A stretch of 64,000 nt of DNA from NCBI GenBank assembly GCA_015039365.1, contig WION01000019.1, positions 186,001-250,000 of the forward strand, read 5' to 3'. The notes under the pieces were generated by a model. The model was not told where the DNA came from. It was given only the letters and a program-made list of their open reading frames with translations, and did not search any database. The position numbers and the translations under genes are program-made. Positions within the stretch are counted from its first letter, which is position 1; every line of letters begins with the position of its first letter. Of the stretch, positions 1 through 64,000 are shown one piece after another. The stretch comes from Amanita rubescens. Its lineage: Eukaryota; Basidiomycota; Agaricomycetes; Agaricales; Amanitaceae.

Positions 1-1257
1 GTCGGGACGCGACGTGAGGAGGGGTCCGGGGTTAAATGCGAGCTCTTTCTCTGTCTTTCCTTTCCTTCTTGTGCGGCAGCCTCGTAGTAATCGGCGCCAC
101 GGATGTGAAGCAAGGGCAAGGTCACTCATCACGACCTCGGAGACTACTCGATAGCGAGTAGCTAGATACCTCTCCCCCACGGAACTGGTTCTAGGGAGAA
201 GGGTAAGGTATAGATATCAGGTAAGTCCTGATATCACTCTTGTTGACACAGCTGATGTACGTCCGTGTTTAGACGCGAGTATCGGGGTGTTCACGAGGAT
301 TTCCTTCCTGGCGCGTTTTGACAAGAGGGAACAGGCACTCGAGCAGCCCATTCAGTCTATCGATGAAGATGGAGTGTGGACGAGCGAGATGGATGAGGGA
401 CAGTATTTTTGGGATGAGGGTATGTACTTCCTCGTCTTTTCTTCCGTTTCACGCTGACTACTTTCGCAGCTCCACTTTATCGGTCTGTGGGACTGAGAAG
501 TGAGTCGCTTCATCCGACAACGGAGGGATTGGTAGAGGATAAACTATGGGTCGACTCTCGACCTTTCTCTCGTGCGGCCATAAGCAACTCAAGGTTTGGG
601 AAGAGGAGATGGACGGGAACTGTCTGCGCGAGGGCAGCCCTGGCTCGGCGCGTTCCTTCCTACCCCCGTTAACCGCATCGTGTAGACGCAGTCAACTTAA
701 GTGGACCGATACGAGACTCTGGGATGAGCCGCCAGAATAGAAGACTTGAGGAGTCCGTTGAACTCTTCAATGGATTGGAACCGGCGGCGAGATTAACTCA
801 ACACATAGCCAGTCCCTTCCCCTCTTTGAAGAAAAGTAAAATAGAGCGATAAAGGGCCCTGTGGACGTGGTACTGACGTGAGTGGCTTCACGTCTCATTT
901 ACTTCTCTCGATAACTGACAACGTTGTGTAGTACGTCATCTCGTATTTCTCATAGGAGGGATAGCTATTAGGGAACAGCTAATTAACCAGGTGCGTTCCC
1001 TGGTATTTCTTTCTCTCGTCGACGTTGACAGACTGCTTACGTTAGCTCACATGATAGCAAGTCGCAATTGAGGGCTGTTCAACTAGGCACAAGGAGGACG
1101 GAGGGAAAGCGGCCGGGTTTAGGTGACGAGTCAGCCTGCTTACGAGGCAATGGCTGCACGATCACGCACAAACACCAATCCAGAATATCTGAGTTCAAAA
1201 TACAGTTACAGCGGGAGCCCTCGCCAATGATTCGCCATACTTACAGGCTGTGTCGTG
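1..1257. other. No recognisable gene
   Basis: Only short overlapping open frames are present on both strands, with no recognised domain and no convincing exon chain. Nothing in this stretch could be assigned. It lies downstream of the acyltransferase gene on the minus strand. Confidence 0.5.
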
Positions 1258-2561
1258 TCACGAATAGTAAGCCCACTCCAAAATAGGTTCTAAAATGCCA
1301 AAGTTCGAAGACATCTCTGCCAACCCCGCCCGATGCAATGGATCCGTCCAGTTTGGAACCGTATACGTAAACCACAAAACAACCCAAACGTATCCAATGT
1401 ATTGCCATGACTCGCGGATGGAGAGCCATTTGGCGATATCAATAATTGTGCTTTCGACGGTGATACCAACGGCTTGCAACAAGAAGAAACGTAGTGAACC
1501 GCCTTGCGACCAATCCCCTATTAGGGAATAGTCACCGGCAACGTGTATCACGGCCGCTATTGCAAACGAGACGTAGACTTGCGCGAGGAAAGACGCTTTT
1601 GTGCCCTTTTTTAGACGAAGCACGTTGTAGGCGAGAAAACGAGCATGGGAGACACCTGGCTGGGATTACATGTTACCACGTTGCCTATGCACTCGAAAAA
1701 ATAGACCATACCCGTCGTAGTATCTGATGCCACACGCGCCTGTGCTACATCAGCTTGTGTATGTATATATGAACAAAACTGCGCTCACCCCCAAAACCTT
1801 TGCAAGGTATATGCATCACTGAGAGATCCAAACAGAGGCACCCAATCTTGAGGTTCCAAGTAACCCGACAAGACTCCCAAGATACCCAACGCGCGATGGG
1901 ACATCCCTATAGCCACCATAGCACACTTGCCATACACAAGCACGTTCACCATCTGCCAAAACAGACCATCCGCCGCCATTGAACGCCCGTCGATCGCGAA
2001 ATAGTTGCTTTTCTTCGTGTACGTAGTAAGCAGTTCATACACAATGACATCGAGCGCCAGCCTCCCAAGTTCTTGGAAAACAAACTTTTGACGCGTTACG
2101 GAAGGCAGCGGGCGCGGGGGCAAGGCATGGGTTGGTTCGTGGGACCATCCGACGCAGCGGTAGTTGATAAACAATGAAGCGGCCCATTTGACGCGTCCGA
2201 ACAGTGAAAGGCGGAACGCAGGTTCTTTTTGTCCTTTGACAAATAATTCGCGTTGAACGTCTGTCAGGAGGATATAGTCGGAAGCTGTAAAGAGTTGCGA
2301 AAGAACGAGGGAGGCGTAGGTATACTCCACGGGAGAATGGTACTGCAGCGCGGATCGGAAAAAGTATGCCACGCCAAGGATGATGGGCACGATGAAGAGG
2401 CGCCTGTATGGGGACGGTTTCACGACCAGAGCTAGGAAGAAGAAGAGGAGCGTGGATGCGATGGAGAGTTGGAGAGCGGCCATTATGATGGCGGAATAAA
2501 TGCGGGAGTCGTAGGGAGCATCAGGGTTGGATAGTGCGGTACGACTCTCACATTGTGGCAA
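1258..2561 (-). CDS. Wax-synthase-like membrane-bound O-acyltransferase
   Basis: Three exons on the minus strand: 2561-1789, 1739-1712 and 1659-1258. The 28-nt middle exon restores the frame and encodes the hallmark segment RVWHQILRR, with the His that is catalytic in membrane-bound O-acyltransferases of the wax synthase type. The N-terminal third has several hydrophobic segments (around residues 25-75), and the last exon carries more membrane spans (FLAQVYVSFAIAAVIHVAGDY and onward). Length, about 400 residues, suits fungal wax-synthase-domain proteins, which transfer acyl groups to alcohols or terpenoids in membranes. Introns are about 50 nt with GTGAGC and GTATGG donors. The start could be the Met at 2561 or an internal Met about 25 codons later. 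No terpene cyclase or P450 neighbour is seen, so a biosynthetic cluster role is not supported. Confidence 0.72.
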
Positions 2562-3589
2562 CGTTCCGCTACTTGCTCTGGTGTGATGACAAATGAGGGA
2601 TGTGGTGTGTTTGGCGCCGCAACAGACTGTCCGATGTTCTTTAGTCTCCCGTAGTCAGACCAATAAATTCGGTCTTTTTTGAATTGACGTGATGCACGAC
2701 GACACTCATATATGATGTTCTTTGGCGGAAAATCAGTCTATGTCTCAGGCAACCCCCAAAGACCCTCATCCACACGCATCTCCCGGCCATGGATATCATG
2801 AGCCCATCTCCATCACCACGGGCCAACACGTTGATCATGACTTCGCCTCATACCACTTTTGTATGCCACTTCTGATCCCACATCAACGTCCTCCGATTTG
2901 CCTTCTACAGCAGTTCGATATTCCTTGACCTCGTCCCCGCCTCTGCTGAACGTCACGAAACCAACTGGAGCGCTCAAACCACCTTCTGCTTCTCAGATCT
3001 GAAAAGCATCGTGTAAACGCTCCGTCCTCGATGCAGCCATGACTGACATACACTTCGCCGATGAGTCAGGTGCGAGTCCAATTTGCAATTACTTTTCTAC
3101 TTTTCTACCCGGTTTCCTTCCCCCAAACACGGTTACGGTGCCTCCAAGCGGGCAGACACCATCATTCTGTCGGCATGGATGGACACCGCTGGTCTTCCAG
3201 GCTTATTATGAGCAAATCGTGCTAGTGTTCAAGGCGTAGGCGTACCTTCACCAACGGTGGGTGCGTTATGCGCCTATCTATGTGGAATTTGTATTCCATC
3301 ACTGTTCTTTACGCGTAGGCGTGCATCGGAATGCTATGGCGAGGCAGGAAAACAGGATATGGCCCGGGTGATGGCGTGTTTTGGACTTTGATTTAGAGAT
3401 GGAGAATGATCTAGATTAGCATGTCATAGAGATGTGGCATGCCGCATTCCCAATGTCCATATGGTGAATGTAATATGTTGGAACCGCTTGCCAAGCCTTT
3501 GTGAATGCGTGACTAGCTGAGGTGGGAATACGTGACCAGCAATTGTGACACGTCCATCAGCGCATCTTGATCTACCACACATCAACAAC
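2562..3589. other. Divergent intergenic region
   Basis: This lies between the acyltransferase (minus) and the NLR-like gene (plus) and so should hold both promoters. No coding exon, repeat or RNA gene was recognised. Confidence 0.45.
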
Positions 3590-5639
3590 ATGAATGCCAG
3601 TTTCAATCATAGTACTTTCAATGAGATCCATGGCAACTATGTATGTATTCAGTTTGCATTGAGAGTTGACTTTATTCAAATACAAAACCAGAATCAGGAT
3701 ATACATAGTATGTCTGAATCACTAAGTCATAATTTTGTCTTAAATGTTATATCAAGTAAATACTACAGAACTTCTTGGTTTGTAATATTTTGTGATGCTT
3801 CCACCATGCATAACCCTAGTACTCTTACAGAAAAGTTCAAAAAATGGTTGAATGCACCTGACCCTTCAATCAACCACAACAATATTAGAAAGAAACATTA
3901 TAAAGGCACTGGTCAATGGCTACTTGGTGATGAGAGATATGTTGCTTGGAAGGAACAATCTAATTCTTTCCTGTGGATCAATGGCATATGTAGGTGATGC
4001 TTTCTAAGTTTATATAATGGTATGATGACCCAATAATTAAAAGCTGGTTGTGGGAAGACAATCATTTGGTGACTATACATATCTCTGTCATCTTTTGCTA
4101 ACCAAAAGTTGAGGAGAGAACAGTTCCACAGTCATTGAAGATCTCAAAGCCATTGTTAAGAATCAGCCTGAAATTGGCTTTGCCTATTTCTATTTTGACA
4201 TCAATGACTCAGCAAAACAGACTTCTAGAGGTCTTCTTTCATCTTTAGTGTTAAGTTTGACAGCAAAGTCCAAGGATTATTCTCTGTTGGAAAGGCTTTA
4301 TAAGGAACATGACCAGCTGCACAAGCCAACAGAGGATGAACTCCTCCATCTGTTTATGAAACTTCTGCAATGCTTCAAGCAAGTTTATGTGGCTATTGAT
4401 GCACTGGATGAATGTGATGGTTATGACCAATTATTTGATCAAGTGATCAAAGTTATTCATGGATGGCAGTTACCACATTTTCACCTTTTGGCAAGCAGCA
4501 GGAGAGAGCAACACATCAATGCTACCATAGGAGAGTTTACTCCAACAGAAATATGCCTGTCTGCAGAGCTAGTTCAAAATGACATCATATATTATGTCTA
4601 TTCAGTTGTTGGAAAAGATCATAGGTTGAAGAGATGGGATCACACAATACAAGAACATGTGAAGAATGCCCTAATTAGTGGTGCAAAAGGAATGTATGTA
4701 TGATTATATTCATTATTGTGATTATGTTCACAGTACCTGAAAGGTTTCGTTGGGTTGCATGCCAATTTGAAGAGTTGAAGCACTGTCCAAATGAGAAGGT
4801 ACTTATGGACACATTGAAAAGCCTTCCAAAGAATTTAGGGGCTATATATGATCAAATACTTCAGAGGATTGATGAAAGAGAGATGTCATCAGCAAAAGTT
4901 ATTCTACAATGGTTGATACTGGGAAAACAACCTTTGACAACAGAGGAACTAGCTGTTGTTTTGACATTTGATCCATCCACTGGCAGTTTTGATCCCAGAT
5001 TGCAGTTGCCTGATCTTGATGATATAATACAACTGTGCTCCAGTCTTGTAATAAAGACCTATGGAGACAGAGTTCAACTAGCACATGCATCTGTGAAGGA
5101 GTACTTCCTTTGCAATACATGGAAGATAGGATTACCAGATGCACAGTCAGGCCATACTTCCATTTCTCATTGCTGTTTGAGGGATCTTCTGCAAAATGCT
5201 AGACCATGGGATCAATTGTTTGTGGATACAAGGCATTTTCCCCTCTTGCATTATTCTGTTAGATATTGGATAGATCACTACAAGCTTAGCAACAAGAATG
5301 AAATTTTGCAGGGGATTGTGACAACATTTTTCCTAAATGAAGATGGTACATTTGGGAGGTGGATAGATTGTTATAAGCAGTTTGATAAAGTAAATGAAAT
5401 ACCATTATATGATTATGAAAGATGGATGAAAGACAATAAGAAGTTTGATACAGTAAATCAAACAGGGTTTGGTAAAAAAATATCACCACTTCATTATGTT
5501 ATACTACTTGGACTACAGGACATTATGGAGGATTTACTCATAAGATATCCATGGTTTTTGGCATGTAATGAAAATCTCTATGTTGCAGCAGCAATGGGTG
5601 GAGATAGTGACATTATGAAGTTTTTCTTGGACATAGGAA

Positions 5640-6243
5640 CCAATGTAAATAAAGAGGATAATTGTGTTGGGAATGCATTAGAAGTTGCAATTGTTAAGGG
5701 ATATGTTGAAATTGTCAGACTTCTCTTGAACAGGCCCAGAGCAAATGTCAATGCTCAAGGTGTAGAATATAGTAATTCACTGCAGGCTGCAATATCTGAG
5801 GGACATGTTGAAATTGCCAGGCTTCTCTTGGATAAAGGAGCAGATGTGAATACACAGAGTGGAATGTATGGAAGTGCATTGCAGGCTGCAATATCTAAGG
5901 GACATGTTGAAATTGCCAGGCTTCTCTTGGATAAAGGACTCACAGATGTGAATGCACAGGGTGGAAAGTATGGAAATGCATTGCAGGCTGCAATATCTGA
6001 GGGACATGTTGAAATTGCCAGGCTTCTCTTGGATAAAGGAGCAGATGTGAATACACAGGGTGGAATGTATGGAAGTGCATTGCAGGCTGCAATATCTAAG
6101 GGACATGTTGAAATTGCCAGGCTTCTCTTGGATAAAGGAGCAGATGTGAATGCACAGGGTGGAAAATATAATACTGCATTGCAGGCTGCAATATCTATGG
6201 GGCATGTTGAAATTGCTAGGCTTCTCTTGGATAAAGGAGCAGA
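5640..6243 (+). repeat. Ankyrin repeat array, left part
   Basis: Tandem units of about 33 codons (99 nt) follow the ankyrin pattern, for example ALQAAISKGHVEIARLLLDK followed by GADVN. The last five units are nearly identical at DNA level, including synonymous sites, which points to recent unit expansion or gene conversion. One unit carries two extra codons (around 5938-5945). Confidence 0.85.
6239..6243. repeat. Target-site duplication, left (GCAGA)
   Basis: The five bases GCAGA sit directly before the left LTR and occur again directly after the right LTR at 14366-14370. A 5-bp duplication is usual for Ty3/gypsy integrases. Confidence 0.9.
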
Positions 6244-6697
6244 TGTTACGAACTCGTTAATCTCAACTTAAGTTGCAGCGGCAACTCTAGTCACGATTAC
6301 AAGTCTTAAGTCAAACGTTAAGATTATAAGTTCAATACTAAGTCAATGCGTTGACTTAGTATCTGAGGACGATTGTGGTAGATGAGTTTTAAGAGTACGG
6401 TTATATTGCCTGACGACAATAAACAGCTAAGTCGAACTTAGGGTTCGACTCTAGAATACATGCGGTATTTATACTAGCAAGTACAATGAGACGTACTAAT
6501 TAATGAATAATGGTGAGTACGAAAGTAAGTACAAGGACGGCGTCATATGTGGAACAAGGGATGGTATAAACAAGTAAACGAGTTAGTCCGTATGAATCGA
6601 GCATAAGGGGAGCGACGAGTAAGGTATGCATAAAGAAAATAAACATGTCCGACGTATCATGTAAGCATAATGCGGGAGTCCGTACCGTGTTGTAACA
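6244..6697 (-). repeat. 3' LTR of the retrotransposon
   Basis: 454 bp, starts TGTTACGAAC and ends GTTGTAACA on the plus strand. It matches the LTR at 13912-14365 base for base as read here. Short inverted ends (TGTTAC / GTAACA) are visible. Confidence 0.93.
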
Positions 6698-6700
6698 CTA

Positions 6701-6712
6701 GCTCTCCCCTAC
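6701..6712 (-). other. Polypurine tract
   Basis: On the minus strand the sequence just before the 3' LTR reads GTAGGGGAGAGC, a purine run in the place expected for priming plus-strand DNA synthesis during reverse transcription. Confidence 0.7.
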
Positions 6713-6737
6713 GTTGTTGACCGCAACAACAAAACGT

Positions 6738-8486
6738 TCAGGTGTTCATGTTGTGCATGGCGTCGTCATCGTGCTGATAGCCATAGTCGCCGTAAAGGTC
6801 GCAGGCGTCGTCGTCGGCTCCATCGCACTGTCGTCCGTTGACGCATGCCTGACACTGTGATGCGTGGTGTGCCTTCTTCTTTCCCTTCTTTTTCGGCTGA
6901 TGAGGGCGGCGGCTAGTGGAAGCGGAGGTATTGGCGGTATCTGCGGTAGTTCGAGAACGTCCTTTCTTCTTAGTGGAAGGACCGGGCGTCGGATCGCGTC
7001 GGCGCGTGGGAGCGCGTGGAGGTAGAGTAGACATAGGAGGAATTGTAGTAGCAAGATGGTGATCCTCAGAGGCATGCTTTCCTCGGCAGTGAATGCAGCG
7101 GTTGTAACGATGGGGGCGTTGATTGGCGGCATTTGTCATACTGCGGGTCGTAGGTCGTCGAGAAGGCGGAGTGTCGTTTCGTCGAGCAGTGGGGACAGGA
7201 ATATTCCAGACTCCGTGGCGAATAACGGTGGTGGTTGGGGGTGATGCGGATCGAGGAGGAGGAGGAGCCTTCTTATCTCGTTTCGGTTCTTCCTCAATGA
7301 GATCGCCTGTTGTACGGATTCGGCGATGAAGATCGAGATCGCTGATCGCATTATTGATCTGCGCAATGTGGTCGCTAGTGAGTTGATGCAAAGGAACTCC
7401 ATCTGCGAATTCGGTCGTGGTCCATTCCGTGTCTCCTTGGATACTGGACAAGAGATCTCGGATCTTTCCGGTGAGGCACCAGATTTCTCTTGATTTACGA
7501 TCTGTCTCCATAATGCATCTAGTTGCTCGGTGTCGGTCGGGTGTAACTTCGGTAGCGCGAAACCAATGGTTGACAGCGATGCGGTTATTCTGATCGTGGG
7601 GTTGTATTTTTAATCCAAACCTTTGATCGTCAATGCTTTCTATAGCAAGGATAATGTAACGTTCGATGTCGGCCGTGAGAAGTCGTCGTAATAGATCTAT
7701 CGCCAGTTGATCTAGGTTTCCTCCTTTCGGATGAATGTCTTCCCAGTATAGTGACGTAACGTTCACAAACGTTTCGATTAAATCGGCACAATGATAGTTG
7801 TACTGATCTCGGGCTTGACCGGCAAGGGTAGTGGCGGTTCGGAAATCCATAAGAAGTCGCCAGACTCGGGCTATCCTTTCTTGGTCAAAGATGTCGACCT
7901 GTAATCTAGCGGCGTTACAGATTAGAGTGACGCGGTCTCTAACCTTGGTGTAAGTAGTAATTCCGTGATAACTGAGATAGAGATCGGGGGTGGTTCGTAT
8001 GATGGGGCCAGCCATATCGCGGTTAGTCCCATCTGTACCGTGACTCTGGTCGTTGCCTCGAATAGATTCGTTATGAGGTCGAGTCGAAGTGTGACTGGCA
8101 AGTACCGTCTCTCTATGTAAGGTAACGCTAATGTCTTCAGCGTTTCTAGGTGGGATCGGTCGGCTATTGCAATCTTCCGTAATTCGTCCAGGTACAGCCA
8201 GAGTTTCTGATGTTCCGTGGTGGGTTTCCTGGGTTTCGGTGGGAGTGATCGGGATCGTCTGAGACGAGGTCTGATCGGGAGATCTGTGGGGAACATCAAC
8301 GAAGTCGTTCGGGTCAATGTCCTCTTCGTCGGTGTCGGTGGTATGAAGAACGAGTCGGGGTCGGTGGGGTTCAGTGGAAGTAGTGAATCGGGTGTCGGTG
8401 GTGTCTCCGGCATAGAATTCGGACCAGGGGAAGCGTTGAACGGTGTCGTTTCCATTCTGCATAGTAACTTGGTGTATGAGTGACAT
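6738..8486 (-). CDS. Third frame of the retrotransposon, unknown product
   Basis: A 582-residue frame downstream of pol, a position where most chromoviruses have no gene. The ATG lies one base after the pol stop (TGAAATG), which would suit termination-reinitiation. The N-terminal quarter is rich in Ser, Thr, Pro and Asp. Residues about 170-390 look globular with helical stretches such as RIARVWRLLMDFRTATTLAG. The C-terminus is basic and Pro-rich, with a Cys/His cluster CIHCRGKHASEDHH and a later CQACVNGRQC segment that could bind zinc or nucleic acid. No signal peptide or membrane span is seen, so an envelope protein is unlikely. The function is not recognised; a second nucleic-acid-binding or Gag-like protein is one possibility. 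Confidence 0.75.
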   Translation of the reverse strand: MSLIHQVTMQNGNDTVQRFPWSEFYAGDTTDTRFTTSTEPHRPRLVLHTTDTDEEDIDPNDFVDVPHRSPDQTSSQTIPITPTETQETHHGTSETLAVPGRITEDCNSRPIPPRNAEDISVTLHRETVLASHTSTRPHNESIRGNDQSHGTDGTNRDMAGPIIRTTPDLYLSYHGITTYTKVRDRVTLICNAARLQVDIFDQERIARVWRLLMDFRTATTLAGQARDQYNYHCADLIETFVNVTSLYWEDIHPKGGNLDQLAIDLLRRLLTADIERYIILAIESIDDQRFGLKIQPHDQNNRIAVNHWFRATEVTPDRHRATRCIMETDRKSREIWCLTGKIRDLLSSIQGDTEWTTTEFADGVPLHQLTSDHIAQINNAISDLDLHRRIRTTGDLIEEEPKRDKKAPPPPRSASPPTTTVIRHGVWNIPVPTARRNDTPPSRRPTTRSMTNAANQRPHRYNRCIHCRGKHASEDHHLATTIPPMSTLPPRAPTRRRDPTPGPSTKKKGRSRTTADTANTSASTSRRPHQPKKKGKKKAHHASQCQACVNGRQCDGADDDACDLYGDYGYQHDDDAMHNMNT

Positions 8487-8487
8487 T

Positions 8488-11400
8488 TCAGAGTTTCCTT
8501 CGTCTTTTATATTCTAGAAGGAGATCTTCCATATGCGTCAAGTTATTTTCTGGTTCCCATGTGTTTTCGCTGGTGTCATAGCCTTTCCACTTTACTAGGA
8601 ATTGTAATTTCCTTCTAAACTTGCGATGTGCAAGCAGTGCTTCCACTTCGTATTCTTGTTCTCCTTCGATCAGATCGGGAGGGGGCCTTGTTTCCGTTAT
8701 TCCGTGAAAGGAAGTTTCTTTGAACGGTGTTAGTAAGGCGGCGTGGAATACATTATGAATTTTCCATTGTCTTGGTAGCGTGAGACGATATGTCACTGGT
8801 CCTAAGACTTCTTTGATGGAAAAGGGACCTTCTCGTTTAGGTGCGAGCTTTCTGCTCTGATAAGGAATCTTCAGGTTCCTAGACTCTAACCATACTTTGT
8901 CATTGACTTTGAACGGTTTAGTCTTTCTCGTTGTTCTTTCCATCATCTTAGCTCGTGCTAGATCATGTGCGGCGAGTGCTTCTTCTCGTGCGCGGAACAA
9001 GGAGTTGATGCGGTTATCGGCGGTTGGTGTATTTGTCTTGTTTGAGACAAGGGGGAGTGCAACCGGGGATGTTCCATACATCAATTGAAAGGGCGATTGT
9101 TTCAATGCTTCATGAGTGCGTGAATTATGCGCGAATTGTGCTATTGGTATCATCTTGTTCCAAGTATCTGGTTCATAGGCACAGAATATTCGGAGATAAG
9201 CTTCTAATTCGGCGTTATATCGCTCCGTTTGTCCATCAGTCTGTGGATGGAAGGCGGTACTCATTTTGTGTTTGATTTTTAATGAGTTCATTATGCCGTT
9301 AAAGACGTGTGATGCGAACTGTGGTCCTCGATCGGAGATCATGACGTTGGGTAAACCGAAGTTTTTGAATACATTCCGAATGTAGAGGTCGGCGGTTTCG
9401 TTGGCGGTGATAGTTTTGTTACAAGGCATGAGAATTACTCCCTTTGTAAGTCCTTGATCGACCACGATAAAGATAGAATCGAAACCGTTACTTGTGGGTA
9501 AATCGGTTATGAAATCCATAGTTATTTGTTGAAAAGGTCGGTGTGCGTGAGACTTGATTGGCATCAGAGGTGCGGCAGTAGGGTGTGTATTCGATTTCAT
9601 TTGTTGACATGCCGTGCATCCGTCAATGAACTGTTTAACCATTTTAGACATTAATGGCCACCAGTAATATTCCTTTAATAAGGCGAGTGTTTTGAAGAAA
9701 CCGGGGTGTCCGCTTGTTGGTGATTCATGAAAATCTCTGATAATATCTCGGCGAAGGTCGGTGTCAGGGGGAATAAAGGATTTCCCTTTGTACAGGATTA
9801 ATTCATCGTCAAGGGTCCAATCAGAAAGGGCAGTGCGTAAGGGTGGTGTTCCCTTTTCTTTTAGACATTTCTTGATTGATTGAGCAAATTCGTCTTTGAC
9901 AGTTATTTCTATTGCTCTGTTACGGAGATCTTCGGCGATTGTGCGAACAAAGAGTTCTTTTGGGAGCATTGTTATTAACTCTTCTGGTTCGTCTTTTGTC
10001 ATATGATCGGGTCGGCGGGATAGTGCATCCGCTATTATTAGTTTTGCTCCGGGAACGTGGGTTAATTTTATATTAAATCGAGACAAGTCGTTCCACCATC
10101 GTGCTTGGCGGTTTGTAAGACGTTGTGGTTCTCGATAATAGAGTAAATTCTTGTGGTCGCAATGAATAATGACAGGGTGTTCTGCTCCTTCAAGCAGGTA
10201 TCTCCATTCGTTATAAAGAGCGTAGTAAATGGCGAATAACTCTCGGTCGTAGATTTGCCATCGTGTTTCAGTTGGCGTTAAAGCGTGGGATAGGTATCCG
10301 CATGGGTGTAAGTCGCCATTATCGTCTTTTTGCATAAGAACTGCTCCGATTGCGCGGTCTGATGCGTCTGTTTGTAGGATAAAGGGTTTGTTAACATCGG
10401 GCATCATTAAGACAGGTGCGGATGTGAAGCGTTCTTTTAATAGATCAAATGCGACTTGGCATTCTGCGGTCCATGTCCATAATTTGTTTTTCTTTGTTAG
10501 GTCGTGCAGGGGTCGTGCAAGGTGGGCGAATCCGAAAATAAACCTTCGATAGTAATTTCCGAATCCTAAAAAGGATCTAACTTGTTTAACGGTAGTAGGG
10601 GTTGGCCAGTCCCTGATTCCGGCAAGTTTGATCGGGTCCATTTTTATTGTATTTTTGGATATGACGGTGCCTAGAAAATCAACTTCTTGGGCAGCGAATT
10701 TACACTTTTCAAGCTTGAGGTAAAGATCGTGTTTCTGTAATCGTTCAAGTACTTGTTTTGTTCGAATCTCGAGTTCTTCTTTAGTGTGCGCATGTATTAG
10801 CATGTCATCCATATAGATGACAAGCCATCCTTTTTCCGTAAAATCCCTGAAATAATCGTCCATCATAGCTTGAAACGTTGCTGGTGAATTTCGTAATCCA
10901 AAGAACATGACGTTAGGTTCAAATAAACCTCGATTGGTGATAAAGGCGGCTTTCCATCTGTCAGATTCCTTGATTTGAACGTTATTATATCCCCATCGGA
11001 TATCCAATTTTGTAAAGTATTCCGAATCTTTGAGTTTGATCATAAGATCGGAGATAAGAGGTAATGGATATGCGTTTGGTTTAGTATATTCGTTCAAATA
11101 TCGATAATCTTGACAGGGTCGTAATTTTTGTGCTTCTTTCTTTTCTACAAAGAAGAAAGGTGATGCCTGCGGTGATTTCGACGGTCTGATGTAGCCTTTT
11201 TCGACGTGTTCTTTAATCCATTCATCCAGTGTATTCTGCTGTTTCGGAGATAAGGGATAGATTTTTCCTCTTTTTGGTATGAAATCATCGCGAAGTTCTA
11301 TCTGGTGATCCCAAGATCGGCTTTCTGGGAATCGTTCACTTGCTTTTTTCTCGAATACGTCTTTCCATGCCGAGTATTCAGGAGGGAGTGTGTAAACCTC

Positions 11401-12093
11401 CTCTGTTTGATGGTATTTGTGTTCCATTTGTTGAGCTGGTGTATATCGTGCGATAGTTACTTGGTCATATTCGTCTTCTGACCAGCTTCCTATATCCTCA
11501 AATGTATGCGTGTTCCATCCGTGATCTGTCGTCTGTGATCCTTTGTGTGACATCAAATATCCGATGACAAGATCTTCTTCCTGTTCAGGCATAGCTATTC
11601 TGTCAATCTGTTGACAGATGCTCCGAAGTGATGCCTTGATTTTGTCCTGTTCAGAGTCTCGGAACTCTAGAGTCTTTTCTCTCCAATTTACGTCAGGGTT
11701 ATGCTTCTCTAGCCAGGGAAGCCCCAGTATAATCGTTTGTTTTCCTATTGCTGATACGTGAAACCATTCGGTCATGCGTTTTCCGTTCATTTCGAAGGTG
11801 ATTAGACATTGTTCATCAATTTCTCCTTCTTTGTTTATGGTGCCATCGACGTTATAAACTCTAATTGGTCGTGGAGTTTTTCGTTTTCTCCATTTGTGTG
11901 CTATCCTCTTGTCGATAAATATCCCTTCGGCTCCGCAGTCGACAAGGGCAACGAGGTTTTCAGTGTTGTTTTCAGTTTCAACTTTGATAGGGACAGATAA
12001 TCTTCGTTTCGAAATAGATTGTACTGTTACATGAGATATATTGAGAGTTGAATCTGGTGTATCTGAGACTTCATCCACTGTCATGAGTCCCAC
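8488..12093 (-). CDS. pol: Pol polyprotein (PR-RT-RNaseH-IN-chromodomain)
   Basis: About 1,201 residues. Domains in order: retropepsin-like protease with the variant DCGAEG; reverse transcriptase with LRPCQDYRYLN and the catalytic YMDD in VIYMDDML; RNase H with ILQTDASDRAIGAVL; the integrase zinc motif (H..H..C..C around HESPTSGHPG and CTACQQMK); the integrase core starting TMDFITDLP; and a C-terminal chromodomain (FLVKWKGYDTSENTWEPENN). The gag stop is at 12096-12098. The pol frame lies -1 to gag, is open across the gag stop, and the local sequence is a run of five T before the stop, so -1 slippage at TTT or reinitiation at GTG 12093 or ATG 12084 are both possible. The chromodomain classes the element as a chromovirus. 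Confidence 0.95.
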   Translation of the reverse strand: MGLMTVDEVSDTPDSTLNISHVTVQSISKRRLSVPIKVETENNTENLVALVDCGAEGIFIDKRIAHKWRKRKTPRPIRVYNVDGTINKEGEIDEQCLITFEMNGKRMTEWFHVSAIGKQTIILGLPWLEKHNPDVNWREKTLEFRDSEQDKIKASLRSICQQIDRIAMPEQEEDLVIGYLMSHKGSQTTDHGWNTHTFEDIGSWSEDEYDQVTIARYTPAQQMEHKYHQTEEVYTLPPEYSAWKDVFEKKASERFPESRSWDHQIELRDDFIPKRGKIYPLSPKQQNTLDEWIKEHVEKGYIRPSKSPQASPFFFVEKKEAQKLRPCQDYRYLNEYTKPNAYPLPLISDLMIKLKDSEYFTKLDIRWGYNNVQIKESDRWKAAFITNRGLFEPNVMFFGLRNSPATFQAMMDDYFRDFTEKGWLVIYMDDMLIHAHTKEELEIRTKQVLERLQKHDLYLKLEKCKFAAQEVDFLGTVISKNTIKMDPIKLAGIRDWPTPTTVKQVRSFLGFGNYYRRFIFGFAHLARPLHDLTKKNKLWTWTAECQVAFDLLKERFTSAPVLMMPDVNKPFILQTDASDRAIGAVLMQKDDNGDLHPCGYLSHALTPTETRWQIYDRELFAIYYALYNEWRYLLEGAEHPVIIHCDHKNLLYYREPQRLTNRQARWWNDLSRFNIKLTHVPGAKLIIADALSRRPDHMTKDEPEELITMLPKELFVRTIAEDLRNRAIEITVKDEFAQSIKKCLKEKGTPPLRTALSDWTLDDELILYKGKSFIPPDTDLRRDIIRDFHESPTSGHPGFFKTLALLKEYYWWPLMSKMVKQFIDGCTACQQMKSNTHPTAAPLMPIKSHAHRPFQQITMDFITDLPTSNGFDSIFIVVDQGLTKGVILMPCNKTITANETADLYIRNVFKNFGLPNVMISDRGPQFASHVFNGIMNSLKIKHKMSTAFHPQTDGQTERYNAELEAYLRIFCAYEPDTWNKMIPIAQFAHNSRTHEALKQSPFQLMYGTSPVALPLVSNKTNTPTADNRINSLFRAREEALAAHDLARAKMMERTTRKTKPFKVNDKVWLESRNLKIPYQSRKLAPKREGPFSIKEVLGPVTYRLTLPRQWKIHNVFHAALLTPFKETSFHGITETRPPPDLIEGEQEYEVEALLAHRKFRRKLQFLVKWKGYDTSENTWEPENNLTHMEDLLLEYKRRRKL

Positions 12094-12095
12094 TG

Positions 12096-13154
12096 TTAAA
12101 AATCCTCGTTTTCGTCGGCAAGAGATAGTAATAGATCATTCTTTTCGTCGATTGACATCCCTTTCATCAGCGCTCGGATGTTCTTGGTGTAATTTGGTTT
12201 AGACTCTCGGACTTCTTCTTCTTCCCAATTTCCGTCACCATCATTTGATGTGGCTCGAATGTGACGTTTGGGCGTGAATCCTCTTTTCCTTCCTCCTTTA
12301 AATCGGCCTTTCCCTTTGTTTCTTTTCTTCTTTGGGCATTGCCCTGACATGTGTCCTTTGATTCTGCAGATAAAACATAAACCGTCTTTGATGTAGCGTT
12401 CTCTTTCTTCTTTGGACATAGATCTGATCGTAAGTTCTAATTCTGGGTCTTCTTCGTGTTCTAGAAATTTATGATCGATCTGCATAGCCCATGATTCGTC
12501 GTTATGGGAGGATGATGAATGACCATTTCCAGATCGAGGGGAATAAGCATATGAACGGGTTCGGATGTTGTCGAGTTTGATAGCAATGTCGTACCAATCT
12601 TGCAGTGTTTTTGGGTTCATGAGCATTGCTTTTTCGAACTCGGGTGCTGTAAGTCCTTTTCCGAACATATGGAATGCTGCTTCTCCTTCGATTCCGGCTT
12701 TCGTGATTTGTTCCTTGAACTGATTAACGTAGTTAGGTAGGGTCATCTGTTTCTTTCCTTTCATAGACGATCTGTTCTGTAGATTGAGAATTTTTGTGTA
12801 TGCATTTCCACTTGGATCGACTTCTCCCCAATCTGTCAAGAATGACAGTTTAAATGCTTCCCAGTCATCGAATAAAGCAGGTCTCGTGACGCCTCCTTCG
12901 GTGGTGGCACGAGATTTTCGTAGTTCTGCTAATTTATTCTTTTTCCATTGTCTAGCTCCGTCTGAGATTTTATTCAGGGCGGCAAGGATTTTTAAACGGT
13001 CTGTGTTCATCCGTTCAGGGTTCATATCAAAGAAGATTTCGATATCTTCTATGAATGTGTTGGCGTCCTTTCGTTTCCCTTTAAATTCAGGAAGATCTCC
13101 GATGAGACTAGGGGTTCGTGGGTTAGATATGGGGTCTGTGCTTCCTCCAGACAT
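12096..13154 (-). CDS. gag: Gag-like capsid/nucleocapsid protein
   Basis: 352 residues from the first ATG. The central part (LPEFKGKRKDANTFIEDIEI onward) resembles the retrotransposon Gag capsid fold, and a CCHC zinc knuckle is visible in CFICRIKGHMSGQCPKK followed by a Lys/Arg-rich tail. The same frame is open for another 222 codons upstream (13155-13820) but has no ATG there. That upstream part encodes plausible protein (for example RIWEDTGGNPVKEQEFWIPQ), so the true start may be non-AUG, or may be reached by splicing or frameshifting. Gag packages the element's RNA in cytoplasmic particles. Confidence 0.85.
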   Translation of the reverse strand: MSGGSTDPISNPRTPSLIGDLPEFKGKRKDANTFIEDIEIFFDMNPERMNTDRLKILAALNKISDGARQWKKNKLAELRKSRATTEGGVTRPALFDDWEAFKLSFLTDWGEVDPSGNAYTKILNLQNRSSMKGKKQMTLPNYVNQFKEQITKAGIEGEAAFHMFGKGLTAPEFEKAMLMNPKTLQDWYDIAIKLDNIRTRSYAYSPRSGNGHSSSSHNDESWAMQIDHKFLEHEEDPELELTIRSMSKEERERYIKDGLCFICRIKGHMSGQCPKKKRNKGKGRFKGGRKRGFTPKRHIRATSNDGDGNWEEEEVRESKPNYTKNIRALMKGMSIDEKNDLLLSLADENEDF

Positions 13155-13911
13155 CTTTGGTGGGGGTGATGGATCTCTTCGTGGTGGAGTTGGGTCGGGT
13201 TTAGGTTCGTCTACTTTGATTCTGTCAGAGTCAAACGGGTCTTCTTCGTCTCCTTTGAGGTTCGAAGGATCTGGTTCGGGATTGGTCGGTTGTTGGGCAG
13301 GTGTTGGTGTCGTTCCAACTGAAAGATCACTGAGAAAATCAAGGGATAGATCGGGTTTTTGATCTGTTTCTCCTTCTTCCTCGGATTCACTATCGTTTAG
13401 GCCAAATTTCGCTTTCTTTTTGCCTTTTGTCTCTATGGAAAGGAGAGTTTTCGGTCTTAAGTTTTCTGGTAGAGCGTCAACAGTCCCTTTTATCCAAATG
13501 GGGGTGTTGAAGTATTCGTTAGGGACAAATTCTTGTGTTTCGGATGCTATCCAACGTTCTGTGAGGTGGTCGAATCTGATGTGCTGTTCCTGAAGATATA
13601 GATCTGTGAAATAATAATATGATTCGTTCGGAGGTCTAGTTTCTTTTTGTGGTATCCAGAATTCTTGTTCTTTAACTGGATTTCCTCCTGTATCTTCCCA
13701 GATTCGTTTTGCACCGTTTAGTCTGACGTAGTATCCGTCAAGAATGTAGTTCCCTTTACGATCTCGTGTAGCTCTATTCGGTGGAGCTCTCCAATCCGTT
13801 TTGACAACGTGGCCAGTAACCTACGGGCTGGCTTTCCGGAAGTTCGTCGAAGTGTATGTTATCAAATGCCAATGAATCGATGTTCAGGCTTATTGATAAG
13901 TTCGACTTAAT

Positions 13912-14365
13912 TGTTACGAACTCGTTAATCTCAACTTAAGTTGCAGCGGCAACTCTAGTCACGATTACAAGTCTTAAGTCAAACGTTAAGATTATAAGTT
14001 CAATACTAAGTCAATGCGTTGACTTAGTATCTGAGGACGATTGTGGTAGATGAGTTTTAAGAGTACGGTTATATTGCCTGACGACAATAAACAGCTAAGT
14101 CGAACTTAGGGTTCGACTCTAGAATACATGCGGTATTTATACTAGCAAGTACAATGAGACGTACTAATTAATGAATAATGGTGAGTACGAAAGTAAGTAC
14201 AAGGACGGCGTCATATGTGGAACAAGGGATGGTATAAACAAGTAAACGAGTTAGTCCGTATGAATCGAGCATAAGGGGAGCGACGAGTAAGGTATGCATA
14301 AAGAAAATAAACATGTCCGACGTATCATGTAAGCATAATGCGGGAGTCCGTACCGTGTTGTAACA
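13912..14365 (-). repeat. 5' LTR of the retrotransposon
   Basis: 454 bp, identical as read to 6244-6697. It would carry the element's promoter and RNA start. The bases just inside on the minus strand (ATTAAGTCGAACTTATCAAT) should hold the primer-binding site; I could not match them confidently to a tRNA 3' end. Confidence 0.93.
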
Positions 14366-14370
14366 GCAGA
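14366..14370. repeat. Target-site duplication, right (GCAGA)
   Basis: Perfect copy of the five bases at 6239-6243, directly after the CA end of the LTR. Confidence 0.9.
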
Positions 14371-15870
14371 TGTGAATGCGCAGGGTGGAAAATATAATAC
14401 TGCATTGCAGGCTGCAATATCTATGGGACATGTTGAAATTGTTAGGCTTCTCTTGGATAAAGGAGCAGATGTGAATGTACAGGGTGGAAAATATAATACT
14501 GCATTGCAGGCTGCAATATCTATGAGACATGTTGAAATTGCTAGGCTTCTCTTGGATAAAGGAGCAGATGTGAATGCACAGGGTGGAAAATATAATACTG
14601 CATTGCAGGCTGCAATATCTATGGGACACATTGAAAATGCCAGGCTTCTCTTGGATAAAGGAGCAGATGTGAATGCACAGGGTGGAGAATATAACACTGC
14701 ATTGCAGGCTGCAATATCTATGGGACATGTTGAAATTGCCAGGCTTTTTTTGGATAAAGGAGCAGATGTGAATGCACAGGGTGGAGTGTATGACAATGCA
14801 TTGAAGGCTTCAATATCTATGGGACATGTTGAAATTGCCAGGCTTCTCTTGGATAAAGGATCAGATGTGAATGCACAGGGTGGAAAATATAATACTGCAT
14901 TGCAGGCTGCAATATATAAGGGACATGTTGAAATTGCTAAGCTTCTCATGGATAAAGGAGCAGATGTGAATGCACAAGGTGGAATGTGTGGAAATGCATT
15001 GCAGGCTGCAGTATCTATAGGACATGTTGAAATTGCCAGGCTTCTCTTGGATAAAGGAGCAGATGTGAATGCACAGAGTGGAATGTGTGGAAATGCATTG
15101 CAGGCTTCAATATCTAAGGGTCATGTTGAAATTACCAGGCTTCTCGTGGATAAAGGAGTAGATGTGAATGCACAGGGTGGCATGTATGGAAATGCATTGC
15201 AGGCTGCAATATTTATGAGAAATGTGAAAATTGCCAGGCTTCTCTTGGATAAAGGAGCAGATGTGAATGCACAGGGTGGAGAATATGGTACTGCATTGCA
15301 GGCTGCATCATATAAGGGTCATATTGGAATTACCAGGCTTCTCTTGGATAGTGGGACAGATATCAATGCACAGGGTGGAATGTATGGAAATGCATTGCAG
15401 GCTGCATTATATCAGGGTCATGTTGAAATTGCCAGGCTTTTGTTGGACAAAGGAGCAAATGTGAATGCAAAGGGGGGAAAGTATGGCAATGCATTGCATG
15501 CTGTGATATATAGGAATTGTCATGTTGAGATTACCGTGACTAGGCTACTGTTAGACAAAGGGGCAGATGTGGATGCACAGTGTGGTCCTTATGGTCCTGC
15601 ATTGCAAGCTGCATCATACAATGGTCACACTTCAATTGCCAGGCTTCTCTTGGATAGAGGTGCAGATGTGAATGCCATAGGTGGAGAGTACAGCAATGCT
15701 TTGCAGGCAGCATCAGTTGCAGGTCATCTTGAAATTTGCAAACTTCTTCTGGACCAAGGTGCAAATGTGAATGTTCAGGGTGGAGCATATGGCACTGCAT
15801 TGAAGGCTGCATCAATCTTTGGTCACACCATGATTGTCGAGCTTCTATTAGAAAATGGAGCAGACTCTAT
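14371..15870 (+). repeat. Ankyrin repeat array, right part
   Basis: About fifteen further ankyrin units of 33-35 codons in the frame of the NLR-like gene. Units close to the insertion are nearly identical; those toward the C-terminus are more diverged, which suggests expansion in the middle of the array. One unit near 15510-15540 has extra residues (RNCHVEITVTRLLLDK). Confidence 0.85.
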
Positions 15871-16182
15871 AAATGATGAAGGTAAGGCAATCATGCCCCA
15901 GATTTCACATATTTTCACAGCATATTGACATTACAAAACTTTTATCAGGGAAGAATGATTCCAATATGCAAGATCAGGATGGAGATATTGAAATGCTATG
16001 ATACATACTTTGAAGTTGGTTAAGTGTAAAAACACTTTTTCCCCGTGTTTGAAACTATGACAGAATGAAATGTACATAATAATTTAGAACTAGGCAAATC
16101 TACGTATATGATGTACTGTCTACCCAAGCCATTTGCGATAGTCTGATCATAAAGGAATTGTGTACTTGTGCTATCGAGTGCA

Positions 16183-18102
16183 TCACGAGTGGTCGCCGAA
16201 CGGATGCCACTTTGACGACGCCCTGAAGTTCAGCTTAGGCTTCTGCCCGTCCGAGGCCTTGGGCAATGGCCACTTTCCTCTACGCACCCCCATCTCCAAC
16301 ACGCCTCCCGGCACTGCCTTCCGCACCAACAGCTGTTGCTTCAGCTTCTCCTTCTCGTCCTTCTCCTTTCGCTTCCTTTCCTCCGCTTCCTTTTTCTTCT
16401 TCTCTTTTTCCTCATCCTCGTCTGGAACTTTGAGCCATTCCAGACTCTTCATTCTCTCTACCCGTTTCTCGATCCTCTTTATCCGCATTCTGTGCAGTTT
16501 TCCGCGAGCAGGGAGGGGCGTGTATTTCGGGAACCCTGAAGGAGACGGGTGGAAAGGGAGATTGTGTAGAAGAGAAGAGTGGCGACGTTTGGTGTGGGAT
16601 AGGTTCGTACTCGGTTCAAAAACGTTCCCAGGCGATGAGGCGACAAATAATGGAGTACGACGGCTCGAGGAAGCTTTGTTGGATACTGGGCTCGAGATGG
16701 GGCTTGATGGTCCGGGTGAAGATGTCGGAGGTGGACTGGCTTTCTCTCGTGCCTTGGATTTGGTCGTAGGCGGAACAGATCCAAAAAGAGACGTAGCAGG
16801 GGAGGAGTAGTCCTCGGGATGTTTGGAGGGCGAAGACGAGGTCATGAATGCATTAGAAGTCACAGATTCCGCGTCGGACGCTTGCTCATCTTCCGAAGAG
16901 GTGAAAGCGTATTCTTGCCCAAAGCTGGAGCCGAACTGAAGCTGGGAACGGGCAAGGCGCTGACAACGGGAAAAGAAGTGAGGAAAAGTTTTCGTCTCGT
17001 TGAAATAATCTGGATCGATTTCTGCATGGGCGTCGTCTGGTTCATGGTCGTCAAGAGAATCGTCAGTGTCGTTGGCCTCGCTTTCATCCGAGTCATTGAA
17101 GACGTTTTGTTCGTCCTTATTGGGGGAGGAGGATGGTTTCGTATTAGACCGTAGGTTACGAGTTGAGGCACCGGAGTCGTGTTGTGGAGGAAGGTCAAAG
17201 ACAAGTTTTGGAATAGGCAATGGCGAGAGGTTCACGATTCCTTGTCCACTAAACACGTAGGGTACGTTGGATTCACCTTTTCGCTTCGGCAAAGGGGACG
17301 TGTTGACTGTGATGTGCACCTGGGTCGTACGGTTGTGATGCTTTGCTAATTATCAGAAAATGCACCACGCAGTCGCCTTGAACTGACTCACATAGACTAT
17401 AGCTCTGTAGAGTTCGCGACCTTTGGGCCACGCACGTTCGAGAGTAAAATCTTCCTCTGCATGCCACTTCCACTCCCCTGATTCCTCTTCTCCGCCGTCT
17501 CCCTTGCCGACACCTGATGCGCCTTCCTCCTTTGCCAAACTAGATTCGGGGCGGTACCGACACGGATCTTTCGCGCTTGAGAGCTTTGCCCAAGTTTGGC
17601 CTGACTTGACTTGTCCGGGCTTGTAAACCGTGCTATAAAGTTGAATTTTTCGTTTTACTTCAAACGAGTGGTCCTCTCCTTGGAGAAGAGATGATCTTGA
17701 GCCACCGAAGAGGAGCGCAATGAGACAACGAAGGTGCATAATCGTATAGTTTGTTGGAATCTGGACGATGCGGTGAACATCGTTATAGAGGCGAGAGTAT
17801 GGGCGATCCGTGCGAACAAGTTGGAACCTGAGAGGAAGATGCTTTGAGAACGAGGTAGGTGGAGGCAGTGAGCGGACGAGGGTGCGGACGCGTTTTCGGC
17901 CAAAGGGGTTGGAAGGAGAGTCGGAGGGCCGAGCCGGAAGGGCCGGAGCAGAAAGAGCGTTGCAGCGACGCTTCGAAGGCGTTTCCGGAGCAGAGTCAAG
18001 AGCGTGTTTGGGCATCCTTGCACTCTTCCTCTGCGTTGGCAGTCGTTCAACAGACCCTGCCTGCGCTACTATTTTTAGTCGCGTCTTCCTAAACGAGGTC
18101 AC
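16183..18102 (-). CDS. pRiA4b ORF3-like domain protein, charged C-terminus
   Basis: Two exons: 18102-17392 and 17340-16183, joined in phase 0 (donor GTGAGT, acceptor CAAAG). The first exon contains LPPPTSFSKHLPLRFQLV, then RIVQIPTNYTIMHLRCLIAL and later YKPGQVKSGQTWAKLSSAKD, a layout I associate with fungal proteins holding the plasmid pRiA4b ORF-3-like fold; this is a weak family call. The second exon is low complexity: a Ser/Asp/Glu-rich region around DDSLDDHEPDDAHAEIDPDY and a strongly charged Lys/Glu segment near the C-terminus (EDEEKEKKKKEAEERKRKEK) that may form a coiled coil or long helix. The N-terminus has basic clusters that may direct it to the nucleus. No catalytic site was seen; the function is unknown. 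Confidence 0.55.
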
Positions 18103-18222
18103 GTGGTCGCGTACTTTTGCTTCTTCAGTCCACGATCAACTTTCAAGTTTGCAATTCGTTAGGGGTCATGGTCCTGTATATAATGCCCTAGCCTACGGTT
18201 TAGATTTCATTCTTTTACCATC

Positions 18223-20345
<2,123 letters not shown>

Positions 20346-22082
20346 TTGAACTCGCATTCGCTTGTAACTGCTCTGTATAAATGCTATTGTGGATGTGAAG
20401 CGAAAGGGCCTTATATTAGCTGATAAGGGGAGTACAGAATTGATGAATCGGCCGTTTCAGATTCGGTTGTGACGGGGGCACCCGATTGAATTCTGTGTAC
20501 CCGACGGTCCCGACCCCTCCGCCCGTCGGAATCCTTCGTCGCAGAGCTTTAGGGAGACCTGTGAACCTCCACACGTAATGCGACTGAACCATCTCGCAGG
20601 GCGCTTTAGTTCGTTCTTTTTTTTTTTTGGAAGAAAGAGACGGGTGGTTGTGATGCCGTGTCCTCCTGTCACGCGCAATGCGTCCCACGCTAGTTAGCTC
20701 GGAGAGTTGTCAGGTGCCTCTCGTCTACGCCCTATCCCCAGCTCGACCTCAGCGCATCCTAACTCTCTAGCTATGCCTAAATTATGCCGCTTACCCAGTC
20801 ATAGGTATGAAAGCACCAGTGTGCTCTAGTTGATCGTTAGCTTGATGGAATAGAAGGGCGGGATAAATCTGCCCGGGTTATATCTTGCCGACAGTCAAAC
20901 TTCTACTACGCGCGTGACGTTGGCGTAAATGTGAGTTCCCTTTGTTCGAGCTCATCGTATCTCTCCAATGTCCGACATCTTCGTCAGTTATGTATAACCT
21001 TCTCTCTCGAAGTCGATAGTGAGTTCAGTTGACTTGTTATATTCAACGAAGACATCGCAACATTCTTCAGGATTGGGGGTAGAGTGGGTGATAGGTTGAT
21101 GGGGAGCGAGCGAGCAAGCACGGCAGTTTTAAGCCTTGTTTGAAGTACCCAATCATTATGAAATTTATCATTTTCCGCTCAACGTGATCCAGAGTGAATG
21201 AGCTATACCATCTGGCTCGATATCGAGCATGTATCGTAGCCTACGGTCAAGATGTCGCAACTCACGGACAACTTACTGAATATTCGACAACTTGTCGGTA
21301 GAAGTCGAGCGAGTAATTACGCAGCGAAACTACGGTCATAACGAAGGTTTCGGAAAGGCGCCTATGGCACGTTCCCTCGCGTTCTCAGCTAGTTAACGCC
21401 TCCCTCGCGGGACATATGAACAGGCCGAGCTGCCTTACATTATCTTCTAATGATACGAACATCCATAGTTCTGTATCTTTTAGTCTCTCAATCCCACCAA
21501 ACTCCACGAAAGTGTAATCAGGATGAGGTACGCTTGTACTTATTTCTCCGGAGAATAATTGCGAAACATGAGTTTAGACTCCCTGGAAGTCCTGCGTTAC
21601 GCGGTAAAGCATGACATCTGCGATCAAGCAGCGCCACTCACTCTCTCATCCAGACTCTCGTTCTCTTCCGTCCAGTTCCCATCCGCCTCTCAAATCACAA
21701 AGGAGGCATTGGCTGAATGTGATGCTGATGGGTGGCATCTCTACACCGAAATGTGAACACTACGTTTTCGATTCTCTCTCTGCACCTGGAAAAGGCTTCT
21801 AGAAAAACCAAGCCATTTGTTTGCGACCAGGTAATTTATCACGGTTCGAGAATCATATAATCAGTTTTCGAACTAATACTGTTACTCAAAAGTTCCACAG
21901 ATCATGTTATTGCTCAGTGAAAAACGGTTTGGCGAGTTAAAAATTACTTGATATCTATCTCCTTGATACTCCCCTGAAAGTATGTGAGATTAATATTTTA
22001 GTATATTGAAGAATGGTATGCTCACTGGAATGTAAGCGGCCACCGCGGCGTACAATTCCGCCCGAGTAGCATCCGCCATACG
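20346..22082. other. Intergenic, nothing recognised
   Basis: Short frames only. A run of T at about 20619-20630 and GC-rich stretches are present. No transposon end, RNA gene or exon chain could be supported. Confidence 0.45.
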
Positions 22083-23453
22083 TTTGGAGACTGAGGACAA
22101 CAAGTTAAGACCACAAAGCGAAAAGGTATCCATGGAACCTACGAGTCATTGTATTGTAAGCTGAAAACATATATTCATTCCCACACGGATATGAAGATGA
22201 AGAGAATCTACCTCTGAAACCGGGAATTTGCCATTTCCAGAACAGTCCTTCATTGGTGGTGTTGCGGGTGTCTTGGAAAGCAATGGTTGTCAACGTGAGA
22301 CTGGGGACGCAGACCCACTTACTGATGCCCATGTACCCAAAACCTATGTCAAAAAAAGTGAGTAACACAAACGCTCGAGTCAAATGACTTACGGATAGTT
22401 AACTGGCGGTAACAACGAATCATGTGGTTGGATTTAGGGATGCATTGCAAATCTCACGTACATTCAAATCATGGTCAACAAGCGCGTCCAAAGCCTAAGT
22501 TGGGATAAGTGAACGATGAATGAGACGACCGACATTGGCTCAACTAGCAAGGTAGAGTTCGAATCATCAGAAGTGCGTCGGTTGATTAAATCCAGAGCCT
22601 CCTTATTGACTGGTTTCCCGAGCGCATTCGTGGCCTTCTCGATCCTCGAAAATTGCGATGCCTGCAGTCGGAGATGGGTATAAGATAACCACTGAAAGTC
22701 TAGAAGTTATGCACATCTTCGAAGAAGCCCTCAAGAACTTTTTCAAACATCTAATGTCGAGAGGTTCATCAATAACATGGTTCCGACTGTACAGTATAAC
22801 TCACGGAAGCTATGGTCCCTTCGACCTCTAAATTTGGCACATCCACCTGCCTGGACGCAACGCTCTATGAAACAAATTGGAAAATAAGGAATACGGCAGT
22901 CAATTCATACATTGACCACGTACAACCATACCCAAATTGCCTAGCCGCTTACTATTCGGGTTAAAATGTAAGTAGATCTAGGGGCAAGATAGATCGCAGA
23001 AAGGACCTACACGTATTCGTTATACCTGCCACGCAATATCTGCCTTTCTGAGTGTTTTATTCCATAAGGCAACTACTCACCATCCACGGGGGTCGGTCAT
23101 GCGTGAGACCACAGCTTCCGCAAGGAGCTGGCCGTACAGCGTCCAATAAAGAGCATCTAGCTAAGAAGGACGAGTCAGCGGCAGAATTTGAATCTCGAAA
23201 TTAGAAACCGCTTCATGACTACCTTGGACTGTTCCGGGAGCTGTCCCTAGGGCGTCTCATCAGCAAATCAAAGTATTTCAAAGTGGATTGAAGTTACAGA
23301 GAGAGAGTCGATACTCCCGCGGTTGACGAAGGCTTGGTCGGCAGTGGTAAGTTCCACTGGTGGATGATCTGGGACCGAGTCGGTAGTGTCTGCTAAAGGG
23401 AGTTTGACTTCTCGAATGGCCTTAACAACAAGAGCGATGGTCTGTTCAGACAT
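22083..23453 (-). CDS. Unrecognised family, paralogue 1
   Basis: A multi-exon gene on the minus strand. The first exon (from 23453) ends with DQAFVNRGSIDSLS, matched by EAYVNRRQINSLS and DQGFVNCGSIQSLG in the two paralogues at 25.2 and 27.3 kb. A later exon (about 23157-23092) has DALYWTLYGQLLAEAVVSRM, parallel to ENSLWWTLFAQVGADALL in paralogue 3. Further exons near 22.66-22.56 kb (QFSRIEKATNALGKPVNKEA) and 22.49 kb, and the final FWKWQIPGF segment near 22.25 kb, also align in order. There is no signal peptide. The most diverged of the three and in opposite orientation. The function is not recognised. Exact exon limits are uncertain. Confidence 0.55.
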
Positions 23454-25194
23454 GGCGATGATGGCCTTGAATTAGGGCTGTACCACTTGAAGGGAGTGCC
23501 TTTATGAGAGGCATCTGTATATAATCGGGGTGCGAGTCAAATTCAGGGAGTAACGTTGTGCAAACACCATTCTCTTTCCAGATTCGCTGGGCTGACACGC
23601 GGTGTAGTTTCGGCCGGCCCACCTTGGATTAATGATAGATAAATCTAAGGTTCGATTATGCTTCTTTCCATACCCGATGGACTACCAGTAAATATTAACT
23701 GCGGTCCCTAGCGTGCCCGTACCAATATTATATTATTATTAATTTTGTACATCAAGTAGGGACGCGCCCGGAGGCGCGTCGTGTGATCTATTTGATACTT
23801 CTTTCAACAAAGGTTGTGGTCACTGGTGCACTTGACACATTAATGTCCGGAAAATTTCAATTGACTATCGAACTGATCGAATTATTCCTAAAAGAAAAAC
23901 TAAAAATATAACAACTTTCCTAAGTCTCAGGCTTTCACAGTTAAGTACCAAAAAGGAACGGAGTATCGAGTCGGTGTACGTGTATTGTGTCAGATCCAAG
24001 TTCAAACTGTGTGCTAGAAGCCCCTATATCGTGTCTTCTGAGTCGGGGTAGGAGGCACTCATGAATAATGAGACCCTTCGTGACGACCGTGAAAACAATA
24101 GTAACCAATAGCGATATTACTTACATTCAATCTCATAACGATCAGCCGAAGCAATTGTGGTGTGTGTGTCCCTGACCGATGTTAGTACTCGAGGACGTTT
24201 ACATACTGAGAGCAATCCGAATTGGTTAAGTTCTGGTTCAATATTGCCGGCAGTCTGCTGTACACTGCGTCCTCTTGGATCATGATGGCTCCCAAAATAA
24301 CCAAGTAAATGAGTGCTAACCCCGTAATGCTCACTCAAGATTACCGTGGTCAAAAATATTACATGTGAGTCTAACCCGATTCAATGTTCAACCATAATGG
24401 CAAGTATAAGAGTCAAGACTAACCCACAAATCATATAACCCCCCAAACACAACTAGCGCACAGAGGCAACAACATTGTCAACTTTGCACACCGTAGTATC
24501 TGTATATTTGAAATATCAGCATAGACTCGGAACACGTCGAAATTCGACGCGCGTGATGAGTTACATCACGTCCACACGCTCTTGCCAAGCCCCTCCCACC
24601 ACTGCCTCGGCTAACCTCGGCTATCACGATCCTGCTGATGAACTCGAGCTCAGCGAACTCCAGTTCGAAGAATTGAGAGCCCCTATTGCTTGATTATCGA
24701 TATGAGGATTGCGGTTTTCCATTAAATGCCATAAGCTATGTACAAAGGACCGAAAGGTATGTAATGGTCTTGTGATTTCAAGAAGACGCGCGGCTATTGA
24801 CAGAGCTCCAAACCCCCAGTGAAAACAAACCTCGATGTCCATGTTAATTATCTGGCTTGTGTAAGCACGGGAATAATGAAAGCAAGAAACTCGAAGCTCA
24901 GATGTTGTTCCCCAGATTTACGAAAATCTCGTCATTTATGTAAATCATTCAATCTTCTGGCGTGTACACCCTGAACAATATTAATTAACTTCTGGGTGGA
25001 GCTTCTCGAAGCTCGGATGTTGTTTACAGATGAATCCCGGATTTACGAAAATCTCGTCATCCATCAAGTGACCAGAGATGTACATTTCATACCCATCCCA
25101 GGTCCTAAAAATCTGTCGGACATGACTAAAAACTGATCGTCCAAGTTGTATAAAACGCAGGTCTTGCAGAACACAATCTACCATCGTATCAGCC
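23454..25194. other. Shared promoter region of paralogues 1 and 2
   Basis: This separates the divergent paralogues 1 and 2. No exon chain was recognised; the open frame at 24475-24693 has no family resemblance. It contains a perfect GC-rich hairpin at 23761-23780 (8-bp arms GACGCGCC/GGCGCGTC, 4-nt loop), and a diverged direct repeat close to paralogue 2. Confidence 0.45.
24889..25062. repeat. Diverged direct repeat upstream of paralogue 2
   Basis: About 50-60 nt at 24889-24937 recur at 25004-25062: both contain CTCGAAGCTC, GATGTTGTT and ATTTACGAAAATCTCGTCAT. It ends about 130 bp before the start codon of paralogue 2, so it may include promoter elements or be a relic of local duplication. Confidence 0.65.
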
Positions 25195-26917
25195 ATGTCC
25201 AACGCCGATCTTGACGCAGAAATCCAGCAAATTCGCGACCACATTAGATCTCGCAAGCTCCCTCCACCAGTGAAGCTTCCTCCCCCTCATGAAAAAGCAC
25301 CGACCGGGCCAGCACCGGTGCCAAAGAAGGGTGAACGCGAGGCCTATGTCAATCGCAGACAGATTAATTCGCTCAGCGTAAGTCGTTTTAACTTCAAATT
25401 CCACCTACTAGTAACTCAGATGTACACCAGGAAGATTTGCCGGTCGAGTCGAAGGTAAGCGCGAGTGTGATTCCCCGTGTGCTTTCCTAGCTCACGCATT
25501 ATCCCCTGCTTAGGAAAATTCCCTTTGGTGGCCGCTTTATGCTCAGCTCTGGGCAGATATCAAGCTTCAAGAAAAGGGGCAATCGTTCGAAACCCACCCC
25601 AACGAATGGTGGGTTGCTACGTTACGCACAAAAAGACATTTGTACTTAACTCGGTTATTCTAGGTACACTGCTTACATGTAAACTTCTACCTTGTCTGTG
25701 GGCCTGTATTAACTCAAACCCGCAGTCTCGAGTTGAGGGGGATTGGCATGCTTGTACGTACTGGGCAACATCCCAAGTTCGCGACTCTTCTCATTCTTTT
25801 TCGCAGTCCAGGACTCATGACAGAGGTGACATCGGACAATCAAATATTCAGGCTACCGTCGATGTGGTGAGTTATAGAACCTTCTATCCATCTGAAGTTG
25901 TAAACAGCTTCGACGGCTTCCTGACTGCCTTCTCTTAGACTATCCTTCGTCTTCTGGCGGCCTTCCTCCTCGTATGTCATTTGCCACTCTTTATCAAATA
26001 CCGTCTCATCTTGACAATTGTAGCCGAGCCAACTGGCCAAAATCACGGCAATTATTGAGGCACTCGACAAGCAAGCGGCTGATGGCGCTTTGACTTTATT
26101 TGATTCAAAAGCCACAAAAAACGGCGACTCCAACTTTCAGGCGAGTCTCATGTCAGCTCTTGTGTGATCATAGAAGCTAACCATCCTGATCCAGATTTCT
26201 GATGGAGCGGTTGATAGCCAGTTGAATGTACGCAAATTTTTGGGGCCTGATACTTGGTTTGATAACTAATGACACTACCGGTATCAGTTGACAATCAGTA
26301 AGTTCAGAAATATTATGAGGCATGTCACTCTCACCAAACCTATCAACAGCTGCGGGGTATTATAACTTTAGTGCGTATCATCAAACCCAACTCGTTAGAT
26401 CGTTGACGTTGACGTTGTGTTCTATTCAAGCGACCAACCAGAGGATTACCAGAATGTTATTCTGGCGATGGACGGACAGAGATATTCGCTTTTTTGCCGG
26501 TGGGTTGTCGCCTCCATTTCCGTATGTTTCAAAAATGAAGCTTATGTTTTACCTCCCAGGCAATGACACCCTAACTCGTGAGTTGCACAATTGATTGCTT
26601 GACCAGCCAGCTAACAATTTTTCTAAGTCTCGAAACGCATCGCAGATGAAGTTCGCGAGGATTTGTTCCAGGCAATCAAGGAACATATTCTCGTAAGCAT
26701 AGTTTTTGACTTGATTTTTGACAATCTGTTCAAAGGAATGACACTAGGGAAACATTCGTCCGGTTCCTGGACTCCCGCCCCCCGACCTTGCGTGATCGTT
26801 GCTCGCAAATTGCTCATCCACTTTGCCCAGGTTTTGTACAATATGCAGGAGGATCTAGCTGTTTCGTGTTGTGACTTTGTACCACCTTGTTCTTGTTTCA
26901 AGTGCGCATTTATGTAA
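25195..26917 (+). CDS. Unrecognised family, paralogue 2
   Basis: The first exon (25195-25377) has a Pro/Lys-rich N-terminal part (SRKLPPPVKLPPPHEKAP) before the conserved AYVNRRQINSLS. Later exons match paralogue 3 in order: the Trp-rich ENSLWWPLYAQLW segment (about 25515-25550), a helical region near 26.03-26.14 kb, a 10-nt exon near 26286-26298, the signature RITRMLFWRWTDRDIRFFAG (about 26440-26500), the NDTLTR segment near 26562-26580 and ADEVREDLFQAIKEHIL near 26645-26695. Short introns interrupt every segment. There is no secretion signal, so it is probably intracellular or leaderless. The biochemical role is not recognised. The 3' end is uncertain. Confidence 0.55.
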
Positions 26918-27250
26918 AAAAAACCCCACAATATATTTGTCTCGTTGCGCACAATACATTTGTTGTTGATGAAAACGCGGATCAATCGACCATCGATGTC
27001 ATCGATCAGATCGATCAATATTCAATGATGCATCACCCTTAATTACCGTGCGTTAGCATGGGTGCGGGCCAAGATCTGCCAAGATTTGATTGGCCAGTGG
27101 GGTTACAGTGGCTGAAACCATATAATCGTGAACGCGTGAACACTTCGTAATCCGTCAAGTGACCCATCTATATATATGCGTAGTACTTTGCAATCATATA
27201 AAGTCAAGCCATAGCAGTCATCGGCTAGAAAGTCATCATACCACCCACCC

Positions 27251-28980
27251 ATGCCTGAGTCGACGCCCCCCAGAACAACTGGCGCTCGCGATATCGATAG
27301 CATCCGAAAGGCCATCAAATCCATCAAGCTCCCTCCACCGCCGCCGGACGAAGCAGAATTCGAGGGCCCAGCCCCCCGGATGCCGATGCCAAAATTTCCG
27401 GCGAATACTGACCAGGGCTTCGTTAACTGCGGAAGTATCCAGTCTCTTGGGGTAATGTTTTATTTATGTAGCATGCAAGACTTGATTTTATGGCTGGGTC
27501 ACTTCACCAGGCGGAACTCTCGGCAGAGGCAAAGGTATATCGAAGCGCTCTCTGCCTTCCGCGACCGCTCAAATGATGATCCAACGCAGGAAAATTCGCT
27601 TTGGTGGACGCTCTTTGCGCAGGTCGGAGCGGATGCGCTTCTTCACAAGGAAGGAAAGTCGAGGGAAAGCCACCCTGATGAATGGTGAGTTGCTACTTTG
27701 CCCGTCGGATGGAGAGACGAGTCGTAGCTCACACGGTGGTTGTAGGTATGATTGTTACATGTGAGCTTTCCAAGTCATCTCTATCTCGTCTTAAGTCGGG
27801 CTCTTAACTTGGCTACGTGACAGTGATAACTTGATAAAGTTCGGGATGGATGTACGTACGCGCTAGCATGTAATCATTCTTCTTGACATCTCGTTTGCTT
27901 ATAGTCCGTCACCTCGGAGAGACATCGAGTCGGGAGCTCGAGTATTAAGGATACCGTCGATGCAGTGAGTTTCTCGAAAATATCGTAAGGAACCGTCGCA
28001 ATAATCGTTCTCTTCCGTACCTTATAATTAGACCGTCCTCGGACTTGTTGGCCTCTTCCTCAATGTGTGTTATTCCCAATCTTCGGGAACCAGTTATTGT
28101 CTTAGGTCCGCACTAATTAATTGCAGCCAAGACAGCTACAAAAGATCACGGATATTATCGGTGCACTTAACAAGGCGGCGTCTGAGCGGGTTCTAACATT
28201 GTTCAACACGAAAGCGTCAAACAACAGTTCTGCCAACTTCCAAGTGAGTTATTCGTATCGACGCCCGTCTAGAAATTACTTATAACCATCGCCTAGATTT
28301 CGGATACAGTTGTTGACCAGGCTTTGACCGTACGTGATCATGATGATATCTGTCTATTGCAGCTGATAGCTTGACTCACGGATGTCGGACATCATCAGTT
28401 ATCGATAAGTGAGTCTAGAAAGATTTCTTATAAGGAGAACAGTTCATTCACTTTTTTTGTGTGGGTAGCTTCTGGGTACATGAACTTTAGTGCGCGAAGT
28501 CACTTCTTAAATTATCTCACCGTCCTTTAAACGTGATGATATTCTTTCAGCCACGAGCCAGAAGATCACGAGAATGCTGTTTTGGAAGTGGACAGACACA
28601 AGGATTGATTTTTATGCGGGTCAGTGGGCCGTTACCTCTACTTGCATATTTCAAAAAATAATGAAGACTGTCACGTTTGCGTTTTACTTAAATCCAGGCA
28701 ATGATACTCTTACACGTAGGTTGGACGCCGATTGCCCTACCAATGCGGTTCTAAAGATTTCATTTCCTCCAAAGTCGAAAAATGGCTTGCGGATGAAGTT
28801 CGCGAAGATGTGTTTAACGCGATTAAAGATTTTATTACGGTAAGCATTGTCGTTTGCTGGATTTTTGACAATTGGTTGGACGCGGTGGTAGACAAATATC
28901 GGCGAAGTGCCGCTCCCGAACTATTGATTGTCGCTACTAGCTACCCATATGCTGCTTGTATGATATGTGTACGTACATAG
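27251..28980 (+). CDS. Unrecognised family, paralogue 3
   Basis: Same architecture and orientation as paralogue 2: a Pro-rich N-terminus (IKSIKLPPPPPDEAEFEGPA), DQGFVNCGSIQSLG, the Trp-rich NSLWWTLFAQVGADALLHKE, a helical exon near 28.13-28.24 kb (PRQLQKITDIIGALNKAASE), a 10-nt exon near 28399-28411, the signature KITRMLFWKWTDTRIDFYAG (about 28562-28620), NDTLTR (about 28698-28718) and DEVREDVFNAIKDFI (about 28795-28840). The family has three copies within 7 kb here. Without a search I cannot name it; a roughly 300-residue mixed helix/strand protein is what the sequence supports. The stop codon is uncertain, with 28980 the end of the last open frame. Confidence 0.58.
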
Positions 28981-29821
28981 GGGGATCTCAGCTTTTTCTT
29001 GCTGTGAATGGTTGACGTTCTGGAGATTGTGGGAAACCAACTGGACTTCGATGGAGTGGGAACATCGATGCAGAATGGAGACGTTTTTGAGCAGCTTTGT
29101 GACCTAGTGGTATACATATGGAATCGGGGAATTGAGGTTTGGGATTTCATGGGCGATGAAAAGCTTGAGCTAGCAAAAAAGAAGAAAAAGGGAAATTCCT
29201 GTGAGAGCTAATGGCGATGGGCTGAACGAGTAGATGAGTATGGACTGGAGAAATGAGCCAGCAAATTGGAAGCAGATGACATGAGCATTTGAAGAGCTCG
29301 TCTACTACGAGCTTCAGCTATGGCTACTAGGCAAAGAAGACGGGATGTCCGCTTTACGCTGAGAAACAGAAAAGCCCAGACTAACACCATTGAGGACGGC
29401 GGAAATCGGAGGTTGCAAGCCTGCCGCGTCTGCGTCCAAATATGACAGATGCGATGAACCCTTGCGGCAATAGAACTAGTTGCAGTGAAAACGATGAACA
29501 TGTCATGCAACGACGTTGAAGAGGGTATCGTCATGACAACAGTCAAAGAACACGTGCCAAGTCTACTCCTTCTCCGAGTAACTCAGGCGAGTCCACTTTC
29601 ATTCTCTAAAATTCGGCTCGCGTTTTTCTGATTATTAGGACGTTAGACTTACTCTTGTTTGCGGCCGTACTGCACGTTTCCTCTTCGCATCCGGGCCTCC
29701 CCCCGCTGGTCCACCTCCTGCTTATAGCCCATGTGTAACTATTATTAGTCGCAGATCGCGCGTTACGTCACCTCGAACTGCGTTGTTTCCTGGTCGGGGG
29801 ATTGGCCAGTAAGCTGTCACC
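28981..29821. other. Intergenic, nothing certain
   Basis: Lies between paralogue 3 and glucoamylase copy 2. One open frame on the minus strand (29208-29546) is moderately hydrophobic but resembles nothing I recognise; it was not called. Confidence 0.4.
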
Positions 29822-31584
<1,763 letters not shown>

Positions 31585-33082
31585 ATGACTCGTGGCACTA
31601 AACCGAACTTGACGTTCACGCTATATCCACTTTAATACACATGTTAGCCTGTAACAGCTATTCGATTTTAATAACGACTTTGATGTGTTGATATCACTTT
31701 GCTTGCAAGCATCATACGAGTGAAGATTGTATAGTTGCGCGCATGCGTTTACTTAAGTATATTGCGCTGCCGCCATGATTTCTGCTTTTTTTTTGGCACG
31801 TTCCTAGGAGCATAGCGTCCAGGTCGGTTGCATAGCTCACGGCTCATGACGAAGGTCTTATTGCATTTCGACAGACGAGAATACCTTGTTCGAATGAGAG
31901 GACATGTCTAGCACTGGCTGTGGGTATTCGGACGGGCCGCACAGCCTGATGATAACGAAGGCGCTAAAATAAGCCTGCCCAACTCGCTAAGATATCGACA
32001 AAGTTTGAAAAAAAGTTTGTCTTCTATAATAGGATTACCCAAAACTAATAGTGTTTCAAGGCTATGATCCCACCTTTGTTAGGACGTCTCTTCCTCCCCA
32101 CCGGTTTCCTCGTTATTCCGACCCGGTGTCACGACCCAAATCATGATACGTCGTCTATTTCAGGTCTATTGCAATGTCTTTGAAGGTATCCGCAGACCTC
32201 TCCACTGGTTAGCCTTTATCATGCAATTCTGTCTGTCAATCTTATTGACTCACCCAGCGAGATCTTATCGTATTCCTTGACATATCGCAAAGTCGGCCAA
32301 TGTCACTGCCTTTCTATGTCTTATTAAATATGAGTCCGTCACGGACTTTAGGCATGAATAGCAAAAGTGCCGCAGGTGCTATGCAAGTTGCGTTTACTTC
32401 AACTCACGAAAGCCTAGAGCATACTGTTAGAGCGTTTGTAACAGCTGCTAATTGTTTTGTTTATAGAAACGTACGTACTGGTTGTAAGTTCTTGACAATA
32501 AAACCTTTCGGGTGGCGAGCACTTTCTTATTGAATATCATTGGCACAAAGCCGATGGCGGAGCGGACCCTCTCCATCTTCATTAACGTGACCGCCCATAT
32601 GGCGGTAGCGCGAACAATTCTCATAGCTCGGATAAGGTTAATTTTAGTAGGATTAGCAATTAGACGTAACATAGGTTGTTTGTCTATATTATTATAGTAT
32701 ACGAATTTTGCGCTATTAGTTTACGACACCGCCTGTTTTTCAACTACCCCCACACGATCTCCAAGGACACCTCAAGACCTAGAACAGTTACGCCGAATAG
32801 GATTTTCATCGCCTCGGCGCCTAAGGCCTTGGGTACCAAGCCTCTGACTCACTGCGCACCCAAGGGCGCAGCCCCGTAACCTAAATGGGCGACTCATCAC
32901 ATCACGGTTCGTCCGCCGCTAATCAGGCTTGGCCATGACGGACTGAATGGACTCAATCCGGTGCTGCTGAACCATCCAATAATAACTCACGATATGACGT
33001 TGGGACAGTCCCCAGTTCTCGGGAGTATAAAGCCCCAAGCTTGAACCCACCCCTCCCACAGTAAACTTCATATTCGCCAAAG
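31585..33082. other. Intergenic; proximal part duplicated at 36.2-36.5 kb
   Basis: The first roughly 150 bp (to about 31745) match 36260-36475, including ACACATGTTAGCCTGTAAC. The rest shows only short frames. The frame around 32512-32697 encodes a hydrophobic stretch but without any recognised family. Confidence 0.45.
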
Positions 33083-33643
33083 ATGCAACCACGAAGGCAC
33101 GTCCCTTTTGCCACCACCAACCCATACGCCTTCCCGTCGGGTCCTTCCAGGTCAAGGTCTACGCGCCTTCACTCATTAATTGACTACTCCACATCTACTA
33201 TCGCCTATGACTTTGTCCATCCTCCGTCCACCATGCCATCTAGGCGAGACCGGATTTCATCGCGCGCACTTGACGAGCCCGCCACTAGCCCTCCCATGCA
33301 GAGTATGACATTGCATTCACCCTACCTGCCATGGGTGATCCAAGTCGTAGCAAGCAATAGATCATTCGTCTCTGTAAGGGACATCATCGATAATATTTAC
33401 CACTGCTTGCGAACGAAGGTTGGTGGGCGGGAGCTCTCCAAGCAATTTCCCAAAAAAATGGATCAGGATAGGGTGACGGCGGCTTACAGGCAGCGATACA
33501 GGCATTACAAGGACCCAAGGACGTACGATGAAGAGAAACTCCGCGGTTTGCTGCGGATTGACTTCCTTATGGGCCATTCAAAGTTCAGAGGTCTGTCAAA
33601 GACAGATTCTCCTTCGAAATGGTTCCTCATTTTCGGTGAATGA
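33083..33643 (+). CDS. DUF6699-like small protein
   Basis: A single-exon frame of 186 residues. The N-terminal third is basic and Ser/Pro-rich. The C-terminal part has the layout I associate with DUF6699 in mushroom-forming fungi: LPWVIQVVASNRSFVSVRDI near the start, a helix with a conserved Tyr (VTAAYRQRYRHY), then GLLRIDFLMGHSKFRGLSKT and an aromatic finish (KWFLIF). The role of the domain is unknown. These genes are usually present in many copies in Agaricomycetes and are often intronless. Confidence 0.68.
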   Translation: MQPRRHVPFATTNPYAFPSGPSRSRSTRLHSLIDYSTSTIAYDFVHPPSTMPSRRDRISSRALDEPATSPPMQSMTLHSPYLPWVIQVVASNRSFVSVRDIIDNIYHCLRTKVGGRELSKQFPKKMDQDRVTAAYRQRYRHYKDPRTYDEEKLRGLLRIDFLMGHSKFRGLSKTDSPSKWFLIFGE

Positions 33644-33959
33644 ACTGCCCTTGCCACGGATACGATGGACCCGATGCTCCTTTCGCGGCGAAGTGCATGG
33701 CTTTACCATCCTCTTCAGCCAATTACTGGTGATCATCTCGGTTTACTTTGTCTAGTACCTGGACCGTTTTTACGTGATCCATAGCGTTCTCCTCGGACGA
33801 GATACTTACTTGACTCGATGTCACGTCACTTACTTATAATATCTATGATATCTATAGCTATGCATCATGCTGCTGATTCATGCATCATGTTCTCTGCTGT
33901 ATATGCTCTATCCTGTGACCATATCGCAATTAGGACTGGCAGTGGCACTTGAAATCATA

Positions 33960-34290
33960 TGCTATCAAACTTCCAATGTCATTGCCAAACGATCAAATGG
34001 CTGGGGTATCAACGGCAGAAAAAGTTTTCCGAGGCCGTAAGTGGAACGGAAGGTATCGGTTTTATCATGTATGTCGTTGGAAGCATAGACCAGCTTGCAA
34101 ACTGGTCTTCAGCTAGTATTGATGTCATGATGTCATCGCGCTGAGTGCGGACAACTATCTGACATAGAGCGGTGAGTCTCTTGCTGATGTTTCGGACGCA
34201 CTGCTCATAAGCATGTAGCTACGATATTGCTCTCGGCAAGCACGACGTCGACGTTACAATATAGATAGTCTAATGCTGATCAAAGAGTGG
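33960..34290 (+). pseudogene. CBM20 fragment, 5' half
   Basis: The segment around 34063-34180 encodes MYVVGSIDQLANWSSASID, clearly the start of the CBM20 seen in glucoamylase copy 1 (IYVVGSINQLANWSPSNA). It is followed by frame damage; further on (34233-34262) a piece resembles the splice region of the last CBM20 exon. No catalytic domain is attached. It is probably debris from a duplicated or rearranged glucoamylase 3' end. Confidence 0.7.
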
Positions 34291-34525
34291 TTTCGGGTAT
34301 CTCGGGATTTAATTGCAACAAATGAACTCCTCTCGCGTATCGTGCTGCAATTCAGATTGGATGGCCGCCTGCCTTAAAATGCCACAAATAATGATGGCGG
34401 GATAGCGAACGCCAGTGTATAATTTAAATTATTGAATAGTATGGTGAAAATCCTGTGCTGACATCTGCTGACATATGGCCGATGAGTAATTCACTTGACC
34501 ACCTCCATCGCCAGTAATACTAAAC

Positions 34526-35838
34526 ATGTTCGCCTCTGGCTATCCCATCTTGTTTCCTCCAGAGATTCTCGATGAGATAATCGATCAAACTGACGACAAA
34601 TCGATGTTGCTTTCCTTCGGCCTCATCTGCGGACGAGCTCTTGTCAAAAGCCGACGTCGTCTATTCTCCTCCCTCGAGTTCACCGACCACGAGAGTTTCG
34701 ACTACTTTTTGCATCTCGCCGGCAAGCCATGGACCAGTTTTACGTTGGCCGTCACAGAGATTCACCTGCAGGATGTGTTTCACCACAACTTCCGCTACCG
34801 TTATAAGTGGGACCATATACAGGTTGCATCAAACCTCCGTAACGTGAGGTCACTAAGTATATCAGCACACAAGCTCTGGAAACCCGGATGGCGGATCGTA
34901 CCGCGCTCTGTTCTGGATGTTATCTTCCAGTTGAACCTGCACGATCTCCAGATAGATGCCGTGGGCACATGGCGCACGGAAGATGTCGTGATGCTATTCA
35001 GCCGGCTTCCTTCCTCTGTGAAAACACTTGCCTTCCGGAGGCTACGATTCCAAGAAACGCCCGATCTCTCTCGCCATTTAGATACATTTCGTCGTCCTTT
35101 CCGCTTCAGAAATATCGATAACATCTCGCTCGCTCTTCTAAGAGACGTATTGGACCCATCGAGTAACCCGAACCTTGACGTCGTCGTGCAGGCCTTCCAT
35201 ATTCGAAACCCCGACATTCCCCTTGCACATGCTGACAATCTCTTGACCTCGAGATTTTTACATCACATCGGCCCTCATCTTGAACAGCTTCTCATTACCT
35301 TTGGCACCAACCCATATCGCGGTGAGCACAGTTCCGTGTCAAATATATGATATCCCTAAGCCACCGATTCTCAACAGATTCATCCGTTGAATATTTGGAA
35401 CCAACTCAAATTGCCCAATGCATTAACATCCGCATGCTATTTGTCGGTTTTCCAACTTTTGCGTACAAAATACCTCTGCTTCTTCCAGCTATGTGGAAAA
35501 TGTTGTCCGCGCTGCCCGCGCCGAACGCTCTACACGAATTTTGGTTCAAGTTCACGCCCTATCTAAGCTCTTTCGAAGAACAAATGTCCTTGTTGGGATT
35601 CTTTGAATCTCCGAATCTCCTTCATAGATTGAGGCACATGTTTCCGAATCTGAAGATAATCAAGATTATATTAGACGTTTGGGGACAGTCAAGTTATGAT
35701 TTTTACTTTGAAGGGTTGCGCCGAGTGACTGACTTGAGAGCATTTGAGGAAATTGGTTTTGTGAAGTTCGTCGTGGGAGGTACGAAGGAGCATGTTGCGT
35801 GTCACTCTGTTTTCGAGGGCTGTAATTATTTGTTGTGA
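34526..35838 (+). CDS. F-box-like / leucine-rich-repeat-like protein
   Basis: Two exons, 34526-35321 and 35378-35838 (donor GGTGAGC, acceptor CAACAG), about 419 residues. The N-terminus (ILFPPEILDEIIDQTDDKSM then LLSFGLICGRALVKSRRRLF) matches the helix pattern of basidiomycete F-box proteins, which recruit targets to SCF ubiquitin ligases through Skp1. The remainder has irregular leucine-rich segments (LRNVRSLSISAHKLW, LHDLQIDAV, SSVKTLAFRRLRF, LRHMFPNLKIIKII) typical of the substrate-binding part. Complete by length for this very expanded group. It lies between two pieces of a CBM20 gene, so this block may have been inserted there. Confidence 0.72.
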
Positions 35839-36084
35839 AATTATGTGGTTCTAATTGTCCGCATACCGTCCGTGGTGTATATGTGGCGCCAGAAACATTC
35901 ATTCACTCGTACAACTGGCAGCTCTTACCATTAATTTCCCCTGCGACGTCTGTCCAATTCCCTTTCCACCCTTCGCCGGGCACTTGATCCTGCCGTATTG
36001 ATATATAAATTCCTGTTATACTAGTTGATCATACATTTATATATAAACACTGATCTTCATAGGACGACTTTATACATAAAATGC

Positions 36085-36475
36085 CTGTAGTATATTGGCC
36101 GGTTCGACTGGGGCAAGCACGACGTTCCAATATAGATACATCCGCATATATAAATTATGGTGTAGCAAGATGGGTGAGTGGCCCAAGTAGAGAGGCAACA
36201 ACGCCTTCGTCTTGCCTTCGTCTGGAAGTATCGTTGTGAACGACTCGTGGCACTGATTCGAAACTTGACGTTGGCGCTGTATCCACCTCAGTACAGGCTG
36301 AGTACACATGTTAGCCTGTAACGACTATAATAACTTCGATGTGTCGATATTACTTTAATGGCAAGCATCACTGCAAATTGAAGTGAAGAGGGTCCTGCAA
36401 CCAAACAAGGGCGAGATCTTTGGACTGCTGGTTGGGCCATCGTGTGAAGATAAGATTGTACAGTTGCGCAAGCCT
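36085..36475 (+). pseudogene. CBM20 fragment, 3' end and flank
   Basis: 36100-36145 resembles the start of the last CBM20 exon (GCAAGCACGACGTTCCAATA..ACATCCGCATA). 36175-36256 matches the tail of glucoamylase copy 2 (AGTGGCCCAAGTAGA..AACGCCTTCGTC..GTGAACGACTCGTGGCACTGA), and the match continues through the 3' flank to about 36475. There is a local duplication of CTTCGTCTTGC. No intact frame remains. Confidence 0.72.
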
Positions 36476-36650
36476 TCACTTCAACTTGAATACAGATAGA
36501 AGTAATAATATTTCCAATCCGAATACCGATAAAGAAATCGAAAGAAAATAATAATGAAAAAGATGAAAAAGATGAGAAAGATGAAAAATATAGAAAGAAG
36601 AAAGAATAGTGTGAAATAACAATAAGCACTCGTTCACCGGATCATTCCCA

Positions 36651-39603
36651 TCAGCAAAGAATAGTTCGTTTGCGTTTCAAGCATTGAGTATGCTTCACTT
36701 TCGGTACCCACATCTTCTGGAACCTCCACTTGATAGACGCCCACAATGACATACCGTCACAACCGAATAAAGTAAGCGCGGACGCATCTTCTCTTTTCTT
36801 GCACCAAGGCAGGGGTCTCTTCAACCATGACACAACATATCTGTACAGCGAAATCGCTCGAAACTCCCGTCTGGGAATGGAATCCACCGAGATCGAGGGC
36901 TCGGAGTCAAAGATAGGCTCGGAACATTCCACTAGTGGTTCAAGGATGGCTTGGAACGAAGGAGGCCTTGTGAAATCGATGGTAACTTCAATTGAGGGTG
37001 GTTTTGCGAAGCGAAGAAGCTTTGGTACAGCCGATTCGAGGACGGTGTTGGACAGGGCAGTTTCTACGACGGATTCGGGGATAACACTGACGTTAGTATG
37101 ACTGACAACAGGCTCCGCTTTGGACTTGACGAAGGGAGGAGAGAACCGGCCCAATGGGCCACCTAGACTTTCAAAAGAAGCTGCGAGGGGAGAGGCAGGC
37201 AAGCTTGAGGAGTCGACAAGCTCAGGGGATGACATGCTCAACAGTGCTAGATTCGGCGGCACATTCAATGATGGGCTCGACGGCGGGTGGAAGGGCATCC
37301 TCCATTGGCGCAGAGACATCAAATTCAGATGCATGGCAAATGGCGGGTTGCGAAGGTTGAACGATGGCCGGAGGTTCTGACTCCTGCAGGGCACTTGAAT
37401 TTAACCAGATTAAGCAACGAGGATCCCGAGTGGAATGACGGTAACATATGAGGGTGAGATTCCAGAGTAGAGATCATCGGAGAGTGAACTTGGACCACGT
37501 TGACTGGGCGAGCATCGTCATCGCCATCCTCCATCTCAAAAGTCCATAATTCGTCTTCATTCACGTTGTCTTCCTCTTCAGAGGTAAAAAGATAGCTGAA
37601 GAGGTCATCGAGGGAACATTCTTGTGGATCATAAGAGACCGAGCCATCGAGGGATTCGTCCTTGATGCCGTTGCATTGCATATCAGGAGACGTGTAAACG
37701 AAGTCGGGAAGAATGCCTTCTTCCTCCTCGCTAAGTGCGCTTCCAGGAACAAAGTCCTCGATTGTACCCCAGTCCTCAAAGAAGTGATGTCCCTTGACGA
37801 AATCCGGAACCCAAGGAGGCAAAACAGGTCCTATTCCTCATAGCCTCCCAGTCCCTGCGAACAAAATCAACAAATAGTGCATGAAAGACAAATGAACGCG
37901 TACACGCCAGCAAAGTAGGGTGAGAAGTCATGTCGAGTCCAATCCTGAGCCGTTCAGCAGGGTCCTTCCTCAACATTTGGGATATGAAATCTTTGCATTC
38001 GTCGCTAACGTCGTCTTCGGGGGCAAATTCGATGTCGACCTCAAGAATCTGCAGTGCAACCTCTTCTTCATCACTCCAAGGATGCTGAGCCGCAGTATTA
38101 GTTTCAAGATATGTGACGAACCAAAGTATGACTTACTTTGCCAGTAACCATTGCATAGAGAGTTACGGCCGCAGACCAGTAATCCACGCCAAAAGAGTAA
38201 TAGTCACGGCGGACGATTTCAGGGGCCATTTCCATTTCCGAACCACACCAATCTTGAGAGACAAACGTCAATTCCGTAGGCGAGCGACGCGGTGCCTCAA
38301 AGACGCTATCATCGGTCTTGAATGGCCAGTAAGGTTGATAAGATCGTTCAGCAATAGTCGGTTTAGACCCAAAGTCCTTGGAAAGGCCAAAATCAGCTAA
38401 AACAATATGACCAGTCGGTACGAATAAGGATGTTGGCTGTCTTGACGTCTCTGTGGATAATACCACGCTTGTGCAATTCATCCAGAGCAATAATCTTGGA
38501 ACTGATTAGAACGGTGAGATGAGAGTCAGAAGAAGCTATTGCTTACCATTTCAACCATGTAGAAACGCGCTCTGTCGGCCGGAAACGTTTCGCATCGGAT
38601 AATTTCGCTTTCTATATCTGTAGGATAATACATCTGTGCCGGAAGTTAGACACACCAAGAAAACAACGTGAAATCGCTACTCACCATTGCGAGGTAAATG
38701 TTGTTCGTGTCGTGCCAGCTCGCTTCGAGCTGCACAAACCAGTCCAAACCCTGGAGCGACGCCATAATCTTCTTCTCTTCAATAAGAACTTGCTTCACAA
38801 ATGGATGGTCCCAAACGCCAGCCACCTTTCGAATCACTTTGAGTGCAACTTGCTTGCTAGAAACATTATCCCTCGCGAGATAGACCTGTCCACACGAACC
38901 CTTGCTGAGAAACTCGAGAAGCTCGAAATCCTGGATGTTGACGACGCGAGGCTCGCAGAAAGGTGCCGCGGATACATCAGATGCTGGAGAAGAAAGAGCA
39001 GGAGTAGAACAAGTGAGCGAAGGGGTGCAGAGCGAGGCGGAAACGTCGTAGATGTTCGGAGAATCTTCAAAAACCGGGGTGCTCGGCAGCCGAGGAGTAC
39101 GGGGAATGACCGCAAGATCCGTGATGGTATCCAGAGGGCTCAAGAACAAGCGGTGCTACGAAAACTGGACTTTGGTTGACACCGAGGATGTCGGAGCTGG
39201 ATGGAGCGAATGATACAGCAGAGAGTTGCAGGGGAGTCGCAAGTCCGTATTTCACAGAACGACGAACGTCAAGCAGTTCTGGTTCGTGGTATGCCTCACC
39301 GAGGGCTTCAAAATACGACGTTTCGTTAGCCTAATTCTCGAGCAGTCAGCAATGCTGATCAACGAAAGCAAGAACTAGTGGCTGACCTCAGGTTCTGGCT
39401 TGACTAAATGTGTCTGGCTTGACAAGTTCTGCCTCTGCCATCGACGAGAAGGCCTTCATCAACGGATTTGCTTGCCTTGGCGTGCTTGACCTATATGGAT
39501 CGTCGTTAGCTAAGTTGAACGGACAGAATTCGCCATGATGACAAACCTTCTTGCTTCGACGAATTAACTCCGTAACGGACCGCTTGATGCGCAAGAACGA
39601 CAT
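36651..39603 (-). pseudogene. AGC-type serine/threonine kinase, frame broken
   Basis: Kinase motifs occur in order on the minus strand: a Gly loop in FLSKGSCGQVYLARDN, the ATP-binding Lys in VALKVIRK, the catalytic loop HRDVKTAN (about 38440), DFGLSKDFG, the activation segment ending EMAPEIVRRDYYSFGVDYWS, and an AGC-style end (HPTLLA ... DWEAMRNR ... PPWVPDF). Ser/Thr/Pro-rich regions precede and follow the domain. The frame changes without a plausible intron at 38413 (one extra base between TD and GHIVLADFG) and at 37829 (one extra base before PVLPPWVP); further shifts lie near 39140 and 37390. Either the gene is decaying or the assembly has indel errors. The start near 39603 (MSFLRIKRSVTELI) is tentative. 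AGC kinases phosphorylate Ser/Thr in signalling; the target is unknown. Confidence 0.7.
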
Positions 39604-39979
39604 CTGGATAGACGAATGGAGATTAGGGACGAATGCGGAAGTTCGGTGCAGTAATAGCTCACCTGATGCGTCTACTATACCTGTACTGAATACGACTAGT
39701 TGGTTGATCGGTGTCGAACTGCTAGTACTTGATGGATCCTAGAAAGGGCGTTGAGAGATGGGGTTAGAAAAAAGAGGAAAATGCGCGTTGGGGCGGGTTT
39801 ATTTAGGTATTATGTTGCGGCTGACATGGCTAACATATGTTGGAGCCAAAAGTCAGCCACAGAGCCTACTCACGTATTTCCACTATTGACATAGCCAAAT
39901 TAAGCATTGACGTATAAATATTTCTCGAGCAGAGGGCGCTGCTATGTAGAAGTGAGAAGAGTATCGGGGCGGGAGCTAG

Positions 39980-40597
39980 TCATCCACCTAACTGACCTTG
40001 GCAAGTCTGGGGGATTATAATGCGGTCATAATCGACTTGGTCACGGGCCCCCCAAGCACGATCTAGGCTGCCAGAGAAATGACGGCAACCGTAGAGTGGC
40101 GCTGAAGTGACAAAGGTTGAGATTGACCTAAATCTTGAAGCTTGAAGAGCGGTGAGGTCTACCTAGTGCCAAGGCTGTCAATCTTAACAGGAAAAGTGAC
40201 AGTGAACCAATAATCGAGCAAGTAGCCCCGCTTCAAAAGTCAGAGTGCCGTACTTACATTTGATGAACCCACTTCGATAGACTCTCCAGAATGCCAAACC
40301 TCGAAGGTCCCGCCCGCGTCGGGTCTTGAAGAACCATAGTGTTCAGTAAATCGTGGCTTGATGGCCCACGGATCGGGATTTCTTGTGACAATTTCATGGC
40401 CATCGTTTCGAGCCTATGATGGACTTGCTTGCAGTGTCATAGTCACGGATAATTTGAACGAGTGACGAGTTGGACTTAGAAATAGCCGCAGGAAACTGGT
40501 ATAGAGAATAAGAGCAGACGATGGTAGGTGATTCGAGGCGACGTGATGGTCTGAGTAGAAGTGCCATGAGAAAAATCAAGATACAGCGTAATTCCAT
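39980..40597 (-). CDS. Small putative secreted protein, unknown
   Basis: A hydrophobic N-terminus (MELRCILIFLMALLLRPS) looks like a signal peptide or anchor. Two further open segments on the same strand look like exons: NDGHEIVTRNPDPWAIKPRF and TFEVWHSGESIEVGSS (about 40405-40257, ending at a GTAAGT donor), and STFVTSAPLYGCRHFSGSLD with DRIIIPQTCQ (about 40110-39990). I cannot place the first intron with confidence. No family recognised. Confidence 0.35.
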
Positions 40598-40854
40598 TAG
40601 GCTGCGTCACAACAAAATGCCTGTAGCTACTAGCCACCGACGAAGATATATTCATTAGCTTCAGAGGTCATTTCAAGTGTTAGGTTCTAATTAAAATTGA
40701 TGATATGGATGCTATATACATGTAATTATACATATGTATCTACAAAAATGTCAAATGAGCCTCGTCCCCATAATCATACGTAAAAAACAGGAAAAGAAAA
40801 TGCCAATGTAAACCAGAACGAGGAGAAAAGATGAAGGTATCAATGTTCGTTGTC

Positions 40855-41465
40855 CTATGCCTTCTTTGCCATCATCGACTGAATGGATTCTGCGGCTGCC
40901 TTCAATGCGGAGATCATCTCTGGTGTCCATGCATCCGCTGATATCCCCGTCATGAAAGCAAGGGCATTGGACACCTCGACAGGGGGCGCTTTATGCTGTG
41001 GTGCTTTCTGAGTCATGGTCGATGTGTGCATCGTACATGCCAGAAATATTGGGCATCCCTCCCGGAAGGGAGGATAGCGCAGTTTGAAGCAAATTAGACA
41101 AGTCCGGCGTCAAGCCCTCTACGGTTCCTGTTAGCGAAAGGATTAAAACTACGATATTAGCTGAAATTGCTGCCAATACATACCGTTGAATGCCGTCCTG
41201 CCGGTTCCGAAGGAAATCGTGTTCCCATGGCCGTTTCCTTCAATAATGAGTCAGCAGGAGCATTGCGAGAGTCCACGGAATACATACCAATGGTATTGTT
41301 CATCGTTTCCGTATTATTCTTGGACACCGTAGAGCCCGAGTAATGATTGTTCATGTCAGAGTTATTCGTCACGTTTTTCGTCTCGTTCCGGGTGTAGTTA
41401 CCCTGAACGTCGTTCATCTCTACATTGTTCATAGAGAAGTTGGATGCACCGGTGAAGAAAGGCAT
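40855..41465 (-). CDS. Small N-rich protein with NLR-like N-terminal motif
   Basis: The start MPFFTGASNFSMNNVEMNDV then QGNYT resembles the first exon of the NLR-like gene at 3.6 kb (FNHSTFNEIHGNY). An Asn-rich stretch follows, then a spliced segment GNGHGNTISFGTGRTAFNG, then LTPDLSNLLQTALSSLPGGM. The last exon reads APPVEVSNALAFMTGISADA and ends IQSMMAKKA with a TAG at 40855-40857. Introns begin GTATGT and are 35-60 nt. The Asn/Gly pattern (GN.ISFG) resembles short beta-arch or amyloid-type signalling motifs that link fungal NLRs to small effectors. That is inference from pattern only; no domain is firmly recognised. Confidence 0.5.
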
Positions 41466-42331
41466 TGTGGTTGAGGGTGGACGGAGGTGTTAACGGAACA
41501 AGTTGCTGTCAGGTTAAGCCATCATATACCTTATATATCGATTAGCGAGAACTTGGCGGTGCATGCACAAAAACAGAATTAATTGTTCCCGATCAGGATC
41601 GAACAGCCTCGCCGCCTATGCCTGGTCGCCTTGTGAGTGTCATGTTGTGGGTGCATGTCATTGTTCAAAATAACGGCCTTGAAACAAAGAAGGACGTTTC
41701 CTGTGTTAATAAAAGAACATATGAATGACTTGAGCGCTCACAGATTGGCCGAAATTGCCAACTTTGGCTGGCATCACCAGGGCGACTTTGTTCGCAGCTC
41801 CTTGACAGACGTGGGACCCAAAGTGCTTATTGTGCCGGTTCCTGAACATATAAACGGGCTATGTCATACGGATTCCCAGCTATGTCAGACCTCGTTGAGT
41901 CGTTGTCGATGATGACATACGTTCATTCGGTGTACAGGAGCTGTGCCCACCTCATGTTTTCGTGCCGAGTCATCATTGGACTTTTGCCCATGACCCTGAT
42001 AGACGCACCCGAGGTTAAAGTTGAAAGTTCTGATGAGCAAATCGAATCTCTCGGTGGAAACTTCGTGCCGTTTGCACGAGTGTGACAAACCAGCTCGGGA
42101 CGCACAATCAAATATAAGTACCTTCCATCCTTGTCATCTTCTCTCCCCGAGGCCAAAAACCCCAAGTGCAACACTGAAGCGAAATTGGTTAATTAAACAC
42201 TCAGTAAGTAGTCCATGCTACAAGGGTATAATAATATCATCTATTCGAAAACAAGATAAAAAAACAATGCCAATGCATGCGGATTATATACTTGTATGCG
42301 GATGTCAACGAAAAACGAAAAAAAAGAGAGG
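41466..42331. other. Intergenic, nothing recognised
   Basis: Only short frames are found on both strands. It separates the start of the small N-rich gene from the 3' end of the ubiquitin protease gene; both are on the minus strand. Confidence 0.45.
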
Positions 42332-45300
42332 TCATGCACAGATTCTCTCATACATACAGATATACGCTTTGGCCTTGAGAACTTCTTCTAACGTTGCAAG
42401 CCTCACGTTTGCGTCGCTGATATATGCCCATTGCCGTGCTGGTCTTGAACCCTTGGATGATGATGAGTTTGAAGGAGATATCGACGGTGCGACCAGAGTC
42501 GCCGAGGAAGCAGAATTAGCTGAAGACGGTTTTGGCCCTTCCTCACTAACCACAGGGGAAGCTGAAGCACCCGACGAGCCGGGCGTCACCGGCTGGTCAG
42601 GTATCGCCGTGTACGCAACGTAATGCCCACCGAGCTATAAAAAGTATACGGTTGGTTCCCATCGACTCCGAGATGATAACAGGTAGGTTACGCTTACCAT
42701 ATTACCAACATGCACGACAACAGCATATAGCCGGTACATGCATTTCCCATGTTCCTCGCTAAACTCTCGTTTCACATCACCGCCATCGTCATCTGTCTGG
42801 TTTGACTCGAAACTCTTCCCTCCGTGGAGCCAAAAAGGGCGTCAAGTCCAAGTATTCCGGGAAAGTCACATAGTCATCTAACTTCTTGAACCCGTAAGTT
42901 GGTGTAAACGAGATCAGCGGCATCTTGTCCACCTGCTGAAACCGCTTTAAATGGATCACGAGCACAGGGGGTGCAGTCGCAATGAGGTAACGCTTGTACG
43001 CAGGTCCCATGATGACTGGTTTGGGCTTCTTCGGTCTCTTCGCCTCTTTCTTCCTTTCCCTACTCTCAGGTTTCTCCGGCTTCACCATTCGTCTCAGGCT
43101 GGGCTCCAGTGACAACGATATCCAGACCAGGTGGTTCTTCTGCTTTCTCACAGCCACTATCACTGAGCGATCTCGGCTTGGATGATTCCCCCGACCTGGG
43201 GGGCGACAATGATGACGAAGATCCAAGAGAGAGCCTATCATCCGCATCCTCCCCACCACTCCGGCTATCCATTGCGGAGATCGACTCGTCGCTCTCGTTA
43301 TCCGTCGAATCAACACCTGCGGTTCCCCGACGAGTAATAGGTGCTCGAGGAATCACCAAAGATTCTCTCTCGCCTACTTGCGACACTGGCCGGGAATACA
43401 GTTGACTTAACGGATAAGGTGGATACGAAGACCTCGGATGTGGGGTCGAGTGAGGCGACACGACAGTGGATGGTATGGATGGCGATGAAGCGTTACGGTG
43501 AAGGGTTGATGCATCTAGTATGGGCGTATTCTCCCGGGAAGAGAGGGCAGAGAGACTGACAAAGTCTGCGCTGTTCGACCGTAGAGGATGTGGGATCCTG
43601 GGACGGGAGGGTGGCTCCAACGGTGATTCTGGACCCGTCGTAGCTATGATAGGTATCGGCATACCGCCGGGCGTGTTGGGCGTCATGGATAACCTCTCAT
43701 ACTCTTCAGGACGCGTAGTCAACGTTTGCGTAGAAGTCAACAACGAAGTGGGCGACCTCTGGAAGCTCGTCTCGTCTTCTTCCTCGCTGCTACTTTCCTC
43801 GTCGTCCATTCCATCTTCGTGTTCATCCCCTTCTTCTTGTGAATCGCCCCTCTCTCTCTCTTGATAAGCCATCTTCCAACACCGCCGACACCCAACCACG
43901 TTTTCGTTATCCAACACTTCCACACTCGTGAACAGTCTCAAGCATTCTTCGACCCCGCTAAGCCTGTTCATGCCCAACCACGACGACCACTTGTGCGATG
44001 GTCGAGTTTCTCCCGTACCCGTACCCGCTGCGCCAGCCGCGGTAGCGTCTACTTTACTACCAATCTCGCTCCCTTCAGACCCCTTTTTCGTCCCGCTAGA
44101 CTTCATAAGAAGCGCAAACGGATTCACAAGCGCATGGTGTGAGGGAGCGCTAGCGGCTGGAGGCCATCCACCTGAAGTCGTAGGCGATGATCCCGATCCT
44201 GACACGTCAATGTCGGCCAGAATACGCCTCAGGTACTCCGCTTCTGCGGACGTTGGTGAATGGATATGAAGTTTGTGCTTGTGCTTTAGGGAAACCTTGG
44301 GAGTTCCGGAAGGTTTCTCGTTAAGGTGGAGGAGGGCATGTGATATCGAGGGACAGCCAGATGGCGTCGTGGTTGGTTTTAGGATAGAGGGTACCACTTT
44401 GAGTAGGGGCGACTGGTAAGGTGGTTGAGAGAGCGGAGAAGACTTGGGTACAGGCAGTGACGAAGGATGATGGTGAATAGCAGGTGGTGATAAACTCGGG
44501 GATGAAATGGTTGGCTGCGTCTTTGTTGGTAATGGGGGTGGCGTGTTGGCATGGTCGCGTCGGGGAGTAGACCTTCCGCTTGGGTCTGGTGACGACTCGC
44601 GAGACTTTTTCTTTGCCCGAACTTCATCAACGACGCCGCTTTCCTTGTCTTTGGCCTGCCATGCTAATATGTTCAACCGCTTTCCAAACTTGACCCATCC
44701 ATCCTCTTCCTTGTCTTTCTTCTTTTTCTTCTTTTCATCGCCCTGGAGTGACGTTTCTTCGCATGGTTCCGCTTCCTCTTTGACGATGGACCAATCGCTC
44801 TCAACCGTCTCATGTGTACTCGGCGCCGTCGTATTCGCGTCGTCTCTCCCTGTGCTCCCATCACCACTTCCTTGTTCATCGTCCAGACCTTCCCGCTCTT
44901 CACTGCCATCCCGCACCGTCTCCAATGTCGTCGCCTTGTTCAGGTGACCCAAACTCCTGCTTCTCCTCTTCCGCAGAGAATCTCTTCTGCTCTTAGCATC
45001 ATCGAGTTTCGTCTCTGCACTGTCAGCTGGAGGCACAGAAGACGATCTGGGCATTTCAGGTTCAACATGATTAGCTTGGTTCGAGAAGGCCGCGTCATTA
45101 AACGTTGTAATGCGCTTTGCAAATTTCTTGAATCTGTCCCGTCTCCGCTCCCTTCCGTGTTCCTCGTTTTCCGCTTCCTTGACTTTCCCTTTTTCTTTGG
45201 TTTCGCCCTTTCCCTTCTCCTTCACACCACTCAAACTCCTCCCGAGAGAAAACAGGACGGTAGATGAAGCAGAAGGGGGAGGAGAGGTGGATGATGACGC

Positions 45301-46198
45301 ATAATCCTCTGGCTTTATGGAAAGCGAGATATCGTAGAAATCCTCGTATGTCTGGGAGATGCGCTTGCAATTTTGGCAAACGAGGATGCTTGTGAGCTGA
45401 CCCCCAAAGATCATGTCCGTAAAAGGAAGTAGGGTACCGGAGGGGGTATCGGAAAGAGACGCTGCAGTAGAAGAACGCCTCCGTTTAGCGCTGTATACGT
45501 GTTTTTTCTTTCTGGATTTTTTATTCTCTAGTTGGGGTTGTCGTTTTTTGATGACCTGGATACACAATTAGTGCTAGGACCATGCAGGGCATCGAAACGC
45601 ACGTCTATTTCCTCCATCCGGACGGCGTCGAACAGGATACGCATAAATTCGTGGGCATCTTGCTGTGCAAAGTCAAGGTATTGTTGGTATTTCCTTCCGA
45701 GGGCATTAAGAAGCGGTCTGCAGGTGTAAGTTGGTTGTACGGCCGGTGGATGTAGGGACGCACTTGGGGCTGATGGATTCCCTCCTTCTCTCTGACTGTG
45801 CGTCCCATGCACGGTACATAACCGAAAGCAATCGGTCTCCGATTGGCATACAATCTATGTACGTTTGTTCGTGCGGGCCCGCTACGCCATGTCCATTTGT
45901 AAGCTGGGGAGATCGGGCTGGGTCGAGTAAGGGGTAGGTCTTGAGTTCGGTGGATATGGGCGCAAAAGTGGCTAGATCGTGAAGAAGTCTTGTTGCGATA
46001 ATCTGTGTACGGAGTGAGCGGTGTCCGCGGTGAGCGAAGAACGGGCCGGAAACTTACGCCCTGGAGAACGGAGTTCATGAAGCAAGTGTTGCCATGGTTG
46101 AGGAGGCCCGGGGGTAGGAAAGCAGTGCGCTCGCGTTCCTCCTTGAGTTTTCGCTGATTGTAGAGCTCTCGAGGTGAGGGCTGCTTGCTCTTTAGCAT
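42332..46198 (-). CDS. Ubiquitin-specific protease (USP/UBP, peptidase C19)
   Basis: The start MLKSKQPSPRELYNQRKLKE precedes the Cys box GLLNHGNTCFMNSVLQG, with the nucleophile Cys. After an intron comes the conserved AQQDAHEFMRILFDAVRMEE, then a CxxC in LVCQNCKRISQTYEDFYDIS. A Ser/Pro/charged insert of about 700 residues follows. A 65-nt intron (donor in ACGAATGGTGAAG, acceptor AACCAG) then leads to VIMGPAYKRYLIATAPPVLV, HLKRFQQV, and finally the His box GGHYVAYT in the last exon (42634-42332). USPs remove ubiquitin from proteins. One single-base shift, at 42791, sits between KPDR and DDDGGDVKRE, in otherwise intact sequence, and could be an assembly error. The Met at 46345 is an alternative start. 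Its 5' part is duplicated at 57.4-57.9 kb. Confidence 0.85.
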
Positions 46199-47130
46199 GG
46201 TGGTGACCCGGTGACGGTGACGGGAAATGGTGCTGGCGAACTGCGGGTCGCACTGCGGCACACGTGGAGATGACGATGGCGACTCAGCGCTCAGAGGCTG
46301 TGATGCGACCACGACAAACTGTTCCAGGATTTCCACTGCTACCACTTACAGGCTCAAGCGTTCATCCCTATCTGTCAATGTCACCGCGGATCTCGTCGGA
46401 GCGCAGCCGGTCAAAGGTTATCTTGCCTCCGGTGCCGGTGGCGTCGAAGCCCGATAAAAATCGCGCTTAGCTGTCAGTCACAGTTGGTGCAGCGTTAGGT
46501 TAGGACTCGCGCAGACTTCGATTGCAATGTCTAATATCAGACAACAATGATCAACCTGAATTCAATGTTTCCTGGTGTTTTGATAAAAGGGTCGGGGCCG
46601 GCGCACTCGGTGATGTACCCCTCACTGATCCAGATCGCCGTCCACAATACGAAGCTCGAATTGAAAATAGCGCTTCGGTTGCGTTTGTCGCAAGCAAGAT
46701 GCATTTTTGTCAGAGCCATAGAAACTAACAGTCTACTGGTAAATCAAAAGAAAGCATAAACACATCAGCATCAAGAAAAGTTGTTGGTACAGCTTGAAGG
46801 TGACAAGATTAGGATAACAATTGGAGTTTTATCCTAAGAATGAAGCTTGCATAGGCATTGTATGATGGGAATGAAGAACATACCAGAGTCAGATATGGGT
46901 AATTTGATCATACAAAAACACAAACAGATCATCTGGATCTGAAGGTAACAATGCAGGATTAAGGTGATTCTTCACTTTCTCAACATTGCCCTGCTCCTTG
47001 AACTGCTTCAAAGCTTCCATCATTGATTCATCAACTGATTTCATCTTCACCCAGAATGCCTGCCTGACAATGATGAGGATAGCTTGAAAGTGTCAGCTTA
47101 TAAGAAAGTAAATTAGGCAGGATGCATTAC

Positions 47131-50100
47131 TGGCTAAGATTTGGCAGCCTATGAGCTAATTAAACCAATATTAACTATATTAGTCCAGATACAAGTTAGA
47201 ATCTCACAGTTGTTGAAAGCCCATCTGTTTCTTTTCCAAACAACACAAGAATTTCATCCTAAAGATGACAAAGGTGAAATTATAAGGCCAGTTCAGCACT
47301 AGACCTACAACCTGACATGAAGATGAAGATGCCTACTAAACCATCATCTTGAATTATGTGCTTACCTAAACAGAAGGAAAATTAGAAAAATTGCTATAAA
47401 TGAACAGTTGAAGTTGTATTGTACAATCTGTACACAGGTGACAGTAGTATCATCATTAAAATCTAAAATGTTGCACATTGATCCCACTTACTGGCTGTGA
47501 AATTCAGATGGAGACATGGCATTGCTAAAAAGAATGAGGGTTTCTCACACCCTGTTTTGATCACCAGATAATATGAGAAGGCACTCTACAGGTTAAATTT
47601 GAGGGACTTACAAACTGTTGTCAATGTCATGTTACACTGAGATCTCTCTACTAGATATATACACAAATTGGCACTTACATTCTGTCAGTCATAATAAGAC
47701 TGCTGCCTGGATGAAAGAAATGTGCTATGCATGACATACATACTAGGATTCATTGGTGGGATATTTATAGGAAGATGAAATGCAGTGCCACTCACATTCT
47801 ATCCATCATTTATACAATGAGAGAGCTTGGCAAAAGACAGTGTGATAATGCCACTGACATACTATTTATTATATCAAGTGATGAGGCCCCATGCTTGCCA
47901 AAAAATGCTACTTACTACCTGTTATTGATCACAGAAATGGATTTATGAGACTTCCTAATGAATCAAAGTAAGGTGTCACTTACACTTGGCAGGTATGGGC
48001 CGCCACTGCGTGCGGCAGGTCCGAGGCCAGATCTTTTTTTAAGCGAGTCAGGATGTGGCTGTGTTTGTTTGGCCCAGCAGTGTCTTAGCAAATAGCAAAA
48101 ATTCGCAAAGATGTGTAGCCTGCCAGCATAAGAATGATTGTTTACTTAAATAGACAAGTACAATGTCATTATGCTGATTGTAAATTTATAGAAGAGAATT
48201 TCTTTATGTGTAAACCACAGGTGCACGAGAGCGAGGTGACGATGTGTACCTCGAGTGATGCTTATTTGGCTAAGCTTGGCAAGTCGCGGCTCGGCAACTG
48301 CCGTTGTCTTAGAATCGCGTTACAAAAATCGCTGCGATCTGGAGGTTATAAAGCCGAAACCTCATTTCATTCGGCCTCGGAATACTGTTGACATGACATA
48401 GAATATGTCAAATTGTTAAGACCACCTGGCAGCAAAAAGTGTCATGCTGCTCACATGCTATCATGGTTGTTGGATTAAACAATGGTTAAGATTGCTTTGA
48501 AAAGTGCTGTATCACTTACCTGCTGTTGATGACTCTGAGATTATACTTTTAAGCAAGTAAAAGCAAAGTGAGCTTACTACCTGTCAGACAAGTCATGATA
48601 CTCCACAAGTCTTTGAAAAAGAGAATGTCACTCACTCCCTGTTATTCATGGAATAAGATAAAATGGGAACAGATAGTAAAATAGTAGTATTACATCTTCC
48701 TATTGGTCATGAGCTGGGTATGATTACATGGAAGACAAAAGTGGATTATACATACCCCCTGGTGATTACAGGATGAGATCTATTTAATAAAGGAAAGAAT
48801 GGTATCACTTACTGTCTATTTATCATAAGATGAGTTTGCATAGAATATGAAAGTATATTGACACTCACATACTGTTAATCATAACATGAGAAGTGATGGT
48901 GGAAAATACAATGCTACTCACTGCCTGAGGATTATTAGAGGAGTTGTGATGAAACTGATTGCAATAAAAAGTGGCTCCTCACTCACTTCCTATTGGTTAT
49001 TGAGTTGTGAAGACTAGCCAATAAATATGATTAATGTGTCACTCACACCCTGTTGTTTATTATATGCTATGAGAGGGGAAAATGGCAGGAAAAGGTGTAA
49101 TTGCTCACTTCCTGTTGGAGATTGAATATGTGGTGTCACTATCTGGTGAGAGTGTGCTCTGGTGTAATATCACTCACTCCCTGTTGGTCATAGGATTGGA
49201 CAAGATTAGACTGCCAGAAACAGAAGGTAGAGTGCTACTTGCTTCCTTTTAATCATGACACAATATATGAGATGACATTGTTAGACAACTGTTCAATGTC
49301 ACTTACTAGCTGATCATCAAGAATGAGTTGCAGTGTGTGTGATGAAACTGCCTCATGACATCACGTACAAACTTTTGGATTACATACACATGTAAAAATG
49401 TGTATAACTTCCTGAAAAAGAAGAAAGGTAGCTCACAAGCTATAGTTCATGTCATGAGATATGCTGAAAGCCTGAAACTGTCTGATGGATGGAAGTTCAC
49501 CCACATCCTATTAGTTATAAAATGGGATTGGTGAGAATGTCCATAGCCTGAGAGGACCAAATGCAGTTTACTCACATACTGGGTAATGTGAAAAGGTCCA
49601 ATGAGATTGCCCTGAAGACAAAATTACAAAGTCACTCACATCCTAATGAATATTTGATGAAACAGAACACTACCAGATGAAAGTCACATTCACCTTCTGT
49701 GGGTCATGGGATGCAACTTTCCAGCAAATACCCAGCAAATATGTTATGCTGCTCACCTCCTGTTTACAGTGGTGTAATGTGGCCATGAGGTTGCCCAGCA
49801 GATGAGATCACAGTGCCACTTACAAGCTAAATATTGTAGTGGTGGTGGATGACAAGGGATTGCCTTGAGAGAAAAGGTGGGGTTGCTCACATACTGAACG
49901 GGATGTGATGTGATTGTGAATGGAAAATTAAATAACCTCACATTCTAATATGATACCACATGGTGAGACTGCCTACCAGAAAAATAGTGAAGTTTTACTC
50001 ACTTCCTGAAGGCAATGAGAAATACTTCATGAAATATGCAGCACTGTCTTACTTTCTGTTGATCATGGATGATATGTGATACATAACTTACTTGGCAGGA

Positions 50101-51444
50101 AAGTGTACATTGCCATTCATAAAGTGAAAAGTCACATGTCACACACATACTGTTGGTAAAGAAAGGGGGGATAAATGATGTGTTTGGCATGCCCCAGGAA
50201 AAAAAGTACAATGTTACTTACTTCCTGTTAGTCATGGAAAGTAATGTGGTAAGACTTGGTGGCAAACAAAAGTAAAGTGTCACCTACATTCTTTGCACCA
50301 TATGGCATGGGGTCAGGTGATCACTGCCATTGTGAAAAAACAAGTATGGTATGACTCACTCTCTGTTGGTGATGGAATAATGGAATCAGAATTGCTTAAG
50401 AAAATGACACTGTTACTTGCTTCCTGTTGGTCAGGTATTATTTCTAAGACTGTCCATTAACAAACAAGCAGCACCACTAACTTTCTATGTATATTTAACA
50501 GTCAGACATTCAGAGAAATATGCAGTTATACTTACAAACTTTTGGCCAATGGTTATGATGTAAGTTGTGATTAAATGTTATGTTTAATAAAATGAAGCAT
50601 TACCCACCCACTGTTGGTCATGGGATGTTCATAAATGTTTGCTTTGCTGATAAAACCGATGCTTCACATACTTTCTGATGCAGACAGTGGGATGCAAGTG
50701 AGACTCGAATAAATTCTCTACTCACTTCCTATTGTTCATGATGGAATGCAATTTGATGATATTGTTGGTCAGAAAATGCTGTTGCTCATTACTCACATGC
50801 TGTTAATCATCAGAAGAGACATGATGAGACTACTACTTCTTCTTTGTATCACATTGAATGACACTCACATACTGTTTGGACTGAGACTTGATGAGACTTC
50901 ATACAAAGATTGTGTACTGACATCCTGTTGCAGTTGCAAAGTGCTGCATGTATGTGCAGAAATAGAGAACTTACATCCTACATATTGGTCATCATGTGAC
51001 AAAAGGAATTGCTTATAAGTGCAGAAGCACTCACCTCCTGGTACAATGGGCTATCTACATTTCTGAAAGTTAAGTATCACTTACAGTCTGTGTTGGTTGG
51101 CATGAGTTGTGTGACTAGAAATGGGGAAGTTACACGTACTTGCTTTTGGCAATGCAATCAGACCTCAGTGGTATCATTCACTGAACATCACATACCCACT
51201 TTTGTCTATTGCATTAGATGGGTTGCATGTGCAGTTATAATATTGCTCACTTTCATCAAAAAATGCTAGATTCAACATTGCATTATATTAGCATTCCAGG
51301 GTTAAGCAGAATTATGTACATCCTATTTGTCATGGTATTTAGAAAATGACTTTACAGCAAGACAGTGCACTCACACTCTGATTCATATGTTTTACCATCT
51401 ACTATTTGATCTTTGAAAAGCACAGGACTTACCTTTTTGATGAA
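47131..51444 (-). other. Array of single-codon micro-exons, copy A
   Basis: On the minus strand about 57 sites read [C/T/A]AG-NNN-GT[G/A]AG, with exactly three bases between acceptor and donor, at a spacing of roughly 50-70 nt. Examples on the plus strand: ACTCAC TTC CTG at about 49103, TGCTCACATACTG near 49882, CACTCACTCCCTGTTGGTCA at 49171. Four other exons are 6 nt (near 48693), 12 nt (51433-51444), 15 nt (51251-51265) and, at one unit (47364-47367), zero nt (AG directly followed by GT). All lengths are multiples of three, no triplet is a stop, and flanking exons join in phase 0. The longest run of decoded residues, from near 50.87 kb down to 49.69 kb, begins YHEKWFKERNEYKENYLEKD. Acceptors share TGACCAACAG-like ends. 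Confidence 0.72.
47985..48382. other. 398-bp insertion in one micro-exon of copy A
   Basis: Copy B reads CACTTGCA|TACTGTTG at this place; copy A has 398 bp between the matching CACTTACA and TACTGTTG. The insert is more GC-rich than its surroundings in parts, and has no obvious target duplication, LTR or terminal inverted repeat. It changes the AG-to-GT distance from 3 to 401 nt, which breaks the frame. It could be a short non-autonomous element or filler from repair. Confidence 0.8.
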
Positions 51445-52965
51445 CTTGCCTGGGCTTAACTTCTATCTTGTCAAAGGCATTTACACTTACCCAAAAGTAT
51501 GGAAAGCAGTTGAGGGCATCCCAAATAACTTCACTCCATGAACGCCCATGATGAACCAAGGCTTGTCTGAAAATTATCAAAATTCATAGCTGGAAATTGG
51601 AATATGAGATTTTATGACACTCACTTAAGGGCTGACTTGACACAAAGATTAAGGTTGTTCATTTGTGTTGAGACAAAAAGCTCATATAGGCTGGAATCAT
51701 TAATTGCATCAGCAGTTTTCTCAGTCAGTTCAGGACAGTCCATCTCTGGTGTATCCAAGTCTGTTGAGTCAGTGATAAACAAGAAATTTACTGTATCAGG
51801 ATATGGGCATCTATCATGAATGTTACTTATCCACACCTTGCAAGTGCACATATGCCTTTGGAGGAAATTGAGCATTTAAGACTTTGGAAAGGAATGCCTC
51901 CTGGAAGATAATATCAGCTTTTTCTTCAGCTTTAGACCACCTAGTATCTGATCCATCTTGTTCTTCATTCAATTTAGCATATTCCTGAATCACCAGAGCA
52001 TCGAATTTGGTGAATGCATTCACCAAAGGGACTGCGAACATCCCATTTAGGACACTATCCAAATTCAATAAAAGCAGAAAATTGTCTCAGCTTACCTTTC
52101 CCTGTCCCTTTAGTAAAGAACTCAAGTTCTGATGATAGAATGGGGCGAGAGTCATCCATGGGTATGCAATACCTAAGAAAATGTTGAAACTGGCCATGGC
52201 CATATAGAAAAAGTAAAGAATACCAAATTGCATGCAACTGATCTCCTACTTCAATTGCAGCAGATTGCCTCTCAATGAATTTCCAAACATCCTGAAGCTC
52301 CTTGTTGTCCCCAGCTTCAAACCCCTGTGAATCATGGAAGATAAAGTTACTTCCAGGGTAAGTAATCTGGTGCTCTATATCATGTAGGCCTCGCTGAAAA
52401 TATTGCATATCAATCCTAAGCACAGTTTATGCAGTTTACTCACCTCCATTGATGGTGCCAAATGCAATGAAGAAAGTTCTGATTATAATTTATCTGTGTC
52501 AAAAGGGTGCCAACCCCATGTAGTACACTGGATGAAAATTGGCAAGCATACCTTCAAGCTCAACACCATTCTGGTCATATATGATGGGCTTTGTCCCCTT
52601 TGCTACACCACAAACCTTCTCAAGGATGGTGGTCTTGCCCGCATTGGCCCTTCCTATGATAAGAATACGGAAATGGTGGCATTTGTATCACTCTTTGAGC
52701 ACATTAATGGAGCCTACATGATGAGAAATTTGAAGAGTTACTAGTAAATGTTAGTGTATGCGGATTGCGACGTACATGATTCATTTGTGATAGAAGCCTC
52801 TGACTGCAACATGAGTTTCAAGTTGCTTGCGCTGGACGGACACAAGTCCTAGATACGGAAGACAGCCCATCAGAGTGGACCAATGTTTGCAAAGTAGGAA
52901 AAAATACATTACTAGAGAGCCATGTTCAAGAAGCGACGAGGTAGGGGGTCGGATTAAAGCGGACA

Positions 52966-53860
52966 ATGGAGATAACCGGTAATCACCTGCAATGTTGGAA
53001 CGACTCGGAGTACATACACCATCTGATGATCTGATAATACATATATATATGCCGGGCAGGCCGGGCCTAACTCAGCCTTGTCTCCAAATTTATTCTTTTC
53101 CTATTTGAAGGAGCGAACTCCAGCTGCCGTAAAGACTCAGCGCAAACCTTATGACTTCATTGTCAGAGTGTAAAGCTCCCTTCACGCCCACAGATAACGC
53201 GGATGGTGTCAATTACACTATAATCATTGTCTTGTCAGCGTGCCCGATCATCGCCGGATCAGCGGATCCTGTGATCTTGGCGATCAATTCAACTGCAGCT
53301 TGTGATAAACGCAATGAATGCAGATGTGAACCGTCAATTGCAAACATATGAGATGTTCATGAGATGTTCCTTGAGCACAGGAAAGAGGACGAGCATGAGA
53401 GATTATTGATTCTGAGCACGGTGACCCATGACAATACAAATGCGATGGTACGAGCTTATAATATACATACTCTTGGGGGTCAATCCGGCTATGCGGGCTC
53501 ATTTCCCCTCCTGCCAACCAATAGCTCAGTGCAACGCATAAAAGATAACAGAAGGGAATGCCTATTGGTAATGCAATAAGTGGCTTGATCCACTACAGTC
53601 CGGCAACTGATAGTCGCATGCTCGGTGTTAGGTGGGTTGTTTCATGAAATTCTATGCGGCGCCAACCCGAGTTTTGGCCTTAATTCTCCCTCTGTATTAA
53701 ATACGACGTGTGCATTCATCATAAAACTATGAGGTTCTGTTAGTTTTCGTCAACAGATACAATTTGTTTAGGAGGATTTCACCTGCTGCCTAAAGCCCAT
53801 GTACCTGAAGGCCATTCACCCTCAGGCGTCACCTGAATTGCCCCAAGACATACATGCTCG
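52966..53860. other. Intergenic, nothing recognised
   Basis: Upstream of GTPase copy A. It contains ATATATATATG at about 53041 and short frames only; no recognised exons. Confidence 0.4.
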
Positions 53861-53959
53861 TTGTTCAAGGGGCCTTGGTTCGAATGGGTTCCTCCGTGGT
53901 TAACAATGGTCCTGAAGAGCATAAAACTAGAATTGCGCATCAATGTCAATATGCTCCTT

Positions 53960-55239
53960 GAGAGCCTTGCTCACCTATCACGAGTCAACGTCCAATCTTG
54001 GCCACCCCATGAAAAACTTATTTTGGGAAATGGGTGTAAGTTACACCTGAGGATCCAATGCCCATTCCTTTTGACAGCAGTTTCTATCTTGGCGTAGATC
54101 TTATCCACCTGTTCTTGAGGGCCAAATATCGCATCCGTTCCACTGACGATAAGTGTCCACAAATTCTCTGCTATAACTTCTTCGCCCACTTTGACCTTGC
54201 CATTATTGATTGCCCAGTATGACAAGGCTACTTTTTTCAGCCCTACCGCCCCCGCCTTGACAACCCGATGGTACTCGAGACGACTTGCATCAAATAACGC
54301 CAGATCGCCAAGCCAGCCGATGAAGAGTTTGGAACCGGTCTCTGCGATGTGGACTCGGCAAAGACGTGAGTAAGTCTGTGTTGACTGAAGGTCTCAGAGA
54401 TAACAGATTTTTCCTGGCTGAAGGCCAAGGCAGAGAAAGCGAGGCCAAGAATGCTGATTATTTAAATCTCAGCACAAAAATTCAAGTAGACAGGTAGGAG
54501 ATCGCTTACCCGTCATATGGCTGATCATCAAAACATTTTGTGAAGCCCGCTAAAGCACCATATTTGTGCCCCACTACTGTTACGCCTCCAAATATTACTT
54601 CGCCTTCGTACAATTTGCTATTTGTATCCGGTGTTTTGCCTTTCAACAAACCCCACACGCCACTTACTTAGGCCTATATATTCCAACCTGACTTGTGTAT
54701 ATCATTTTCACGTATTTTCTTTGTGAAATCGATTCTGACTGTAACTTGTCTATCTCCAATGTCATCTTCTGAATTCCCGTCGGCGGTTTATAAAACTTTG
54801 AAGCAACCCAGAGGTCTGAGGATCCAGTATCGACTTTCACTTTGAATACAGTGCCAAAGCCCAAAGTGATTTCTGCGACAAAAACGTTATCGTATTCAAA
54901 TCGATTGGTTCTGTAGTGCTGGAGATTTATCGTGATGGGCTGCTGGTTTCGCCGTTCAATGGGTGGCGCCGAAACAAACGCTTCCTCAGTGTGAGGGTCG
55001 ATATCACTACCCTGTGATTGAAATTCAGCATGTCAATGAAATACGCAGGAAAAATGCCTCCATACCATGGTAAAAGTCTCATCATCAATGTAGGGGTAGT
55101 AGTTCAATATGCCGTCCATCGTTAGGTTGTTGCCGAGAGAGACGAAGCCATCCTCGGAGTTGCTTTGTTTGCGACGGGGGCGAGCGGAGAACGTGACGGT
55201 GGCAGTGAGGAGGGTAACCACCAGCTTTGAGAGAATCAT
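53960..55239 (-). pseudogene. A1-type aspartic protease, second catalytic Asp missing
   Basis: The start MILSKLVVTLLTATVTFSAR is a signal peptide. After a propeptide-like stretch comes EITLGFGTVFKVKVDTGSSD with the first catalytic motif DTGSSDLWVASKF. A middle part includes GKTPDTNSKLYEGEVIFGGV, and the second lobe has SKLFIGWLGDLALFDASRLE and KVALSYWAINNGKV. The second active-site motif, normally hh(D)SGT, reads TLIVSGTDAIFGPQEQVDKI: the Asp codon before SGT is absent (about 54150). Pepsin-like enzymes need both Asp residues, so this copy should be inactive. Two frames are needed around 54.25-54.45 kb, and the usual C-terminal end could not be found, so decay is likely. Upstream and downstream limits are approximate. 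Confidence 0.65.
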
Positions 55240-56559
55240 AAATATCTTGTCAATACAGAGAATTAGGATGAGAAAGAATTGGTCGAGATGATGACGACAA
55301 GGCAGCTGAGAGCGCTAGCTAGGCGTGGGGGGGGGGTTGATTTGCAGCTGCGACACACTGACTACTATTTGATTTCCGAGTCGCCGGAGTTGTCCCTTGA
55401 TAGATGGTTTCCATGGGTGCTATGCAGTGTGCTGTGATTGCCTATGATTGCGGAGGACTGCACTCAGCAACCGAGCAGCGAATGGTATGAGATGGTATGT
55501 GACTGCGGTGTACTCCGATGCTGAAGTGAGTTTGAGCGTATGAACACTGGGGTATTATTTGGTAGACGTTTGCAGACCAAATCAGACGCGGGGGATGGTC
55601 GGGTTGATCGCTTGCCAGTAATTATTATAGCTCTGATGCCGTATTATCTCACTAATGTTGCAAGAGGAGGTAAGTACCTGTAGGTACTCGATAAAGGACT
55701 CAACACATGAACGACATAGAACGCATGACTTGAGGTGACTCGCTCGATGCATCGGGCTCGGATCTTGCCGGCATTCACTGATTCCCCGGTGCGCTCGCTG
55801 GACGCGCACATGTTTCTGCAGAGAGTCCACTGGCTCAGGCATCAGATCAAACGCAGCTGCCACCTGCCACTCGTGCTCTGTGATCTTCTCTTTGAATTTG
55901 GCTGGTGTTGGCTATGTGAGCGGATTGTCATTGGCTGCAACAGTTGTTGGGGTCACCTGAGCATTTTCCCTGTTTTTGCTTCGCCCTCAACAGCCAACGT
56001 CAGCTCTACAATCATTCCGGGCTCTTCAAATGCCTTTTCGAGACACAAATCTCGAAATGGCTTCCTCTAAGACGTCAGATCTGGCGCCTAGGGCGCTATA
56101 ACTAATCTTACTATCCAGACATGATTACTTAAATGGGTGGTGCGCCGAATGTTATGTGCAGGCGAACGACTCAAGGAGATGAAGTGGTCGGTGGGGACAC
56201 CAGGGCTCCTGGTGCGTTTGCTCTATGCTGACCCGACATTCAATCTAATCACGCCTGACGAGCACAGTCGCCGAAAGACAAGAGCAGAGACGATGTCCCG
56301 GGTTTCTCGATAAATTTCAGTCAACGTCTCTGATCCAGGACTCACCAACATTCCCAGGTCTCGTGTGGCCGGCACGATGTTCGTCGGATAAAGGTGAAAA
56401 TATGTTTTGTCGCCGTAGGTACTTTTCTCCCCTGCGCGTCTACCCCAAATGTAATTATTCTGTACCAAGGTTTGGTGGTAGTATCCCCTCTTGCTTTGAC
56501 AGAAAAAACTTCTCTCGTGTTTCCACTGTCGTCGTTCCATCTATGCCCTACGTACCTCC

Positions 56560-57380
56560 TCCTCTTCTGCCATCTTTCTCAAGGCGCATACCTTCGCAGT
56601 CTAGAAACATCTGAAACCAAGCTCCAAATTGTTGATTTCGCCGAAACCACTGCCTCATCTGCTACCGGTGCAACAGTCCCTGCTCCTGTTGTTCCAAGGA
56701 AGATGCAAAGATAGAGGGTGCAGTTCAAATTGCTATCGGAGTTAAGAAAGAGGTTGATTTTGCATCGTGGTATATCAATGTACGTTTCAACAATAAAATT
56801 TTCCTTTCGTTGATTATGAGTGATTAGGTCCTGATCAAAGCGGACATGCTGGACTATTACAGCTACAGTATCTGGAAGGAGATCCAACGTACGATCAACT
56901 TTGGACAACCATTGCCATTCGTTTCTAATGTCTAAACAGAGTGATTCGATTCTTAGATCAAGGAGCTCGGCGTCCAAAATTCATCCTTCCTCATGTTTGT
57001 GTCAGCCAAAGTGCTAGAGCGGGATAAGGACCATATCGAAGGATTCTCTCCAGAAGTTAAATGGGTCACGCGAGCGTTCGTACAAACTTTGCTCTTCGAT
57101 CCGTTAGCTAATTGACAACCTGTAAATCACAGTGGAAATTTGGATCTAAAAAGGCCGATTGCAATCCGGACCTCAGAGACGGCAGTGTACCCTTGTAAGT
57201 CTACATATGCGCTTCAGAAAAGTGCATATATTCACTCATGCAGCAGACTACGCTAAATGGATCAAGAGTCATCGTGATCTTCCACTCAACCTCGACCAAC
57301 GGAATACCATCTTTCGATGGAAATCAAAGCCCTCGTACGTTACGTCGCATTGTTCTGCGCCTCTTGTTAAGTGTGCATCC
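56560..57380 (+). pseudogene. Prolyl-tRNA synthetase fragment
   Basis: Pieces in order match eukaryotic-type ProRS: SLETSETKLQIVDFAETTAS, then (after a frame change near 56700) IEGAVQIAIGVKKEVDFASW, after an intron-like gap VLIKADMLDYYSYSIWKEIQ, then [20 protein letters not shown] at about 57008-57070, and finally ADYAKWIKSHRDLPLNLDQR with NTIFRWKSKP near 57245-57330. Between LDYY and SYSIW the usual motif-2-region residues are missing. Stops and shifts separate the blocks and the catalytic C-terminal half is absent. This is a relic ending where segmental duplication copy B begins, so it may mark a breakpoint. Confidence 0.75.
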
Positions 57381-57900
57381 CATGGAGAAACCATAACTGA
57401 AACCGATTGGTGTACGTTTGTTCGTGCGAACCCGCTACGCCATGTCCGTTCGTAAGCTGGGGAGATCGGGCAGGGTCGAGTGAGTGATAGTCTTGAGTTC
57501 GGTGGAGATGGACGCAAAAGTGGCCAGATCGTGAAGAAGTTTTGTTGCAACAATCTATGTGCGGAATAAGCGGTGCCCACGGTGAGCGATGGACGGGCCC
57601 CTAGGAAAAGGAGCAAGTGTTCCCATGGTTGAGGAGGCCCAGGGGTAGGAAAGCAGTGTGCTCCCGTTCCTCGAGCTTTTACTGGTTGTACGACTCGTGA
57701 GGTGAGGGTTGCTTGCAGACGGCGCTGGCGAACTGCGGCACACGTGGAGGTGGAAGCTGTTTCAGGGATTTCCGCTGCTCTGCTTATAACTCAAGCGTCC
57801 ATCCCTATCTCACCGCAGATCTCGTCGGAGGTTATCCTTACCTGCCAGTGGCGTCAAAGCCCGAAAAAATCGCGCTAAGCTGTCAGTCACAGCACTAGGT
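57370..57900 (-). pseudogene. Truncated copy of the ubiquitin protease 5' end
   Basis: Aligns with about 45800-46460 in the same orientation. The segment around 57600 has lost the exon coding the Cys box and the NHGNTCFMNS part, and several indels break the frame. Nothing downstream of the first exons is present, so it cannot encode a protease. Confidence 0.8.
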
Positions 57901-58320
57901 TAGACTCGTGCAGACTTCGATTGCAATATCTAATATCACACAACAATGACCAACATGACCGTATTGCACAACGGGCAATTCAATGTTTCCCGGTGTAAAT
58001 AGGGCCTGGCCAGCGCACTTCGTGATGTACCCCTTACTTATCGCCGTCCATAATACATACATGTAATTGAGGCTCAAACTGGAAATAGCGCCTGGGTTGT
58101 ATCACAAGTGGGTGTGTTTGTCACAAACAAATTGCATTTTGCAAGAGCCATAGAAACTAACATTCTACTAGTACATCAAAATGAGAGCATATCATACATG
58201 TCTGACCATCAAGAAAAGAAGTTGGTACAAGATGACAAAATTAGGATAACAACTGGAGGTTTGTCCTGAGAATGAAGCTTGCATAGGCATTGTGTGATAG
58301 GAATGGAGAACATACCAGAT

Positions 58321-61300
58321 TCAAATATGGGAAATCTGATCATACAGAAACATAAACAGATCATCTGGATCTGAAGGTAGCAATGCAGAATTTAGGCAAT
58401 TCTTCACTTTCTCAACATTGCCCTGCTCCTTGAACTGCTTCAAAGCTTCCATCACTGATTCATAAATTGACTTCATCTTCACCCAGAATGCCTGCTTGAC
58501 AATGATGAGGATAGCTTGAAAGTGTCAGCTTATAAGAAAGCAAATTAGGCAGGATGCATTACTAGCTAAGATTTGACAGCCTATTGGCTAATCAAACCAA
58601 TATCAGCTATGTATATATGTATTAATCCAGATAAAAGTTAGAATCTCACAGTTGTGGAAATCCCATCATCTGTTTCTTCCCCAAACAACACAAGAATTTC
58701 ATCCTAAAGATGACAAAGGGTGAAATTCTAAGGTCAGTTCAGCACTAGACCTACAACCTGACATGAAGATGAAGATGCCTGCTGAGTCATCTTAAATTGT
58801 GTGCTCACCTAAACAGAAGAGAAATTAGAAAAATTGCTATGAATGACAGTAAGTTGTGTTGTACAATCTGTACACAGTAGTATCATCATAAAAAAATCTA
58901 GAATGCTATACATGTGTCCCACTCACTGGCTGCGAAATCCAGATGGAGACATGTAATTGTTAAAAAGAAAGAATATTTCTCACAGCCTGTTTTGATCACC
59001 AGGTGAATGAGAGAAGAGAGTCTACAAGTTTGACAGATATGAGTAACTTACAAACTATTGTCAATGTCATTCTATGGTGAAATCTCTACCAGATATATGC
59101 ACACAAACACTTACATCCTGTCAGTCATGAAATCAGATGGCAGCCTGGATAAACAAAATGTGTGTTGTATGACATACATACTAGCATTCATTGGTAGAAT
59201 ATGTTCAGGAAGGTGAACTTTGGAGTGCCACTCACATCCTATTGATCATTCATGTGACAACTTGGTAAAAGACAGTGTGATAATGCCACTGACATACTAT
59301 CCATTATATCAAGTAATGAGACTAAATGTTTGCCAAAAAATGGTACTTACTTCCTGTTATTGGTCATGGAAATGGACTAATGAGAAACCTAGTAAATGAA
59401 AGTAGGGTGTCACTTGCATACTGTTGACATGGCATAGAATTGTCAAGACTGCCATCCAGAAAAAAATGTCATGTTACTCACACGCTACTTGTTGGAAGAG
59501 ACATGGTTAAGACTGCTTTGAAAAGTGTTGTGTCACTCACCCACTGTTGATGCCTCAGATTATGCCCTTTGAGCAAGTAAAAGCATAGTGGACTTACTTC
59601 CTGTCAGTCACAACATGACAAGTCATGATACCCCCTCCCCAAAAAAAAGTGTATGCCACTCACTCCCTGTTATTCATGGAATAAGGTAAAATAAGGATAG
59701 ATCATAAAATAGTAGTATTACTTCTTCCTGTTGGCCATGAGCTGAATGTGACTACTTGGACAAAAGAGCATGATACACACCAACTGATGATTAAAGGATG
59801 AGATGTATCTGATGAAGGAAAGAAGGGTATCACTTGCTATCTGTTTATCACAAGATGCCAAGTCTGTATAGCATATGAAAGCATATTGTCACTCACAAAC
59901 TGTCAATCATAGCATGAGACATGATGGGTCTGGCAGAAGGAAGGAAGTAATGCTAGTACTCACTGCCTGAGGATTATTAGAGGGTTGTGATGAAACTGAT
60001 TGCAAGCAAAAGTGGCATCCTCACTCACATCCTATTGATTATTGGATGAGTTGTGAAGACTAACTAGTAAACATGATTACTGTGTCACTCACACTCTGAT
60101 GTTTATGAGACAGAAAATTGCCTGAAAAAGGTGTAATGGCTCACTTCCTGTTGGAGATCGAATATGTGGTGTCACTATCTGTAAAAGTGCAATATCACTC
60201 ACTCCCTGTTGGTCATAGGATTGGACAAGATAAGACTGCCAGAAATGAAAGGCAGAGTGATACTTGCTTCCTTTTAATCATGACACAAGATGTGAGATGA
60301 CATGTTAGACAAGTGTCCAATGTCACTTACTAGCTGATCATAAGGATGAGTTGTGTGTGTGATAAAACTACTTCATAATATCACTTACAAACTTGTGGAT
60401 CACATATGTAAAAATTGTACAACTTCCTGTAAGAGAGGGAAGGTGGCTCACAAGCTATGGTTCATGTCATGATATGCTGAAACTCTCTGACAGATGGAAC
60501 TTCACTTACATCCTGTTAGTCATAAAATGGGTTGGTGAGACTGCCTGTCACCTGGGAGAACCAAATGAAGTTCACTCACATACTGAAATTGAAAGGTCCA
60601 ACTTTGAGACTGCCTTGAAGACAAAATTACAGCATCACTCACATCCTAATGAATATGGGATGAAAGGAAAGAAGACAGCTAGATGAAAGTGGCATTCACC
60701 TTCTGTTGGTCATGGGGATTTGACATCCAGCAGATATCCAGCAGATATGTTATGCTGCTTGCCTGCTGTTACAGTGGAGTGTTGTGATGAGGTTGCCCAG
60801 CAGTGAAATCACAGTGATGCTTACAAGCTAAATATTGTATGAAAAGGATAGCCATATGAGAAAAGATGGGGTTGCTCACATACTGAATGGAATGTGATGT
60901 GATGTGCAACTGGGAAATAAAGCATCACTCACATTCTTTGATATGATACAACATGTGGTGAGACTGCCTATCAGAAAAATAGTGAAGTTTTACTCACTTC
61001 CTGAGGGCATATGTATGATAAGAATACTTCATTACTTAAATATGTTGTCTTACTTTCTGTAGATCATAGATAATATGTGATAAATTTGGCAGGAAAGAAT
61101 ACATTGCCACTCACTTTCTGTTGAGAATATGAAGTGCAATGAGATGGCCATTCATAAAGTGCAATGTCACTTGTCACATACATACTGTTGAAGGGTTGGG
61201 GTGTAAAGAATGTGCTCAGCACACCTGAGAAAGAAAAAGAGTACGGTGTCACTTACTTCCTGTTAGCAATGGAAAGGGATGTGGTAAGACTCCTTTTTGG

Positions 61301-63846
61301 CAAATAAATCAATGTGTCACACACCTTCTTTGCATATGGCATCATGGGGTTAGATGATCACTGCCACTGTGCAAAAAACAAGCACAGTATGACTCACTCT
61401 CTGTTAGTGATCAAAGGTAGTAATGGAATGAGAATAGCTTAAGAAGAGGATGATACTGTTACTTACCTCCTGTTGGTCAGGTATCATTTCTGAGAAAACT
61501 GTCCATTAACAAAAAAGCAGTGCCACTAACTTTCTATGTAGATTTAATAATGGGTTGTAGTCAGATGTGGGTCAGAGAATACTTACAAACTGTTGGCAAT
61601 CAGGTGTGATGTTGTGATTAAACATTTTGTTTCACCCACCCACTGTTGGTCATAGGATGTCCATTTGAAAATATTTGCCTAATAGATAAAACCAATACTT
61701 TACACACTTTCTGATGTGGATGGAGGGATGTAAATGAGGCTTAAGGACCTATGTAGATTCTTTACTCACTTCCTATTGTTCATGGAATGCAATCAATGAC
61801 ATTGTTAAAATGCTGTAATGTTACTCACATGCTGTTAATCATCAGAAGAGACATGATGAGAGTACTTCCTTGTATCAAATTGAATGACACTCACATACTG
61901 TTAATTTGGAATGAGACTTGATTAGATATAAAGATTAGTGCACTGACATCCTTTTGGTTGTGAAAGCATATCAGCATGTACTAATGTGCAGAAATAAGTT
62001 TAATAGAGCACTTACTTCCTGCATATGTATCGCACATTAATGTGACAAGAAGGATTTGCCTATAGGTACAGTAGCACTCACCTCCTGGTACAATGAGCCA
62101 CCTTATGTACATATCCAAATGTCAAGTAGTACTTACAGTCTAATTGTTGGCATGAATTCTGAACTAGAAATGGGACAGGTTCACGCACTTGCTTTTGGTG
62201 ATGCAATCAGACCTCATTGGCATCAGTTATATCTCATCATCACTTACCCACTGTTGTCTATTGCATTAGATCTGGTTGCAGGTGCAGTTATAATATTGCT
62301 CACTTTCATCAAAAAATGCTATTTTCAAGAAAATTGCATCACTATGTCAGCATACCAGGTTGAGCAGAACTACACACATCCTTCACCATGGTGTTTAGAA
62401 AATAAAATTTACAGCAAAATGTGAAAGTGCACTCACATTCTGATTCATGTTTTTTGAACATCTACTGTTTTAGGTATGGCTATGAAAAGCACAGTACTTA
62501 CTTTTTTGATGAACTTGCCAGGGCTTAACATTACTAGTCTTCTCAAAGGCATTTACAGCTTACCCAAAAGTATGGAAAGCAGTTGAGGGCATTCCAAATA
62601 ACCTGACTCCATGAAAGCTCATGATTAACTAGGGCTTGTCTGAAAATTGTCAAAATTTATCACTGGAATTTGGAATGTGACTCTCACTTAAGGGCTGACT
62701 TGACACAAAGATTAAGATTGTTCATTTGTGTTGAGACAAAGAGCTCATATAAGCTGGTATCATCAATTGCATCAGCAGTTTTCTCAGTCAATTCAGAACA
62801 GTCCATCTCTGGTGTATCCATGTCTGTTGAACAATGTATTAGTATCTCTCATGATTCAAAAAATGTTAATTATTTTCACCTTGCAAGTGCACATATGCCT
62901 TTGGAGGAAATTGAACATTTAGAACTTTGGAAAGGTATGTCTCCTGGAAAACAGTGTCAGCTTTTTCCTCAGCTTTAGCCCACCTATCTGATCCATCTTG
63001 TTCATCATTCAATTTAGCATATTCCTGAATCACCAGAGCATCAAATTTGGTGAATGCATTCACCAAAGGGACTGTGAATATGTCATTTAGGACACAAAAA
63101 TGAAATCAATAAAAGCACTGGATTTATTTGTGTCAGCTTACCTTTCCCTGTCCCTTTAGTAAAGAACTCAAGTTCTGATGATAGAATGGGACGAGAGCCA
63201 TCCATGGGTATACAATACCTATGAAAATGTTGACCAACTGGCCACGGCCATGTAGAAAAAAAATAAGAATACCAAATTGCATGCAACTGATCTCCTACTT
63301 CAATTGCAGCAGATCGCCTCTCAATGAATTTCCAAACATCCTGAAGCTCCTTGTTGTCCCCAGCTTCAAATCCCTGTGAATCATGGAAGATAAAGTTACT
63401 TCCAGCATATGTAATCTGGTCCTCTATATTGTGTATGCCTCGCTGAAAATATTGCATATCAATCCTAAGTTTCATGCAGAAGTTTACTCACCTCCATCGA
63501 TGGTGCCAAATGCATTGGCAAAAGTTCTGATTATTGGTGTCAAAAGGCAACCGCGGCCCCATAGTGCAGTACAGATGAAGATCAAGCATGCCTTCAAGCT
63601 CAATACCATTTTGATCATATACGATGGGCTTTGTCCCCTTTGCCACACCACAAACCTTCTCAAGGATAGTGGTCTTGCCTGCATTGGCCCTTCCTATGAT
63701 GAGAATGCGGAAATGGCGGCATTTGTATCGCTCTTTGAGCATATTAACAGAGCCTACATGATGAGAAATTTGAACTAGTAAATGACAGTGTATGCAGATT
63801 GCAACGTACATGATTCATTTGTGTTAGAAGCCTCCGACTGCGACAT
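58321..63846 (-). CDS. P-loop GTPase with one-codon exon array, copy B (appears intact)
   Basis: Exon 1 is 63846-63810 (MSQSEASNTNES), exon 2 is 63753-63592 with the G1 motif IIGRANAGKTT. It ends in an unusual GC donor (GAAG|GCATGC). Later exons carry NFIFHDSQGFEAGDNKE, SRPILSSELEFFTKGTGK, VNAFTKFDALVIQEYAKL (G4 TKFD), FPPKAYVHLQG, MNNLNLCVKSALK and ALNCFPYFW. Then come the micro-exon array (62513-58563), a 54-nt exon at 58703-58650 (DEILVLFGEETDDGISTT) and the last exon 58491-58321 (AFWVKMKSIYESVMEALKQF onward, stop TGA). The predicted length is about 420 residues, normal for these HSR1-like GTPases. No in-frame stop was found in the conventional exons or micro-exons. GTP binding is expected from G1 and G4; the cellular role is unknown. 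About seventy introns are implied if all units splice as drawn. Confidence 0.72.
58563..62513 (-). other. Array of single-codon micro-exons, copy B
   Basis: About 59 AG-NNN-GT sites, each opposite a site in copy A, plus one extra unit (AAA codon, 61115-61117) missing from A. Exons of 6 nt (near 59731), 12 nt (62502-62513) and 15 nt (62304-62318) and the zero-length unit (58807-58810) are in the same order as in A. Decoded residues in the best-conserved part run YHEKWFKERKEYKKENYLQK. About nineteen triplets differ from copy A, many conservatively (Asp/Asn, Asp/Glu, Tyr/Phe, Ser/Asn, Glu/Gln), none to a stop. Some donors are GC (GCAAGT). Sites 53 to 66 nt apart predominate, matching the usual intron size in this genome. 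Confidence 0.75.
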
Positions 63847-64000
63847 GAGTTTTGCTTGTGCTGGACGGAAACAAGTCCTAGATACGGACGACAGCCCATC
63901 AGAGCGGACCAATGTTTGCGAAGTAGGAAAAAGTACGTTACTAGAGAGGCGCGTTCAAGAAGCAACGAAGTGGGGGTCGAGGTTTAAGAAGCGGCTGATG

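Follow-up and report, generated by a model that had tools for sequence, protein, structure and literature searches.

A 3.9-kb tandem array of one-codon exons, very likely spliced into a GTPase, in the basidiomycete Amanita rubescens

Schistosome micro-exon genes and the bicycle genes of aphids, which the genes described here resemble in having many short exons and fast-evolving products, are built from exons that as a rule are longer than one codon, and they encode other proteins. Much shorter exons can nevertheless be spliced: plant microexons of 1–15 nt include exons down to 1 nt, although the passages on them describe one, or two adjacent ones, per plant gene (PMC8831610). Introns can also multiply within a genome, as is the case for introners, which are reported to insert into many genes (PMC9860276). 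The closest described system is found in the truffle Tuber melanosporum, whose NACHT-ANK genes contain tens of codon-sized microexons according to the papers that cite the original work (Iotti et al. 2012, via PMC3689799, PMC4986451 and PMC10197012). A gene with tens of 3-nt exons is therefore not without precedent, contrary to a preliminary description of the locus analyzed here.

The window is a 64,000-nt stretch of A. rubescens DNA (contig WION01000019.1, positions 186,001 to 250,000), in which a minus-strand GTPase gene contains a 3.9-kb tandem intron-plus-codon array (W1; Table 1). The 58 one-codon exons and three longer exons of this array are very likely spliced into a 69-residue segment of the GTPase. 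The gene encodes what we take to be the GTPase motifs, namely the P-loop GRANAGKTT, FHDSQGFE, and TKFD, and has a sub-threshold match to Pfam MMR_HSR1; in a protein search, the A. rubescens record P0001 showed 94% identity with 59% of the query covered. To our knowledge, this GTPase family is not known for one-codon exons.

Table 1. Features of the window gene and of the second array, in window coordinates.
Feature	Position	Strand	Remarks
GTPase domain exons	62640..63846	-	ordinary exons and introns; start codon according to A. rubescens record P0001
Final ordinary exon upstream of array (..QALVNHELSWSQVIWNALNCFPYFW)	62564..62639	-	ends FPYFW, in phase 0
Array W1	58704..62563	-	62 introns and 61 tiny exons; joint peptide FIKKNDHFLMKWQTEEDYHEKWFKERKEYKKENYLQKDYDLFLEGESDAFILEEGEWRYEYDYDFAPIV
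12-nt exon FIKK	62502..62513	-	curated model
15-nt exon HFLMK	62304..62318	-	one-codon exons N, D before and W after
6-nt exon GAAGAA (EE)	59722..59727	-	curated model
107-nt last-but-one intron of W1	58758..58864	-	internal AG/GT at 58809/58808
First ordinary exon downstream of array (DEILVLFGEETDDGISTT)	58650..58703	-	begins DEILV, phase 0
Last exon, AFWVKMKSIYESVMEALKQF..DQISHI and stop	58321..58491	-	translation
W2, homologous one-codon array in tandem paralogue	47259..51490	-	an intact counterpart was found

The preliminary description had proposed about 59 single-codon exons between intron-like units of roughly 50–70 nt. That count was nearly exact, as the curated model (first donor at 62563) comprises 58 exons of 3 nt together with in-frame exons of 12, 15, and 6 nt, and all 62 introns measure 49–72 nt with the sole exception of the 107-nt intron. 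The exon chain was obtained by dynamic programming with a preference for 3-nt exons, and three exons were added by hand. Under a flat prior that does not favor 3 nt, the intervals between introns measure 3 nt in 42 of 58 cases for W1 and in 43 of 50 for a paralogous array, C1:31k, the longer ones being ordinary exons or skipped units. Translation bears out the phase-0 boundaries claimed for the flanking exons, no stop codon occurs among the 58 triplets, and the peptide read from the array, YHEKWFKERKEYKKENYLQK, is the one given by the curated model. On the minus strand of W1, the pattern YAG-3-GTR has 51 matches, where the first 57 kb of the window would predict 4.5, and the opposite strand has one. 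Tandem Repeats Finder reported no array over W1, and the units must therefore have drifted apart in sequence with their donor, acceptor, and spacing preserved. A YTRAY branch-point motif is present in the last 40 nt before the acceptor in just 213 of 737 introns, and we propose no branch point. The AG/GT within the 107-nt intron is either a zero-length exon or a recursive splice point; segmentation placed a zero-length exon near the array end in 10 of 18 arrays.

Rather than being a single odd gene, the window gene displays a trait of a large gene family. The 3-nt-exon pattern has 3,873 matches genome-wide, against 2 for a reversed control, and the units examined lie mostly in paralogous GTPase genes. 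Patterns that would break the frame are nearly absent, with 13 matches for a 4-nt and 9 for a 2-nt exon (0.3% and 0.2% of the 3-nt matches). Likewise, 12 arrays together have 725 inter-intron exons, of which 688 measure 3 nt, seven are not a multiple of three, and six have zero length. Stop codons are just as scarce: the genome-wide one-codon units include no TAA, no TAG, and three TGA, as opposed to 140 TAT or TAC (the stop pattern thus has three matches, and its reversed control two). No stop was found in any of 18 arrays taken singly, and ten pooled arrays contain none in 585 codons where 41.3 would be expected; this pool omits eight of the 18 arrays (near-identical copies, haplotigs, and C408), excludes C13, C228, and C133, and includes the related pairs W1/W2 and C1:105k/C1:134k. 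Arrays C133 and C408 belong to a second gene family.

That the triplets make up the codons of a single reading frame is borne out by C1:31k, whose codon string closely matches a contiguous open reading frame (ORF) of other source. The 50 one-codon exons of this array align to ORF P0033 with 42 identities, a single gap, and a score of 231, the best of 2,000 order shuffles being 69. The string leaves out five other exons of the chain, and the first matched D precedes one of them, an 18-nt exon (KHNEVD); without this D, 41 of 49 residues are identical. With its 478 codons, P0033 fills a JGI contig of 1,486 nt, which leaves no room for some 50 introns, and judging by this alone it is very probably a transcript. 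Fifteen array/ORF pairs, among 11 arrays and 11 ORFs, beat all 2,000 shuffles, including C1:134k/P0040 (score 84, best shuffle 51), C1:105k/P0040 (87 and 60), C1:105k/P0086 (78 and 48), and C2/P0033 (72 and 57), while none of the one-codon peptides of W1, W2, C775b, and C8 does so against the 11 ORFs. For W1, such correspondence is limited to its first 23 residues, which match P0003 with a score of 83 that was equalled in one of 5,000 shuffles of the one-codon exons alone. Within this stretch, the N, D, HFLMK, and W exons of W1 correspond to a contiguous YRRT-ND-HVLMK-W in P0003. The one-codon peptide of W1 scores 39 against P0003, which was equalled by 202 of 2,000 shuffles, and the W1 protein from residue 256 onward had no match in the protein database up to an E value of 10. 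We infer that W1 is fully included in its mRNA.

Inclusion of individual codons could also be optional, so that alternative splicing would yield many isoforms per gene, as in the truffle nank family, for which the citing papers report this mechanism. Nearly all exons are multiples of three, and skipping would keep the frame; moreover, the ORFs P0003, P0004, and P0013 terminate or shift frame within the array or close to it, and splicing may therefore often fail or vary. On the other hand, P0033 and C1:31k correspond along almost the entire array, interrupted by one gap, and no two isoforms of the same gene were encountered; we consider extensive isoform production somewhat unlikely. As a database query, P0033 found no protein other than itself and the A. 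rubescens model P0121. None of the NCBI Amanita models among the 120 proteins listed covers more than about 70% of the spliced query, apart from P0037, an A. rubescens model that skips an array-type segment. This coverage suggests that many Amanita gene models omit or misread the array part.

The suggestion of a tandemly amplified intron-plus-codon unit is supported by the removal of eight complete units at once, and by arrays in which one exact intron of 60 or 62 nt recurs tens of times. Genome-wide, there are 352 exact copies of the 62-nt intron and 159 of the unrelated 60-nt one; exact copies enclose differing codons in C13 (41), C79 (41), and C408 (51). Among the matches listed (about 100 per intron), nearly all copies stand head to tail, with single ones on C12, C353, and C397. 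Identical introns around differing codons and their high copy numbers would also be expected if an introner-like element had landed between all adjacent codons of an older exon that was then uninterrupted. However, we know of no cause that would space insertions three bases apart and put nearly all of them in phase 0, and C775a and C630 changed by the loss of whole units: both lack eight units in frame, the deletion joining two introns. Nor was a continuous or retrocopied version of the P0033 segment found in the A. rubescens genome, although this search is uninformative as a negative. Taken together, we regard an origin by insertion as rather doubtful.

Comparison of array copies indicates how the codons evolve. 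In recent copies, 3 of 498 codon bases differ as opposed to 259 of 8,778 intron-body bases (Fisher p 0.0007); this test covers three of ten pairs (W1/C181, W2/C775b, and C775b/C181b), picked after inspection, two of which share a copy, and it omits C775a against W1 and against C181, which are misaligned past the eight-unit loss. The ORFs P0007 and P0022 are 96% and 94% identical in their flanks but 61% identical in the array part, which comprises 80 and 63 residues, respectively. Between W1 and the older paralogue C775b, there are 16 amino-acid changes and one silent change, and constraint is no greater than in the introns. Such weak amino-acid constraint between older paralogues could mean that many arrays are decaying, their units forming a selfish intron-plus-codon satellite that is tolerated since it is neatly spliced out. 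W2 indeed carries an insert of ~398 nt (~48381–47984) that is absent from the C775 and C181 copies, and some arrays may be broken genes, given that both C13 and C408 contain exons of 2 and 4 nt and that the joined C408 exons have stops in all three frames. Widespread decay is nevertheless improbable in view of the genome-wide near-absence of stop codons, the purifying signal in recent copies, and the opening residues of the variable segment, WFEQGKKETDREI, which are common to C79 and C1:134k and recur with few changes in C1:105k and ORF P0040. Finally, a non-coding satellite within one long intron, in which AG-NNN-GT is merely part of the repeat unit, would fit units that look alike by eye, exact introns shared within young arrays, and a gene model (P0037) that skips such a region, but is very hard to reconcile with near-absent stops, with the persistence of donor, acceptor, and 3-nt spacing despite divergent intron bodies, and with codons better conserved than introns in recent copies, and for C1:31k it is refuted by the contiguous codon string of P0033.

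Coming back to a coding array spliced codon by codon, we can propose how it might work. A 3-nt exon leaves exon definition no room, and each 49–72-nt intron would therefore be recognized singly, by intron definition. In an AlphaFold model of P0033, pLDDT is below 50 across most of the array segment, and the best structural matches are immunity-related GTPases (Irga6/IIGP1, Irgb6, Irgb10, and GM4951), albeit with weak likeness (~10–13% identity, TM 0.3–0.4); we know of no one-codon exons in these proteins. The host protein may accordingly resemble an immunity GTPase in kind, with the array encoding a flexible, fast-evolving recognition surface that leads from the GTPase domain to a C-terminal helical part. 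Since all introns are in phase 0, units could be gained, lost, or exchanged through intronic breakpoints without disturbing the frame, making the array a would-be generator of codon-by-codon diversity. Intron-plus-codon cassettes might thus be copied with the intron kept identical and the codon replaced, allowing an immune-like GTPase family to rewrite its recognition segment residue by residue through intron recombination. Both the hypervariable recognition function and the diversifying mechanism are inferred, and we offer this cassette model tentatively, as possible but short of probable. If the arrays are indeed spliced codon by codon, a second fungal phylum employs exons of the smallest coding size in their thousands, and it becomes testable how the spliceosome handles tens of consecutive 3-nt exons and whether introns act as spacers that allow single codons to recombine.

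Among known systems, introners resemble these arrays in supplying many near-identical introns in one genome, whereas the copies listed in this genome follow one another head to tail, separated by a single codon; a word search of the main text of the introner paper (PMC9860276) found neither "tandem" nor "microexon". In the titles and abstract openings covered by our literature search, there were no arrays of one-codon exons in a basidiomycete. The truffle nank genes share with the A. rubescens genes tens of 3-bp exons in an expanded fungal family, and are said in the citing papers to diversify a sensing part. They differ, according to the same papers, in belonging to an ascomycete and in encoding NACHT-ANK proteins, whereas the host here is a P-loop GTPase, and they are described as alternatively spliced. 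Arrays of identical introns, changes in unit number, and units in the thousands across the genome are found here and do not appear in those citing passages. Relative to the truffle genes as they are described there, what is new is thus the phylum, the gene family, the scale, and the identical introns around different codons.

The minus-strand array of one-codon exons inside the GTPase gene (W1) comprises, in the curated model, 58 exons of 3 nt plus one each of 12, 15 and 6 nt. Its introns measure 49-72 nt, with a single exception of 107 nt, and four donor sites are GC, all others being GT. The segmentation program placed a zero-length exon near the array end in 10 of 18 arrays, and this AG/GT within an intron of ~105 nt is possibly a recursive splice point or a stwintron. 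A second GTPase gene of the window carries a homologous array (W2), which has one K unit fewer than its counterparts on contigs C775 and C181, and an insertion absent from both.

Features of the window and of two further arrays (C, contig of the same genome)
Feature	Position	Strand	Detail or basis
P-loop GTPase gene up to W1, exon ending ..FPYFW	62564	-	94% identical to A. rubescens protein record P0001
W1 interior	between 62564 and 58703	-	62 introns, 61 exons
107-nt intron with internal AG/GT	58864-58758	-	segmentation of W1
First exon after W1, DEILV..	58703	-	read from sequence
Last exon of W1 gene, AFWV..HI-stop	58491-58321	-	read from sequence
W2 gene	46900-52900	-	second GTPase gene
DNA inserted in W2	about 48381-47984		~398 nt
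NLR-like gene	4113-6271	+	Pfam NPHP3_N, winged helix, ankyrin repeats
Second ankyrin-like ORF	14339-15928	+	ORF list
Long ORF resembling Ty3-type retrotransposon polyprotein	8488-12135	-	by eye; adjoins ankyrin genes
C408 array	C408:18800-24000		exact 60-nt intron, 51 copies
C133 array	C133:78200-81000		exact 60-nt intron, 28 copies

YAG-3-GTR occurs 51 times in W1, where its frequency in the remainder of the window predicts 4.5, and once on the opposite strand. When segmentation used a flat prior with no preferred exon length, the best chain for W1 contained 42 exons of 3 nt among its 58 inter-intron intervals, and that for C1:31k, an array on contig C1, contained 43 among 50. Chain scores for six regions were 198-299 forward, 47-120 for the same sequences backwards and 5-15 for reverse complements; TRF reported no tandem repeat in W1. 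Across the 75.7-Mb genome, ACAG-NNN-GTRAGT-N36-66-AG-NNN-GTRAGT matched 3,873 times (reversed control, 2), the ~100 matches listed forming some ten clusters on C1-C3, and changing the first exon to 4 or 2 nt left 13 or 9 matches. With that triplet set to TAA or TGA there were three matches, every one TGA (reversed control, 2), and with TAG none, versus 140 with TAT or TAC. Pooling ten of the 18 arrays (near-identical copies and C408 excluded), none of 585 one-codon exons is a stop, where position-wise base use predicts 41.3 and the minimum in 5,000 shuffles was 24. GTPase exons of the family have at least 318 matches in the genome, several contigs resembling haplotype copies of one another.

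Short JGI contigs bear long ORFs of the GTPase family that run through the array region. C1:31k was segmented independently of any protein sequence, and its 50 one-codon exons, joined with omission of five others (18, 12, 6, 4 and 0 nt), give DWFESADNAAAKERQYYDDGVHA-GYGYYGGEKISEKERDKRKDFVEREIL. The corresponding segment of P0033, an ORF of 478 codons, reads DWFESADDAAGKEREYYDDGIHSGGYGYYGGKKISEKERDHRRDFVEREIL, identical at 42 of 50 positions (score 231, whereas 2,000 shuffles of exon order reached at most 69), or at 41 of 49 without the first matched D, which precedes the omitted 18-nt exon KHNEVD; this exon itself resembles KHNEID of P0033. Because the P0033 contig, at 1,486 nt, is too short for ~50 introns, the sequenced molecule must be contiguous there; it is most likely a spliced transcript and less likely an intron-free genomic ORF. 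In either case, judged by this sequence match, the C1:31k triplets are codons. When 11 arrays were compared with 11 ORFs (2,000 shuffles per pair), 15 pairs scored above all shuffles: C1:31k and C2 each with P0007, P0022 and P0033; C1:69k with P0022 and P0033; C1:105k, C1:134k and C79 each with P0040 and P0086; and C439 with P0033. For W1, W2, C775b and C8 no comparison with the 11 ORFs did so. The sole ORF support for W1 comes from P0003, where FPHYWYRRTNDHVLMKWDSDVNY aligns with FPYFW-FIKK-N-D-HFLMK-W-Q-T-E-E-D-Y (score 83, reached in 1 of 5,000 shuffles of the one-codon exons alone and never when all exons were shuffled).

The first array codons (WFEQGKKETDREI..) are conserved and the remaining ones are not. 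In three recent copy pairs, picked after the fact and with one copy common to two of them, the copies differ in 3 of 498 codon bases and in 259 of 8,778 bases of the intron bodies (Fisher p 0.0007). Between W1 and its older paralogue C775b, codon divergence is about equal to intron divergence, with 16 amino-acid changes and one silent change. Between C1:105k and C1:134k codons diverge more than introns, with 32 amino-acid changes against 11.6 expected at the intron rate and no silent changes against 2.9. P0007 and P0022 share 96% identity ahead of the array, 94% past it and 61% inside it, where they span 80 and 63 residues, respectively. Eight units have been lost in frame in C775a and C630 through intron-to-intron deletion.

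Identical introns can flank different codons. An exact 62-nt intron is present in 41 copies each in C79 and C13, and an unrelated exact 60-nt intron recurs in C408 and C133. Exons with an identical intron on both sides number 37 of 6 kinds in C13, 26 of 6 in C79, 4 of 3 in C8, 12 of 4 in C228, 24 of 8 in C133 and, with 2- and 4-nt exons included, 48 of 15 in C408. Among units preceded by an identical intron, codon sharing exceeds the chance level by a factor of 1.2 to 1.9 (C79, 0.20/0.12; C8, 0.21/0.11; C408, 0.135/0.108). Simple duplication with random mutation would hardly yield this, which suggests that the codon is replaced, or spared from homogenization, at single-codon scale. Narrow codon sets within single arrays, as in C13 (CAA, CTA, CGA, CTT), show that the codons are tied to each other's history.

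C408 and C133 have in common a 15-nt start exon, SINMT, that is absent from the GTPase arrays examined, so they apparently represent a second gene family with this one-codon architecture. C408 also contains 2- and 4-nt exons, and its joined exons have stops in all three frames. Two JGI ORFs, P0104 and P0105, are by eye nearer non-Amanita GTPases; their GTPase parts are alike (252 of 301 aligned residues) and the charged segments that follow are unlike. One-codon arrays may exist outside Amanita.

The preliminary description had regarded the architecture as novel. Tens of codon-sized, alternatively spliced microexons are, however, attributed to truffle NACHT-ANK genes in passages citing Iotti et al. 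2012 (PMC3689799, PMC4986451, PMC10197012), so that, as described there, the principle already exists. The NLR-like gene of the window, with its NPHP3_N and ankyrin regions, is close to that host gene type. The Amanita arrays examined lie mostly in GTPase genes, and in another phylum. As far as the literature searched and these citing passages go, what is new relative to the truffle case is the phylum, the host gene, the scale and the arrays of identical introns.
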